Shown here piece by piece: positions 1 through 64,000 of a stretch of DNA of 64,000 nt. The notes beneath the pieces were generated by a model. The model made no database searches. It saw only the letters and a list, made by a program, of their open reading frames with translations, and was not told the origin of the DNA. Source of the stretch: Semisulcospira habei. Taxonomy: Eukaryota > Mollusca > Gastropoda > Semisulcospiridae. Made by a program: the position numbers and the translations under genes. Numbering within the stretch: the first letter of the stretch is position 1; every line of letters begins with the position of its first letter. The stretch spans positions 136,774,640 through 136,838,639 of the forward strand of contig BTPG01000003.1 in NCBI GenBank assembly GCA_036245525.1, read 5' to 3'.

Positions 1-14
1 CCAGCCCCACTGAA

Positions 15-115
15 TAGCAAAAGGTCTTCGGGCCGACGACGGCCGCAGCGGTTACCCCTGCATAGCCGTGTGCAGGCCAACTGCATCTGTCTTCGGCCCA
101 AATACCTTTGCTTTC
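15..115. repeat. Hairpin element, family A (copy 1)
   Basis: Imperfect palindrome of about 100 bp. Outer arms AGCAAAAGGTCTTCGGGCC and the complement of GGCCCAAATACCTTTGCT flank a GC-rich centre with GCAGGCCAACTGC. Related copies lie at 18848-18962, 22271-22366 and 62941-63032. No coding potential. Probably a small non-autonomous DNA element. Confidence 0.7.
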
Positions 116-119
116 GTAC

Positions 120-700
120 TGTTTACAATACTGAAGGAACTCGAAGTTGCGTAGTCTCTTGCTTTGTGCATCGCTTTTTAGCGTTGATGAGGCTGAGGCC
201 GTGCGCCATCGCCAGCTGTCGTCGCCCGCGCCGTAGTGCTTGCCGTCTGCGAACCCGGGCAGTGCGACTAATTTTGGGGTAATTACGTGCCAACATCATA
301 ATGCTGTAGGGATCCATTCTGCTGCATTTTCAGTTGTCGGCGACCGGCGTAGTAAATCTAGTCAGCACTCCAACAGTACAGCACCTCTTTTCCGTCGATT
401 ATGGAGTAAAAGACGAGTAGCTCCTGAAACCGAAAGAACATGGTGGCTATTCAGTTTAGCGCATAACCAGGCCGGCGGACACCTGTCTAGGGACCGGCTT
501 TTCACGTGGTAGCCGGCGCACCCCCCCCCCCCCTCTCATACACACATGCACCTCAGTCCCTCGGGTCATTTGTTTTTCAGACAGTTGACTATTCATCACC
601 GTTTGAAATCTTCCTACGCCACAGATGAAGATTTATAAATGCGAGCCTGCCTAAATCTTAAACTGATCTATCCTTAGTAAATTCAAGCTTGTTGCATTCA
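120..700. other. No recognised feature
   Basis: Short overlapping frames without recognisable motifs, plus a C-run near 521-533. I see no gene, RNA or repeat here that I can support. Confidence 0.5.
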
Positions 701-716
701 TCTTTTGTTAATCGGC

Positions 717-797
717 CTTTGACTGTCGGCATCGGTTTTTGTGGCGATAATTCCTGCAGAAACCATTGCCACAAAACCTGCTACCGAAAACCAAAAA
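717..797. repeat. Short palindromic element
   Basis: Arms CGGTTTTTGTGGC and GCCACAAAACC pair around a short centre. The outer parts (TTTGACTGTCGGCATCGG and CTACCGAAAACCAAA) also pair imperfectly. The complement of 1990-2035 starts with similar sequence (CTTTGGTTGTCGGTAGCGG), so this is a dispersed element. Confidence 0.55.
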
Positions 798-958
798 GTT
801 ACATGTATGCCGATATGCAGTCAATATGCGCTGGTCTGTGTCCCCATTCAATTCAAGTTTGTGTCACTCTTTCAGCAGTGGTGACACAGTCGTGTGTGTC
901 CCATCATGCCTACACAACCACCGTTTTCAAGGCCATAAATGTATGTCTGACCAGTTTC

Positions 959-1091
959 GGGTGATCATTGCGTCATTGCTCGCCTCCTACTACCCGTGTT
1001 GCCACGTAGGAGCGGGTGAGCAATGAGGCAGCGAGGTACTTTCTTTTTACTTCCCGGGTTAGGAGGTGAGCCAGGACGCAACGATCATCCC
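959..1091. repeat. Long palindrome
   Basis: Arms GGGTGATCATTGCGTCATTG and the complement of CAGGACGCAACGATCATCCC close a 133-bp fold-back with an inner GCTCGCCTCC/GGAGGTGAGC stem. Likely a MITE-like hairpin. No second copy seen in the window. Confidence 0.65.
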
Positions 1092-1184
1092 GTGCCTGAG
1101 TGTCTGACAATGGAGAATCGTCTGATAAGTGCCTCTGATCTGGCGTTGGATCGACCGTTAATCCTTTGAAGAGGTTTTTGTCCG

Positions 1185-1305
1185 ACAAAGATTCCTACCA
1201 TAGGGGCCTGTCGTTAGTGCTTTGACTAATGCAAATCCGCTGCGCCACCGCATGCGCGCCACCGCCTACTAATCTCAAGTGGGAATACAAGGGAAGAAAC
1301 GAAAG
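1185..1305 (-). repeat. SINE-like fragment with tRNA box A
   Basis: Read on the minus strand this holds GGTGGCGCAGCGGATTTGC, resembling a tRNA box A. It is repeated in opposite orientation at 1865-2035, including the trailing GTCAAAGCAC or related tail. No convincing box B, so it is a fragment. Confidence 0.5.
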
Positions 1306-1309
1306 GCAC

Positions 1310-1860
1310 ACAAATCGACGAAGTACTGTGATTCCAGAGCAGTTTTCAACCCTCAAACCAACCATCCGCCTAAAACCTCGAACTAAGCGGCAAACTCGGT
1401 AGATATTTTGCCACAAATCTATACCAACTTTGTCCTCCGATCAAAACTGATAGTTTAGTATCAAGGCCTTTTGCACAGTCAAGCATCATTTATAGCAGAC
1501 GTCGAGTTTGTAGGGTTTAAGATTTATGTAAATTAGCATATCCAATGAAATTAAAACAAGAGGGTGCGTCTTACTGTCGACATGAACTTCTGACTGACCT
1601 GCACGCAGCAGTCGCTTTAGGTACGTATTTCCCACAGCCCGAAAAGGTCTACTTCAGTTAATGGAGTCTGGTTTAAACACTGCTCAGTTGTCAAATATCT
1701 TTTCAAGCAATTTGCTTCGACTACAGAGTAAACACGGCAGAAAACAATGGATTCACTGCAGTGCAAAAGATGCCTCTTTCACGGCACTCTACTAAAGGGT
1801 TTAGCGATCAACTCAAGATGTTGAGAAAGAGGTCCGGGATACTTCCGGCTACAGCTAGAA
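1310..1860. other. No recognised feature
   Basis: Unique-looking AT-rich sequence. No domain, splice-supported exon or repeat relationship could be recognised. Confidence 0.45.
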
Positions 1861-1864
1861 TTTC

Positions 1865-2035
1865 GCGGCGGGTGTGCTTCGTTTCTTCGTTTCGTTTCTT
1901 CCCTAATATTCTGACTTGAGCTCACGTACGCGGTGGCCGCGCGCACGCGGTGGCGCAGCGGATTTGCATTACTCATCACGCCCCTATGATTTCTACGGGA
2001 CTCGTCGCGACAGAAACCGCTACCGACAACCAAAG
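1865..2035 (+). repeat. SINE-like fragment, inverted relative to 1185-1305
   Basis: Contains CGGTGGCGCAGCGGATTTGC (box A-like) and upstream TTTCGTTTCTTCCCT, matching the complement of 1185-1305. The downstream CGACAGAAACCGCTACCGAC relates to the palindrome at 717-797, so the full element is composite. Confidence 0.5.
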
Positions 2036-2131
2036 GGTCAAAGCTCAGGGGTAGTGCCTGCTTAGCTTGGCCTTGACAAGTGCCAATCTAATCAGGCACT
2101 GCCATTGAATAGTCACGACTCAACGCATGAA
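2031..2131. repeat. Hairpin element, family B (divergent copy)
   Basis: Arms CAGGGGTAGTGCCTGCTTAG and the complement of CTAATCAGGCACTGCC resemble the family B hairpin at 3246-3345 and 40482-40570 (core GGCAGTGCCAGGTTAGCTTGG). Confidence 0.6.
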
Positions 2132-2255
2132 TACATGTCAACGTGAGCTTTCACGGTCTGTCTCTGCCCATCTCCTGCATTCGGCTGCAGAAGAGAAAGA
2201 GACACCATATACATGTGGTGATAAGACTTGTTAAACGAACTCTACTCCTTTTCAG

Positions 2256-2421
2256 CACAGCCCACTAACCCTCCACCTTTTGAGCCGGAACCTACCGGCA
2301 GGTCGACTGCTCAGACAGCGCTGAGATATGGAGTGCCCATAGTTGCTGGTGTAGCGGTGGTTGCGGCAGCTCCTCTCGCTCTTAGTGCTCTCAGGTTTTG
2401 CAGCAGGCGGCATTACAGCTG
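2256..2421 (+). CDS. ISG12/IFI27-like gene, upstream exon (frameshifted)
   Basis: Exon of an interferon-alpha-inducible protein 27/ISG12-like gene; the family comprises small hydrophobic membrane proteins, often mitochondrial, linked to innate immunity and apoptosis. Sequence shows a 3' splice site (CCTTTTCAG) before 2256, a Pro-rich lead, then a hydrophobic Ala/Val-rich run (VPIVAGVAVVAAAPLALSAL) and a donor GGTATGT after 2421. The family motif GFAAGGITAG is present, but in a different frame: one base near 2393 is extra. The split Gly codon joins in phase to the exon at 2954. The frameshift means either a pseudogene or a base-level sequence error. The first coding exon upstream is not seen. 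Family call from recalled sequence pattern, not a search. Confidence 0.75.
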
Positions 2422-2489
2422 GTATGTTTCATTTAAATTTTGTTGGTTTTTAAGGTTGTTTTTCTTCTCATTAAAAGACTTGAGACATC

Positions 2490-2590
<101 letters not shown>

Positions 2591-2953
2591 CAACAAACAA
2601 ACAGGCTTTGTTTATGTGTCTGACTGTCATGAAAGAGAATCATAAAAGGAGTGTAAGTTTTACTGAAATCATTTTGGCTGTACCATATTCTCCTCATTAA
2701 AAATTGACCCAGTCAAACGCAAGGACTGAATGGCCTTTTTTGTTTGCTTTGTTTTTTGTTTTTTTAGCAACCACTAAAATTACGATTGTCTTTGATATTA
2801 AGAGAGGATGTAAGTTCATGAATCTCATTAGTCATATAATAAACAAACGTTTGTTCCGAAGTACAGAGGTCTACGCTGTATTGGCGTACAGGTTATTTCT
2901 TTCCCATGCCATCTTTTATGTTCCCTGACTTCGCGAACGTCTTTTATCTCCAG

Positions 2954-3222
2954 GTTCTTACGCTGCATCAATAATGTCGTGTGTGGCAACTACGGGCTAT
3001 GGGGCGGGGGTACTTGCTGCGGCACAGAGTGCGGGTGCGGCGGGGATCTCAGTCTCTACAAGCGTGTTGCTTGCTGGTGGTGGTGCTGCGGTAGGGGAGG
3101 CAACAATGCGATTGACCGGGAGAGGCAAGTCCACATTGCAAGTGTTAGTAAATTGTTATTTTACCACCTTAATCCATTTAACCCCAAGGCCGCATCCTCC
3201 AGTTTTTGGAGGCGTCACCTAA
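2954..3222 (+). CDS. ISG12/IFI27-like gene, downstream exon
   Basis: Continues the exon at 2256-2421: acceptor TATCTCCAG, then SYAASIMSCVATTGYGAGVL and further Gly/Ala-rich hydrophobic sequence (AQSAGAAGISVSTSVLLAGG). This is the ISG12 core of glycine-spaced transmembrane helices. The frame stays open to a stop at 3220-3222, but the true end is uncertain: after about 3140 the reading loses family character, and a TTAA-flanked MITE starts at 3178. So the exon may end at a weak donor near 3139, or the MITE may have replaced the C-terminus. A second, more decayed copy of this exon and its upstream intron lies at 63060-63341, which suggests a local gene family. Confidence 0.75.
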
Positions 3223-3365
3223 CGACTAAGTACCAGTTGTAAAAAAATGAGTCGACCATGATAATTCAAGGGTAGTGCCAGGTTAGCTTGGCGCCTAAAG
3301 GCGCCAAGTTAATCTTGCATAACCCTTGAATTATCATGGTCCATCCATCTCCTGCTGTAGGGTGT
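3178..3365. mobile_element. TTAA-type MITE with family B hairpin
   Basis: Begins TTAACCCC and holds TTTTGGAGGCGTC, found inverted near the end of the full copy at 40450-40632. Inside is a hairpin, 3246-3345, with arms TCGACCATGATAATTCAAGG / CCTTGAATTATCATGGT around GGCGCC. The right terminal repeat is not clear, so this copy is probably truncated. Confidence 0.65.
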
Positions 3366-3418
3366 TGGGGCTAAATAACATCTTCAGTTTGATGATTAGC
3401 TTGAACTGAAGATTTGGT

Positions 3419-3470
3419 CAACAAGAGGCATAGAATCTCATGAGCCCCTGCGGTTCACGTGAAGCTCAAT
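3419..3470. repeat. Family C hairpin fragment
   Basis: CAAGAGGCATAGAATCTCAT followed by GAGCCCC is half of the hairpin found complete at 4522-4760 and 44247-44463. Confidence 0.55.
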
Positions 3471-3615
3471 ATAATAATATTAATAATGTACATTTATATA
3501 GCGCTTAACCTCCAGATGAATGGTGCTCTAAGCGCTTTACAAGATCAAAAATCACAGAACAAAAAGTACAAGAAAGTAAAAGCTACAATAAATATTACAA
3601 AAACTAAAGTGACAC
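3468..3615 (+). repeat. TATATAGCGC-type dispersed repeat
   Basis: AATAATAATGT leads into ACATTTATATAGCGCTTAAC and, 30 bp on, CTCTAAGCGCTTTACA. This pair is a common interspersed repeat in marine invertebrate DNA (recalled). The start matches the AT-rich tails near 22110-22135 and 48820-48881. Confidence 0.55.
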
Positions 3616-4268
3616 TTACCAAAAGCTCACACTCACACATACACACACACCGTTACAAAAACAGTTACTGCCAAAGATTGCTAACGCACTGAAAATGCAT
3701 CTAACTATACGCATAAGAAAGTAATAGAGCCAACTTTAATTATACAAAATAAGCATCTTTTTTTTCGATTTGTGATTCACAAATTGAAGTGAAACTTGTC
3801 GTGACTCCACCTCATGAATATTTCGAAGAATAGCCGATGGCACATGTAAGCGGGGACGAGGAGGTAATGGAGGTGCGGCGCAATTTGCAAAAGGTATGGT
3901 CGCAGGTAGTGGTCGCATGTCGGAGGCGTCCCGTCGCAAGTCGCACGCCGGCCAAAAACGACCTAAAAACATGTATTATATATGTTGGCCGCCGCTCGGA
4001 GAGCGGTTCTATACCCATATCCAGTTTTAAAAAATGGGACATTTGGAGATTTTTCGCGGCCTTTATTTCGCGTCTTCAGGGCGATTTCTTACAAATGGTC
4101 AAACACTATCTGCATAAAAAGTGTGCAAACATTACATTCAGATTATTGCTTTTGTATTTGTGTTTGTTGCATTTTAACGATGAGTTGACACTGCACCATT
4201 TGATATTCCATTTTATGTGAAAATCTCTAAAATAATGTTATTTTATTTTAATTAATTCACATTTCTGA

Positions 4269-4269
4269 T

Positions 4270-4340
<71 letters not shown>
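4269..4340. repeat. (CA)n microsatellite
   Basis: Pure CA tract within the left flanking repeat. The equivalent tract at 17790-17866 is longer. Confidence 0.95.
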
Positions 4341-4343
<3 letters not shown>

Positions 4344-4521
4344 GCGCGAATGCAGTATTTCCATGACACTCAAGTAGCATAGTAGTCCTAACGGAGAGTG
4401 CAAGTTTAGATATTCACCCTGACAAGCCGGTAAAGCACAACGGGAACTGACTCGCGCGGTTTTGTCAAGTTCTCGTTTTTCTGCTCAGATGTCTGTGACA
4501 CAGAGTGCGTGTGCGACAGGG

Positions 4522-4760
4522 TTAACCCCTTCACTGCCAGCGGACACGAAATGCTCATCCGGCTGAAATCAGCGCACGTTGACCGACCTTCGCGTGAAGA
4601 TGAACAAAATGTAACGGGGACCATAGGAGTAAACAACATGGGACTATCAAGAGACATAAATCCTCATGAGCTCCCGCGACTGCGCCGGGGGGCTCATAAG
4701 GGTTTATGTCTCTTGCAGATGGATATTTCCTTCGACTTTCCGCGGCAGTTAAGGGGTTAA
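4522..4760. mobile_element. piggyBac-like MITE, family C (complete copy)
   Basis: Bounded by TTAA on both sides, with inverted ends CCCCTTCACTGCC and GGCAGTTAAGGGG. An inner hairpin pairs GAGACATAAATCCTCATGAG with CTCATAAGGGTTTATGTCTC. TTAA targets plus CCC...GGG ends are the hallmark of piggyBac superfamily elements (established). No transposase is encoded, so it is non-autonomous. Confidence 0.8.
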
Positions 4761-4776
4761 TGAGCTGGTTGTGTTG

Positions 4777-4864
4777 CCGTCCATGGATTGTTTAAAGTTA
4801 CTGCGGGGAGGTGTCGAGCGAGCTCGGCACCTCCCCGCTCAAACTTCACACCGTCCATGGACAT
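4777..4864. repeat. Palindrome inside the flanking repeat
   Basis: Outer arms GTCCATGGA/TCCATGGAC and inner stem GCGGGGAGGTGTCGAGC pairing with GAGCTCGGCACCTCCCCGC. Also present at 18308-18396 in the right flanking copy. Confidence 0.75.
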
Positions 4865-4994
4865 AACCTTACCATTTAATTAACTCGGTCACAGCTGTCC
4901 GTCCGTCTGTCCGTTTGTTCATACGCCTATTCATATTTCCATTAGTGGTAAAAGAGCAAGACCGGTCCCACCCAGGTATGCATCCGGTCACTCT

Positions 4995-5104
4995 GGTCCC
5001 GACGCCTCAAAATGTCCGAGCAGAAGAATGTGAAGCACTCGGGGGCGTTTCGATCGGTATTCGTAGTTAGTAACTACAGGCTCCGATTTACTCATCAGGG
5101 AACC
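4995..5104 (-). ncRNA. Type I hammerhead ribozyme, copy 1
   Basis: On the minus strand: stem I GGTTCC, core CTGATGA, stem II closed by G-C, GAAA, stem III ACGCC/GGCGT, cleavage after GTC, stem I partner GGGACC. Predicted cut between 5001 and 5000. See copy at 17253-17362 for detail. Confidence 0.85.
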
Positions 5105-6374
5105 GGCCTACAATTCTCAGTCCATTTCTTGGTGTCTTCCTCCCAGTGTGTCGCATTTAAATCCTTACATAAGGACATGTTATCCGTGTAGTCCATGCAT
5201 ATAACTGTAGTCCTGACGCGGCATTATTGATGTCCAGTATGGTCGCTTTCAAACCCTTGCAGTATTCCTGACGCGGTGTTATAGATGTCTAGTATGAACG
5301 CTTTCAAATAGTCCTTGCAGTATTCCTGATGCGGTGTTATTGATGTCAAGTATGATTGCTTCAAATCCTTGCAGGGTCCAGTCTTGTGTCGGGATCCGAT
5401 TGTATCGCTGCGTCTTCTGTTCCCTCGGCGCTTGTGCCTGTCCGTTCCAAGATCATTTCCTGCTCAGCGGGGCTTAGCCGCGATAAGATACAAGGAACCG
5501 TTGGGCGGAGTTTGCGTGTATCGACGTGGGAGTCATATTCTTTGTTTATTAATCCGTCCGTTTTGACGGATCAATCCCAGACTGAGTGTCGTTGTTGTTG
5601 TTGTTGATTCTCCGTGTATTCGTGTTTGTAGACGATGCCGGTTGTTTGTGCGGCTGTGTTGCCTTCCATACGACAGACTAGTGTTTCTAGTATTGTCCTC
5701 TGTGTAGGTGGTACGCAGTGTTGCCGTGGTGCATATCTCACAGTTGATGCTTTAAAATCAGCTTATTGTTGTAGCTGTTGCTGCTGTTTTGGTGTGGCTG
5801 TCGTTTCGTTGATTGCTGTTGTTGCCGTTGTGGGCCGCCTGAATTGTATACCGTTTTGGTGGTAGGTGCCGGGTTTTGTCGTTGTAGAAGGGCCTTCAAT
5901 TCTTCGAGTGCTTCACAGAATAGTTGGCCTCGCTTGTTGCGAGCGTTCCAGTCCTCCTTTCACTTTTGTGCGCTTTAGAACGAGTTCTTTGTGACCAGTG
6001 TTGCCTGGTGTTGTAGATTAAAGTTGGTGCTGCGTAGTTTTGTGGTCGGTGTGAAGTAGACAATGTCCGTTTCCTCTTATTCTTAGTCCGTGTTGTAGAC
6101 AAAGTGGCTTGCCTTTCTCGTTGGCGGGAGGTAAGTCTTTTAGCAAACAGTATGACGTCATAGCGTGTAGCGATTCATGACAGATGTCACTTCAGTAGAG
6201 GGTTTTGCCGTGGGGGCTGCAGGGCCGATTGTTGGCCTCAGTTGAGTAGCTGGCTCACACGTGTCTTGTTAAAGTAGCAGAAAAAAAGGATCGCAGTGTA
6301 GTTTGTCGCTTGTTCTATAGCTTGTCGATCGTGTGGTGTTAATTGGTGATTTTCGTTCCATGTTCATTTTCTCA

Positions 6375-6552
6375 GGTGTGGGGAGTGCGTTCCAACCACC
6401 CTATTATAGGTGTGGGAGTGGGTCTCAACCACCCTATTATAGGTGTGGGAGTGGGTCTCAACCACCCTATTATAGGTGTGGGAGTCGGTCTCAACCACCC
6501 TATTATAGGTGTGGGAGTGGGTCTCAACCACCTTATTATAGGTGTGGGAGAA
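6375..6552. repeat. 33-bp minisatellite of unit F1
   Basis: Five to six copies of a 33-bp repeat, each carrying the dyad CCTATAATAGG with GTGTGGGAGTGGGTCTCAAC. Degenerate copies continue to about 6665. Confidence 0.92.
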
Positions 6553-7621
6553 TGGTCGAAGAGCTCCTTCTTGCTTGTGGTTTCTTGGTTGTATAGTCAG
6601 TCGTTCCATCCACCCTTTATCAGGCGTGGGGAATGGGTCTCAACCACCCTGTTTCAGGTGTGGGAAACCATCGATGACTTTCTTCTTCTTTGTAGTTCTC
6701 CGTTGACATAGATGTCTTGGGTCTTGATCCCCGTTTCTGGCGGAGTTAGGGCTGGCAGCTGTTGTTTCCTTCGTCGTCTCGCTTCGAATGAGGCTTTGGC
6801 CGGCTGGGTGTGAGGGCAGAGCGGCTTAGTGCAGCGCGCGTGCCGATGACGTATGGTCGAATCCCATTGGTCGGCTGTCGTGGTCGGACTGATCGCCCGC
6901 TGTCCGTGTGAGATAGCGTCTTGTGACCTTGGTTGCAGGTGGAGTCTATCTTCTATGTCGGCCAGTCCATTTTTGTGGTATGCTATATCTCTGTCAGCCG
7001 TATAGACGTGGAGATGAGAGGTAGTTGTCTGTTGATGGTGTATATCTGGATGCTTAGAGTAAACATCTGTCATGACACGTCCGTCTCCCGTAAGTGTTTG
7101 CTAGAAAGTGAGCTAGCTGGATTGCTCTTTTACCGGCACTGATATGAGCTATCTCCTCTTATTTAAGAGGCGCTCTCTGCTTTGTTGAATCAGTGTTCCG
7201 ATCCCCTCAGGACGGTGAGCCTGAGGTTGGGGTTGTGTGCATTGAAGCGTGGCCACTCCTAACGGTGCGCGCGTGGCCGGGGCCGATAGCGGTGGCGTCA
7301 TCCTGATTGCATCATCATTCTGGCCGCGAAGTGAAGATGAGTGATGGTGGGCCGCTGTATTACGCTTAGTCCCTTCGTGTGTTTGTCGATTCAATCTTGA
7401 TGGTCCAGTAGAGCAATGAAGATGCGATATTTTTCCTGTTCGCACAGTCCGAGTGAAAGGAGAATGAAGTGGGCATAATATGCCAGGATTTGAAAGCGAG
7501 GCGTAGGTGAAACCAAAAGTGACCGGTTTTGCACATTGCTGAGGATAGCAAACGACCCTAAAAAAATCGGGTGGCTATTCACGGGTCCTAGTCAGGTCGG
7601 TGCTACGCACCTTCAATCCAG

Positions 7622-8714
7622 TGGTAAAAGAGCAAGACCGGTCCCACCCAGGTATGCATCCGGTCACTCTGGTCCCGACGCCTCAAAATGTCCGAGCAGA
7701 AGAATGTGAAGCACTCGGGGGCGTTTCGATCGGTATTCGTAGTTAGTAACTACAGGCTCCGATTTACTCATCAGGGAACCGGCCTACAATTCTCAGTCCA
7801 TTTCTTGGTGTCTTCCTCCCAGTGTGTCGCATTTAAATCCTTACATAAGGACATGTTATCCGTGTAGTCCATGCATGTAACTGTAGTCCTGACGCGGCAT
7901 TATTGATGTCCAGTATGGTCGCTTTCAAACCCTTGCAGTATTCCTGACGCGGTGTTATAGATGTCTAGTATGAACGCTTTCAAATAGTCCTTGCAGTATT
8001 CCTGATGCGGTGTTATTGATGTCAAGTATGATTGCTTCAAATCCTTGCAGGGTCCAGTCTTGTGTCGGGATCCGATTGTATCGCTGCGTCTTCTGTTCCC
8101 TCGGCGCTTGTGCCTGTCCGTTCCAAGATCATTTCAAACTCCTGCTCAGCGGGGCTTAGCCGCGATAAGATACAAGGAACCGTTGGGCGGAGTTTGCGTG
8201 TATCGACGTGGGAGTCATATTCTTTGTTTATTAATCCGTCCGTTTTGACGGATCAATCCCAGACCGAGTGTCGTTGTTGTTGTTGTTGATTCTCCGTGTA
8301 TTCGTGTTTGTAGACGATGCCGGTTGTTTGTGCGGCTGTGTTGCCTTCCATACGACAGACTAGTGTTTCTAGTATTGTCCTCTGTGTAGGTGGTACGCAG
8401 TGTTGCCGTGGTGCATATCTCACAGTTGATGCTTTAAAATCAGCTTATTGTTGTAGCTGTTGCTGCTGTTTTGGTGTGGCTGTCGTTTCGTTGATTGCTG
8501 TTGTTGCCGTTGGCTTGTTGGGCCGCCTGAATTGTATACCGTTTTGGTGGTAGGTGCCGGGTTTTGTCGTTGTAGACTGAAGGGCCTTCAATTCTTCGAG
8601 TGCTTCACAGAATAGTTGGCCTCGCTTGTTGCGAGCGTTCCAGTCCTCCTTTCACTTTTGTGCGCTTTAGAACGAGTTCTTTGTGACCAGTGTTGCCTGG
8701 TGTTGTAGATTAAA
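7622..8714 (-). mobile_element. Ribozyme-bearing repeat unit F2 (truncated)
   Basis: Same minus orientation and constant end as F1, joined head to tail to it. It stops at 8714 at the point where F1 would continue into TTGGTGCTGCG, and there meets an inverted unit. The hammerhead is at 7671-7780. Confidence 0.85.
7671..7780 (-). ncRNA. Type I hammerhead ribozyme, copy 2
   Basis: All core and stem elements identical by eye to copy 1. Predicted minus-strand cut between 7677 and 7676. Confidence 0.85.
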
Positions 8715-9145
8715 GGACCCTGCAAGGATTTGAAGCAATCATACTTGACATCAATAACACCGCATCAGGAATACTGCAAGGATTTGAAAGCGTTCATACT
8801 AGACATCTATAACACCGCGTCAGGAATACTGCAAGGGTTTGAAAGCGACCATACTGGACATCAATAATGCCGCGTCAGGACTACAGTTACATGCATGGAC
8901 TACACGGATAACATGTCCTTATGTAAGGATTTAAATGCGACACACTGGGAGGAAGACACCAAGATATGGACTGAGAATTGTAGGCCGGTTCCCTGATGAG
9001 TAAATCGGAGCCTGTAGTTACTAACTACGAATACCGATCGAAACGCCCCCGAGTGCTTCACATTCTTCTGCTCGGACATTTTGAGGCGTCGGGACCAGAG
9101 TGACCGGATGCATACCTGGGTGGGACCGGTCTTGCTCTTTTACCA
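8715..9145 (+). mobile_element. Ribozyme-bearing repeat unit R0 (short)
   Basis: First plus-orientation unit. It holds only the last 431 bp: 55-bp repeats, hammerhead and constant end TTTTACCA. The junction with F2 at 8714/8715 is the array's inversion point. Confidence 0.85.
8987..9096 (+). ncRNA. Type I hammerhead ribozyme, copy 3
   Basis: Complete core, three stems and GTC site. Predicted cut after 9090. Confidence 0.85.
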
Positions 9146-10124
9146 CTCTGTGAAGCACTCGAAGAATTGAAGGCCCTTCTACAACGACAAAACCCGGCAC
9201 CTACCACCAAAACGGTATACAATTCAGGCGGCCCAACAAGCCAACGGCAACAACAGCAATCAACAAAACGACAGCCACACCAAAACAGCAGCAACAGCTA
9301 CAACAATAAGCTGATTTTAAAGCATCAACTGTGAGATATGCACCACGGCAACACTGCGTACCACCTACACAGAGGACAATACTAGAAACACTAGTCTGTC
9401 GTATGGAAGGCAACACAGCCGCACGAACAACCGGCATCGTCTACAAACACGAATACACGGAGAATCAACAACAACAACAACCACACTCGGTCTGGGATTG
9501 ATCCGTCAAAACGGACGGATTAATAAACAAAGAATATGACTCCCACGTCGATACACGCAAACTCCGCCCAACGGTTCCTTGTATCTTATCGCGGCTAAGC
9601 CCCGCTGAGCAGGAAATGATCTTGGAACGGACAGGCACAAGCGCCGAGGGAACAGAAGACGCAGCGATACAATCGGATCACGACACAAGACTGGATCCTG
9701 CAAGGATTTGAAGCAATCATACTTGACATCAATAACACCGCATCAGGAATACTGCAAGGATTTGAAAGCGTTCATACTAGACATCTATAACCGCGTCAGG
9801 AATACTGCAAGGGTTTGAAAGCGACCACTATACTGGACATCAATAATGCCGCGTCAGGACTACAGTTACATGCATGGACTACACGGATAACATGTCCTTA
9901 TGTAAGGATTTAAATGCGACACACTGGGAGGAAGACACCAAGAAATGGACTGAGAATTGTAGGCCGGTTCCCTGATGAGTAAATCGGAGCCTGTAGTTAC
10001 TAACTACGAATACCGATCGAAACGCCCCCGAGTGCTTCACATTCTTCTGCTCGGACATTTTGAGGCGTCGGGACCAGAGTGACCGGATGCATACCTGGGT
10101 GGGACCGGTCTTGCTCTTTTACCA
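9146..10124 (+). mobile_element. Ribozyme-bearing repeat unit R1 (5'-shortened)
   Basis: Starts at CTCTGTGAAGCACTCG, mid-unit, and runs to the constant end. Predicted monomer between cleavage sites 9091-10069 is 979 nt. It carries small private differences (for example CAACAAAACG near 9262), so it is not a mere copy of R2-R4. Confidence 0.85.
9966..10075 (+). ncRNA. Type I hammerhead ribozyme, copy 4
   Basis: Complete core and stems. Predicted cut after 10069. Confidence 0.85.
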
Positions 10125-10837
10125 CCGTTAGGAGTGGCCACGCTTCGATGCACACAACCCCAACCTCAGGCTCACCGTCCTGAGGGGATCGGAACACTGA
10201 TTCAACAAAGCAGAGAGCGCCTCTTAAATAAGAGGAGATAGCTCATATCAGTGCCGGTAAAAGAGCAATCCAGCTAGCTCACTTTCTAGCAAACACTTAC
10301 GGGAGACGGACGTGTCATGACAGATGTTTACTCTAAGCATCCAGATATACACCATCAACAGACAACTACCTCTCATCTCCACGTCTATACGGCTGACAGA
10401 GATATAGCATACCACAAAAATGGACTGGCCGACATAGAAGATAGACTCCACCTGCAACCAAGGTCACAAGACGCTATCTCACACGGACAGCGGGCGATCA
10501 GTCCGACCACGACAGCCGACCAATGGGATTCGACCATACGTCATCGGCACGCGCGCTGCACTAAGCCGCTCTGCCCTCACACCCAGCAAAGCCTCATTCG
10601 AAGCGAGACGACGAAGGAAACAACAGCTGCCAGCCCTAACTCCGCCAGAAACGGGGATCAAGACCCAAGACATCTATGTCAACGGAGAACTACAAAGAAG
10701 AAGAAAGTCATCGATGGTTTCCCACACCTGAAACAGGGTGGTTGAGACCCATTCCCCACGCCTGATAAAGGGTGGATGGAACGACTGAATACAACCAAGA
10801 AACCACAAGCAAGAAGGAGCTCTTCGACCATTCTCCC

Positions 10838-11027
10838 ACACCTATAATAGGGTGGTTGAGACCACACTCCCACACCTATAATAGGGTGGTTGAGACCGAC
10901 TCCCACACCTATAATAGGGTGGTTGAGACCCACTCCCACACCTATAATAGGGTGGTTGAGACCCACTCCCACACCTATAATAGGGTGGTTGGAACGCACT
11001 CCCCACACCTGAGAAAATGTGGATGGA
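10838..11027. repeat. 33-bp minisatellite of unit R2
   Basis: About five 33-bp copies with dyad CCTATAATAGG. One copy carries GAGACCACACTCC instead of GAGACCCACTCC. Confidence 0.92.
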
Positions 11028-12265
11028 ACGAAAATCACCAATTAACACCACACGATCGACAAGCTAGAACAAGCGACAAACTACACTGCGATCCTTTTTT
11101 TCTGCTACTTTAACAAGACACGTGTGAGCCAGCTACTCAACTGAGGCCAACAATCGGCCCTGCAGCCCCCACGGCAAAACCCTCTACTGAAGTGACATCT
11201 GTCATGAATCGCTACACGCTATGACGTCACTACTGTTTGCTAAAAGACTTACCTCCCGCCAACGAGAAAGGCAAGCCACTTTGTCTACAACACGGACTAA
11301 GAATAGAGGAAACGGACATTGTCTACTTCACACCGACCACAAAACTACGCAGCACCAACTTTAATCTACAACAACTGGTCACAAAGAACTCGTTCTAAAG
11401 CGCACAAAAGTGAAAGGAGGACTGGAACGCTCGCAACAAGCGAGGCCAACTATTCTGTGAAGCACTCGAAGTATTGAAGGCCCTTCTACAACGACAAAAC
11501 CCGGCACCTACCACCAAAACGGTATACAATTCAGGCGGCCCAACAAGCCAACGGCAACAACAGCAATCAACGAAACGACAGCCACAACAAAACAGCAGCA
11601 ACAATAAGCTGATTTTAAAGCATCAACTGTGAGATATGCACCACGGCAACACTGCGTACCACCTACACAGAGGACAATACTAGAAACACTAGTCTGTCGT
11701 ATGGAAGGCAACACAGCCGCACAAACAACCGGCATCGTCTACAAACACGAATACACGAAGAATCAACAACAACAACAACGACACTCAGTCTGGGATTGAT
11801 CCGTCAAAACGGACGGATTAATAAACAAAGAATATGACTCCCACGTCGATACACGCAAACTCCGCCCAACGGTTCCTTGTATCTTATCGCGGCTAAGCCC
11901 CGCTGAGCAGGAAATGATCTTGGAACGGACAGGCACAAGCGCCGAGGGAACAGAAGACGCAGCGATACAATCGGATCCCGACACAAGACTGGACCCTGCA
12001 AAGATTTGAAGCAATCATACTTGACATCAATAACACCGCATCAGGAATACTGCAAGGACTATTTGAAAGCGTTCATACTAGACATCTATAACACCGCGTC
12101 AGGAATACTGCAAGGGTTTGAAAGCGACCATACTGGACATCAATAATGCCGCGTCAGGACTACAGTTACATGCATGGACTACACGGATAACATGTCCTTA
12201 TGTAAGGATTTAAATGCGACACACTGGGAGGAAGACACCAAGAAATGGACTGAGAATTGTAGGCC

Positions 12266-12375
12266 GGTTCCCTGATGAGTAAATCGGAGCCTGTAGTTAC
12301 TAACTACGAATACCGATCGAAACGCCCCCGAGTGCTTCACATTCTTCTGCTCGGACATTTTGAGGCGTCGGGACC
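12266..12375 (+). ncRNA. Type I hammerhead ribozyme, copy 5
   Basis: Complete core and stems. Predicted cut after 12369. Confidence 0.85.
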
Positions 12376-13491
12376 AGAGTGACCGGATGCATACCTGGGT
12401 GGGACCGGTCTTGCTCTTTTACCACTGGATTGAAGGTGCGTAGCACCGACCTGACTAGGACCCGTGAATAGCCACCCGATTTTTTTAGGGTCGTTTGCTA
12501 TCCTCAGCAATGTGCAAAACCGGTCACTTTTGGTTTCACCTACGCCTCGCTTTCAAATCCTGGCATATTATGCCCACTTCATTCTCCTTTCACTCGGACT
12601 GTGCGAACAGGAAAAATATCGCATCTTCATTGCTCTACTGGACCATCAAGATTGAATCGACAAACACACGAAGGGACTAAGCGTAATACAGCGGCCCACC
12701 ATCACTCATCTTCACTTCGCGGCCAGAATGATGATGCAATCAGGATGACGCCACCGCTATCGGCCCCGGCCACGCGCGCACCGTTAGGAGTGGCCACGCT
12801 TCAATGCACACAACCCCAACCTCAGGCTCACCGTCCTGAGGGGATCGGAACACTGATTCAACAAAGCAGAGAGCGCCTCTTAAATAAGAGGAGATAGCTC
12901 ATATCAGTGCCGGTAAAAGAGCAATCCAGCTAGCTCACTTTCTAGCAAACACTTACGGGAGACGGACGTGTCATGACAGATGTTTACTCTAAGCATCCAG
13001 ATATACACCATCAACAGACAACTACCTCTCATCTCCACGTCTATACGGCTGACAGAGATATAGCATACCACAAAAATGGACTGGCCGACATAGAAGATAG
13101 ACTCCACCTGCAACCAAGGTCACAAGACGCTATCTCACACGGACAGCGGGCGATCAGTCCGACCACGACAGCCGACCAATGGGATTCGACCATACGTCAT
13201 CGGCACGCGCGCTGCACTAAGCCGCTCTGCCCTCACACCCAGCCAAAGCCTCATTCGAAGCGAGACGACGAAGGAAACAACAGCTGCCAGCCCTAACTCC
13301 GCCAGAAACGGGGATCAAGACCCAAGACATCTATGTCAACGGAGAACTACAAAGAAGAAGAAAGTCATCGATGGTTTCCCACACCTGAAACAGGGTGGTT
13401 GAGACCCATTCCCCACGCCTGATAAAGGGTGGATGGAACGACTGAATACAACCAAGAAACCACAAGCAAGAAGGAGCTCTTCGACCATTCT

Positions 13492-13665
13492 CCCACACCT
13501 ATAATAGGGTGGTTGAGACCCACTCCCACACCTATAATAGGGTGGTTGAGACCGACTCCCACACCTATAATAGGGTGGTTGAGACCCACTCCCACACCTA
13601 TAATAGGGTGGTTGAGACCCACTCCCACACCTATAATAGGGTGGTTGGAACGCACTCCCCACACC
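13492..13665. repeat. 33-bp minisatellite of unit R3
   Basis: Five copies of the CCTATAATAGG-centred 33-bp repeat, with degenerate copies upstream from 13379. Confidence 0.92.
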
Positions 13666-14936
13666 TGAGAAAATGTGGATGGAACGAAAATCACCAATTA
13701 ACACCACACGATCGACAAGCTAGAACAAGCGACAAACTACACTGCGATCCTTTTTTTCTGCTACTTTAACAAGACACGTGTGAGCCAGCTACTCAACTGA
13801 GGCCAACAATCGGCCCTGCAGCCCCCACGGCAAAACCCTCTACTGAAGTGACATCTGTCATGAATCGCTACACGCTATGACGTCACTACTGTTTGCTAAA
13901 AGACTTACCTCCCGCCAACGAGAAAGGCAAGCCACTTTGTCTACAACACGGACTAAGAATAGAGGAAACGGACATTGTCTACTTCACACCGACCACAAAA
14001 CTACGCAGCACCAACTTTAATCTACAACACCAGCAACACTGGTCACAAAGAACTCGTTCTAAAGCGCACAAAAGTGAAAGGAGGACTGGAACGCTCGCAA
14101 CAAGCGAGGCCAACTATTCTGTGAAGCACTCGAAGAATTGAAGGCCCTTCTACAACGACAAAACCCGGCACCTACCACCAAAACGGTATACAATTCAGGC
14201 GGCCCAACAAGCCAACGGCAACAACAGCAATCAACGAAACGACAGCCACACCAAAACAGCAGCAACAGCTACAACAATAAGCTGATTTTAAAGCATCAAC
14301 TGTGAGATATGCACCACGGCAACACTGCGTACCACCTACACAGAGGACAATACTAGAAACACTAGTCTGTCGTATGGAAGGCAACACAGCCGCACAAACA
14401 ACCGGCATCGTCTACAAACACGAATACACGGAGAATCAACAACAACAACAACGACACTCAGTCTGGGATTGATCCGTCAAAACGGACGGATTAATAAACA
14501 AAGAACATGACTCCCACGTCGATACACGCAAACTCCGCCCAACGGTTCCTTGTATCTTATCGCGGCTAAGCCCCGCTGAGCAGGAAATGATCTTGGAACG
14601 GACAGGCACAAGCGCCGAGGGAACAGAAGACGCAGCGATACAATCGGATCCCGACACAAGACTGGACCCTGCAAGGATTTGAAGCAATCATACTTGACAT
14701 CAATAACACCGCATCAGGAATACTGCAAGGATTTGAAAGCGTTCATACTAGACATCTATAACCGCGTCAGGAATACTGCAAGGGTTTGAAAGCGACCACT
14801 ATACTGGACATCAATAATGCCGCGTCAGGACTACAGTTACATGCATGGACTACACGGATAACATGTCCTTATGTAAGGATTTAAATGCGACACACTGGGA
14901 GGAAGACACCAAGAAATGGACTGAGAATTGTAGGCC

Positions 14937-15046
14937 GGTTCCCTGATGAGTAAATCGGAGCCTGTAGTTACTAACTACGAATACCGATCGAAACGCCCCC
15001 GAGTGCTTCACATTCTTCTGCTCGGACATTTTGAGGCGTCGGGACC
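14937..15046 (+). ncRNA. Type I hammerhead ribozyme, copy 6
   Basis: Complete core and stems. Predicted cut after 15040. Confidence 0.85.
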
Positions 15047-15808
15047 AGAGTGACCGGATGCATACCTGGGTGGGACCGGTCTTGCTCTTTTACCACCGTT
15101 AGGAGTGGCCACGCTTCGATGCACACAACCCCAACCTCAGGCTCACCGTCCTGAGGGGATCGGAACACTGATTCAACAAAGCAGAGAGCGCCTCTTAAAT
15201 AAGAGGAGATAGCTCATATCAGTGCCGGTAAAAGAGCAATCCAGCTAGCTCACTTTCTAGCAAACACTTACGGGAGACGTACGTGTCATGACAGATGTTT
15301 ACTCTAAGCATCCAGATATACACCATCAACAGACAACTACCTCTCATCTCCACGTCTATAGGCGGCTGACAGAGATATAGCATACCACAAAAATGGACTG
15401 GCCGACATAGAAGATAGACTCCACCTGCAACCAAGGTCACAAGACGCTATCTCACACGGACAGCGGGCGATCAGTCCGACCACGACAGCCGACCAATGGG
15501 ATTCGACCATACGTCATCGGCACGCGCGCTGCACTAAGCCGCTCTGCCCTCACACCCACGCAAAGCCTCATTCGAAGCGAGACGACGAAGGAAACAACAG
15601 CTGCCAGCCCTAACTCCGCCAGAAACGGGGATCAAGACCCAAGACATCTATGTCAACGGAGAACTACAAAGAAGAAGAAAGTCATCGATGGTTTCCCACA
15701 CCTGAAACAGGGTGGTTGAGACCCATTCCCCACGCCTGATAAAGGGTGGATGGAACGACTGAATACAACCAAGAAACCACAAGCAAGAAGGAGCTCTTCG
15801 ACCATTCT

Positions 15809-15982
15809 CCCACACCTATAATAGGGTGGTTGAGACCCACTCCCACACCTATAATAGGGTGGTTGAGACCGACTCCCACACCTATAATAGGGTGGTTGAG
15901 ACCCACTCCCACACCTATAATAGGGTGGTTGAGACCCACTCCCACACCTATAATAGGGTGGTTGGAACGCACTCCCCACACC
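15809..15982. repeat. 33-bp minisatellite of unit R4
   Basis: Five copies, same register as in R3. Confidence 0.92.
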
Positions 15983-17252
15983 TGAGAAAATGTGGATGGA
16001 ACGAAAATCACCAATTAACACCACACGATCGACAAGCTAGAACAAGCGACAAACTACACTGCGATCCTTTTTTTCTGCTACTTTAACAAGACACGTGTGA
16101 GCCAGCTACTCAACTGAGGCCAACAATCGGCCCTGCAGCCCCCACGGCAAAACCCTCTACTGAAGTGACATCTGTCATGAATCGCTACACGCTATGACGT
16201 CATACTGTTTGCTAAAAGACTTACCTCCCGCCAACGAGAAAGGCAAGCCACTTTGTCTACAACACGGACTAAGAATAGAGGAAACGGACATTGTCTACTT
16301 CACACCGACCACAAAACTACGCAGCACCAACTTTAATCTACAACACCAGGCAACACTGGTCACAAAGAACTCGTTCTAAAGCGCACAAAAGTGAAAGGAG
16401 GACTGGAACGCTCGCAACAAGCGAGGCCAACTATTCTGTGAAGCACTCGAAGAATTGAAGGCCCTTCTACAACGACAAAACCCGGCACCTACCACCAAAA
16501 CGGTATACAATTCAGGCGGCCCAACAAGCCAACGGCAACAACAGCAATCAACGAAACGACAGCCACACCAAAACAGCAGCAACAGCTACAACAATAAGCT
16601 GATTTTAAAGCATCAACTGTGAGATATGCACCACGGCAACACTGCGTACCACCTACACAGAGGACAATACTAGAAACACTAGTCTGTCGTATGGAAGGCA
16701 ACACAGCCGCACAAACAACCGGCATCGTCTACAAACACGAATACACGGAGAATCAACAACAACAACAACGACACTCAGTCTGGGATTGATCCGTCAAAAC
16801 GGACGGATTAATAAACAAAGAATATGACTCCCACGTCGATACACGCAAACTCCGCCCAACGGTTCCTTGTATCTTATCGCGGCTAAGCCCCGCTGAGCAG
16901 GAAATGATCTTGGAACGGACAGGCACAAGCGCCGAGGGAACAGAAGACGCAGCGATACAATCGGATCCCGACACAAGACTGGACCCTGCAAGGATTTGAA
17001 GCAATCATACTTGACATCAATAACACCGCATCAGGAATACTGCAAGGATTTGAAAGCGTTCATACTAGACATCTATAACACCGCGTCAGGAATACTGCAA
17101 GGGTTTGAAAGCGACCATACTGGACATCAATAATGCCGCGTCAGGACTACAGTTACATGCATGGACTACACGGATAACATGTCCTTATGTAAGGATTTAA
17201 ATGCGACACACTGGGAGGAAGACACCAAGAAATGGACTGAGAATTGTAGGCC

Positions 17253-17362
17253 GGTTCCCTGATGAGTAAATCGGAGCCTGTAGTTACTAACTACGAATAC
17301 CGATCGAAACGCCCCCGAGTGCTTCACATTCTTCTGCTCGGACATTTTGAGGCGTCGGGACC
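17253..17362 (+). ncRNA. Type I hammerhead ribozyme, copy 7
   Basis: Stem I pairs GGTTCC (17253-17258) with GGGACC (17357-17362) including one U-G pair. Then core CTGATGA; stem II with closing G-C, a TAA bulge, ATCGG/CCGAT and a distal GTAGTT/AACTAC hairpin; GAAA; stem III ACGCC/GGCGT with an inner CGAG/CTCG pairing; cleavage triplet GTC after 17356. All invariant hammerhead positions (established consensus) are met. The one oddity is the 3-nt bulge one pair above the core in stem II, which could slow catalysis. Because the open helix is stem I, it is type I. Confidence 0.86.
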
Positions 17363-17788
17363 AGAGTGACCGGATGCATACCTGGGTGGGACCGGTCTTG
17401 CTCTTTTACCAATGGTCGCAGGTAGTGGTCGCATGTCGGAGGCGTCCCATCGCAAGTCGCACGCCGGCCAAAAACAACCTAAAAACATGTATTATATATT
17501 ATGTTGGCCGCCGCTCGGAGAGCGGTTCTATACCCATATCCAGTTTTAAAAAATGGGACATTTGGAGATTTTTCGCGGCCTTTATTTCGCGTCTTCAGGG
17601 CGATTTCTTACAAATGGTCAAAAACTATCTGCATAAAAAGTGTGCAAACATTACATTCAGATTATTGCTTTTGTATTTGTGTTTGTTGCATTTTAACGAT
17701 GAGTTGACACTGCACCATTTGATATTCCATTTTATGTGAAAATCTCTAAAATAATGTTATTTTATTTTAATTAATTCACATTTCTGAT

Positions 17789-17789
<1 letters not shown>

Positions 17790-17866
<77 letters not shown>
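17790..17866. repeat. (CA)n microsatellite
   Basis: Longer allele of the tract at 4269-4340. Confidence 0.95.
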
Positions 17867-17874
<8 letters not shown>

Positions 17875-18052
17875 GCGCGAATGCAGTATTTCCATGACAC
17901 TCAAGTAGCATAGTAGTCCTAACGGAGAGTGCAAGTTTAGATATTCACCCTGACAAGCCGGTAAAGCACAACGGGAACTGACTCGCGCGGTTTTGTCAAG
18001 TTCTCGTTTTTCTGCTCAGATGTCTGTGACACAGAGTGCGTGTGCGACAGGG

Positions 18053-18291
18053 TTAACCCCTTCACTGCCAGCGGACACGAAATGCTCATCCGGCTGAAAT
18101 CAGCGCACGTTGACCGACCTTCGCGTGAAGATGAACAAAATGTAACGGGGACCATAGGAGTAAACAACATGGGACTATCAAGAGACATAAATCCTCATGA
18201 GCTCCCGCGACTGCGCCGGGGGGCTCATGAGGGTTTATGTCTCTTGCAGATGGATATTTCCTTCGACTTTCCGCGGCAGTTAAGGGGTTAA
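18053..18291. mobile_element. piggyBac-like MITE, family C (copy in right flank)
   Basis: Same 239 bp as 4522-4760, with TTAA on both sides. Here the inner loop reads CTCATGAGGG where the left copy has CTCATAAGGG. Confidence 0.8.
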
Positions 18292-18307
18292 TGAGCTGGT
18301 TGTGTTG

Positions 18308-18396
18308 CCGTCCATGGATTGTTTAAAGTTACTGCGGGGAGGTGTCGAGCGAGCTCGGCACCTCCCCGCTCAAACTTCACACCGTCCATGGACAGA
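18308..18396. repeat. Palindrome, right flank copy
   Basis: Duplicate of 4777-4864 with a short GA insertion at its end. Confidence 0.75.
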
Positions 18397-18600
18397 TAAC
18401 CTTACCATTTAATTAACTCGGTCACAGCTGTCTGTCCGTTTGTTCATACGCCTATTCATATTTCCATTAGTGATGTGCTTATATATTATGGCGAATTTTC
18501 CACAGCAGAAAAAGATTTCCGCATTAAAAAAAAAACCAAGATTACAACTAACGACTCATGTCAGTCCACAGGAGGGAACAGGCCACCGGGGAACAAGGCG

Positions 18601-18765
18601 CCTGGCGAGCCAAACGAAGATGAGGGGCCCCGGGCCTAGGGAGCTAAATGGAGATAAGGGGCCTAGGGAGCCAAGCGAAGACGAGGGGCCTAGGGAGCCA
18701 AACGGAGATGTGAGGCCTAGGGAGCCAAACAAAGACGAGGGACCTAGAGGGTCAAATGAAGAAGA
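18601..18765 (+). repeat. 27-bp in-frame minisatellite
   Basis: About six copies of a 27-bp repeat reading as GPREPNGDx-type nonapeptides inside an open frame from 18440 to 18799. Repeats are multiples of three, so the frame survives. No upstream exon or domain is recognised, so coding status is unknown. Confidence 0.7.
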
Positions 18766-18847
18766 GAGGCGTAGGGACCCACCGCCGCCGGGAAACTGAG
18801 GCTCGACCACCCCGACACAGTGAACCTAAGCAGCTACTTGCAGTATC

Positions 18848-18962
18848 TACCCAATGCGCAATAGGCCATCGGGCTGACGTCGGTCGCCGTTGGCTCGGGC
18901 ACGGCCGTGCGCGGGCCAACGACGACCGACATCAGTCCGATGGCCTTTTTGCCCATTGGGTA
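18848..18962. repeat. Hairpin element, family A (best copy)
   Basis: Near-perfect 115-bp palindrome: TACCCAATGCGCAATAGGCC pairs with GGCCTTTTTGCCCATTGGGTA, followed by long inner arms (GTCGGTCGCCGTTGG / CCAACGACGACCGAC). The centre is CACGGCCGTGC. Confidence 0.85.
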
Positions 18963-18997
18963 CTGACCATTAATTCGTCTCTCTATGTCGAATTGCT

Positions 18998-19780
18998 AAG
19001 GGCTTCCTCACACGGAGAAACGAAACGAAATATTTCGTCGAAATGTCCGCATTTCAGACATTTCTCCAACATTTCACCGTTTCACGAAATGCGAAACGAC
19101 ACATTTCACGAAATAGAACTTGTCCCTATTCGCGAAACATTTCGCCGAAACATTTTACCCGTCACCCAATCAGCGCCGTCCGCTCGGTCACACCCCAATC
19201 TGACGTCATTCAAGCCCTGTTCAACACTGACGGTAAAGCGATGCTGTGGAGTCAGGTCTATTATGGCTAGAATTGCGTGATGTGACGCACGATTCTGTAA
19301 GATTTAAGCGGAGAAATCATTTTCGAAATTGAATCTATCAAGTATCATCACTAAAGTACCACCAAAATATGATTTTAGGTCAGTTTTCTGAACCCCACTT
19401 TCATCGGCTGCTCTGCGAAGCCGCCTACAAGATGGCGGCTATCGCTTCGAGACGGCGGCATCCTCGATTCACTTGAACCCGCCTTGTTTACGCATTCAAA
19501 AGCGCTTACGTTTATTCGATATGGTCGGCAATTCACTTTAATTGTGTAAGTGAAGGCACACATGTCTTATATGTTTAGTTTTTAAGCGTCAGTAGTCAGA
19601 AATATGACCCGATATTCACCGATACAAACCAGAGCATGTGTCAGTGAACAGTTACTTCCCCTGTACCAGGCGAAATGAATTTTCACCGCGTTTCTGCGTG
19701 TGCGGAGAAGGCATTTCGATGCAATGAAAATGTTTCGTTTCTTGTACATTTCGTTTCTCCGTGTAGGAAAGCCTTAACGA
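18998..19780. mobile_element. Non-autonomous TIR element rich in GAAATTTCG motifs
   Basis: Left end AGGGCTTCCTCACACGGAG and right end (complement) AAGGCTTTCCTACACGGAG form about 28-bp inverted repeats, followed by GAAACGAAA. The left subterminal part holds many short GAAACATTTCG-like palindromes. The right flank ends CTTAA. No transposase frame. Superfamily not assigned. Confidence 0.65.
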
Positions 19781-19959
19781 CAGTAGGCCTTACAAGCTTC
19801 CAACACGGTGCCCAAAATGTTAACCTAGACGTAAATGATTGTGATGCCCAGTTTAAAATGTTCATTTTTGCTCTATGCATACAGTGCTATGCTTCGAGTC
19901 TGTAAAAGGTTTGCCGGCATGCTGCCCTTGATGCACTGTCTGAATGCTGTCGTAACTAG

Positions 19960-20960
19960 CACATTAACGTAAACATTGACACGACTAAAGTAGTTGTTTT
20001 TTTCAAAGGGTAAGATACGAAAAAAAAAGATGTTTTTAATGAGAGACATTTCGAGGTAGTTTATGACTACAAATATCTCTGGTTGAAACTTAATTACAAC
20101 AATAAATTTACAATTGCACAAAAAAGAATTACAAGTTAGTGCATCAAGGGCAATGTTTGCACACCTGAAGAAAAGCAAAAAACGTATGCTTCCTCTAGAA
20201 ATACAAATTGACCTCTTTGACCGACTTGTGTCACCTATACCTTTGTATGGCAGTGAAATACTGGCAGAACTTGCCTCAAAACTACAGCTATGGGATTATA
20301 AGATAGTGCTTGGCGTAAGAAAATCTACACCCACCTTATTTATCTACTCGGAAAATTTCCTATGGAATTACATGCCAAAGCAAGGAATTTGTGTTTGTGG
20401 TATAGGATTGTCACAAACAGTAAAAAGTGCAAATTTTCTGTAGCCATGCATAGATTTCTGCTAAAGTTGTTTGAGGAGAGAAAATTTGAGTCCAATTTTA
20501 TAAGGTCTGTCAAGATTAGCTGGGAAGAACTCGGCCTCAGTGGATTTGGAATAATCAGAATAAGTTAGATTATAGTTACATATGGTATCAAGAAAAGATT
20601 AAGCGTTGCCTCCAGGACCGGTATATTCAACAGGGAAATGTTGATGTGGAGTCATCTGAATGTTGTTATAATTATAGGATGTTCAAAGCAAAGTTTGGTA
20701 TGGATGACCACATTTGTAAATTACCTGAAAACCTAGCAAAATCAATGTTACACTATAGAACACTTAACCACTCTCTACCTGTACAGTCACTCCGATATAG
20801 AGGGATTAGTAGGGAAAACAGAGTATGTGATAAATGTAACAGTGGGGATATTGAGGATGAAATCCATTATTTATTTTGCTGCCCTTACTTTGTTGAAAAG
20901 CGTAAACTGTGTTTAAAAAAAATACTGTTACAGCACACAAAACTCAATCAGATTTGAACA
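19960..20960 (+). pseudogene. LINE reverse transcriptase C-terminal part, decayed
   Basis: Three-frame remnant of a non-LTR retrotransposon ORF2. It begins with palm sequence (NIDTTKVVVFF), passes PLYGSEILAE, and ends in the Cys-rich C-terminal motif CDKCNSGDIEDEIHYLFCC typical of many invertebrate LINEs (recalled). Stops and frameshifts break it near 20020, 20130, 20440 and 20570. It is 5'-truncated. Clade not assigned. Confidence 0.75.
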
Positions 20961-21402
20961 GCTACTTGGTAGCAGCAGCAAAACTGTCATATTGAAATAT
21001 CTCAATTTATGAATCAGATAATGATATAATTCTAACGCCCACATTGGGTAGCTGTTTCATGTTCCCTTCTTCGAACTCACGCACTAGTGTGCAAGTTCTG
21101 ATGGCTTGCCAGATTATGCCATATGTATGTACAATATAAGTGGTGTTGTATGGTAACCAATCAGAAACACATATATATTATTGTCCATTTTTGCTTCCCT
21201 TTTGTCACGTTTTTTGTTGTTGTTTGTTTGTTGTTGGTTTTTTTCTTTTTTCGTTTTCTGTGTTTTCATAGTTGTTGTTTGCTTTTAGGCGCTTACTGTA
21301 AACCAGGTTGTTTAGCTCATTTATTACCAAGTCAGAATCGCTAACCGAATGGTTAATTTCTCAAATGTACCCTACATGATGCATACACTCGCATTTTCTG
21401 TT

Positions 21403-21403
21403 A

Positions 21404-21459
<56 letters not shown>

Positions 21460-21468
21460 CACACACAC
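21403..21468. repeat. (CGCA)n(CA)n compound microsatellite
   Basis: About eleven CGCA units running into CA units. Confidence 0.95.
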
Positions 21469-21515
21469 GTCCCAAGTGGGCGGGAGACTGAAATAAACTG
21501 AAACTGAAACTGCGC

Positions 21516-21640
21516 TATGACTCCTTCACTGCCGAGAAAAGCTGAACACCGTCCAACTGCATGAGACACGGATCCATATGAGCCCACGTAAATACAGGGG
21601 CTCATATGGATCTGTGCCTTTTTCTGACCTCCGTTTTGTA
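21516..21640. mobile_element. Family C MITE, decayed copy
   Basis: Left end GACTCCTTCACTGCC matches the family C terminus. Inner hairpin GGATCCATATGAGCCC / GGGGCTCATATGGATC. The right terminal repeat is lost. Confidence 0.6.
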
Positions 21641-21719
21641 ACCACGTTCCTTGGCTTGGAGTTCAGTGGAGTTCAATTTCAGCGACACGAGATGTGTCCA
21701 GGGGAAGAGGAAGGGAAGG

Positions 21720-21935
21720 GGCGGTCCGTGGCGCAGCGGTAAAAGCGCCTGCCACCAATGCAAGAGGTGCGAAGTTCGATACTCGGTTCCGGCGTCGGAT
21801 TTTTCTCCTCTAGTAAGTGTCACCATTAATTCGGGCGGACCGTCGGGTGTTCTTTCTCCGGGTACTCCGGCTCTGTCCTCTACGACGAATTTGGTATTAA
21901 TTTCAGTCCACTTAATAAAAAAAAATCAAAATATA
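21720..21935 (+). repeat. tRNA-derived SINE
   Basis: Box A-like GTGGCGCAGCGGTAAAAG at 21729 and box B-like AGTTCGATACTC at 21774 sit 30-35 bp apart as in Pol III internal promoters. The unrelated body carries GGGCGGACCGTCGGGTGTTC and ends in an A-rich tail near 21915-21960. Box B deviates from GGTTCGANTCC, so it may no longer be active. Confidence 0.7.
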
Positions 21936-21984
21936 AAAAATGTTTTAAATTAAAAAAAAATTCAGTATCTCGCTTGAGCTTGCC

Positions 21985-22135
21985 CTTAGCACCACGTGAA
22001 TGTACAGTGTGTGAGGGAATGCGCGTGATTTACGTGAGCGTGGTTGTTGGGTTCAGTTCGCGGCTATGTCCTGCGCATCGAGTTATATTATAAATATGAG
22101 AAATGCGCCATATAAATACTATGTATTATTATTAT
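21985..22135 (+). repeat. Dispersed repeat ending GCGCCATATAAATA(TTATT)n
   Basis: GCGCATCGAGTTATATTAT followed by GCGCCATATAAATAC and a TTATT tail resembles a SINE 3' end; the similar motif is at 48820-48881. Confidence 0.5.
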
Positions 22136-22270
22136 TCTTTTGTTGTTGTAAGACTCAGTAAATGGAAGGGGTTTTAACGATCAGTTTAATTCATTCACCC
22201 GTGCGGAAAAAAATTACAGAAGAGGATGATGGTTTGATCAAGATTGGTTAAAGTGTAGTGTATGTCCGGT

Positions 22271-22366
22271 AAGCAAAAGGTCCTCGGGGCGACGCAGTTG
22301 GCCCGCGCACGGCTGTGCGTGGGCAAACTGTAGCCGAAATCGTCCCGAGGATTTTTTTTTTTGCTT
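22271..22366. repeat. Hairpin element, family A (copy 3)
   Basis: AAGCAAAAGGTCCTCGGGGC pairs with the complement of CGTCCCGAGGATTTTTTTTT. The centre GCCCGCGCACGG/CTGTGCGTGGGC is shared with other family A copies. Confidence 0.75.
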
Positions 22367-22371
22367 CCCGG

Positions 22372-22605
22372 GTGACTAGCCTGGCACATTCGGAAGGCAC
22401 CAGCTTAAGCTGACACTGCCCTGAACTCTCACAGTCGTTAAAGGACAGCAGTTTTCCCTCTTTTTTTCAACACTCTCAAGCCCCGCCACCCCACTCAACA
22501 CTCCTCCTCCCCCCTCGCCCCAGTATTAGGATCTAGGGTGAAAGTGTTAAATATATGTTACTGATATGCAATTGCATTTGTCTTCAATGCACTGGTCACG
22601 ATTAT
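22372..22605. repeat. Dispersed repeat, also at 63592-63845
   Basis: Begins GACTAGCCTGGCA, contains AACTCTCACAGTCGTTAAAG, a pyrimidine-rich middle, and ends TGTCTTCAATGCACTGGTCA. The first part overlaps family B hairpin core sequence (AGCTTAAGCTGACACTGCC). Confidence 0.7.
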
Positions 22606-22796
22606 AGTCCTGTAATATCTTGGACCCACATTGCAGTGACAGGGGGTATAAAATGTTAGAGTTGATTTAGAACGATTTTGGGATGCTGTTTTCGAATCTA
22701 CGTGATGTCATTCTGTAAATGTTGAACATTTTTGTACACAGAGCTAAATCCAATATGGCGGCCAGATCAAAGGTCAGATTGTTGTTAAGGGCTTTT

Positions 22797-22970
<174 letters not shown>

Positions 22971-23363
22971 CCGTAGCCCCCACCCGGGTCTGCCCTGGGG
23001 GACTTGGGTGGGGTTAGGTATTTTTTAGTTCCCAGGGTCACCCTGGTCAGCCCCACAGGGTGGGTTTTTCTCTCTATTCTGGGGCATGTGTTTCTGTCTA
23101 CCCTTTGTCCATTCACCTGTATTTGCCTTTTTAAAACTCTCCCTACTGTCTGCACTGCCTGTAGCTCTTGATATTGGATGTGTGTTGCTAAATGGTCTTA
23201 GCTTTATTTAGGCCCCATGTGTTAGGTTTATTTAACGTATTTGACCAGATGGCGACATACATTCAATGTTCTGTTTATTTATTTTTTTCACAAGCAGTGC
23301 AGGCACGTCCTGAGAAAGCCTTGTTGCTGTCGGGACGTTAAGCAATGTACAATCAATCAATCT
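22971..23363 (+). repeat. SINE family P (copy a)
   Basis: Starts CCCCCACCCGGGTCTGCCC, ends GGGACGTTAAGCAATGTAC then (AATC)n. The GACGTTAA-(AATC)n tail is a common mollusc retroposon 3' end (recalled). Other copies: 27085-27476 (minus), 27670-27872 plus 34295-34455 (split by an LTR element), and 63342-63430 (fragment). Confidence 0.75.
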
Positions 23364-23765
23364 ATATCCCGTAGTCTTGCCGACCGTTGGGGCACCACTG
23401 ATGACTTGGCAACCAGCTCCCTCCATTCCTCTCTGTTCTCTGCCATTCTTAGCGTATCACCCAGCCGCCTCAGTCCTGTCCACTCTGAGATATTGTCCTC
23501 CCATTTTTTCCTTTGTCTTCCTCTCCTTCGTCCTCCTTGCACAGTGCATTGCAGGATTGTTTTGGCAAGCCCTGCTGAACGCGTGACATGCCCATACCAC
23601 TTCAGTTTGAGTTTTTTCACAATGGCTAATAAGTCTTCATAGGGCCCGATGGCTTGCCTGATTCTGCTTCCCACTTCCTCGTTCGTGATGTGATCTCTGT
23701 ATGAAATGCCAAGCAGCCTTCGAAAACATCTCATTTCAGTGGCTTGTATCCTCCTTTCAAGGCTG
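23364..23765 (-). pseudogene. LINE ORF2 C-terminal fragment (family Q)
   Basis: Minus-strand frame of 125 codons from 23734 to 23357 with RCFRRLLGISYRDHITNEEV, LKWYGHVTRSAGLAKTIL and a final RLRDID-stop. This is the conserved post-RT tail of an APE-type LINE ORF2. It is 5'-truncated just before EMRCF; no frameshift inside. A second copy with a frameshift is at 47140-47570 in plus orientation. Confidence 0.8.
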
Positions 23766-23769
23766 CTAA

Positions 23770-24265
23770 ACTAAAGCCAGAAAGTTCAAATTTGGTAGTA
23801 TGAATGTTCTTAGTAAGATCTTTTTTTTTCATGCCCATTTGAATGACCTTCTTTAAAGGTCAAGGTCACCAAAGGTCAGGAAACGGCTAAAAATGCCCTA
23901 TGTGGAGACATACTTTGCAATGAAAGGGGTATTTCGAACTCGTTGAGTTGATTCCACATAATTGCAGGTGCTCAGTTTGAATCTACGTGATGCTTCTTTA
24001 CGAATGTTGAACATTTCTGTACACAGAGATAAATCCAAGATGACCGCCAGATCATAAGCCAGATTAGTGTTATGGGCATTTTCTCAATAACAATCAAGGT
24101 GAAAGCGTTCCAAATGGGCACGATGAATGTTTTTAGTAAGACCTTACTTTTTACTCTTCTTAAATTTCCTTACTGAAATGTCAAGGTCACACATTTTAAT
24201 GACCTCACTGAAAGGTCAAGATCACAAGGTCAAAGTTTGGGCGATCCCACACTCATAAGTGTATG
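23770..24265. repeat. AGGTCA-rich dispersed repeat
   Basis: Contains AAGGTCAAGGTCACCAAAGG, TCAAGGTCACA and AAAGGTCAAGATCACAAGG. The internal stretch GAATGTTGAACATTTCTGTA with CAGAGATAAATCCAAGATG recurs at 22717-22790. Confidence 0.6.
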
Positions 24266-24469
24266 ACAAATATATGCGAGTGCTTCGTTTTTTCATGCGA
24301 TAGACTCCCACTGATTGAATGTTTTTAACTTGAGTTCGTTCACTGTAAAATCAGCCTGTTGTACTGCTTATCGACATTATAAACCGTTTCTGCTTTTGAA
24401 AACCAAGATTACACGTACTTCACTCTGTGTCCTGGATCATTGCAGTAAAAGGATTGCAATACGGTTCAG

Positions 24470-25590
24470 GTCATTTGCATTTGCAGAAGCCTGTGCAAGT
24501 TAGCTTGAGCTTGACGCAGGTGCAGCGTGACGTTCCACAGTTTTTCTTGCAGGTGCAAGTTCAAGACAGAGTCCGGGTTTACTTTTCAGCCTCAGCAGGT
24601 ACAGCGGGTACAAACCGGACCATCTGCCTTCCACCCGTTGTCCAGTGGGTTAATGTGATGTGGCGATGGTGAACTGGCGGCCTGCCCCATCTGATGACGG
24701 GCACGAAGTAGGCTTCAAAGCTTGGTGCCGTTGGTGGCAGGATGCAGAGCTTGGGCGCAACATGTCTTTTACCAGCAGTTTTCTTCCTGATGACACTGGC
24801 CCGTATTTCTGTCACGCTTATGTCAGGTTCCTGGCCATACAACATAACTGTTTACCACAAACAGGCATGAATCACATCTTGTTTTGTGTCAGAAATGATC
24901 CCCACCTTCAACACACCATCGAACAACTCGAGCTTTTTTACTGTTGTTTTCCAAATAAAGGAGGGCACATTGTCACATTATGTCATCTGGAGCATGTACC
25001 ACGACGAGTATGGTGGGCATGACGCTTTGGTGCTGCTGCACAAGATCATTCACTTTTATCACCCTTGAGCTGTCGCCCATGGAAGTTGATTCCATTGTGA
25101 CAGCGACAGTTTGAGGAATTCCATTTGTTCTGTGGTGCAGGTGGTGCGCCAGTACCACGAACACATCTGTGTCATCTGACACAACCCGAGTGTCCGGCCC
25201 TGGCTTCCTCAATAACGGGGTATGCCATCAGGTTGCCGGCCTCTTCATGAGTGAGGGCAGTTGGAAGAACAGCATGGTGCAGGAGTATTGGATATAGACC
25301 AGTTCCAGTGACTATGTTGCGTTTCAGTGTCAGGAGAAGGGCCATTGTGCCGAGGTTCGTCATATCATTGTGATGATTTGTCTTGTTCTCAACTGTCTGT
25401 TTTGGTAGCGGAAACTCTCCTGATCAACTGTACACATGGCACAGTGCCCTGCTGTCGTGCTGACCGGCAGCATGGCTTGGTGCTGCCGGCGAATTACCTG
25501 TCAAAACCACATGCACTGTCGGCACAGTCCACAACAAAACACATGCATAATGACAGCTCGGTGATCCTGACCTCGTATTCCGCCTGACAT
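24470..25590 (-). pseudogene. C-terminal part of a Cys-rich multicopy protein, decayed
   Basis: Read right to left there are broken frames with VSDDTDVFVVLAHHLHHR (25170-25120), then APKLCILPPTAPSFEAYF (24760-24700), then a Cys-rich tail of alternating pairs (CTCKKNCGTSRCTCV, then CTGFCKCK-stop, 24552-24474). That order, DTDVxxLLxHH followed by LPPT and a C-x-C-rich tail, is what I recall for a large uncharacterised family with many copies in molluscs and cnidarians. Stops and frameshifts split it (for example near 24980 and 24570). The N-terminal half of such a protein is at 58676-60995. Function unknown. It may be a mobile-element protein or a repeatedly duplicated gene. Confidence 0.6.
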
Positions 25591-25867
25591 GACTTGTAAC
25601 TTGCTCTTCAGAGAAGACTTTGCTGTAGTGCGCATTTAACCCTATTCATCAAACAATGCTGTTAGATGCTGTGCTAACTCGTGCGCAAAGGGAGACAGTA
25701 TCTCTTTGAGACAGCTATGATCTCTGGAACCATCGCAACAAGGGGGTGTTAAAGCCGTACACAACTGAATCCCGTAAAAAAAAACAAAAAAACAAACAAA
25801 CTCGTATGCCCATTCACAGCACACTTCGCACATTTTAACGGAGACCGATTACGGGACAATTAATGAC

Positions 25868-25985
25868 AACAAGAGCCGAAAGCCGTTGTTCGAGTATTCG
25901 GTCAGCTCTCAAAAATTCAGTATCAGGAATCAATGACTGAAAACTACAGAAAATATGAGATGCTTGCATAACTGTGCTTGTGTGG
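25868..25985. repeat. Dispersed repeat, also at 63850-64000
   Basis: Shares AAGAGCCGAAAGCCG, GGAATCAATGACTGAA-like and CTACAGAAAATATGAGA with the window's last 150 bp. Confidence 0.6.
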
Positions 25986-25989
25986 AAAA

Positions 25990-26285
25990 TAATTCATGTC
26001 TAGGCATCTGCAAGTGATAGGCCCTGCACAGGTGACGTAACGTTTGGCAGCTCTAGGTTCATGCACGTGTCGGAAGAAACCAAGCAGCTGAAATTTTTTA
26101 TTTCCTTATTTTGTTTGTTTATATATCTCGACACAATGTTTCTGTCAAAAGCTGAAGAAAACTTCACTTTCTTAATGCAAAATAGTCAATGATCAATTCC
26201 TACACGGAATTGCAAACTTACAACTCAGCATGACGCCATGGACATATCACTTGACAGCTCGTGCCCAGACAAATTGAAAAGACTC
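25990..26285. other. No recognised feature
   Basis: AT-rich sequence with no supported gene or repeat. Confidence 0.45.
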
Positions 26286-26286
26286 A

Positions 26287-26288
<2 letters not shown>

Positions 26289-26378
<90 letters not shown>
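26289..26378. repeat. (AC)n microsatellite
   Basis: About 45 AC units. Confidence 0.97.
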
Positions 26379-26379
<1 letters not shown>

Positions 26380-26655
26380 AACACAAAACCATCAGTCTGG
26401 GTTACCTACCATTTTATGTGAAAATGGGTTCCCATATTTCTATTTATTCTAGGGCTCTGGAGTTGATGCGAATGTTTAGAACTCACCTTATAACTAAGCT
26501 CTACAACTTAAAATAAAATAGACATTTTCTAGAAACAGAGCCACTGGATGGAAAAAAAATGGGTTTTTACCCCAAAAGTGGGTGCCTCTTACACAAAACT
26601 GGGATTACAGTGAAAATACCTCACTAAAGATACCTTTGGTTGATTTTACTATTAT

Positions 26656-26757
26656 GATTGTTTGAGTGGGGTTGTAAGGGGGTTGGGGGAGGGGGGGGGG
26701 AGAAGTGTGTGTGGGGTGGAGGGGGTGGGGGGGGGGTGGGGGGGGAGAGGGGGTCAT
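26656..26757 (+). repeat. G-rich tract
   Basis: About 100 bp with many runs of four or more G separated by one to three bases. Strong G-quadruplex potential on the plus strand. Confidence 0.85.
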
Positions 26758-27084
26758 CACTTTTGGTTTATAGAGCTGCTCAATGCGCTCTTATGAATGA
26801 AAGATTTTCATTATCAGTGGAATCAGTAGGTCATTTCAGAGGCGCACACTGAGTTGCACGTCGAACCACTCACAAATACTCATTTGGAGTGCACCAGATG
26901 GATCCAGTTGGCAAAGTCCCACATTCCACACTATAGGACAGCTAAGACTGAAAAGCAATCGCAGCGTTTATGGCGCGGTACAAGGTTTAAAACTAAGAAA
27001 ATGTTGTTTTTAGAAGCGTGTCGGGCAAAAGTTTTTATGAAAACTGTTTTAAAACCTCTTTTAACTCAACTTTTCTTAATGTTA

Positions 27085-27476
27085 AAAGTGTTTTATTGTA
27101 CATTACTTAACGTCCCGACAGCAACAAGGCTTTCTCAGGACGTGCCTGCACTGCTTGTGGAAAAACAACAACATACTAAACAGAACATTGAATGTATGTT
27201 GCCAGCCGGTCAAATACATTAAATAAACCTAACACATGGGGCCTACATAAAGCTAAGACCATTTAGCAACACACATCCAACATCAAGAGCTACAGGCAGT
27301 GCAGACAGTAGGGAGAGTTTTAAAAAGGCAAATACAGCTCAATGGACAAAGGGCCGACAGAGACACATGCCCCAGAATAGAGAGAAAAACCCACCCTGTG
27401 GGGCTGACCAGGGTGCCCCTGGGAAATAAAAAGTAGTTAACCCCACCCAAGTCCCCCAGGGCAGACCCGGGTGGGG
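27085..27476 (-). repeat. SINE family P (copy b)
   Basis: Reverse complement of 22971-23363: ACTTAACGTCCCGACAGCAA at one end and GCAGACCCGGGTGGGG at the other. Confidence 0.75.
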
Positions 27477-27587
27477 TTAAAAGTGTTTTAATTTACAAGC
27501 GTGTCGTAACTGATATGCATCTATTCCAACCAACGTATAGTACTGGCTATTTTTCCCATCCTCGCCTTCTTTCTTCGCTCAACACTC

Positions 27588-27692
27588 GACTTTCCAGTCC
27601 TTCCCTGAAACACCCCCAACCGGTCTGCCCTCAAAACTCGACTTTCCAGTCCTTCCTTCAAACACCCCCAACCGGGTCTGCCCTGGGGGACT
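27588..27692. repeat. 52-bp tandem duplication
   Basis: ACTCGACTTTCCAGTCCTTC occurs at 27588 and 27640, each followed by AACACCCCCAACCGG and GTCTGCCCT. The second copy merges into SINE copy c. Confidence 0.8.
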
Positions 27693-27872
27693 TTTTAGTT
27701 CCCAGGGGCACCCTGGTCAGCCCCACAGGGTGGGGTTTTCTCTATATTCCGGGGGCATGTGTTTCTGTCTACCCTTGGTCCATTCACCTGCATTTTCCTT
27801 TTTTAAACTCTCCCTACTGTCTGCGCTGCCTGTGGCTCTTGATATTCGATGTGTGTTGCTAAATGGTCTTAG
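27670..27872 (+). repeat. SINE family P copy c, 5' part
   Basis: Runs from CCGGGTCTGCCCTGGGGGA to GCTAAATGGTCTTAG, where an LTR retrotransposon is inserted. It resumes at 34295 with TTAGCTTTATTTAGG, giving the continuous sequence seen at 23187-23215. Confidence 0.8.
27869..27872. repeat. 4-bp target site duplication TTAG (left)
   Basis: TTAG lies directly before the 5' LTR and again directly after the 3' LTR (34295-34298). The undisrupted SINE copy has a single TTAG at this point. Confidence 0.9.
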
Positions 27873-28500
27873 TGTAACATAGTGAACTGAACTCAGTGTC
27901 TGATCTGTACTCACCATCACTATATTTCACAGCAATCTATACTCGCTGTACTGTATTTGACATTGGCTTGCCACCGGTTGTACTCTTGACATGCTGCACC
28001 CGACTGCTGGTGGGGTAAGTTTATTGTCTATTTTATTTGATTATTATATTTTTGATTATTATAATTATGATCGTATGTATGTCGGATTAGAATGATTTTT
28101 GTGTGTTTGGTGTTAGGATTGAATGGTGTCGTTTGATTATGCTTATAGCATTCTCCCTGATCAATCTGTTGTAGACTGCGTGAGTCTTGGAGCAGATTGA
28201 TCAGTGTGTGCTCTTTAATATTTATAGTGTTCATTCTTAAGTGAATTTTGTAGATTGTTCTGGATTTGATTCGGAATCATTTGGTTTTGTAACTATTTTG
28301 TCAATGTTATCGATTCATTATTTTGTGTGCATGGTTACATGATTTATATAGAAAAGTGAATGTTATAGTTATTTATATCGGTTATATTTATGTGGTGTTA
28401 ATATGTACTTTCGATGTTTATTTATTTATGTTGATTTGTCTTTGTCAGGGTTTGCTTAATAAATGAAAGGAACCCTTGCTGCGACTTCGCGCCTGTTACA
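27873..28500 (+). repeat. 5' long terminal repeat
   Basis: 628 bp, begins TGTAACA and ends TGTTACA (perfect 7-bp inverted ends). Polyadenylation signal AATAAA at 28458-28463, near the LTR end, implies a short R/U5. Confidence 0.95.
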
Positions 28501-28502
28501 TC

Positions 28503-28518
28503 TGGTGTCAGAAGTGAC
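28503..28518 (+). promoter_or_regulatory. Primer binding site (tRNA-Leu type)
   Basis: TGGTGTCAGAAGTG begins 2 nt after the 5' LTR. It is complementary to the 3' end of animal tRNA-Leu(CAG) including CCA (recalled), over 14 nt. Confidence 0.8.
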
Positions 28519-28533
28519 TCAACCCCCATCAGC

Positions 28534-29469
28534 ATGGAGGATCGGAAGGTGGACACAACAGCAGTCGAGGACCTCCAGCGGAAGGTGGCCGAGCTTCAGG
28601 CACAGCTGGATGCAGACCGGGGCCAACTGTCAGCGTCAGGCAGGACAGCACAGCCCAGCGCTTTCGTCCTTTCTGACCAAGCGAGGATCGCGCGCTTCTG
28701 TGACAGGCCACGTGATGCAGGCGACATCACTCTGCAAGACTGGCTGGACGACATCCATGCTGCTATCAGTTCGCGCAGGATCGAGAGCACCGACAGATCA
28801 GCCTTCGTTCTGGAACACCTTGGTGGCAAGGCGAGACGGGAGATCGTGGGCAGAGGTGGCATCAGCCTCTCGGGGGATAGGATCTTGTCCATCCTGGAGA
28901 AAGTTTTTGGTGATGGCGCATCACTTCCCAGATTACAGTCGCAGTTCTACTCCTATCGACAGGACAGGGAGGATCTGCTGACATGCTCACACAATCTTGC
29001 TGTTCTGGCGGACAAGATTCAAGGTGTAGAAAAAGACTCTGCTTTTTCCAAGCGGAAGGACATTATTTTGAAAGAGAGGCTTGCGGAAGCAGTTGCAGAT
29101 GTTACTCTAAGGAGAGAGCTGCGACGGCTGAATGAGGAGGTCCCTACACTGACGTTCTTTGATCTCCGTGATAAAGCCGTCCAGTGGATGGGTACCCCAG
29201 CGGCACTGCGTCCACGTCTGGAAGAGAAACAGACCCATAGTGAGCTCCTGGACATCCTAAAGTCTCAGCAGCAGCAGATCGCTCAGCTCACAGCTCAGCT
29301 GGAGGGCCTTACACGCCGTCACCAAGCAGAGGGCACAGCACGGAGCCAGCCAGGGGAAGCCCGTCGATGCTACATCTGTCATGCAACAGGACACCTTCAA
29401 CGGCACTGTCCACAGCGTCAGCAGAGCGGCCGAAGACGACCGTTAAACGGGAGACACCTGCCATTGTGA
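28534..29469 (+). CDS. gag: Gag polyprotein of the Ty3/gypsy element
   Basis: 311 codons, start ATG at 28534, 34 nt after the LTR. Gag forms the cytoplasmic virus-like particle and binds the element RNA. Residues about 8-30 form an N-terminal heptad-like helix (VEDLQRKVAELQAQL). The middle is a retrotransposon gag/capsid-type region with AFVLEHLGGKARREI and LQSQFYSYRQDREDLLTC. A second Gln-rich coil is near residue 245. A single CCHC zinc knuckle, CYICHATGHLQRHC, is near residue 285. The stop TGA is at 29467-29469. Pol overlaps in the -1 frame from 29367, with a candidate slip site at 29442. Intact, with no internal stops. Confidence 0.93.
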   Translation: MEDRKVDTTAVEDLQRKVAELQAQLDADRGQLSASGRTAQPSAFVLSDQARIARFCDRPRDAGDITLQDWLDDIHAAISSRRIESTDRSAFVLEHLGGKARREIVGRGGISLSGDRILSILEKVFGDGASLPRLQSQFYSYRQDREDLLTCSHNLAVLADKIQGVEKDSAFSKRKDIILKERLAEAVADVTLRRELRRLNEEVPTLTFFDLRDKAVQWMGTPAALRPRLEEKQTHSELLDILKSQQQQIAQLTAQLEGLTRRHQAEGTARSQPGEARRCYICHATGHLQRHCPQRQQSGRRRPLNGRHLPL

Positions 29470-32400
29470 GCCAGATGACAGGTGGACGAGGTCAATATGC
29501 TAGTGGCTCATCACGGCTGGAGAAAGCTGTTGGAGAGTGTCCCGTGGTAACTATAAACATTGGGGGGAGTGATGTAAAATGTCTTGTTGATACAGGCGCA
29601 CAGGTTTCAACCTTGACTGAGACATTCTTTAGACATGTTTTTAGTGACACAACACACATTGATGATGTTTCCCCTTACCTAAAGGTTTCCGGCGCTCAAG
29701 GCCTCGAGGTGCCATTTATTGGTTATGTAGAGCTAGACATTACAGTGATGAATAGAACTTTACCCAATATGGCATTCTTAGTGGTTAGAGATCCTCAGGG
29801 TGTCATGGCCGAGAGGAAGAAGAAGGTACCTGGTGTGCTCGGTTCCAACATCTTAAGACACCTGAAGACTGTCGAGGGAGGTAGCCATCCGGACTCGACT
29901 CTATGGCAAGGCGTAAGTGCCCTGTATGAAGAGAACGCCATTTCCGTGTCAAGCGACAGTTACGTGAAACCACTGGGGAGACGGCCCGTTCTGATCCCAG
30001 CACGCAGCCTAAAAGTAATCTCATGCACAACCAAGCCAGCTGCGCCGGGTACTACGCGCGACATTCTAGTCGAGCCATCGGACAAGCTGTACCTTCCGGC
30101 CGGAATCGGAGTTGGGAGATGCCTCTCTCAACTCAGCGATAAGGGGGTCGTACCAGTTCAGGTCGCTAATGTCAGTGACAGAGACATCTACCTGAAACCC
30201 TACGTCCCTATAGCATGTGCAGCTGAAGCCGACACCCCGCACCAGTACAGCGTGACTGTAACACAGGAAGAAATCCTCATCGAGGAAGCCACAGTACTGC
30301 CATCACACGATGCACTTAGAGACATCATGTCTGAAGTATCTGTCGGCGACATCACCCAAGAGCAGGGCCTGCGTCTCTCTACACTCCTCCACAGTTATGA
30401 GCATGTTTTTAGCAGAGGCGAGGATGACCTTGGCTTCTGCGATCTAATCCATCATCGTATCGTAACGGATGATGACACGGCCGTCAAGGTCCCACACCGC
30501 AGGATCCCACCCCAGTACTGGGCTGAAGTGAGGGACTATTTGCAGTCTGCTTTGAAACAGGGCATCATCCGAGAGTCATGCAGCCCTTATGCCTCACAGT
30601 GCGTTATTGCGAAAAAGAAAAATGGCAAGATCCGCTTTTGCGTTGATTATAGGGGATTGAATACTAAGACACACAAAGACGCCTACCCTTTGCCCAGAAT
30701 CGAGGAGGCCCTGGATGTGCTGAAAGGATCTAAATACTTCTGCAGCCTGGATCTAGCTCATGGCTTTAACCAGATTCCAGTGGCGCAAGAAGATATAGAA
30801 AAAACGGCGTTCCGGGTCGGCACTGGAGGTCTCTATGAATACACCAGAATGGCCTTCGGGCTTTGTAATGCCCCGGCCACATTCATGAGGGTAATGGACA
30901 AGATTTTTGGTGATCAGAACTTCCAGACCCTACTCATTTACGTTGACGACCTCCTGGTATTTGGGAAAAGCTTCGACGAGACGCTGGAAAGACTGGGAAT
31001 GGTGCTATCAAGGCTCTCAAACTTCAACTTAAAGGCACAGCCCAACAAATGCCACCTGTTTTTCAGCCGTCTGCGTTATCTTGGTCATATGGTTACACCT
31101 GAGGGAATACTACCCGACCCAGACAAAGTCTCCGCAGTGGCAGATTGGCAGCTGCCCGCCAGCGAGAAAGACTTACGGGCTTACCTCGGGCTGACCTCGT
31201 ATTACCGCCGATTTATACCTGGCTTTGCTCAGATCGCAGCCCCTTTGCACGCTCTGCTGAATAAAACACCAGGCTCGGGACGCAGCAAACGTCTGAGCGG
31301 ATGGAACGAGCAATGTACGCAGGCATTTCAGACCATGAAGCAAAAGCTAACAACAGCCCCAGTCCTCGGCTACCCAGATTTTACTCTACCCTACATCCTG
31401 GAGATTGACGCCAGCCTCCAAGGCCTGGGAGCTGTGTTATCACAAGAACAAACCGGAAAGCGAGTTGTCATTGGCTACGCCAGCAGGGGACTCAGGGAAA
31501 AAGAGACATCCATGAAAAGGTACAGCAGCATGAAGTTGGAATTGCTTGCGCTCCGCTGGGCAGTCACGGAGAAATTCAGAGATCTTCTGCAGGGCAGCAC
31601 CTTCACGGTCTATACTGATAACAATCCTCTCAGCTACATCCAGACATCCGCCAAGCTAGGTGCAGCAGAGACTCGCTGGGCCGCAGAACTGGCCAACTTT
31701 AATTTCACAGTGAAATACCGCTCTGGGCGATCTAATGGGAACGCGGACGCACTCAGCAGAAGGGAGGTCCATGTCGAGCAATTGATGGCAGAATGCGACG
31801 AGCCTCAAGCTGCAGCCACCGCCGTACCAAATGAAATTAGAACAGCCATCGTAAACCTCACTCCAGAGTTTGTTCTGCACGAAATCCAGGTCAGGTCTAC
31901 GCATACTTCTTCTCCTTCCTCCCTACCAGCAGCTGACCTGCCCAGGTTGCAACAGCATGATCCCACATTAAAAAGGGTCTGGCAGCTCTACAGAATTGGT
32001 CACAAACCCACCAAACGACAAGCAGCTAGGGAAAACCCCAACGTGCGGAAAATAATCCGCTGTTGGAACCAGCTAAGGGACAGGGACGGAACCCTTTATA
32101 GGGTGGCGCAGGACAACGGTAGAGACGTACTCCAGGTCATCCTTCCTTCATCACTGAAACCAGACGTTCTGAAAGCAGTCCACGATGACGCCGGGCACCC
32201 AGCAGCGGAGAAGACTTGCAAGCTTGCCCAGGGCAGGTGTTTTTGGCCAGGCATGATGGCTGATATCACCAGGTACACAAATGATTGTGAAAGATGTTTC
32301 TTTGCAAAGGAAGGGAGAAGAGTCCACACTACCATGGGAACGCTCACCGCCACCCATCCCCTAGAAGTCCTCGCAATGGATTTCACTCTTCTTGAACGTT

Positions 32401-33656
32401 CAACCAGTGGCCTGGAGAACGTGTTGGTACTGACCGATGTCTTCACGAAATTCACTCAAGCAGTCCCTTGCAAAGACCAAACAGCACAGAGTGTAGCGAA
32501 AGCCCTGGTAAACAGCTGGTTTCTCAAGTATGGCATACCCAAACGCCTGCACAGCGACCAAGGGAGGAATTTTGAGGGTGATGTCATAAAGGAACTATGC
32601 AAGCTGTATGGCATCGACAAGAGTCGCACCACACCATTTCACCCAAGCGGAAATGGCCAATGTGAGCGCTTCAATAGAACCATGCACGACCGACTGCGAA
32701 CACTCCCCGAAAGAGCGAAACGAAGATGGCCGGAACATTTGCCAGAGCTGGTCTTCTTCTATAATGCAACAGTTCACTCAACAACTGGATACACCCCATA
32801 CTTCCTGTTCTTTGGCCGAGACCCTTACCTGCCCATCGACAGCCTTCTTGGAATTCCTGGTGATGGAGTTTTGACGGATTCTCCCGTTAGGGTTGATGAC
32901 TGGCTCGCGGAGCACCAGAAGCGTCTCCAGCAAGCCCACAAACTGGCACAACAGCTGACGGATAGAGAGGTCTCAAGGCGACAGGAAGCTGCGGCCTCAA
33001 GGGTTAATGATGACGGCATTGCAGAGGGGACGACTGTTTACGCTCGCAATCGTCAGGTCAGAGGTCGAAACAAGATCCAAGACGCGTGGAATAGTGAACC
33101 GTACACAGTTTTACGGAGGCCAGATTCACAAGGAAACACTTACATGGTGCACTCTGCGGACGGTGGCGGATCTGTTAGGACACTACATCGTACCGAACTA
33201 CTCGTACCGCGATCGCCAGTGCAGCAAAGACCTCAGCCAACAGCCTCTTCTCCATCACCGTCGTCAACGAGCGACACTGGTGACGACAGTCCGGAGTCCC
33301 CATCAAGGCCAGACTCTGTGCGTGACCATCAGATTCTCACCACAAACGGTGACAGCGACAACAACCAGAGCTGTGATACCACTGCTGGTGACATGAGACA
33401 ACAGGTCAGAGATGGAGGTTCACCCTCAGGACGTGACCCCGGCAATGCTCAAGCAGGGGAGCGCAGCATTCCCCGGAGATCGACACGCCACAACAAGGGG
33501 TATCATAGCAACCCTCACCATCTCCCCGTTACGGCCATCCAGCAAGAAATGGGACTGTTTGAGAAACTGTTGACGACGCAAACTCTCCTGATGAAGATTC
33601 TCCTAGAAAGAGGCGTGGCAGGATATTTAGATGTTGTCGAGGACGCCAACTGTTAG
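29367..33656 (+). CDS. pol: Pol polyprotein (PR-RT-RNaseH-IN) of the Ty3/gypsy element
   Basis: Open frame of 1429 codons, expressed probably by -1 frameshift from gag, so the first ATG need not be used. Aspartic protease active site VDTGA near residue 74-78. Reverse transcriptase about 370-600 with RFCVDYRGLN and the catalytic YVDD at about 525-528. RNase H about 670-800 (EIDAS, TDNNPLSY, NADALSR). Integrase zinc finger HX-H...CX2C about 937-970 (HDDAGHPA, CERC), then catalytic D (AMDFT, ~1003), D (HSDQG, ~1062) and E (CERFNR, ~1099). The C-terminal part, about 1280-1400, is Ser/Pro-rich and low complexity. Stop lies 10 nt before the 3' LTR. No stop or frameshift seen. Together with gag it would supply all functions for reverse transcription and integration. 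Confidence 0.95.
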   Translation: MLHLSCNRTPSTALSTASAERPKTTVKRETPAIVSQMTGGRGQYASGSSRLEKAVGECPVVTINIGGSDVKCLVDTGAQVSTLTETFFRHVFSDTTHIDDVSPYLKVSGAQGLEVPFIGYVELDITVMNRTLPNMAFLVVRDPQGVMAERKKKVPGVLGSNILRHLKTVEGGSHPDSTLWQGVSALYEENAISVSSDSYVKPLGRRPVLIPARSLKVISCTTKPAAPGTTRDILVEPSDKLYLPAGIGVGRCLSQLSDKGVVPVQVANVSDRDIYLKPYVPIACAAEADTPHQYSVTVTQEEILIEEATVLPSHDALRDIMSEVSVGDITQEQGLRLSTLLHSYEHVFSRGEDDLGFCDLIHHRIVTDDDTAVKVPHRRIPPQYWAEVRDYLQSALKQGIIRESCSPYASQCVIAKKKNGKIRFCVDYRGLNTKTHKDAYPLPRIEEALDVLKGSKYFCSLDLAHGFNQIPVAQEDIEKTAFRVGTGGLYEYTRMAFGLCNAPATFMRVMDKIFGDQNFQTLLIYVDDLLVFGKSFDETLERLGMVLSRLSNFNLKAQPNKCHLFFSRLRYLGHMVTPEGILPDPDKVSAVADWQLPASEKDLRAYLGLTSYYRRFIPGFAQIAAPLHALLNKTPGSGRSKRLSGWNEQCTQAFQTMKQKLTTAPVLGYPDFTLPYILEIDASLQGLGAVLSQEQTGKRVVIGYASRGLREKETSMKRYSSMKLELLALRWAVTEKFRDLLQGSTFTVYTDNNPLSYIQTSAKLGAAETRWAAELANFNFTVKYRSGRSNGNADALSRREVHVEQLMAECDEPQAAATAVPNEIRTAIVNLTPEFVLHEIQVRSTHTSSPSSLPAADLPRLQQHDPTLKRVWQLYRIGHKPTKRQAARENPNVRKIIRCWNQLRDRDGTLYRVAQDNGRDVLQVILPSSLKPDVLKAVHDDAGHPAAEKTCKLAQGRCFWPGMMADITRYTNDCERCFFAKEGRRVHTTMGTLTATHPLEVLAMDFTLLERSTSGLENVLVLTDVFTKFTQAVPCKDQTAQSVAKALVNSWFLKYGIPKRLHSDQGRNFEGDVIKELCKLYGIDKSRTTPFHPSGNGQCERFNRTMHDRLRTLPERAKRRWPEHLPELVFFYNATVHSTTGYTPYFLFFGRDPYLPIDSLLGIPGDGVLTDSPVRVDDWLAEHQKRLQQAHKLAQQLTDREVSRRQEAAASRVNDDGIAEGTTVYARNRQVRGRNKIQDAWNSEPYTVLRRPDSQGNTYMVHSADGGGSVRTLHRTELLVPRSPVQQRPQPTASSPSPSSTSDTGDDSPESPSRPDSVRDHQILTTNGDSDNNQSCDTTAGDMRQQVRDGGSPSGRDPGNAQAGERSIPRRSTRHNKGYHSNPHHLPVTAIQQEMGLFEKLLTTQTLLMKILLERGVAGYLDVVEDANC
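29442..29448 (+). promoter_or_regulatory. Candidate -1 ribosomal frameshift site GTTAAAC
   Basis: G-TTA-AAC sits in gag phase 19 bases before the gag stop codon and inside the gag/pol overlap. A slip here continues into pol as KRETPAIVSQ. GTTAAAC is an established slippery heptamer in some nidoviruses. The exact site here is inferred. Confidence 0.6.
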
Positions 33657-33664
33657 CAGGGGAG
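33655..33664 (+). promoter_or_regulatory. Polypurine tract
   Basis: AGCAGGGGAG just upstream of the 3' LTR, overlapping the pol stop codon. Primer for plus-strand DNA synthesis by analogy with other LTR elements; one C interrupts it. Confidence 0.65.
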
Positions 33665-33666
33665 TC

Positions 33667-34294
33667 TGTAACATAGTGAACTGAACTCAGTGTCTGATCT
33701 GTACTCACCATCACTATATTTCACAGCAATCTATACTCGCTGTACTGTATTTGACATTGGCTTGCCACCGGTTGTACTCTTGACATGCTGCACCCGACTG
33801 CTGGTGGGGTAAGTTTATTGTCTATTTTATTTGATTATTATATTTTTGATTATTATAATTATGATCGTATGTATGTCGGATTAGAATGATTTTTGTGTGT
33901 TTGGTGTTAGGATTGAATGGTGTCGTTTGATTATGCTTATAGCATTCTCCCTGATCAATCTGTTGTAGACTGCGTGAGTCTTGGAGCAGATTGATCAGTG
34001 TGTGCTCTTTAATATTTATAGTGTTCATTCTTAAGTGAATTTTGTAGATTGTTCTGGATTTGATTCGGAATCATTTGGTTTTGTAACTATTTTGTCAATG
34101 TTATCGATTCATTATTTTGTGTGCATGGTTACATGATTTATATAGAAAAGTGAATGTTATAGTTATTTATATCGGTTATATTTATGTGGTGTTAATATGT
34201 ACTTTCGATGTTTATTTATTTATGTTGATTTGTCTTTGTCAGGGTTTGCTTAATAAATGAAAGGAACCCTTGCTGCGACTTCGCGCCTGTTACA
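33667..34294 (+). repeat. 3' long terminal repeat
   Basis: 628 bp, same length as the 5' LTR and identical as far as I can compare. AATAAA at 34252-34257. Confidence 0.95.
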
Positions 34295-34455
34295 TTAGCT
34301 TTATTTAGGCCCCATGTTGTAGGTTTTATTTAACGTATTGGACCGGCTGGCGACATACATTCAATATTCTGTTGAGTTTTTGTCACTAGCAGTGCAGGCA
34401 CGTCCTGAGAAAGTCTTGTTGCTGTCGGGACGTTACGCAATGTACAATCAATCAA
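34295..34455 (+). repeat. SINE family P copy c, 3' part
   Basis: Starts with the second TTAG and continues through GGCCCCATG, AGTGCAGGCACGTCCTGAG to GACGTTACGCAATGTACAAT and an (AATC) tail, matching copy a. Confidence 0.8.
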
Positions 34456-34459
34456 CCTT

Positions 34460-35452
34460 CCTTCAAACGGACAGCATTCACACAAATAATACTTTACTAT
34501 TACATCAGAAAATGGCCCATCCAAGCCTGCACTCTTTTAACTGCACTAAACGCCTGACTGTAGCAGACGACGCATGAAACGACGCTGACTCTGTGACGTC
34601 ATTTCCATTCAATCAATTTGTGCATACAATCCAAAAGGAGATGCGGCATTGATAACATCGACAAACCTACAAAATAAAGCAACAGGTTCAACCAAAAGGT
34701 CGGGCAGGACAAAAGACAACAGCAGCCTCACCCAAAGTCTAAACGTCCTCTCTTACAATGCGCACTCATACAATCACTTCACTTCTTAGCAACCGGCGCA
34801 CGAATATAATTATAGGCCAAGTCAAACTAAAACAGAAGATAGTGGCGGAAAACCCTTTAAAATAGAAACAAACAACGACGTTTCAGATCAAATATTCTTC
34901 ATCTGACATGGAAACAAACGTAGAAAACGAATAGGCTAAGTCCCTGGTGAACGTATACATGAATCTCAACAGACATGACCTTTCTCCACATCACCCCGGA
35001 AGTACATTACAACTCAACACTTTTTTTTTAAACAAAACAACCACACCCTCAAATAACAAACCTAATTTTGTAGAAACATCAACAATTTACACCCTGAAAC
35101 AACAAAATATCCCCCCTGACCCATATCAGCTATGAAGTTATTTATAGCTGAGAAGGGTGATGTAATACATGATACATGCTCATTTTCAGGGTTCTGTGTG
35201 CACAAACACACACATTGCTGGGAGGGACAAGTTTTCAAACACACTACCGGCGTGTCTGTTAAACACAAAAGTGCATGTGTTAACGCCAAAATGAGAAAAA
35301 CGGATTTTTTTTACATTTTATGAATCTTTACCGCAAGACAATGCAGAAACAACCCTCAGAAAAAATGGGTGTCTGACTTGGGAACCCAGAATTATACACC
35401 CCCCCATTTTCCATAAGGATGGTAAAGACAGTCACCCATTTTACCTCTTTCG

Positions 35453-35455
<3 letters not shown>
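34460..35455. other. No recognised gene; one hammerhead-like remnant
   Basis: AT-rich sequence. On the minus strand near 34885-34915 there is CAGATGAAGA...TCTGAAACGTCG, which resembles Penelope-type hammerhead cores but lacks the required CTGA. Otherwise nothing supported. Confidence 0.4.
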
Positions 35456-35519
<64 letters not shown>

Positions 35520-35530
35520 ACACACACAAT
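35456..35530. repeat. (CA)n microsatellite
   Basis: CA tract with two interruptions (CACAATCACAC). Confidence 0.95.
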
Positions 35531-36062
35531 CACACACGTGTGGCGCTTCGCATCAAATTAGTACGTTCTGAAGCATGACATGACGTAATTATTATCATAA
35601 TCTTAATTGTTACTTCTGTCGTCAGAGGTTGATGTGTGTACGCTTATGATGTAAATCAAATGCCGATAGGTCCCTCAGCTGAACAGCTGATAAAAAAATG
35701 TGTAACTACCACGTCACGAATTCGTTTTTGGCTTATCTCGTGCAGCGGTGACTGTGCCAACATCGACCTTCCGGCTAGCCGAGTCTAGTATAAGACTCCT
35801 CCTTTTCCTTGATCCTTTTCGCTAATACGTATGTAAAAAAAAAAACTTCGCCGTTTCTCAGGTGACGAAAAGTAGTGTGTTACTTTGACAATCGTGCACA
35901 GGAAGAGTGACAGAACATCATTTCTTGGAAGACAATTTTTGGAACTGGAAGTGCAATTTCTTGGAAAGACACTGTAGATAACTTGTTTTAGTTTCGCAGA
36001 AGCACAAACCGCGCAACTCCATCTCTTTATTGTTATCGCTTCCTCACGAGCATTTTCGGGCA

Positions 36063-36231
36063 ATGGCGTCGAGACACTGCGTTGTGTGTGGTACCCGGCT
36101 GCACGAGAGTGCGATTCAACTAGAGCAGGTGCCAGGGCTTCAACAGAAAGTAGAAAAAAACCTGGGAAGACGGTCTGATTCAGTGAGTCCTCAGGACAGC
36201 ATCTGTGTGCCATGCAGGAAAACGATAGAAG
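36063..36231 (+). CDS. Candidate first coding exon with a C2-C2 motif
   Basis: ATG at 36063 in a good start context (GGCAATGGCG). The frame of 56 codons holds two Cys pairs, CVVCG near residue 6 and ICVPCRK near residue 48, spaced like a zinc-binding module, and ends at AAG|GTGAGA, a strong splice donor. An in-frame upstream start at 36030 exists but has poorer composition. No continuation was found downstream; the next sequence is a LINE remnant. It could be the first exon of a host gene or of a multicopy element protein. Function unknown. Confidence 0.45.
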
Positions 36232-36399
36232 GTGAGAATATTATTGTATTTAAACATAAACTGACGATTTATTAGTTTTAACTTATATTGATTATTGATT
36301 GATCGATGGTTGGTTGAAACAGTTCATTGCATCAGAAGATATCGATACTATTAAATCGACACAGTTTGTGAAAATAAACTTCTCTAACTTGATATCGCA

Positions 36400-37300
36400 T
36401 GATGGTTTTTGAGAGGGCTGTTCTTTCACATTTTGAAATACGGGTTTCTGATTTTATGGACCCCTTTCAGTTAGCTTACAGAAGGCACAGAAGTGTTGAT
36501 GATGCCATTTTACAAAATCTACTCTCATTTGAGAAAAACCAGGAGCCTCCATTTGACTGATGTTCAATGATTTTTTTGTCTGCTTTTAACACCATTCAGC
36601 CACAAATACTCGCATACAAACTAGTTCACATGAACATAATTACCTCTACCATTCTTTGGGTTATTTGGGACTATCTCACTAACCGCCTACAGTAAATCAG
36701 AATTAGTTCGGATCTAATCTCAGATGTACTTTTTACCAACATCGGCGCACCACCTGTCGCCTTTGTTTTGTTTTCTTTGTACGCAGCAGACTGTAGAGCC
36801 AGTCATGACGACTGTGTCATGGACAAATACGCTGACGGCACGGCACTGACAGGACAGATTACGAATGAGGACGACTAACACTATCGACAAGAGATCGACG
36901 ACTTTGTAGAGTGGTGCGATAGAAACTATCTTCAATTACATGTTGGCAAAACAAGAGAGATTGTCATAGATTTCAGGAAAAACAAACATCATCCCGATCC
37001 TGTTGTCATCAAGGAAACAGAAGTTGAGCGTGTAGAGTCCTACACGTATTTAGGTGTTATTTTTGACAACGCGCTCAACTGGAAACAAAACACAGAGACT
37101 ATTGTGAAAAAAGCGCATACCCGTCTTTACTGCTTGAGAAAACTCAGATCATTTAATGTAAGAACTCAATTTTTACAGTTGTTTTACTGCTCCAGTATTG
37201 TTAGCGTTCTAACTTTGGACTGACGTGCTGGGGTAGAAATTTATGTAAAAGAGATCAAGATCGTCTTAACAAAGTAATCAGGAAAGCAGGCGGGGTTATT
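36400..37300 (+). pseudogene. LINE reverse transcriptase, decayed (L2/CR1/Rex-like)
   Basis: Conserved blocks in shifting frames: PFQLAYRRHRSVDDAIL, then a degenerate active site where the usual ADDT reads KYADGTAL, then YLQLHVGKTREIVIDFRKNK, ESYTYLGVIFDNALNWK and KKAHTRLYCLRKLRSFN. These are thumb and palm motifs of CR1/L2/Rex1-type non-LTR elements (recalled). Stops are present at about 36559, 36690 and 36877, and the catalytic second Asp is Gly. Dead copy. Confidence 0.75.
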
Positions 37301-37799
37301 GGTAGATTATTATTATTATTATTTGTGTGCGCCGGCATGTTTGTTGATCAGAGGATGGCTTAGAGAGGAGGGAAATGGATCATAAGGATAAACTTAAAAA
37401 TATGAACAACTCTGAATGTTCCTGAAAGAAAAACGCACGTGAGCTCCAAACAATACGGTAGACTTTGGGATGAAATCCTCATGTTGTTTGTTATTCGTAC
37501 TAAATACATTGCATACAGCTAGATTAAAGGGAGATATTGAATGAGTTCGTAATCCAGCGTTGTAACTCTTCAACTTTTTGAATAATTAAGTTTGCAAGTT
37601 TTGGATCCACTATATATACTCCCATCAAACAGTCAACCCTAGAAGAGGCTGTGTGGAACAAAGCAGACTAGCGATGTCATGACGTGAAACTTATAGTGAC
37701 TGACGTCATTTTGCTGCTCGTGCTATTCTCCTTCGTTAGTTGTATTCTTCTTCAGAATTCTTGTCGCTACACGAACCCACAGAGCGTACTAATGTCCGT

Positions 37800-38050
37800 C
37801 TTTATTTGTGTGCGCCGGCGTGTGTGTTGCCGATCGGAGCGGGTTGGCTTAGAGACTCGTCCACGGCACGGCACCGGAGTGATAATGGACGGCCCTAACA
37901 GGAGGATTATGGGCGACAGTGGCAGCAATTGCTTATGCTGAACGACCTGAACACTGATCAGTTCAGGTGCACTGCAGCTGTGCCACTTTGATTTGCCAGG
38001 ACCACTTATCGGACATGCTATATAGAGCAATCCCGTCCTTTTGCCTGGAC
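37800..38050 (+). repeat. SINE family B body (headless copy)
   Basis: TAATGGACGGCCCTAACAGG, ACCTGAACACTGATCAGTTC and GCCACTTTGATTTGCCAGG match the body of the complete SINE at 56789-57098. The tRNA-like head is absent. A short piece, GTGTGCGCCGGC..., is also duplicated at 37324-37370. Confidence 0.65.
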
Positions 38051-38482
38051 GTACGACCGTTAGACTGAACTACGTGTCAATAAAACTACTGCTCGATACC
38101 TCTACGTTCGATAGCATTACGGCCGATGCGGCGACATGCACCGACACGTAATGCTAGCGGTCATAGTGCTGTAGACAGGCAGTTCTCGTGATACGTAGTG
38201 CTAGCGATACGCACCCCACAGAGACATACGTATTCACGGAACACGTTTTTACAAATAATCGCCACATAATGTCAATTAGATTTTTTTTTATTATTAAAAG
38301 GTTACATTCAATAAGGTTTAACAAGAAATCATCATAATCACAATAGAATTCTCTGAAAATGCGTGACAAATCGAGGTATATAGGGAATCCAAATCACATC
38401 ACATTGAACTTGATTAAAATGCAGTTTGTTCCATGGTTGAATTCTCTTACTCCAGTATCAAAGTCACAAAGTGTAATCTCTT

Positions 38483-38502
38483 AAAAAAAAAAAAAAAAAA
38501 AA
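38483..38502 (+). repeat. Poly(A) tract
   Basis: About 20 A residues following CTCTTA; possible retroposon tail. Confidence 0.6.
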
Positions 38503-38540
38503 ACTAACGCAAATACATGTATACATACAATATGCACAAG

Positions 38541-38612
38541 GCTGGGAAGAAAAATGTGCCGATCTGTGATTTTGAACCTAACGGTTCAGAGATTTGAGGT
38601 CCGAAAAGCACA
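38541..38612. repeat. Hairpin element, family D (copy 1)
   Basis: CTGTGATTTTGAACCTAACGG faces CCGAAAAGCACAG across a short loop. Divergent arm. Confidence 0.55.
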
Positions 38613-38687
38613 GAGCAGCACACAGATTGAATTTCGACCGGTAGATCGATACTACACTGACGAGCAAAGAAATGCGACCTCAATTGA

Positions 38688-39400
38688 ATCATCGGAAACA
38701 CTGGAGTGTTTCCGATGACTCCAATGGTGTCACGTTTCATTTGCTGGTAAGTGTACTAATCAAAACTACATGTGGGCTTGTTACGTGGTGGAGTTGTAGT
38801 CGAAGTATGATAAACACACCAGACACACACGCACCGCGTAGAGTTCTTTTAAATAGACCTCATTCAGCTGCAATCCGTCAACCGTGGCTTAAGGATGTAG
38901 ACAAAACTGGAGTAACAGTTCCAACAATATTTAATTCAGCGATGCGATATCCACACAGTAATGCACTCTCAAATGTACAAACTACTGAATACAAAGTCTC
39001 TTCTGCGATGTCCTCACTACGACTCAAAGTTTCTCATACACAGCGTCTCTCGCAATAAACTGCGTATCTCTACAACTGACAAAGCAGGACAATGTACTAA
39101 CGGGCTTTCCCAGCGCCCTCCTTATATACACTATCAAAATCTAGAATCTTCTACGGAAATCATGAACTCAAACAACCAGAACGAAACGCACAGCCGAAAC
39201 TCATTAACATGAACTTTCCAGAAACAATATATCAGGCTACAAAAACACGGCTGCTCACTTCAGCTCTAAATTCTAGCATATAATAAAGACACATAAAAGT
39301 ATGGTATCCCTATCTATGATAGCTCAAAAAGGTACGAGAACATTCACCAAACAAAATAAAAGCTGCTCACTACACGCGCACAGGAAAAGTAGCGAAAATG
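38688..39400. other. No recognised gene; short palindrome at 38689-38716
   Basis: CATCGGAAACACTGGAGTGTTTCCGATG is a perfect-looking short hairpin. The following sequence has a TATATA at 39123 and A-rich character but no domain or repeat partner I can recognise. Confidence 0.45.
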
Positions 39401-39637
39401 TAGCGATGTCAGATGTCAACTAACCGACGTGACACTTACGAGGCCACCAGACAGTGCGACCTGTCTACAACGTTCCGGACTAAACAAAACGAAATCGGCT
39501 CTACTCACGAACAAAAGAAAATCTTACTAAAAAGGCACGAAATCATAACCGTGATAGCTCAAATAAACAACATATCGTTACCTACGAATAACACATGTAC
39601 GCTCTCACAGGAAAACACAACCACAATCGTAACAGGG

Positions 39638-39698
39638 CTGGTATGCGATTTTGGACCTTATGGCTTCAGGCTGCAAGATCCAAAATCACAGGCCAGCA
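39638..39698. repeat. Hairpin element, family D (copy 2)
   Basis: GCTGGTATGCGATTTTGGAC pairs with GATCCAAAATCACAGGCCAGC around ATGGCTTCAGGCTG. Confidence 0.7.
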
Positions 39699-39840
39699 CA
39701 CATACGGTTCTCGCCCAACCCCAGCGTCAACAAAAATCAATTCCGATTGCCGCACATGACATACAAGTTGCGACTGAACTGACCATACAACACTTAATTA
39801 TGACTAGCACACTGACACGTTGCGTTTATGGGTTTGTTCC

Positions 39841-39842
39841 GT

Positions 39843-39908
<66 letters not shown>
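39841..39908. repeat. (GT)n microsatellite
   Basis: About 32 GT units; long open frames across it are artefacts. Confidence 0.97.
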
Positions 39909-39911
<3 letters not shown>

Positions 39912-40039
39912 ACTTGTGACACAAAAAAAAAAAAGGCTGCACGGCGGTGCATTTCACGTCGGACACTACGTTGTTTCTTCTGATTTCGTCTACATGAAAA
40001 TACTCCACAGCCATAGAGACGCAGTGCCGGATCAATCAG

Positions 40040-40295
40040 TTTTCAAAGGGGGAGGGGGAGGAGGGGGGGTGCTCAACGACAATGTAAAAACTGTACACTG
40101 TTGTAATTGTGACGATACAGTGGAAAGAGGGAAAAGGGGGGGGGGGGGGGTAGAGGGTGCTGCAATAACATTAAAGCACCCCCCTCCTTCTCGGACCATG
40201 TTGTGGACTGGCAGTGAACGATATTTTTTTCAAGCCGAGGGGGGGGGGGGGGGGGGAGGTGCTGCAGTACCAAAGCACCCCCCCCCCACCACCCT
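40040..40295 (+). repeat. G-run / C-run block
   Basis: Three poly-G runs (about 40051, 40137, 40240) and two poly-C runs flank GGTGCTGCA...AAAGCACC hairpins. The G-run plus GGTGCT unit recurs, so this is a degenerate repeat of roughly 100 bp. Confidence 0.75.
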
Positions 40296-40344
40296 GGATA
40301 CAACCCTGGGACGAACGCGTTTTCTTTTCACTTTCAACGCCAAA

Positions 40345-40449
40345 TGCGGGAGAAGGATCGACCGTGCCAGCTCAAAAGTGATGCCTGCTCAACTTCGCGC
40401 CTCTAGGCGCCAAGCTGATCAGGCATCACCCTCGCGCTAGCACGGTCGA
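40345..40449. repeat. Family B hairpin, divergent copy
   Basis: ATCGACCGTGCCAGC and GCTAGCACGGTCGAT are the outer arms; GTGATGCCTGCTCAACTTCG pairs with the complement around GGCGCC. It directly abuts the complete MITE at 40450. Confidence 0.7.
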
Positions 40450-40632
40450 TTGACCCATTCAGTCCTGATGCACTGCAGCAGGAGAAGGGTCGACCATGAT
40501 AAATCAAGGGCAGTGCCAGATTAGCTTGGCGCCCTGCCCTTGAATTATCATGGTCGATCCATCTCGTCCTGCAACTTGTGCATTGACGCCTCCAAAATTT
40601 GAGAAATACGGCCGTCGGGCTGAATGAGTTAA
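40450..40632. mobile_element. TTAA-type MITE, family B (complete copy)
   Basis: Ends TTGACCCATTCAGTCC and (complement of right end) TTAACTCATTCAGCCC form a terminal inverted repeat with TTAA-like targets. Inner hairpin GGTCGACCATGATAAATCAA / TTGAATTATCATGGTCGATC. Likely piggyBac-type non-autonomous element, distinct from family C. Confidence 0.72.
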
Positions 40633-40740
40633 TTTCCTATGACGTGTACGCAGCGAAGTGACGAGCGGGTCCACACTTTTTGAATATGAAACAAATGGCG
40701 CTGGAAGTGAAATAGGTACACGTGGTGATGGACAAGGGCA

Positions 40741-40803
40741 CACTGGCGTCTCCCTCAAGTCGCTACCGCTGTCTGCAGCCGCGATCGAGGGAGACGACCA
40801 GTG
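40741..40803. repeat. Hairpin element, family E (copy 1)
   Basis: CACTGGCGTCTCCCTC pairs with GAGGGAGACGACCAGTG. Confidence 0.65.
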
Positions 40804-41190
40804 AGGGACAAGGGACATCTTGTGCTCAGGAAATCGACTGACAACAGTGAGCCATGGAGGATACAAATCACATTCAGCTGTGGCGTGTTCGATTTCAGGT
40901 TCAATATTCAAATATTTAAAACGTTCAGATAAGCAGCTGTGCCCATGTTAACCGTATACTTTGAAATTGTCTGCACAATTTTGTGTCCCTCAGTTTACGC
41001 TGGACCGTGTTTCTTTCTTTGTTGGTTATTCATTATTCATCAAAGATACGAGTAGACTGATGTTGCGGGTTTCTATGTAGAATGTACAGTGTGGAAACAT
41101 ACTTTTCACCTTTCAGTCAGTTGACGTAATCAGGACGTATTCACGGATCGTGAAGATCTTATTTGGGCTTTCACGTTTCACAACAAACTT

Positions 41191-41340
41191 CTCCCCCCCC
41201 CCCCCCCCACCACCCTTTTTTTTTTTTAGGATCATGAGTATGAAAAAAAAATGCGATCACAAATCACGAGAACCGGAAACGCTGGTCAGGCATCACGCGT
41301 TTAGGGCCGTACCCCCTCCCCCCCCCCCCCCACCTTTTTC
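41191..41340. repeat. Two poly-C/poly-T blocks
   Basis: C-runs at about 41192-41208 and 41316-41330, each followed by CACC and a T-run. Possibly a local duplication. Confidence 0.75.
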
Positions 41341-41444
41341 TTTCAACAACACTGAAGGTCTTTCATAGAAAATGACGTAGTGTAAGCCGGAAATCAATGT
41401 GCCTCAGTTAACTTTCGAAGTATGCCAGTGTTCACGTTGGCACC

Positions 41445-41504
41445 ACCGGTTGTCTCCCTCGCTTCGTTGCGCTGATCAGAGCGGCGAAGCGAGGGAGACA
41501 ACCA
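41445..41504. repeat. Hairpin element, family E (copy 2)
   Basis: GGTTGTCTCCCTCGCTTCG pairs with CGAAGCGAGGGAGACAACC; loop contains CTGATCAG. Confidence 0.75.
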
Positions 41505-41654
41505 ATGTGCGTGTTGGCTTGATGTGATTCAGCGTTCTCCATGGCTCAGGGGTATCAGATCTGGAATGAAACGACCGTAGACTACCATGGAATATGACAC
41601 ACACGCACAAGCAGACGACACTAAAACGTAAACCAAATTTGTATGTCACGTATG

Positions 41655-41714
41655 AGCTGGTCCGTGATTTTAAACATTTCGGCTCTAGGCCGTAAAGTCG
41701 AACATCACAGACCC
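41655..41714. repeat. Hairpin element, family D (copy 3)
   Basis: TCCGTGATTTTAAACATTTCGGC faces GCCGTAAAGTCGAACATCAC; arms imperfect. Confidence 0.55.
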
Positions 41715-41781
41715 ATCACAAAATAATACGTAAACACCCTATTAAACAATATTTTCATTGGAGATGTAATCCCTTCAGTGC

Positions 41782-42890
41782 CAGTACTTACTTACTTACT
41801 TACGCCTGTCACCCCTACCCGGGTATAGGCCGTCGACGAGAGACCTCCAGCAACTCCTGTCCTGTGCTTCTCCTTCGATTCTACTCCAGGTGGTTCCCAG
41901 TCTCTTGATGTCTGCTTGGAGGTCTCGACGCCAGGAGTTTCTCGGCCTACCTCTTTTCCTCTTTCCCTGGGGGTTCCATGACAATGCCTGCCTAGTGACA
42001 CTGGAAGCTGGCTTTCTCAGACTGTGACCGATCCATCCCCATCTTCTTCGCCCAATTTCATTCTCTGCTGTTATCTGTTCTGTTCTCTCCCAGAGTCTGA
42101 CGTTGCTGATCTTCTCTGGCCAGTGGATTTTCAAAATTCTTCTAAGGCAACTGTTCATGAAGGTCTGTACTCTGTTGACTGTGGTTTTTGTCAATCTCCA
42201 AGTCTCTGCTCCATATAGGAGAACTGCTTTTACATTGGAGTTGAAAATCCGGACTTTGGTGTGTTGTGACAGCTCTCTGGAGCTCCACACTTTTTTCAAC
42301 TGGAGAAAGGCTGCTCTGGCTTTACCGATTCGTGCTCTGACATCTGCATCAGTGCCGCCTTTTTTGTCTATGATGCTCCCGAGATAGGTGAAGGACTCCA
42401 CCTCCTCCAACGGGGTGCCAGCAAGCAAGACTGGTTCTTCCCTGGTTGCGTTCAGCCTCATTGTCTTTGTTTTCTGTTTGTGAATGGAGAGGCCCACTTG
42501 GGACGAGATGTCAGCAAGCCTCGTGGTCTTGTCCTGCATTTGTTGATGAGTGTGGGACAGTAATGCCAAGTCGTCTGCAAAATCGAGGTCGTCAAGCTGT
42601 GTCCACAGTGTCCACTGTATTCCACTTCGTCTGTGCTCTGTGGTCCTCTTCATGACCCAGTCTATGGCCAGTAGGAAGAGGAACGGAGACAGCAGACACC
42701 CCTGCCTGACACCGGTTCTGACCTGGAGCTCCCTGGTGAACTGCCCTTCGTGGATCACGCGACATGTCATGCCATCGTAGCTGCTCTTGATCAGGCGGAC
42801 GAGCTTTGTGGGTACACCGTAGTGTCGTAGGAGTTTCCACAGAGTCTCTCGGTCCAGTGCCAGTGGACGCACATTTGTTTCTAAAATCTT
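41782..42890 (-). pseudogene. LINE ORF2, RT and C-terminus, 5'-truncated
   Basis: Minus-strand frame of 358 codons (42872-41796) without internal stops. RT palm: VRQGCLLSPFLFLLAIDW, then LDFADDLALLSHT with the intact FADD catalytic motif. Thumb: ESFTYLGSIIDKKGG. C-terminal region: LLYGAETWRLTKTTVNRV and KRGRPRNSWRRDL. The protein starts abruptly inside RT at DRETLWKLLRHYG, so the endonuclease and fingers are missing. Downstream is a GTAA-repeat tail (41789-41802), a typical LINE 3' end. The open frame suggests a young insertion that was dead on arrival. RTE-like by recalled sequence style; clade not certain. Confidence 0.85.
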
Positions 42891-42944
42891 TGTTCACTCA
42901 ACGACCAAAACCCACAACGATCCATGGAACATGGAAACAAATTG

Positions 42945-43041
42945 ATCTTAGCTAGAGACATAAGTCCTCATGAGCCCCCGGGGATCTGTGTCTCTTGCAG
43001 TTGGATCGCGTTCACTTTTTCTCGGTAGTGAAGGGGTTAAA
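42945..43041. mobile_element. Family C MITE, partial (right end kept)
   Basis: AGAGACATAAGTCCTCATGAG, then CTGTGTCTCTTGCAGTTGGA and right terminus GGTAGTGAAGGGGTTAA. Left terminus missing. Confidence 0.65.
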
Positions 43042-43077
43042 GACCTCATGTCCTGCTCATGGGGGACACAGACAAAG

Positions 43078-43170
43078 GTTTTCAGTGAGTGGCATAGATT
43101 CTCATGAGCCCCCCAAATGTGCCTGGGGCTCATAAAGTTCTATGTCTCTTGCAAATGGACGCCGAAATTA
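43078..43170. repeat. Family C hairpin, no termini
   Basis: GGCATAGATTCTCATGAGCC pairs with GGCTCATAAAGTTCTATGTC. Confidence 0.65.
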
Positions 43171-43411
43171 CTAAAAATTTAAAGCATTGAGATTCTGGTA
43201 AGACATCAGTGTGAGACGAGAGCGGTTATATCACCCAGATAATAAGTTCCACTTTGTCGCTGGAACACCTCCTACGTAGGAACACCTCATGGTCTGTTTT
43301 GCAGGAATAACACAGTTTGTGAGGAGGGAATAACACAGGCTTAAATACGGACACGCAAGACGCATTAACTTCCACAACAGATTTTTGAAACGTGGATTTC
43401 GCCACCAAAGC

Positions 43412-43470
43412 TAGGCTGCGATTTTGGACATTCCGCCTCGAAGCCGTAAGGACCAAAATCAAAGACCAGT
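43412..43470. repeat. Hairpin element, family D (copy 4)
   Basis: GCGATTTTGGACATTCCGCC / GTAAGGACCAAAATCAAAG with central CGAAGCCG. Confidence 0.65.
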
Positions 43471-43598
43471 ACTGATGCTGATCACTGTCATGAATGTGCC
43501 ACCATGGTACAGTTTCCCACAAACATACTGTTTTATCTGACGCCAAAGAGTCCGTTTCTGTGATCATTTTTGTGTTTGACTTCCATATTGTCTTTATC

Positions 43599-43672
43599 TG
43601 GGTACTGTTCTGTGATTTTGGACCCTACTGCTTTTAGCCGTAAGGCCCACAATCACAGACCAGCACACACCT
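43599..43672. repeat. Hairpin element, family D (copy 5)
   Basis: CTGTGATTTTGGACCCTACT / TAAGGCCCACAATCACAGAC, followed by CAGCACAC, which also follows copies 1 and 2. Confidence 0.7.
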
Positions 43673-43831
43673 TTTACGTAACCGGTTTCACCGTGATTGG
43701 GTCTTGCGTTTTTCAGTCTATTGTCACACATCATGTTTCCAGCACGATCCAGCTCCCACGCCTTACAAACGTCACCTCATTCACGCACACGCATCTCAGC
43801 AAGCACACGGAGTCAGTCTCACTTCATACAC

Positions 43832-43963
43832 TTGTACGCTCATCCACCAAAGCGCGTCAGCTCATAGGAAGACAAATTCCATGGACCTGGACGTTGCGGG
43901 CACCTTGCGGTGGAGACTTGTAGCGTTTGACCCGTGTACGCTCCGCCACGAAAGTGCGTCAGC
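43832..43963 (-). repeat. Tandem duplicate of the terminal exon tail
   Basis: Minus-strand GGTCAAACGC, CTCCACCGCAAGGTGCC and TCCATGGA repeat the last 100 bp of the exon at 43964-44170 plus its downstream TGAGCTGACGC. In this copy the frame also ends in a TGA at the same place. It forms part of the 3' UTR unless alternatively used. Confidence 0.75.
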
Positions 43964-44170
43964 TCATATGAAGACGGCATCCATGGACCGAGACTTGGCC
44001 GGCACCTTGCGGTGGAGGCTGTTGCGTTTGACCCGTCTGGGTGAGCGAGAGAGGCCCGAGTCTGGTCTGTCCTCGGCCCGAGGGTCCTTGTTCTCCTTGA
44101 AAGAGTTCTGCCGGCTGTACTGCCTAACCGCGAACGTCTCTTTCAACTCGCGCTGGTGCAGCCACGTCAC
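43964..44170 (-). CDS. Terminal exon of a host gene (PH-domain-like protein)
   Basis: Minus-strand exon: acceptor with pyrimidine tract TTCTTTTCTTCAG before 44170, frame of 68 codons, stop TGA at 43966-43964. Starts VTWLHQRELKETFAVRQ and continues as a basic, Ser-rich tail (SGLSRSPRRVKRNSLHRK) ending in DAVFI. Joined in phase to the exon at 44599-44516, it completes a helix with the conserved Trp of pleckstrin homology domains. The basic tail could be a phosphorylation or membrane-contact region (inference). A copy of its last 100 bp follows in tandem. Confidence 0.65.
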   Translation of the reverse strand: MTWLHQRELKETFAVRQYSRQNSFKENKDPRAEDRPDSGLSRSPRRVKRNSLHRKVPAKSRSMDAVFI

Positions 44171-44246
44171 CTGAAGAAAAGAACAGTACGCCTTTACAAG
44201 CATGCGCAAGCTGCAGTTTTAATTATGACTGTCCTAAAAATAGACA

Positions 44247-44463
44247 TTAACTCCTTCACAGCAAGTGGATGCAAAACATAAGCCTTTGGAAGCACGGCAA
44301 ATTCAACAACCCCATAATCCCATCAAACGAAGCTACACGGATATGGACAGGGTCAGCAAGAGGCAAACAACCTCATGAGCCCCCACATCCGCGGGGGCTC
44401 ATGAGGTTCTTTGCCTCTTGCAGTTGGGTGGTGTTCGCATTTTTCCGGCAGTGATGGGGTCAA
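44247..44463. mobile_element. Family C MITE in the intron
   Basis: Left TTAACTCCTTCACAGC, right GGCAGTGATGGGGTCAA; inner hairpin AAGAGGCAAACAACCTCATG / CATGAGGTTCTTTGCCTCTT. It lies in the intron between the two host exons. Confidence 0.75.
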
Positions 44464-44515
44464 AAGTTATCTCCCCCATAGAACAACTTTGGAGCATGTG
44501 TGTACGGGGACTGAC

Positions 44516-44599
44516 CTTGGCCGACTCGCTGGGCGTTTGTAATGTGAACACGTCGATGACCTGCTGGAAGCGACTGATGTGAACCAACACCATGACGTT
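44516..44599 (-). CDS. Penultimate exon of the same host gene (end of PH-like domain)
   Basis: 84-nt exon (28 codons) between acceptor TCTGAAG and donor AAG|GTCAGT on the minus strand. It reads MVLVHISRFQQVIDVFTLQT then PSESAK. A last strand followed by a helix with W in the next exon (SAK-VTW) is the C-terminal pattern of PH domains, for example in Rho GEFs (inference from pattern, no search). Upstream exons are not seen before the LINE at 44770-45990; they may lie beyond the window. Confidence 0.6.
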
Positions 44600-44769
44600 C
44601 TTCAGACCGTTAGTTGAAAAACAAACAACAGAATGTACACACACCAAGGAAAATTACTCAGCGCTCGACTAGCGAACAGTTAGATCCCGTAACTCCTTCC
44701 TACAAAAGTATGGCACTACGATGTCGAGATATTGTAAATACCAATGAAAATTCAACTCCAGATTTCAAT

Positions 44770-45990
44770 GCTGTCTCAAATCCTTCCTTGTGTTGAGAAA
44801 ACTTCAGCAACAGATAGGAAGTGATTATTAAACATGTCAGCGGATAGATCACTAGGGATTACCGTGGATTCACTAGAGCCTCGGGTAAGGGAATTCAGGA
44901 CGCGCCAAATAGCTGACCCGTCTTTGTTGTTCTCAATAGTATTTCTTACAAAGGCTTTTCTCGCTTCGCGTAACATATATTTGACGCGATTACGCTGCTT
45001 TTTAAACTCGTCAAACTTCTTTTCTCTCCTGAGGGTGTTCCTAAGCTCCATGGCCTGCATCAGTTCTTTTCTAATCCATGGGGGCAGTACCGCGCTTTTG
45101 ACACGCCTCTCCCTGAAGGGTGCGTGTTTGGAAAATGTTGTACCTCTGGGTCGTTGGACTCGGTTACTGAGTCAAAGCACGCATTACTAAGATCATGTAA
45201 AAATGCGTTTTGGTTAAAATGTTTAAAAGAGCGATATGTTACAGTGATATGACCTTTTTGTTTTTAGTCTTTGGAATTTGCGCAGCCCAGTTACACACTA
45301 CAGGGAAATGATCGCTAATGCTCAAGTCGGGAACAGAAACGTCAGTCACAGATTTAGGGTTATTGGTATAAATATGGTATATGAGAGTGGAGGATGCAGC
45401 AGTAATCCTAGTGGGTGACTGCACCAGCTGCACCAGCCCAAATAAGGAAGATGTTGTTTCCCATGTCGTGTGGGGTTTCAGTAAATTGATATTGAAATCA
45501 CCCATTAGAACGATGTCGGAGTTTACTTTATAGACTTCATCTAAGTTACAGGTAAAATCGTCGTTTTAACTAAAGTCAGTCGCCGGGTTACGGTACAAGA
45601 AGCCTACGTATTATGGAGCCAAAAAAGGACGCTTTACTTCAGTCCACACGCACTCAACATCTGCGGTTTCTAGATCTTGCCGTCTACGGACTAAGTGTTG
45701 AATAGACTGGTGGATGTAGACGGCAATGCCTGTTTGGCCTGGGGAGAAAGGATCTCTTCTAATTACAGAAAAGTTAGGGATACTAATGGCTTCATCACTG
45801 ATGTTCGAGCTCAAGCGTGTCTCAGTGACGCCAAACAAGTGAAACGGTGACGGTGTGGGATTGTTAAGAAAACAAGCTAAGTCAGGTATCTTATTGTAAA
45901 GATGAAACACGTTAAGATGACCTACACGTAAGGTACATTCCCTTATGCTCGCTTTCACCATTGAGGCTAGCACAGGCACAAGAGACTATA
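44770..45990 (-). pseudogene. LINE (Jockey/CR1-like), endonuclease to linker, decayed
   Basis: Three minus-strand blocks. 45979-45611: APE endonuclease start (LNVFHLYNKIPDLACFLN, FGVTETRLSSNISDEAI). 45505-45239: endonuclease end (MGDFNINLLKPH, SISDHFPVVCNW). 45060-44776: linker before RT (EFKKQRNRVKYMLREARK, AIWRVLNSLTRG). Frames are separated by indels, and the RT itself is missing. Same family as 55020-57770 and 61800-62250. Confidence 0.8.
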
Positions 45991-45994
45991 ATAC

Positions 45995-46675
45995 AAAAAG
46001 AATGTAAACTGTTTCACAACACAATGACTGAGAAACTTGCACACACACACACAAGCAACAATCATACACACAGTACAAACCGGATAGGTAAAGGTGAACC
46101 GTCAAACAGAACTACACAAACTAATTTGATAAACTGACGGCGCAACTGAGAAAACAAATTAATGCAATAGCGCGTGTTCACTGCAAACTAGATAATGTCC
46201 GGTTTTGCGCTGATAATGTCAAGCAACGAGGCTGCACAGTCAATACCACAGAGCCAGCGGAAAATACTATTTTCCGCTCGCCCAGCGGTTTGAGTGCAGA
46301 GGTTTTGAGCGACTTCTGATTCTTACATAGATGTGGCACAGCACACAAACTAAGTCACGCGTTGAGCTTTTCAACAATTAAGTCACAACCACGTTAGTCC
46401 ACAAGCTATAAGACGTGTGGCTTTATCATATGGATAGTGCAGTGTTGTTGCCTTGTACACCAAAACCTGTAGACAATGTCACTAGCAACACAGCCTGCAA
46501 CAGTCACCACTGGCCAACAGTCTAATCTTGTCAAGAGACACGACCGTGCACACACACTAACGACATAAAAAGGCAAAATAAAATGTTCCGATAGGAAAAG
46601 TCTGATAAGTGTCGAGTCGTAAACTTCCATATGTAACGCGGTTAACGTCTCTTCGTCTGCACACAACTAACATTA
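45995..46675. other. No recognised feature
   Basis: Non-coding AT-balanced sequence 5' of the LINE; possibly its 5' UTR. Nothing else supported. Confidence 0.4.
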
Positions 46676-46677
46676 CA

Positions 46678-46945
46678 TAATTATCAGATAGTCATAAGCA
46701 ACGCGCATGCGCGCCGCGTATGAGTAACCAATAATTACTATTTCGGATTTTATCAAGAAAAATGAGGGGTATGGATATTGGATTATTACCAGATAGTCAC
46801 TTGCAGTGCTCATGTGCGCTGCAAATGAGTAACCGATAATTAGTATTTCCAATTATCAAGGCTAAGGGATAGTGTATCGGATACTACTCACAAGCAACGC
46901 TCACACGCATTACAAGTGATTATCCGACAATTAGTACTTCGGTAG
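46678..46945. repeat. Degenerate tandem repeat, three copies of about 100 bp
   Basis: Each copy has ATTATCAGATAGTCA-like, then AAGCAACGCGCATGCGC or a variant, then ATGAGTAACCAATAATTA. The GC middle is palindromic. Confidence 0.7.
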
Positions 46946-47139
46946 GAAAGGCAGCAGTAGTTGGGCGATGATCTGCATGGCCTGGGCTGAATCGTGGCTA
47001 GGGTTGCCCGTTAATCCTGATTGTTCCCACCCTCGGGGGCCTTTGATCATGCTTGTGGCGGGCGCAGCAAACGGGTGACCGACGGGTACGTACCCACTAG
47101 ATTGCGGCATGCTTGGGAAGTCCACTTGTGACGTAATGT

Positions 47140-47570
47140 GCGGCCTGGCCCTTGAAAGGAGGATACAAGCCACTGAAATGAGATGTTTTCGAAGGCTGCT
47201 TGGCATCTCATACAGAGATCACATCACAAACGAGGAAGTGGGAAGCAGAATCAGGCAAGCCATCGGGCCCTATGAAGACTTATTAGCCATTGCCGGTGAG
47301 AAAACGCAAACTGAAGTGGTATGGGCATGTCACGCGTTCAGCAGGGCTTGCCAAAACAATCCTGCAAGGCACTGTGCAAGGAGGACGAAGGAGAAGAAGA
47401 CAGAGGAAAAGATGGGAGGACAATATCTCAGAGTGGACAGGACTGAAGCTGGGCGATACGCTGAGAATGGCAGAGAACAGAGAGGATTGGAGGGAGCTGG
47501 TTGCCAAGTCATCAGTGGTGCCCCAACGGTCGGCAAGACTACGGGATATAGATAGATAGATAGGCCTGGC
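47140..47570 (+). pseudogene. LINE ORF2 C-terminal fragment (family Q), frameshifted
   Basis: Same protein region as 23364-23765 but plus strand. First part reads EMRCFRRLLGISYRDHITN; near 47290 the frame shifts to KLKWYGHVTRSAGLAKTIL and ends RLRDIDR before a (GATA)n tail. Both copies start at the same residue. Confidence 0.8.
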
Positions 47571-47574
47571 GTGT

Positions 47575-48340
47575 CCTTGGTCAGCGAACTGTGAAGGGGT
47601 GTGGCCAGGCGAGTGGTTGTATGCTAGGACCCAACAGCTATGGACGGCTGACTGACTCAGCGCGCTAAATAAGTTCACCGACAGCCTCGTTTTCAGCTGC
47701 AATCTGTTTTCACTTCCGGTTGCTAACGTTTCAATGACCGATGTCTTTGCTAGTGTTACGCGTCGTTTGAAAATCACGATTTTTGTGTCTTTATTTAGCA
47801 ATCTGAATTTTTTTCTACGCATACGTCGATAGGAATATCAGTCGAGTTTATAACCCTGTGTTTAGATTTTTTGTCAGCCATTTCTGAAACCCCTAATTAA
47901 TACCAGAGTCAACCACAGTGTGTTCCAAAATGAGTGACATTGACACTAGTAGTGACAGTCCCAGAGCTTCGGTAGTTCCTAAATCAAGAGCAAGGAGGGC
48001 GCACAGTACAGGAGATTATTATTATCATATTATTTTCATATTTGTTTTGTAGTATAGGAGCGAAACACACACTGACACACACAGACAAATTGTAGTACAG
48101 TGAAATTTTTTTGGACAGATTATTTAGTTTTGGCACCAAAAAAAAAGCTTTTCTTTTGGAATTCTGTTTTGAAAACAGCCTGGGTTTGAGAAGGTTATGC
48201 TGATTCTGTAACCAGTGTGGTTGTTCATGTAAAGGCCTAATGTCAAACTGGGGATTTAGTTTTGGGATAGGTGTTTGTGTTATATTTCAAAATATGTGTA
48301 GGTAACGAGTATTACAAGTTGTTCTTTCGTAAAGTGTGTG
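47575..48340. other. No supported gene; one possible ORF start at 47931
   Basis: ATG at 47931 in good context opens MSDIDTSSDSPRASVVPKSR, but it runs into an ATT-rich tract without a donor. Could be a broken ORF1 start. Otherwise nothing. Confidence 0.35.
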
Positions 48341-48344
48341 TGTT

Positions 48345-48403
48345 ATATTGTGTGTGTGTGTATGTGCGTGTGTGTTGTATTGTGTGTGTGTGTGTGTGTG
48401 TGT
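48345..48403. repeat. (GT)n-rich tract
   Basis: Imperfect GT repeats. Confidence 0.85.
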
Positions 48404-48819
48404 ATTTAATCAGTGTTAGGGTATTTTTTTACCTTTATTTATTGTTTTGCTTGGCACTGTATGGTTTTTGAATTGTTTTATTAGAGATATTATTAAGTAT
48501 AGGTAAACATTGTTTTTATTACCAACATATTACTTTTTATATGTGTGTTAGTACTTAGAACTTTTAACGTTAAGCTACTTTTAAACATTGTTTGTTTATA
48601 TTTTAGGTTTATATATAGTTATTTCTTAATTATGCGTGTGAGTGTGTGTGCTTGTCTGTATTTGTATTTCTTTTAAAACATGTCTTTTCATATATATATA
48701 TATAGACTATTTTTTACGATGTTTAACGTATTTTATCTCATAATGTTATCATATTGTTTAAATATTTTATCCTTGTGTGTGTATGCGTACGAGCGCTTAG
48801 AGCAAGCTATAAGTTTGGT

Positions 48820-48881
48820 TTTGCGCTTTATAAAATAAATTATTATTATTATTATTATAATTATTATTATTATTATTATTA
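48820..48881 (+). repeat. GCGCTTTATAAAATAAA-(TTA)n retroposon tail
   Basis: GCGCTTTATAAAATAAAT followed by about 14 TTA units. Comparable to the tails at 3470 and 22110. Confidence 0.6.
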
Positions 48882-48953
48882 TGTCCAACTCCAAGTCCAG
48901 CAGTTCATCTTCAACCTGAAAATCAAAACAAATGGAAGTCATTTGAACTTCAA

Positions 48954-49270
48954 CACAGCAAATAACACAGCAAAAGCATCGACACTGCTAATGCATCAAC
49001 ACAGCAAATACATCAACACAGCAAACACATCAACACAGCAAATACATCAACACAGCAAATGCATCAACACAGCATAACATAGCAAAAGCATCAACACAGC
49101 AAATGCATCAACACAGCAAATAACATAAAAGCATCAAAACACAGAAAAAGCAAATACCATCAACACAATAAGAGCAGATAACACAGAAGCAAATAACACA
49201 GCAAAAGCATCAAAACAGCAAGGTGAATAGCATCAACAATGCAAGGTTAATAGCATCAACACAGCAAGCA
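48954..49270 (+). repeat. 17-bp minisatellite (CAACACAGCAAATACAT)n
   Basis: Perfect 17-bp copies near 48990-49070 degrade into variable spacers that keep CAACACAGCAAA. Confidence 0.88.
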
Positions 49271-49274
49271 AACA

Positions 49275-49655
49275 CGGGAAGGTCACCCACTCACATAGAA
49301 GAACAGTACACGGTCCAACGCGACGGGGATAATTCGGGATATTGCCGAACTTTATATAATTATGAATTATTCAGTTATTGCTGATTAGATTGCAACATAC
49401 AGCAGCAATTTGTTTACACGAAATAAGAAATTGCCCTATCAACATCAAAGCCAAACAAGTTTTCATAACATTGGCGAATTCCCACGTGTCAGATAGCCCT
49501 GACCACAGTGCTTCGTTTTCTGTCTGAAGTGGAATGAATATATTTTTTTTTAATGCTGTGTCAGTCTGGGATACCTGCAAATGTACTTAAGTTCTCACTT
49601 GATGGAATAAATCATAACTGTTTGAACAGTTTACTGTTTTACTTACCATGAGAAT
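49275..49655. other. No recognised feature
   Basis: AT-rich, no supported element. Confidence 0.4.
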
Positions 49656-49659
49656 TCGC

Positions 49660-50562
49660 TCAACTGTAGCGTCCATTGCGGTAGCAGACGTACCGGAAGT
49701 AACTACAGCGGTCAGTCGCTTCGGTCAGGCTTCGGTAGACTCTGTTAGTGGCACAACGCGTGCGCGCTGAGTCAGTCAGCCGTCCATAGCTGTTGGGTCC
49801 TAGGTTGTATGGTAGCGCTGGGGCCGGGCCGTGGTGTGACGTCATGAAGGGTCCGCCGTGACCCTGCTGAGGTCCGTGGTGAGAGCCGGGGCCGGTGTGG
49901 GGGTTGTATCGGTTTCGGCGTGCCAGTTCCTGATATTTGGGAAACTGACCGGCGTCCCGGGGAGAAGCGTCATGATGACTGTCCTGGCGAGGATAGCTTC
50001 TGCCACTGACTTGTCGGTTTTCACCTGCCTCAGGTGTGTTGTGGGGGCGGCGTGGAGCACCCGCGAAGCGGATGTTCATGGCGAGTTTTATGGCACCGAC
50101 AGGACTGGGGTGAATGCCATCCTGGTACAGCTTCTTTCTTGGGGCTCCGTTGGCTGTGAGGAAGGTGGGGGTGTTGTCGATAAACAGAATTTTCATCTGA
50201 TCACAGGCCTCCCTAAGGGCATCATTAGATTCGGAGGCGGGGGCGGAGAGGGGGTGGTTTTGACCTCTCGGGGGCATGATGGAAGAGGCCTGAATGCGGG
50301 AATTGGGGAAGACGGAGGAATAGAGGCGGATGAGGTGCATCCACGCCGGCTTGGTGACGGGGCCCTGCTGTCTGCAACTGTTGATGCCGACGTGGAATGT
50401 CACCAGGCCAATGTGTGGCATCGTTGGCTGTTCACGGAGCCACTCAGCGAGCTCACTGACGCTCAGCCCCGACACAGACAGATTCTGTACCTTTACTCCG
50501 TCAACAGATATTCTGCGCATCAACCCTTTTCAGAACCGAGTCGCCGATAAGTAAACGATCGA
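49660..50562 (-). pseudogene. SGNH-hydrolase-type LINE ORF1 protein, frameshifted
   Basis: Minus-strand frame of 287 codons (50523-49660). Immediately upstream in another frame is LLIGDSVLKRV, the GDS nucleophile block. In the main frame come KVQNLSVSGLSVSELAEWL, VTFHVGINSC (GxN block) and LYQDGIHPSPVGAIKLA, the DGIH catalytic Asp-His block. These are the SGNH hydrolase motifs found in ORF1 proteins of CR1/L2-type elements (established). One frameshift near 50525 separates the Ser from the Asp/His. A long Gly/Pro/His-rich tail (HTGPGSHHGPQQGHGG) follows. No ORF2 adjoins on this strand. Confidence 0.75.
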
Positions 50563-50607
50563 CATCAGTTTTCACGGTCTGGGCTCGCAGGTTGCACAGC
50601 GGGGTGC

Positions 50608-50709
<102 letters not shown>

Positions 50710-50984
50710 ACCCTTCGATGAGTTTTCTTTATTTTCGTTATCAACAGGAGGTCGTCGAACAAGAACACGTGAACGTCGATTGGCTTTGGAGATTCTGAAA
50801 CGAACAGGAAGGAGCCATTGTGATATCAAATCCAGACCACAAAACGGTGACTGTCCAGCGCGTAAAATGCAAAGAAATTTCCAAGAAAGAAAGAAACGAG
50901 CTTAGAATGGATAAACACAACACAATTATTAAATTTTAAACAGTGATGCACATCCTGGGGAGCCTCGAACACACGGTGTTGGAT

Positions 50985-53890
50985 TTGTAGTGTCCATCTC
51001 CATGCTGTCCTCAATTGAGCCGCCGTCTGGAGGCACACCCATAATCCTCTCGCTCCGCCTTTCTACCTCTTCAGGTCCAGTCAACATCCTGAGCATATAC
51101 GCACCTACACTCTGCTCCTCAGCTGAGATAAAGGATGAATTCTACGAAGAGCTTGAGACCACCATCAGAGAGATCCCAACCACAGAACACCTATTCCTAC
51201 TCGGCGATTTTAACGCCCGGATTGGAGCCGACCACAACTCCTGGCCCCGTTGCATTGGTCATTTTGGCATCGGCAAGCTCAACGAAAATGGACAGAGACT
51301 GCTAGGATTGTGTTTGTACCACGACCTGTGTATCTCAAATACGTGCTTCTCAACCAAACTCTGCCATCGAGTGTCCTGGCGACACCCCAGATCACGTCAC
51401 TGGCACCAGTTGGATCTCATCATTACCCGAAGACCGCTGCTGAACTGCGTTCTTCAGTACTACCCGCAGCTATCACAGCGCCGACTGTGACACTGACCAC
51501 TCACTGGTTGGGAGCAAGGTACGCCTCCATCCCAAGCGCATCCACAACTCCAAGCAGAAAGGTCGGCCACATATCAACACAACCCTGACATCTGTACCAG
51601 AAGTTTGCACACGTTTGCTAGTGCCACGGAAGAGGCCCTCAAGGACTGCCCATGAAACAACGCTGACGAGAGGTGGAGCCACATTCGTGACGCCATCTAC
51701 AATTCAGCCATGGCAACCTTTGGCAAGAGGGGGAAGAAAAAACCCAGACTGGTTCGAAGCAGGAATAACCGAACTTGAACCAGCTATCACAGCCAAACGT
51801 GCAGCACTGCTAGATTACAAGTGCGAACCTTCAATAAGGCACTAGAAAGGCCAGAAGTAATGCTCAGCGGATCGCCAGGAAATGCGCTAATGACTATTGG
51901 CTGAATCTGTGCCAGAGCATCCAGCTCTCCGCCGACTTTGGGAATATCCGCGCCATGTATGAGGGTATGAAAAAAGCATTTGGCCCCAGCACCATTAAGA
52001 TCATCCCCCTGAGGTCCACTACTGGAGACATCATTACAGACCGCGGCAAGCAGATGGAGAGATGGGCCGAGCACTACCAGCAGCTGTATTCGAGGGAGAA
52101 CGACGTCACTGACACTGCAATGGAGAGCACCACCCCGCTGTCCGTGATGGAAGAACTTGATACTCTACCCACTGTAGACGAACTCAGCAAGGCCATTGAC
52201 TCCTTAGCATGTGGTAAAGCTCCAGGCAATGACAGTATTCCCCCAGAGGTTCTCAAGGCTGGCAAAAAGAGTGTCCTCCATGAGCTCTTACTTTAGTGCT
52301 GGGAGGAGGGAACAGTCCCTCAGGACATGCGGGATGCCAAAATCATTACGCTCTACAAGAACAAAGGAGACCGCAGTGACTGTAGTAACTATCGAGGCAT
52401 CTCCCTGCTGAGCACTGTGGGGAAGGTCTTCGCCTGCGTGGTGCTGAACAGACTCCAAGTGTTGGCCGAACGCGTTTACCCAGAGGCGCAGTGCGGTTTC
52501 AGACCTCAGAGATCAACAGTCGACATGATCTTCTCATTAAGACAGCTGCAGGAGAAGTGCCGGGAGCAGAGACAGCCACTTTACATCGCCTTCATTGACC
52601 TGACTAATGCCTTCGACTTGGTCAGCAGAAGAGGTCTCTTCACCCTATTACACAGGATCGGATGTCCCCCCAAGCTTCTGAAGGTGGTCACATCCTTTCA
52701 TGACGAAATGAAAGGTACCGTACAGTATGATGGCTCATCCTCAGAACCCTCCCCGATCCGAAGCGGCGTGAAGCAAGGCTGCGTACTCGCCCCTACACTT
52801 TTCGGCATCTTCTTCTCCCTGCTGATGCGCCATGCCTTCAGTCAGCCAGAAGATGGCGTCTTCATCCACACTAGGAGTGAAGGCAGCCTCTTCAATCTTT
52901 CACGTCTGCGCACAAAGACCAAGGTGCGCAGGGTCCTGATCAGAGAGATGCTGTTTGCTGATGATGCTGCCCTGACTGCCCACACTGATGAAGCACTACA
53001 GCGTCTCGTCAGCAACTTCGCTCGCGCCACCGATGAGTTTGGGCTGACCATCAGCCTGACGAAGACAAACATCATGGGCCAGGATGTCAGCAGCACCCCT
53101 TGCATCTCTATAGGCGATCACACCCTCGAGGTAGTGGAGAACTTTACATACCTTGGCTCAACTATCTCCAATAACCTCTCTCTGGACAACGAACTGGACT
53201 CCAGAATCGGCAATGCATCAACAGCGATGGCTCGCCTGACCAAGAGAGTGTGGAACAACAGCTTGCATGATGAAAGTGTACCAGACCTGTGTGCTCAGCA
53301 TTCTTCTCTACAGCAGCGAGACGTGGAGTTTGTACACCCGTCAAGAGCGCAGACTTAACTCCTTCCATCTGCGCAGCCTGAGGAAAATCTTGGGCATCAC
53401 TTGGAAGGACCGTGTTCCAAACACTGAAGTGCTGGCCCAGGCAAACATTCCTAGCATGTACGCACTCCTTTCACAAAGGTGCCTACGCTGGCTCGGTCAT
53501 GTCTGCCGCATGCAGGATGGTCGGATTCCTAAGGACATCTTGTATGGTGAGCTCGCCTCCGGCACCAGACCAAGAGGCAGACCAGCGCTTCGATACAAAG
53601 ATGTCTGCAAGCGTGATCTGAAAGCTGGAAGCCTGAATCCCGCAGACTTAGAAGCCACCACCGCAGATCGTGCCAGCTGGCGGCTCGCAGTGAAGACCAG
53701 CATAAAGCTGAGCAAAGGAAGGAGAGAAAACCAGTGGGAGGAGAAGAGGCAGCCCAGACGAAACTGAGAAAGAAGAGCCAGTGCCCACACGCGGCAACAG
53801 TCACAGGCTTCACCTGTAGCAAATGCAACAGACACTGCCGCTCTCTCATTGGACTGATTAGTCACAGCAGGCACTGCAAATCTTAAAAAC
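50985..53890 (+). pseudogene. LINE ORF2 (endonuclease-RT-zinc finger), several lesions
   Basis: Plus-strand APE-type LINE. Endonuclease 50990-51490: ILSIYAPTL, LLGDFNARIGAD, HQLDLIITRR. It shifts frame into SDCDTDHSLVGSKV at about 51480. Linker 51955-52296 (LACGKAPGNDSIPPEVL) ends in an in-frame TAG at 52294, after which the same frame resumes as CWEEGTVPQDMRDAKIITL. RT 52327-53265: YRGISLLSTVGKV, FRPQRSTVDMIF, LFADDAAL with intact catalytic Asp pair. Frameshift near 53265 into LLYSSETWSLYTRQERRLN. After 53768 another frame carries the C-terminal Cys/His finger (FTCSKCNRHC, ISHSRHCKS-stop). Start truncated within the endonuclease. Non-functional as it stands. Confidence 0.85.
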
Positions 53891-53899
53891 GGACTGACC

Positions 53900-54830
53900 C
53901 AGCAAGCGCATATACTCCATTGTTTTCCGAGAGAGAAGGATGCCAACAAATCCTTACACATCAGGTCACGTAACATTTACCGGCGCGTGACTTAGATGCC
54001 GCCATTAATGAATTTGGGCAAAGAAGAAGAACTGACATGACACTTGTCTACGTTTATCAGAGGTAGCGAATCGACGGAGACAGCCAGTGTGGGAAAACAT
54101 ATCATCAAAGGAAGTACAGTATTGTACGCCGTAGACGCTAATGGATGGCTCCAAAGTGAATAATCGGAAATTTTTCCAAGAACCGTTCATTTGGTGGGAG
54201 AAGTGCGAGTTTCGACCTCCGTCGCAGATCTCCCAGAAATATGATAAACGTCTCATGAACAATTTTCCAATAATTTACTCCAGAACCATCCTCAAGTTTC
54301 CATAAATATATAATCACCCGCGTTAGCGGCCTTTCGTGCAGGAGTTGTTTCTTCGTACACGAGAGTAGTCTCTCACACGGCTGTTTGCTCAATGTCGCCT
54401 TCAGACACTGCCGCAAACAAGAACATAGCTGAAACTTTCATTCTACACAGTGTAGAAATGATTGCCTTTGGTTTGAGCGCTTCCCCGTGATATAAACGTG
54501 TACATTCCAAATTGTATCTTTGACTTTGTGGATTTATACAGTAGTCTATCTTTAATCATACTCTGCATACTTACATTCAACCCTATCACTGTCGATAAAC
54601 CGAAAGAACAGAAGGAAATAGAAGGAAGGAGAGAGAGGAGAATCAATGAATCTTTATTTTACAACGGTAAAGATATTAACACAGTCAGTGACTATGTCAT
54701 TTTTCGTACCTGCCGTTGCTACAACTACGACTAACTAAGTACAAAATATACATAAAACAGGGACATCAAAGCACGGCGATACAAGATATAATTATAGTCC
54801 ACTAAACACAAATACACGCACAAACGCACT
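53900..54830. other. No recognised feature
   Basis: No domain, splice-supported exon or repeat partner recognised; minus-strand frames of up to 92 codons lack motifs. Confidence 0.4.
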
Positions 54831-54838
54831 CGCGCGCG

Positions 54839-54846
54839 TCCACACA

Positions 54847-54932
<86 letters not shown>

Positions 54933-54937
54933 CACAT
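54839..54937. repeat. (CA)n microsatellite
   Basis: About 48 units, at the 3' side of the LINE that follows on the minus strand. Confidence 0.97.
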
Positions 54938-55019
54938 GATTGTTAGAATATACACGTACATTCGTGTGTCTACGTATAACTAGATATTGTTATTTGATTG
55001 ATATCAGGTATGTATAAAG

Positions 55020-57770
55020 ACTTGTCTTGAAACGAGATAATGTCGGAGTGGCTTTAACGTGATGTGGGAGTGGAACCCGCAAATGACAAAGTAGATTTAA
55101 ATATATCTATTCGGGGTTTTGGAACAATATAAAGACCCCTCATATTCCCATAGCAGGAGTCTGATTTGTTAAACAGCTCTGTTACATATTCTGGAGCGCT
55201 ATGGTTCCACACTTTAAACATCAGTACCAATTTGTTAAATTTAAGTGATTTTGAAGGGGTAGAAATCCAGCTTTACTGAGTTTTTCCTCGGTCGTCAAAT
55301 GCGGGTCCGGAAGAATTAATTTAGCCATTCTCCTATATAAAGAATTTAGTCTTTTTAAGTGTACATCACTGCAACAATCCCACACCGTCGATGCGTAGTT
55401 TATATGTGACATGATGTGTGCATTACTGAACAATTTTCTGGTTTCACTATCTGTGTAATACTTTAATTTCGATAACATAAAGACATTTCTAGAGAGCGTT
55501 TTACAGACATTGTCAATGTGCATCTGCCACCTCAGCTGATTATCAATTGTGACCCCCAGTAGACGATATTCGGCTACCTGTTCTATGATTTCGCTGCCGT
55601 GTGATAAATTAAGCTTTAATGGTTTCAACTGATGCTTTTGGCGTGTTGCAATAATCATAGATTTTGTTTTAGGAGGATGCAGAATCATAGCGTTGACTAT
55701 ATCATCGAGACTTTGTTGAAGGCCGTTTTCAACTACACTTACGTCTTTATTAGCTGTGTGGATTGAGGTATGATCGGCGAACATATCACACTGTGTTGCT
55801 TCGTAGGTGAGACTTAGAGGTAGGTCATTTATGTAAATACAAAATAAAAGAGGACGTAAAATTGACGCCTGCGGAACTCCGAGTTTAACATGTTTAGTAG
55901 AAGAGTAGGCTCCATTAGCAATTACTTTCTGTTTCCTGTTTTCGAGGTATAACGTAAACAACGAAAAAGCCATGTCGTTTCGAAAATAATGCTTAAGTTT
56001 GGAAATCAATATTGTATGGTTGACTAAGTCGAAAACCTTTTTAAAGTCAAGATAAATTACACTGTCAGCTGCGAATTACTCATTCATATTTGAAAGCCAT
56101 GTGTCTGTTAATCTGCTCAGAGCCGTATGACATGAGTGCCGAGGGCGACATCTTGACTGAGCTATGAGACGAATTCGTGATTCTAAGTAGTCAGACTGTG
56201 ACAGGTGTTTATGTATATGCCTTTCGAGGGGCTTAGATAATACTGACAGCAGAGAAATGGGTCTATAATTGTTAGGGTCAGTACGATCTTTTGATTTTGG
56301 CAGTGGAACGACTTTTGGGACTTTAAGGTCTGTATGGAATACATTTTTTGTAATACATAAGTTGTAAATATAAGTGAGGGTCTCAATGATGTATGGTACA
56401 GACAACTTTAATATTTGTGGGTTGATATCATCATGGCCGGAGGACTTTTTATTAGCTAGGTCACTAATTAGTTTGCCCACTTCGTGCACAGCAAGTATGG
56501 GGATACTAAATGGTGGAGTGCCAGTTGTTTTTCTGTTGCAGAAATTAACTAGGTAATCGGGGCATGTGTCTGCCTCTGTATCACGACTAGGAGTAGTTAT
56601 CAAATCCGCTACAGACAGAAAATGTTCGTTGAATGTGTCGGCGGAGAGATTACTGGGGATGGTTATAGACCTACTGCTATTGCCTCGGGTGATCGAATTC
56701 AGTACCCGCCACACTGCTGACACATCTTTGTTGTCCATGACAGTGTTGCGGATAAAGTCTCCCCTCGCGGCGCGCACCATTAACCTCATGGTTAGTTCGG
56801 GTTTAACGTCCACAGCACCGAGGTGATCATGGACGGCCCTGACGGGCGGGTTATGGGGGACAGGGAAATCTATTGCCTATGGAGTACGACCTGAACACTG
56901 ATCAACTCAGGCGCACTCCAACTTTGCCACTTTGATTTACCAGGACCTTTCAACGGACATGCTATTGAACAAATCCGTTTTCCCCCCTGGATTGTGAGTC
57001 CAGCTACCGGGGCCGGGACGGGATTCGAACCCACGAACCGGCGATTCCCTTCGCTCTCCTGCTCCGACGTTTAACCGCCTGAGCTATTTCGGACTCATCC
57101 ATTAACCTCACACGGTTTCGCTGCTTTTTAAATCCATCAAAGTTCTTTTCTCATTTTAGGGCATGCAATATTTCTTTTGTCAACCAAGGGGGAAGTATCT
57201 CACTCTTTATTCTTTTTGTTCTAATCGGCGCATATCTAGTACTCCAAGGAATAGTCTGTACCAAGTGGAGAGCGCAATATCTGGATCATCTGTGAGAAGA
57301 ACCTCGTCAAAAGGAGTGTTACTAAGATCGTGTAGAAACTCATTACGATTGAAATGACCTGTAGGTTGTTGTGGTATGACAATGTTTCTTTAATTTAGGG
57401 AGTTTTATAGACCAGCAACAAATCACGGGGCAGCGGTCACTAACACTAAGATCAAAGACACTAACAGCGGTCACCGCCTACGGCTTGTTTGTATAGACGT
57501 GGTCAATGAGCGTAGAGCTCGTGGCGGTAATTCTGGTGGGGGATTTAACTAGCTGTAAATAAAGAAGATGTACTTTCCCATGCGGGATGGGGTTTAATCA
57601 TGTCTATATTAAAGTCACCTAGATGAATGACGTCATTGTGTCCTTTACATACTTTGTTTAGGTTAGTTTTAAAATTGTCATACCACTCGTAGTGAGGGGC
57701 CCAAGGAACATGATTGTTCGCTGGAGGGTAGAGACTTGCCACTTTGTCCACTAATAAAGATAATTTAGAT
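55020..57770 (-). pseudogene. LINE (Jockey/CR1-like), near full ORF2, interrupted by a SINE
   Basis: Minus strand, 5' to 3': endonuclease end (57751-57545, HLGDFNIDMIKPHPAWE), linker (about 57250-56690, with VWRVLNSITRGN), RT fingers (NNYRPISLLSVLSKPLERH), an in-frame TAA at 56075, then YLDFKKVFDLVNHTIL and palm GVPQASILRPLLFCIYINDL. The catalytic block reads MFADHTSIHT, so the second active-site Asp is His. The C-terminal part VWNHSAPEYVTELFNKS and PKPRIDIFKSTLSFAGS runs to about 55060 after a frameshift at 55221. A SINE is inserted at 56789-57098. Same family as 44770-45990. Confidence 0.87.
56789..57098 (-). mobile_element. tRNA-derived SINE family B, complete, with target duplication
   Basis: 310-bp SINE inserted in the LINE in minus orientation. 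The 12-bp duplication CCATTAACCTCA flanks it at 56777-56788 and 57099-57110. Head on the minus strand: box A ATAGCTCAGGCGG, box B GGGTTCGAATCCC, both close to tRNA consensus, so the Pol III promoter looks intact. Body: ACCTGAGTTGATCAGTGTTC, shared with 37800-38050. 3' end: GACGTTAAACCCGAACTAAC, a LINE-like tail that probably recruits a partner reverse transcriptase (inference). Confidence 0.9.
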
Positions 57771-57774
57771 GATC

Positions 57775-58670
57775 ACCCTGCGCGTCAGAAACACGTTGTT
57801 AGATGTTTATGAGAAGGTCAGTGGTCGATTAAAATTGCCAATAACTGTAAGAGTGGCAGCACTGGGTTCCCATACCTACGCGTTAATAGTGCCAGCCCAC
57901 GCGCCGATGTTCCTGTTTTGTTTCTGTCATCACCTCTTAACCCGCCGGCGGTGTAATGGTATGCTGCATCCCTCCCATATAAAAAATCCGTGTTGTGAGG
58001 GCTCGAGGTATGAGTCTTTCTTGCAAGAAACGTTGAATACAATGGTTTTTCAACATAGGGCAAATGGGACACCCATAATGTAAATGTCAATACACACGTA
58101 TTGGTTTTTAGTTGTGTTTGCTGCTGATCTTACGAACATCAGAAGATTATTTTAGTCCAGGCCATCATATCTAAAACAGCACCGGATGATAGCACACGCG
58201 GCTATTCTAGACTCGTTTCGATGTACGTGTACATGTGTCGAGCCAGCGGAATAGTCCTCATACTCAGCGTCTGTATTATAAGTACATTTTCTTTGTATTT
58301 CTTTTTTCCCTGCAAAAGTGATATCTCGTGTCATGGTGTTGTTATAACTACGGCACATGTTAACTGCTGATCACAAATACAAAGAAACTTGTCCGCTAGA
58401 GTCAAACAACACAAAGAAACCGTGTCACAATGCTTTCTGTTTGTACGTCTGATTCAGTCTGAACTTGAATGACAATAACAAGAAATTTCCAACGATGTTA
58501 TGCTAGTTTTCGCTCACTTTTTCTCAATTACAATTGGTCGAATTAGACAGGTTTCTGTATGGAGTACACGCACGTCTGACTAAGTGAAAAAGTATGGAAA
58601 CCCACACTGATCATAATCGTATCTAAATAGACTAGTTGGTTTCTATTGCAGTGTTTGGTCGACACTCTAT
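57775..58670. other. No recognised feature
   Basis: Unique-looking sequence with no supported element. Confidence 0.4.
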
Positions 58671-58675
58671 GAAAG

Positions 58676-60995
58676 ATGAAACCAAGAAAATATCGACGTG
58701 TCCAAGCTCCTAATTTAAGCAGTCAACCAGCTTCATCTGTGGAAGTTATTGACTGGTCATTGTGTGCCTTGTGCCAAGAGACAACTAGCGCCGCGAAGGC
58801 ACTTCAGTGTCTGTCCAGCAAGAAAAGACGGTGCTGGCTACAAATAACTTGAGTTGCTGAGAATCTTGAAGGATTTGAAGAACTTGGATGCTGTCCTGTC
58901 AGTCAGCCTGAACCTTCTTAATTACCGCGATGAGTTTGAAGAAACATTCCAAAAACATTCTGCATCTTGGCACACATTATGCCGAACAAAGGTCAGCAGC
59001 ACAATTTTGCAGCGGAAAAGAAAGACAACAGAACCTTCTGCAAGTCCAGTGAACTAGGAAAGCAGTCAGCACATCCTCAGCACTATCAACACATGGCAAT
59101 GCAAAAGAGAAGAAACACTCCGGAAGGGTAACGCGATACAGGCTGTGTACTTGTTTTGTGATGGTCCCCCAGGCTCAGCCGGATTACATGAAGCATGGAC
59201 ATTAACATTGGATTTCAAGGTCCACAGTCATGCCCATCTACTCAATGACCGGCATCTGCTTTGAAAACTTGCTGACAACGAGATGGTCAGTGCCCTCTGA
59301 ATCCAAATATCACTTGAAGTGTCTCACAGCCTTCTACAGACGTTCTCCTACGACTTCACAGGAGGAACCTGAAGAGGACGATCGCTTTTGCAGAACTTGT
59401 GGCATACGTGGAGAGCTTCAGAGAGGATCCCGATAATGCACCAGTCTTCACAATACCCAACCTTTGTCGTCTGTATGCTTCTCGCTTGTATGGCCTTGGC
59501 CTGAAAGTTGCTCACATGGTACATTCTAAACGTTTAAGAGAAAAGCTTCTGGTAGCTGTACCAGATCTTTCATCTTACCAAGGTAAAGAGATCGTTCTTG
59601 TGTTTAACAGAGACCTGGGTGATGCCGTAAAGAAGGCTTGTACCCCGTGACTCTGAAGCCCTTGAGTTAGCCAGAGCAGCTGAAGTGGTGAGAAAGGAAA
59701 TATTCAGATATAAAGCTGCATTCAATGGAAGATTTGAGAAACAGTGCCAAGAGAGATCTGTGCCAGCATCCTTAACAGCTTTGGTCTGTTTTATTCTGGG
59801 TGGACCAGCGGCAGTTGAGCAGTCTGAACCTGTTGATTATTCTCAGAGACAAGCTGTTCTCACGATATCACAGCTTATTGCCTTCAACTGCCGGAGATTC
59901 TCGAGGAAAAAAACTTCCTTCCAACGTCACAACAAGGAGAGAGAAACACCACTGCCTCTGTATCTAAGTCTCAAAGTCCATGCATAGACAAGAAAGAAAG
60001 AGCTGGTCGATACACTGTCTTCTCTAGGGCTAGGAATTTCACACAAATGTGTGATGTCCATCTTATCACAGATTGCAAACTCTGTCATCAAACGATTCGA
60101 AATGGACGGTGTTGTTGTCCCTATAAATATGATGAAGGGCGTCTTCACAGCAGGTGTTGTGGACAACATTGACCATAATCCTAGCTCAACAACAGCGTCC
60201 GACTCTTTTTATGGCACTGGTATATCCTTGATTCAACACACAGTAACTGAGGGCCAAGAACATTCTGTGCCACTCTTTGACGGAGAACAGGACAACCAGG
60301 GCATCCCACAGCTCCCAGAAACTGAAGTACACCAATGTCCTACCTGTAGCTATTCCAGCTACAGAGCAGTTTGTACCCCAGTCACCTGGTCCTCATAAAC
60401 AAAATGTTCACACATGCTTAGAAAATGCTTCGGTCCACGACCAGGAAGCACTATCTTGGGCATTCTACCATGCCTCGCAACGATCATCTGCTGGAGATCC
60501 ACCTGCCATCATCAGACTTTTGCCGCTGTTACTAGAGAATGCCCATTTGACAGCACTGATCAAGCATGTCATGAACTTGATTAAAGAAGCCACAGAACAT
60601 TTGAATCCTTGACAAACATCTGTTCTCGCAATGGACCAGCCTCCGTATGCCCTCGCAAAGGGAATACATTGGTTTTGGCCAGACACCTACGGTGAACAAA
60701 AGTTTGTGATCATCATGGGAGACTGTTCACAGGATGTTTGAAATAAACAGTGGTGACCTCATGATTATTACAGGCATCTGTCGGGTGATCATAGCAGACA
60801 CTCGAAACGCTTATAAAATGCTCGTGCAAAAAGGAAAACATTTTGTGCGTCTGAACTCAAACAAGAACACACTGACTTATGTTTCAATGTTTGTGACTGA
60901 CTGGCACACTGCGGTTGTACATGTGTACATGGAAGGGGCGCTGAAGGGACACAGTTGCAGATGGCACTTAAGGCGTAATCAATGCAAAATGTGAG
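58676..60995 (+). pseudogene. N-terminal and central part of a Cys-rich multicopy protein, decayed
   Basis: ATG at 58676 opens MKPRKYRRVQAPNLSSQPAS then VIDWSLCALCQE, a Cys pair block at the N-terminus, and stops at 58852. Further blocks in shifting frames: NLEGFEELGC, FQKHSASWHTLCRTK, FAELVAYVESFREDPDNAPV, RRFSRKKTSFQ, SQIANSVIKRFEMDGVVVP, the signature DNIDHNPSSTTASDSFYGTG (about 60155-60215), DQEALSWAFYHASQRS, and after an in-frame TGA at 60610, MDQPPYALAKGIHWFWP then YGEQKFVIIMGD. I recall these blocks from large uncharacterised proteins with many copies in molluscs and corals. At least eight frame breaks. Function unknown; the C-terminal half of such a protein occurs at 24470-25590. Confidence 0.65.
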
Positions 60996-61179
60996 AAAGA
61001 GTTATTAGGAAATTAATGTCAATTTTTTTTATTATCTCAAAGGTTTTAAAGTCCAGTTTACGTTTGTACATGTGTGAAAAAAACTAACCAGACCACACCG
61101 TAAGGCAGAGACAACAAGCAAGCAATAAACCTGAAAGGGGTCATGTTGACCTAATTAATTACTGCTAAAGAAAATATTG

Positions 61180-61558
61180 TGAAATGCTGTTAATACTGAT
61201 CAGAAAGGAAACGTATTTCAACGGTCCAAAGCGCCACATTCACATTGTGCTTGATCACAGTTTTCTCAGTTACTGCTAAAATGATCAATCTGTAGTCGCG
61301 ATAAAATGGGCAGATGGTCATGACCTAATTAACTGTGACCCATCAGATATCACATCCGGCAAAATTCTGAAATGATGTTAATACTGATAAGAAAGGAAAC
61401 GTATTTCAACGGTCCAAAGCGCCACATTCACGTTGTGCTTGATCACAGTTTTTTCAGTTACTGCTAAAATGGTCAATCTGTAGTCGCGATAAAATGGGCA
61501 GATGGTCATGACCTAATTAACTGTGACCCATCTTTAAGTATCACATCCGGCAAAATTC
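61180..61558. repeat. Tandem duplication of about 188 bp
   Basis: Two copies of a unit containing TTAATACTGAT, CGTATTTCAACGGTCCAAAG, TGACCTAATTAACTGTGACC and CACATCCGGCAAAATTC. Flanking GTTGACCTAATTAAT at 61147 and 61687 suggests further degenerate copies. Confidence 0.88.
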
Positions 61559-61799
61559 GGACTGCATGATATATCATGAAGGTTCCTTTGCATGCATATT
61601 GAACTTCCATGCTGCTTTTGGTTCAAACCAGTTGTATGTACAATAGTTATGGTTAAGAACAAGAACAAAAGAGTTTATGGGTCAGGTTGACCTAATTAAT
61701 CGATCGCCGTGCCCATCTGAGAGCGCTGTCAATGTGTTTCTGACGCTAATATTGTTCGGAAAGGCACTGTTTACTTATATACCAAGTGGCATGTCTCTA

Positions 61800-62250
61800 C
61801 TATGAAGTGAACATTCGAGCTGTTTTATGAGCCTTGGGCCCCTCACTATCGAAGGTAGACGCCGGATTGCGGTAAAGAAACCCGACAAATGACGGTGAGC
61901 AGTACGGGCTCTTAACCTCAATCCACACACACTCTACTTCAGTTGTTTCTAAGTCTTTACGCCTACGGACTAAGTGGTCAATCACGAGAGTGATGAACGT
62001 ATACAGCAATGCTTGTTTGAGCATGGCAGGAGGAATCTCCAGTCTTCTCATGATACTAAAATTTTCACGGCATCATCACTGATAATTATTTGAATTTAGG
62101 CGTGACTCGGTAAGGCCGAAAATGTCAAACGGTTAAGGAACGCCGACAGGTCAGATACCTTATTATTAAGATGAAAAACGTTGAGGTGACAATCTCGTAA
62201 TTTGTGTACTTTTTGTTTGCTTCTGGCCATGAGCATTTCGCCAACAACTG
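61800..62250 (-). pseudogene. LINE endonuclease fragment (same family as 55020-57770)
   Basis: Minus strand: LNVFHLNNKVSDLSAFLN (62200-62130), then HLVRRRKDLETTEVECVWIE (61980-61910) and FVGFLYRNPAS. Start of the APE endonuclease, broken by stops and indels. Confidence 0.75.
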
Positions 62251-62842
62251 TATATTGTTTCACAATGAAAATAGCATCTGCAATAGCGGTGGTTGAGCAA
62301 ACGTCAATCAAAGATGGAAGGCCAATGTAAAGAGAAAACAAAACAAAGAAAACAATAAAGTATGAAGACAAAATGTGATAATCAAACGTTCAGGGGGAAG
62401 TATCGATGTCCGCTACCCTGAAGGAGCAATGTCAAAACTCCACGTCTGTTTAGTACTAACAGAACTTACGCCGCGGGGCACCCACAATAAAACGAATCGC
62501 TGTAAATAAAACAGTCCATCAGTTTCCACAGTAAAATTTCCTGCATTGATGTCTATAGTACGGCTTAATGAACGCCGATTTAGATGAGAACGCTTAAATA
62601 AAGCGTCTGACACGGAGGTGCTCAGTAGGTGAAAGCACTACATCAAAGCAGCATTTACTATAGACACTCGGTCTAGTCCGCAAAATATGTGAGAGAAGTC
62701 CAGAGGTCCGGGCAAGTCAGTCGTGTATCGACAGAAGCTATAGAGATTCACACTTTTATTATGCAGTACTAACGTGCTAATTTACACTCGTGAGAAACAC
62801 AGATGTAAGTGTAACCTGCATGAGGCATCTATCCTTACGAGC

Positions 62843-62890
62843 ACGTGCCGCCAACTGCAGGAGCTCATGAGGATCTATGTCTCTTGCATT
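62843..62890. repeat. Family C hairpin fragment
   Basis: GAGCTCATGAGGATCTATGT followed by CTCTTGCATTTGAG matches the right inner arm of family C. Confidence 0.55.
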
Positions 62891-62895
62891 TGAGG

Positions 62896-62899
62896 CTTG

Positions 62900-62941
<42 letters not shown>
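62896..62941. repeat. (GA)n microsatellite
   Basis: About 22 GA units, joining a family C fragment to a family A hairpin. Confidence 0.95.
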
Positions 62942-62945
<4 letters not shown>

Positions 62946-63032
62946 TCCGGCCGACCATGTCGGCCGCCGTTGGTCCGCGCACAGCCTTTCGCTGGTCAAC
63001 GGCGGCCAGATGACCTTTAGCGCATTGGGAAA
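62942..63032. repeat. Hairpin element, family A (copy 4)
   Basis: GGCCGCCGTTGGTCCGCG pairs with GGTCAACGGCGGCC; right end ATGACCTTTAGCGCATTGGG matches the copy at 18848-18962. The left outer arm is lost at the (GA)n tract. Confidence 0.7.
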
Positions 63033-63059
63033 CAGCTACTGAAATTCGCGAACTTCTGA

Positions 63060-63341
63060 TTATCTTTGATACTTACAGAGGATGTACTTGAGTTCATAAA
63101 TCCTGTCAATCATAAAATGCAGCGGCGTTGGTTCGATAACACAGCAGTTTACGCTGTATTGGCATGCACGTTAGTATTTCCCGTTGCCATCTTTCACCAT
63201 GTGACCTGACTTGAACGTCTTGTGTCTGCAGGCCGCTCTTGGGCTGCATGAGTGGCAACTACGGGCTATGGGGCGGGGGCACTTGCTGAGGCCCACAGAG
63301 TGCGGGTGCGGCGGGGTTCTCTGCCGCTACAAGCGGCGTGG
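63060..63341 (+). pseudogene. Second ISG12/IFI27-like copy, intron end plus broken exon
   Basis: Homologous to 2800-3070 over both intron (GAGGATGTA, TTTACGCTGTATTGGC, CCATCTTT) and exon. The acceptor TGTCTGCAG is kept. The exon part keeps GTGGCAACTACGGGCTATGG and GAGTGCGGGTGCGGCGGGG, but indels break the frame and a SINE fragment replaces it from 63342. Because intron sequence is shared, this arose by DNA duplication, not retroposition. Confidence 0.75.
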
Positions 63342-63430
63342 GGCTGACCAGGGTGACCCTGCGGGGAACTGAAAAGTAGTTAACCCCACCCAAGTCACAG
63401 TCACCCAGGGCAGACCCGGGTGGGGGGCGA
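63342..63430 (-). repeat. SINE family P fragment (copy d)
   Basis: GGGCTGACCAGGGTGACCCT to GCAGACCCGGGTGGGG, matching the 5' end of copies a-c. Confidence 0.7.
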
Positions 63431-63591
63431 GTAAATAGGAGAGGTAAGGCAGGGACGGATTTGAAGGGGGTGGGGGGGAGTGGTAAAAATGTTGACGCAC
63501 GCTTGGCATACACGGAGAGTCGCCCGCACCCTTCCATCCCCCCACCCCCTCCCCGATGCAGCCGATGTTGTCCCGATGATTGTTTGTTTCC

Positions 63592-63845
63592 TGGATGACT
63601 AGCCTGGCATCTTGAAAGGCGCCAAGCTAAGCTGACACTGCCCCTGAACTCTCACAGTCGTTAAAGGACAGCAGTTTCCCCTCTATTCCTAACATCCCCC
63701 TCCCTCTCAACACTCCTCCCCCCCCTCCGCCCCCCCTCTCCCCCCCCCCCCCGTCAATATTAAGACTGGATCTGGGGGTGAAAATGTTTAACATAAGTTA
63801 ATGATAATTATGCACTTGCATCTGTCTTCAATGCACTGGTCAAGA
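63592..63845. repeat. Dispersed repeat, partner of 22372-22605
   Basis: Shares GACTAGCCTGGCA, AACTCTCACAGTCGTTAAAG and GTCTTCAATGCACTGGTCA, with a longer C-rich middle. Confidence 0.75.
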
Positions 63846-63849
63846 GTAA

Positions 63850-64000
63850 TGGAAATAAAAGAGCCGAAAGCCGGTTCCGCGAGTGTCGTCTATACCGGCA
63901 ATTGAAGGAATAAATGACGGAACATCTGCAGAAAATATGAGATACTTTCATAACTACAGAAAATATGAGACACCTGTATAACTGCAGCAAATATAAGATA
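63850..64000. repeat. Dispersed repeat, partner of 25868-25985
   Basis: AAAAGAGCCGAAAGCCG and two tandem ACAGAAAATATGAGA-like motifs; runs off the window end. Confidence 0.6.

Follow-up and report, generated by a model that had tools for sequence, protein, structure and literature searches.

A Non-coding Element of About 2.67 kb With a Hammerhead-like Motif in Semisulcospira habei: Genomic Copies Suggest That Cut RNA Is Copied Back Into DNA

Introduction

A stretch of 64,000 nucleotides from the gastropod Semisulcospira habei (contig BTPG01000003.1), hereafter the window, contains seven copies of a motif that a first-pass annotation, made from the letters alone, had read as hammerhead ribozymes in repeat units of 2.3-2.7 kb. 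This raises the question of what kind of element forms the array, and of whether its RNA is cut at these motifs before being copied back into DNA.

Architecture of the Array

The array spans 12.5 kb and consists of one element whose 3′ end is constant and whose 5′ ends are variable (Table 1). Two units lie on the minus strand and five on the plus strand, with their 3′ ends pointing outward. A direct repeat of ~1.05 kb borders the array on both sides. The array proposed earlier is present, but its mid-array inversion, constant 3′ end, 5′ truncation and flanking repeat had been missed, and the proposed unit size holds for four of the seven units, the other three measuring 432, 979, and about 1094 bp. 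Both edges of the array fall exactly on the 3′ terminus of the element. At the head-to-head junction (8715), R1590 meets R2239 (R, position in the reference unit), so that no palindrome of a single template is formed. The flanking repeats differ by 0.4%, an age that matches that of the units, and the final three bases of the left copy (GTG) are common to the terminus of the element. A reading of these repeats as LTRs was not retained, since the array meets them directly with termini of its own. The unit also contains an inverted copy of its terminus, and a hairpin lies near one unit end.

Table 1. Coordinates of the features in the window (R, position in the reference unit).
Feature	Position	Strand	Basis or remark
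Hammerhead-like motif, copy 1	4995..5104	-	sequence match and descriptor
Hammerhead-like motif, copy 2	7671..7780	-	sequence match and descriptor
Hammerhead-like motif, copy 3	8987..9096	+	sequence match and descriptor
Hammerhead-like motif, copy 4	9966..10075	+	sequence match and descriptor
Hammerhead-like motif, copy 5	12266..12375	+	sequence match and descriptor
Hammerhead-like motif, copy 6	14937..15046	+	sequence match and descriptor
Hammerhead-like motif, copy 7	17253..17362	+	sequence match and descriptor
Full unit (R1-2671)	4945..7620	-	
5′-truncated unit (R1590-2671)	7621..8715	-	head-to-head with plus-strand units at 8715
5′-truncated unit (R2239-2671)	8715..9146	+	
5′-truncated unit (R1693-2671)	9147..10125	+	
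5′-truncated unit (R354-2671)	10123..12425	+	
Full unit (R1-2671)	12426..15096	+	reference unit
5′-truncated unit (R354-2670)	15094..17411	+	
56-nt tail (R2616-2671)	15041..15096	+	predicted cut to 3′ end; also in the other six units
Flanking direct repeat, left copy	3896..4947	+	possible target duplication
Flanking direct repeat, right copy	17412..18472	+	4 substitutions and 4 indels relative to left copy

A coding unit is not supported. The longest frame of the reference unit has 141 aa, the frames of the element are broken in many copies, and neither a reverse transcriptase nor a GIY-YIG frame was found in the unit. Six proteins were searched against Pfam; the one that belongs to the element, a 151-aa frame of another copy, matched no family. 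This agrees with the earlier view of a retroelement that is non-autonomous and has no recognisable gene.

The Hammerhead-like Motif

The 110-nt motif has the layout GGTTCC-CTGATGA ... GAAACGCC ... GGCGTC|GGGACC in all seven copies, whose starts are those given in the first-pass annotation. The sequence CTGATGAGTAAATCGGAGCC matches at 8993, 9972, 12272, 14943, and 17259 on the plus strand and at 5079 and 7755 on the minus strand. The copies in the window differ by 0.1-1.0% in substitutions and, being nearly identical, count as one observation. A descriptor, defined after the motif had been seen (CTGANGA and GAAA; stem I ≥5, stem III ≥4, stem II ≥4 with a bulge ≤4; loops ≤60), matches the window at these seven places only and none of 1500 unit-length shuffles. 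Random sequence totalling 2,940 Mb gave 290 matches, an expectation of 0.013 per window, and 15 of these equalled the observed motif in strength.

The descriptor supports a type I layout for the core and stems I and III; stem II is broken by a 3-nt bulge adjoining the core. Rfam, the check proposed at first pass, returned no match in the window at the gathering threshold, and no hammerhead family stands among the matches up to E 10. Folding disfavours the hammerhead fold, which lies 5.2-8.3 kcal/mol above the minimum; the motif region itself folds stably. A search of IMG/VR did not return the motif. The case shows a hammerhead-like motif escaping standard models.

Ends of the Copies Across the Genome

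Among 77 mapped pieces, 53 have their 3′ end at R2671, four at R2670, and two at R2669; the remaining 3′ ends are breaks inside a copy or gaps. As for 5′ ends, 9 of 37 lie at R2616, spread over 7 of the 14 loci, and any other position is used at most twice. Genome-wide, 98 places have a 5′ boundary exactly at the predicted scissile bond, beside 471 uncut tails; three control positions gave 2, 2, and 1. In a second family, 90 boundaries are found at the predicted cut against 5 at the control. It should be noted that the 98 boundaries are not independent, CAA standing upstream in 41 and 20 upstream triplets occurring overall (hand count). The window's own copies have no 5′ end at the predicted cut. 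Ten further 3′ ends (of 40), viewed 2.7 kb upstream, give no information on the cut site (seven without the element, two antisense, one within an array).

It is this search for other copies in the same genome, also suggested at first pass, that supports the hammerhead observation, with Rfam and folding against it. Since the predicted cut site is the exact starting point of many genomic copies, their sequences suggest that cut RNA is what is copied back into DNA. The cut-to-cut monomers proposed earlier (2300, 2671, and 2316 nt) have to be revised, as genomic copies indicate RNAs running from a cut to about 56 nt past the next one.

The two families have in common only the hammerhead and the tail. 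The second retains the hammerhead core; between the two, N7 differs, an apical stem-II pair has changed at both of its bases, and the loop of stem III is replaced. The covariation is based on these two families. Within family A (45 aligned motifs), the core is not clearly more conserved than the rest: variants occur at 4/11 core, 7/12 stem I, 5/10 stem III, 0/12 stem II, and 45/127 other positions, much of this variation coming from single rows. Other stem-III families occupy 191 places in the genome.

Arrays and Target Duplications at Other Loci

Pairs of neighbouring copies within 15 kb, counted on the first 100 of the 471 places (n = 36), comprise 28 in the same direction, 8 with outward 3′ ends, and none with inward 3′ ends. 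The head-to-head arrangement is found at 4 of the 14 loci (the window, A1, A4, and A8), and L053, an insertion made only of tail stubs, also has the outward arrangement. A duplication of at least 60 bp beside both edges was seen at only 3 of the 14 loci (66, ~71, and ~1050 bp; A13 and A6 are among them), and A4 has none beyond a trivial match. The ~1.05-kb length is unusual. Stretches of N are present at two sibling loci, A1 and A5.

Seven long insertions lie inside sibling copies; none was accepted as a helper, those with long frames resembling the LINE type by eye. GIY-YIG frames are present in the genome, and no link from them to the tail of the element was found.

A Possible Retrotransposition Mechanism

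The constant 3′ end, the variable 5′ end, the head-to-tail and head-to-head arrays and the excess of 5′ boundaries at the predicted cut are established at the level of genomic sequence. They probably belong to a non-coding retroelement of ~2.67 kb that is non-autonomous and relies on a borrowed reverse transcriptase, most likely a Penelope-type enzyme. The arrays would be transcribed and the RNA cut by the hammerhead at GUC|GGG. With nicked genomic DNA as the primer, cDNA synthesis would begin where the 56-nt tail ends, a short way past the hammerhead. Early stops would yield 5′ truncation, and cDNA running off the cut end of the RNA would leave a boundary at R2616. Arrays, some of them containing bare 56-nt stubs in a row, would build up when the enzyme jumps to another RNA. 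Since cutting and extension are possible on either target strand, cDNAs could grow inward from both sides and meet head to head, the DNA between the nicks (about 1.05 kb here) being duplicated. In short, a Penelope-like enzyme probably copies the cut RNA, starting about 56 nt past the cut, and may prime from both target strands.

With somewhat less assurance, we favour a broader proposal. The hammerhead and the 56-nt tail may form a portable cassette mobilising otherwise unrelated non-coding RNAs (at least two families), cutting in vivo fixing the 5′ end of the cDNA to the nucleotide. A Penelope-type enzyme would use widely staggered nicks for priming from either strand and would pass from one cut RNA to another, one event giving the 12.5-kb head-to-head array and the ~1.05-kb target duplication. 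The genome seems to record the cut, with 98 and 90 boundaries from two families on one bond; therefore, the role proposed for the cut, setting the 5′ end and permitting template jumping, becomes testable.

Weighing the Alternatives

The R2616 boundary could instead mark a stop of reverse transcriptase at a stable RNA structure rather than the end of a cut RNA. The region does fold stably, and the cut itself is a predicted one. Such a stop is nevertheless unlikely given the one-base precision (98 against 2 and 2 at controls) and the coincidence with a cut predicted from the motif alone; moreover, in the leader-plus-unit copies (A6, A7, A8, and A12) the enzyme must have read through an identical downstream hammerhead and stopped at the upstream one. 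Still less probable is a host or element nuclease acting at that bond, the hammerhead being a relic or a chance resemblance. While the missing Rfam match, the stem-II bulge and the unfavourable fold would fit, the position of the cut is exactly that predicted by the hammerhead core, which the second family keeps.

Other alternatives concern the array. Helentrons and Helitrons have both ends fixed and are not known to duplicate their targets. Tandem amplification of a rolling-circle DNA element of the Helentron kind was the first idea, in view of the inverted terminus copy inside the unit and the hairpin near its end. It was dropped because truncation is one-sided and the constant ends point outward; with target duplications at three loci, including A13 and A6, it now appears extremely improbable. 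That the array reflects misassembly or was rearranged later, rather than inserted in one event, is slightly easier to entertain than the structural stop, although still rather unlikely: 0.4% between the flanking repeats would also be possible for two haplotypes and runs of N occur in A1 and A5, but both edges sit exactly at the 3′ terminus of the element, and the outward arrangement is seen again at A4, A8, and L053. The most serious competitor, if a minority one, is self-priming on an antisense template, proposed for the same arrangement in Adineta Penelope elements (PMC3846280) and compatible with the lack of duplication at A4. However, the junction at 8715 joins two different template positions, and outer edges at the reverse transcription start site together with a target duplication follow simply from two-strand priming.

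Comparison With Known Elements

The earlier statement that the element matches no described class goes too far, its layout being Penelope-like (PMC11167929, PMC3846280). Penelope-like elements form tandem or inverted 5′-truncated copies with a hammerhead and a short tail; like the present element, PAc of Anolis and Pen1-6 of Adineta vaga occur as tandem, partial, and inverted partial copies (PMC11167929, PMC3846280). Common features are a hammerhead close to the terminus, followed by an extra tail (in our case by descriptor and boundaries, not by Rfam), an internal start of reverse transcription downstream of the hammerhead (presumed for our element), and target duplications that are variable or absent. 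In vitro, the PAc enzyme acts on both strands, which it cuts and extends, and its internal start is close to the hammerhead (PMC11167929); the present case would offer an in vivo counterpart for such two-strand priming. The PAc hammerhead needed protein for cutting in vitro, insertion persisted in mutants, and no ends at its cut appeared in RNA-seq (PMC11167929). Unlike in the Penelope-like systems compared, the genome here displays boundaries at the predicted cut. Moreover, Penelope-like elements carry a reverse transcriptase and usually a GIY-YIG ORF, both absent from our element, and their hammerheads are described as minimal, without helix III or loop contacts (PMC7761336), whereas stem III has 5 bp here.

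Metazoan retrozymes share with the element non-coding tandem repeats, type I hammerheads and a presumed use of Penelope-like enzymes (PMC7229834). As the first-pass annotation had recognised, the unit is far longer: 2671 bp (2.67 kb) against the 170-400 nt given there for retrozyme RNAs (PMC7229834), which sets it apart from these short units. The size range of non-coding hammerhead retroelements is thereby widened about tenfold. Within the open-licence literature searched, three features look new: the size, the absent coding capacity and a footprint precise to the nucleotide. Terminons of bdelloid rotifers also form 5′-truncated head-to-tail arrays with hammerheads at 3′ ends (PMC6431247). 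They carry genes, and telomeric repeats beside the 3′ hammerhead; the present element has no genes, and no telomeric repeats were seen in the 40-nt junctions of its 14 loci. The location differs as well, the window being at 136.8 Mb in a contig of 253.8 Mb.

Array and unit architecture

The seven hammerhead-like motifs reported by the first-pass annotation were recovered at the same coordinates in the window (five plus-strand, two minus-strand). They count as a single observation, since the copies are near-identical (0.1-1.0% substitutions). One full unit (window 12426-15096) served as the reference for mapping and was numbered R1-2671. A constant end, ...GGGACCGGTCTTGCTCTTTTACCA(C), is common to the seven mapped copies and the opposite end is variable (R1 and R354 twice each, R1590, R1693, R2239); read in the strand of the hammerhead, the 3' end is constant and the 5' end truncated. 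The minus-strand units lie to the left of the plus-strand units, which makes the array head to head, with a 3' terminus at each outer edge. The two flanking direct repeats differ by 4 substitutions and 4 indels (a fifth substitution in another count falls just beyond the repeat and is left out), a divergence similar to that among units.

No frame in the reference unit exceeds 141 aa, the length of its longest one, and five frames compared among copies are open in 10/18, 1/23, 2/20, 16/28, and 1/33 distinct copies. The flanking repeat (4640-4860, 18170-18390) contains a (CA)n tract as well as two inverted repeats. Since short inverted matches are present both within it and at 43093 and 62816, it may consist in part of dispersed repeats. 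Inside the unit, ~480 bp from the other unit end, lies an inverted copy, 12 nt long, of the element terminus (GGTAAAAGAGCA / TGCTCTTTTACC).

Features of the window and tandem stubs elsewhere in the genome
Feature	Position	Strand	Remarks
Flanking direct repeat, left copy	3896-4947		~1.05 kb; adjoins left array edge
Flanking direct repeat, right copy	17412-18472		~1.05 kb; adjoins right array edge
Internal inverted terminus copy	7124-7136; on other strand 10254, 12910, 15225		compared with terminus at 4947
gag-like and pol-like long frames (344 and 1470 aa)	28435-33656	+	Ty3/Gypsy-type look by eye
Reverse transcriptase frame (RVT_1)	41796-42893	-	LINE-like
Reverse transcriptase frame (RVT_1)	52297-53358	+	LINE-like
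Reverse transcriptase frame (RVT_1)	55221-56075	-	LINE-like
GDSL-lipase-like frame	49660-50529	-	upstream of LINE-type frames
Runs of family-B tails, 54-60 bp spacing	G000 C1:309100669-309101139; C2:24793592-24793854		tandem 56-nt stubs

Copy boundaries at the predicted cut

The genome search proposed by the first-pass annotation found further copies in the same assembly (1.98 Gb, 507 contigs), with at least 70 matches to the whole unit (best 13 of 1,215 candidates scored) and at least 40 to its 180-nt 3' part, all 100% identical (best 40 of 1,266 candidates scored). Every piece was mapped at the window and at 13 further loci (14 in total). Outside the inherited unit junction, 9 of 37 5' ends fall at R2616, the base following the GTC of the predicted cut, and no other position was seen more than twice. 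These nine ends come from 7 loci and are preceded by 7 distinct 4-mers, and the window's own copies supply none of them; two further ends lie close to the cut (R2618, R2621). The binomial log10 p of the excess is -22.7 assuming independent ends, which they are not fully.

Boundaries were also counted genome-wide: the tail (the 56 nt from the cut to the 3' end) had to match without mismatch over its first 26 nt, and each of the three preceding bases had to differ from GTC. For the window's element (family A), 98 places have their boundary at the predicted cut, vs. 2 for a control boundary one base 3' (27 fixed letters), 2 one base 5' and 1 six bases 3'; 471 tails still carry GTC. By hand count, 20 different triplets precede the 98 boundaries (CAA in 41), and the last base is A in 80/98, in a pattern that rules out C at this position and permits G and T; it is A in all nine mapped R2616 ends. 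This A is perhaps non-templated or target-derived.

A second family (family B), found beside a bare tail, or stub, at sibling locus A8 (L025), has only the hammerhead and tail in common with family A, the stem-III loop and body being different. Core position N7 is changed, and one apical stem-II pair is changed on both sides. With the family B tail, 90 boundaries lie at the cut vs. 5 one base further. A pattern for other stem-III lengths gives 191 places, family B included. In both families, some cut-site boundaries occur in runs spaced 54-60 bp, that is, tandem bare tails. Another locus (L053) is an insertion of outward-pointing stubs.

Proposed insertion mechanism

As 56 nt separate the cut from the 3' end, copying probably starts just downstream of the hammerhead and not at the cut RNA end. 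Such a start was demonstrated in vitro for PAc, a Penelope-like element of Anolis (PMC11167929). If copying began on the tail that forms the 5' end of a cut RNA, the product would be just a stub; if it began on the second tail of an RNA cut in part, the product would be a tail piece followed by a full unit, the arrangement found in A6, A7, A8, and A12.

Among 36 neighbouring pairs at most 15 kb apart (first 100 of the 471 places), 8 have their 3' ends outward, none inward and 28 the same way. Outward 3' ends occur in 4 of the 14 mapped loci, including A1, which is interrupted by a gap. They are consistent with priming on each of the two target strands; PAc is described as cutting and extending both strands (PMC11167929). 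Nicks ~1.05 kb apart on the two strands would then give the long flanking duplication. Target duplications were found in A13 (66 bp, 100%) and A6 (~71 bp, 96%); A4 has none past a trivial match, and the remaining loci either showed no duplication adjoining the two edges or were not covered as far as one of them. For copies in head-to-head arrangement, an older published proposal invokes self-priming on antisense RNA (PMC3846280). As to the cut itself, PMC11167929 reports that PAc with a dead hammerhead still inserts in vitro, that its hammerhead cleaves only with protein present and that RNA-seq found no ends at its cut, all of which argue against a need for cutting.

Classification and candidate helper enzyme

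The first-pass annotation suggested that the element matches no described class, which goes too far. It appears to work as Penelope-like elements do, but lacks their coding feature, and its size is not that of retrozymes. At most, it would be derived from a Penelope-like element as a non-autonomous form, or be a parasite of one, and is filed as a new variant among hammerhead retroelements.

The genome holds at least 35 GIY-YIG matches at E<=0.001 (best 150 of 1,583 candidates scored). One of these loci (L054) has a frame of 584 aa, in which GIY-YIG spans 465-545 and which we take to be a Penelope-type reverse transcriptase. Pfam finds GIY-YIG as the sole domain in this frame and in two long homologues, a PDB search with it gave no match, and no link between it and the hammerhead element was found. 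It has 85 homologues, of which 24 reach at least 900 aa.

Local evidence on the hammerhead motif

The type I hammerhead reading was not borne out by Rfam: the window has no match at the gathering threshold, and at E values up to 10 no hammerhead model is hit by it or by the family B motif. Alternative folds beat the hammerhead fold by 5.2-8.3 kcal/mol, fold z-scores are -0.84 and -0.99, the seven hammerhead pairs inspected all have pairing probabilities <=0.07, and a UAA bulge in stem II adjoins its first pair. Across an alignment of 45 motifs, conservation of the core does not clearly exceed that elsewhere (positions with variants: core 4/11, stem I 7/12, stem III 5/10, stem II 0/12, other 45/127). 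All these observations count against a hammerhead; the rarity of the descriptor, with a chance expectation of 0.013 matches per window for a descriptor set post hoc, counts for it. The tail's GGGACCGGTC can pair with the stem-I strand over 10 bases (-17.2 vs. -7.5 kcal/mol for stem I). As a guess, an enzyme binding the tail might free the hammerhead from this pairing.
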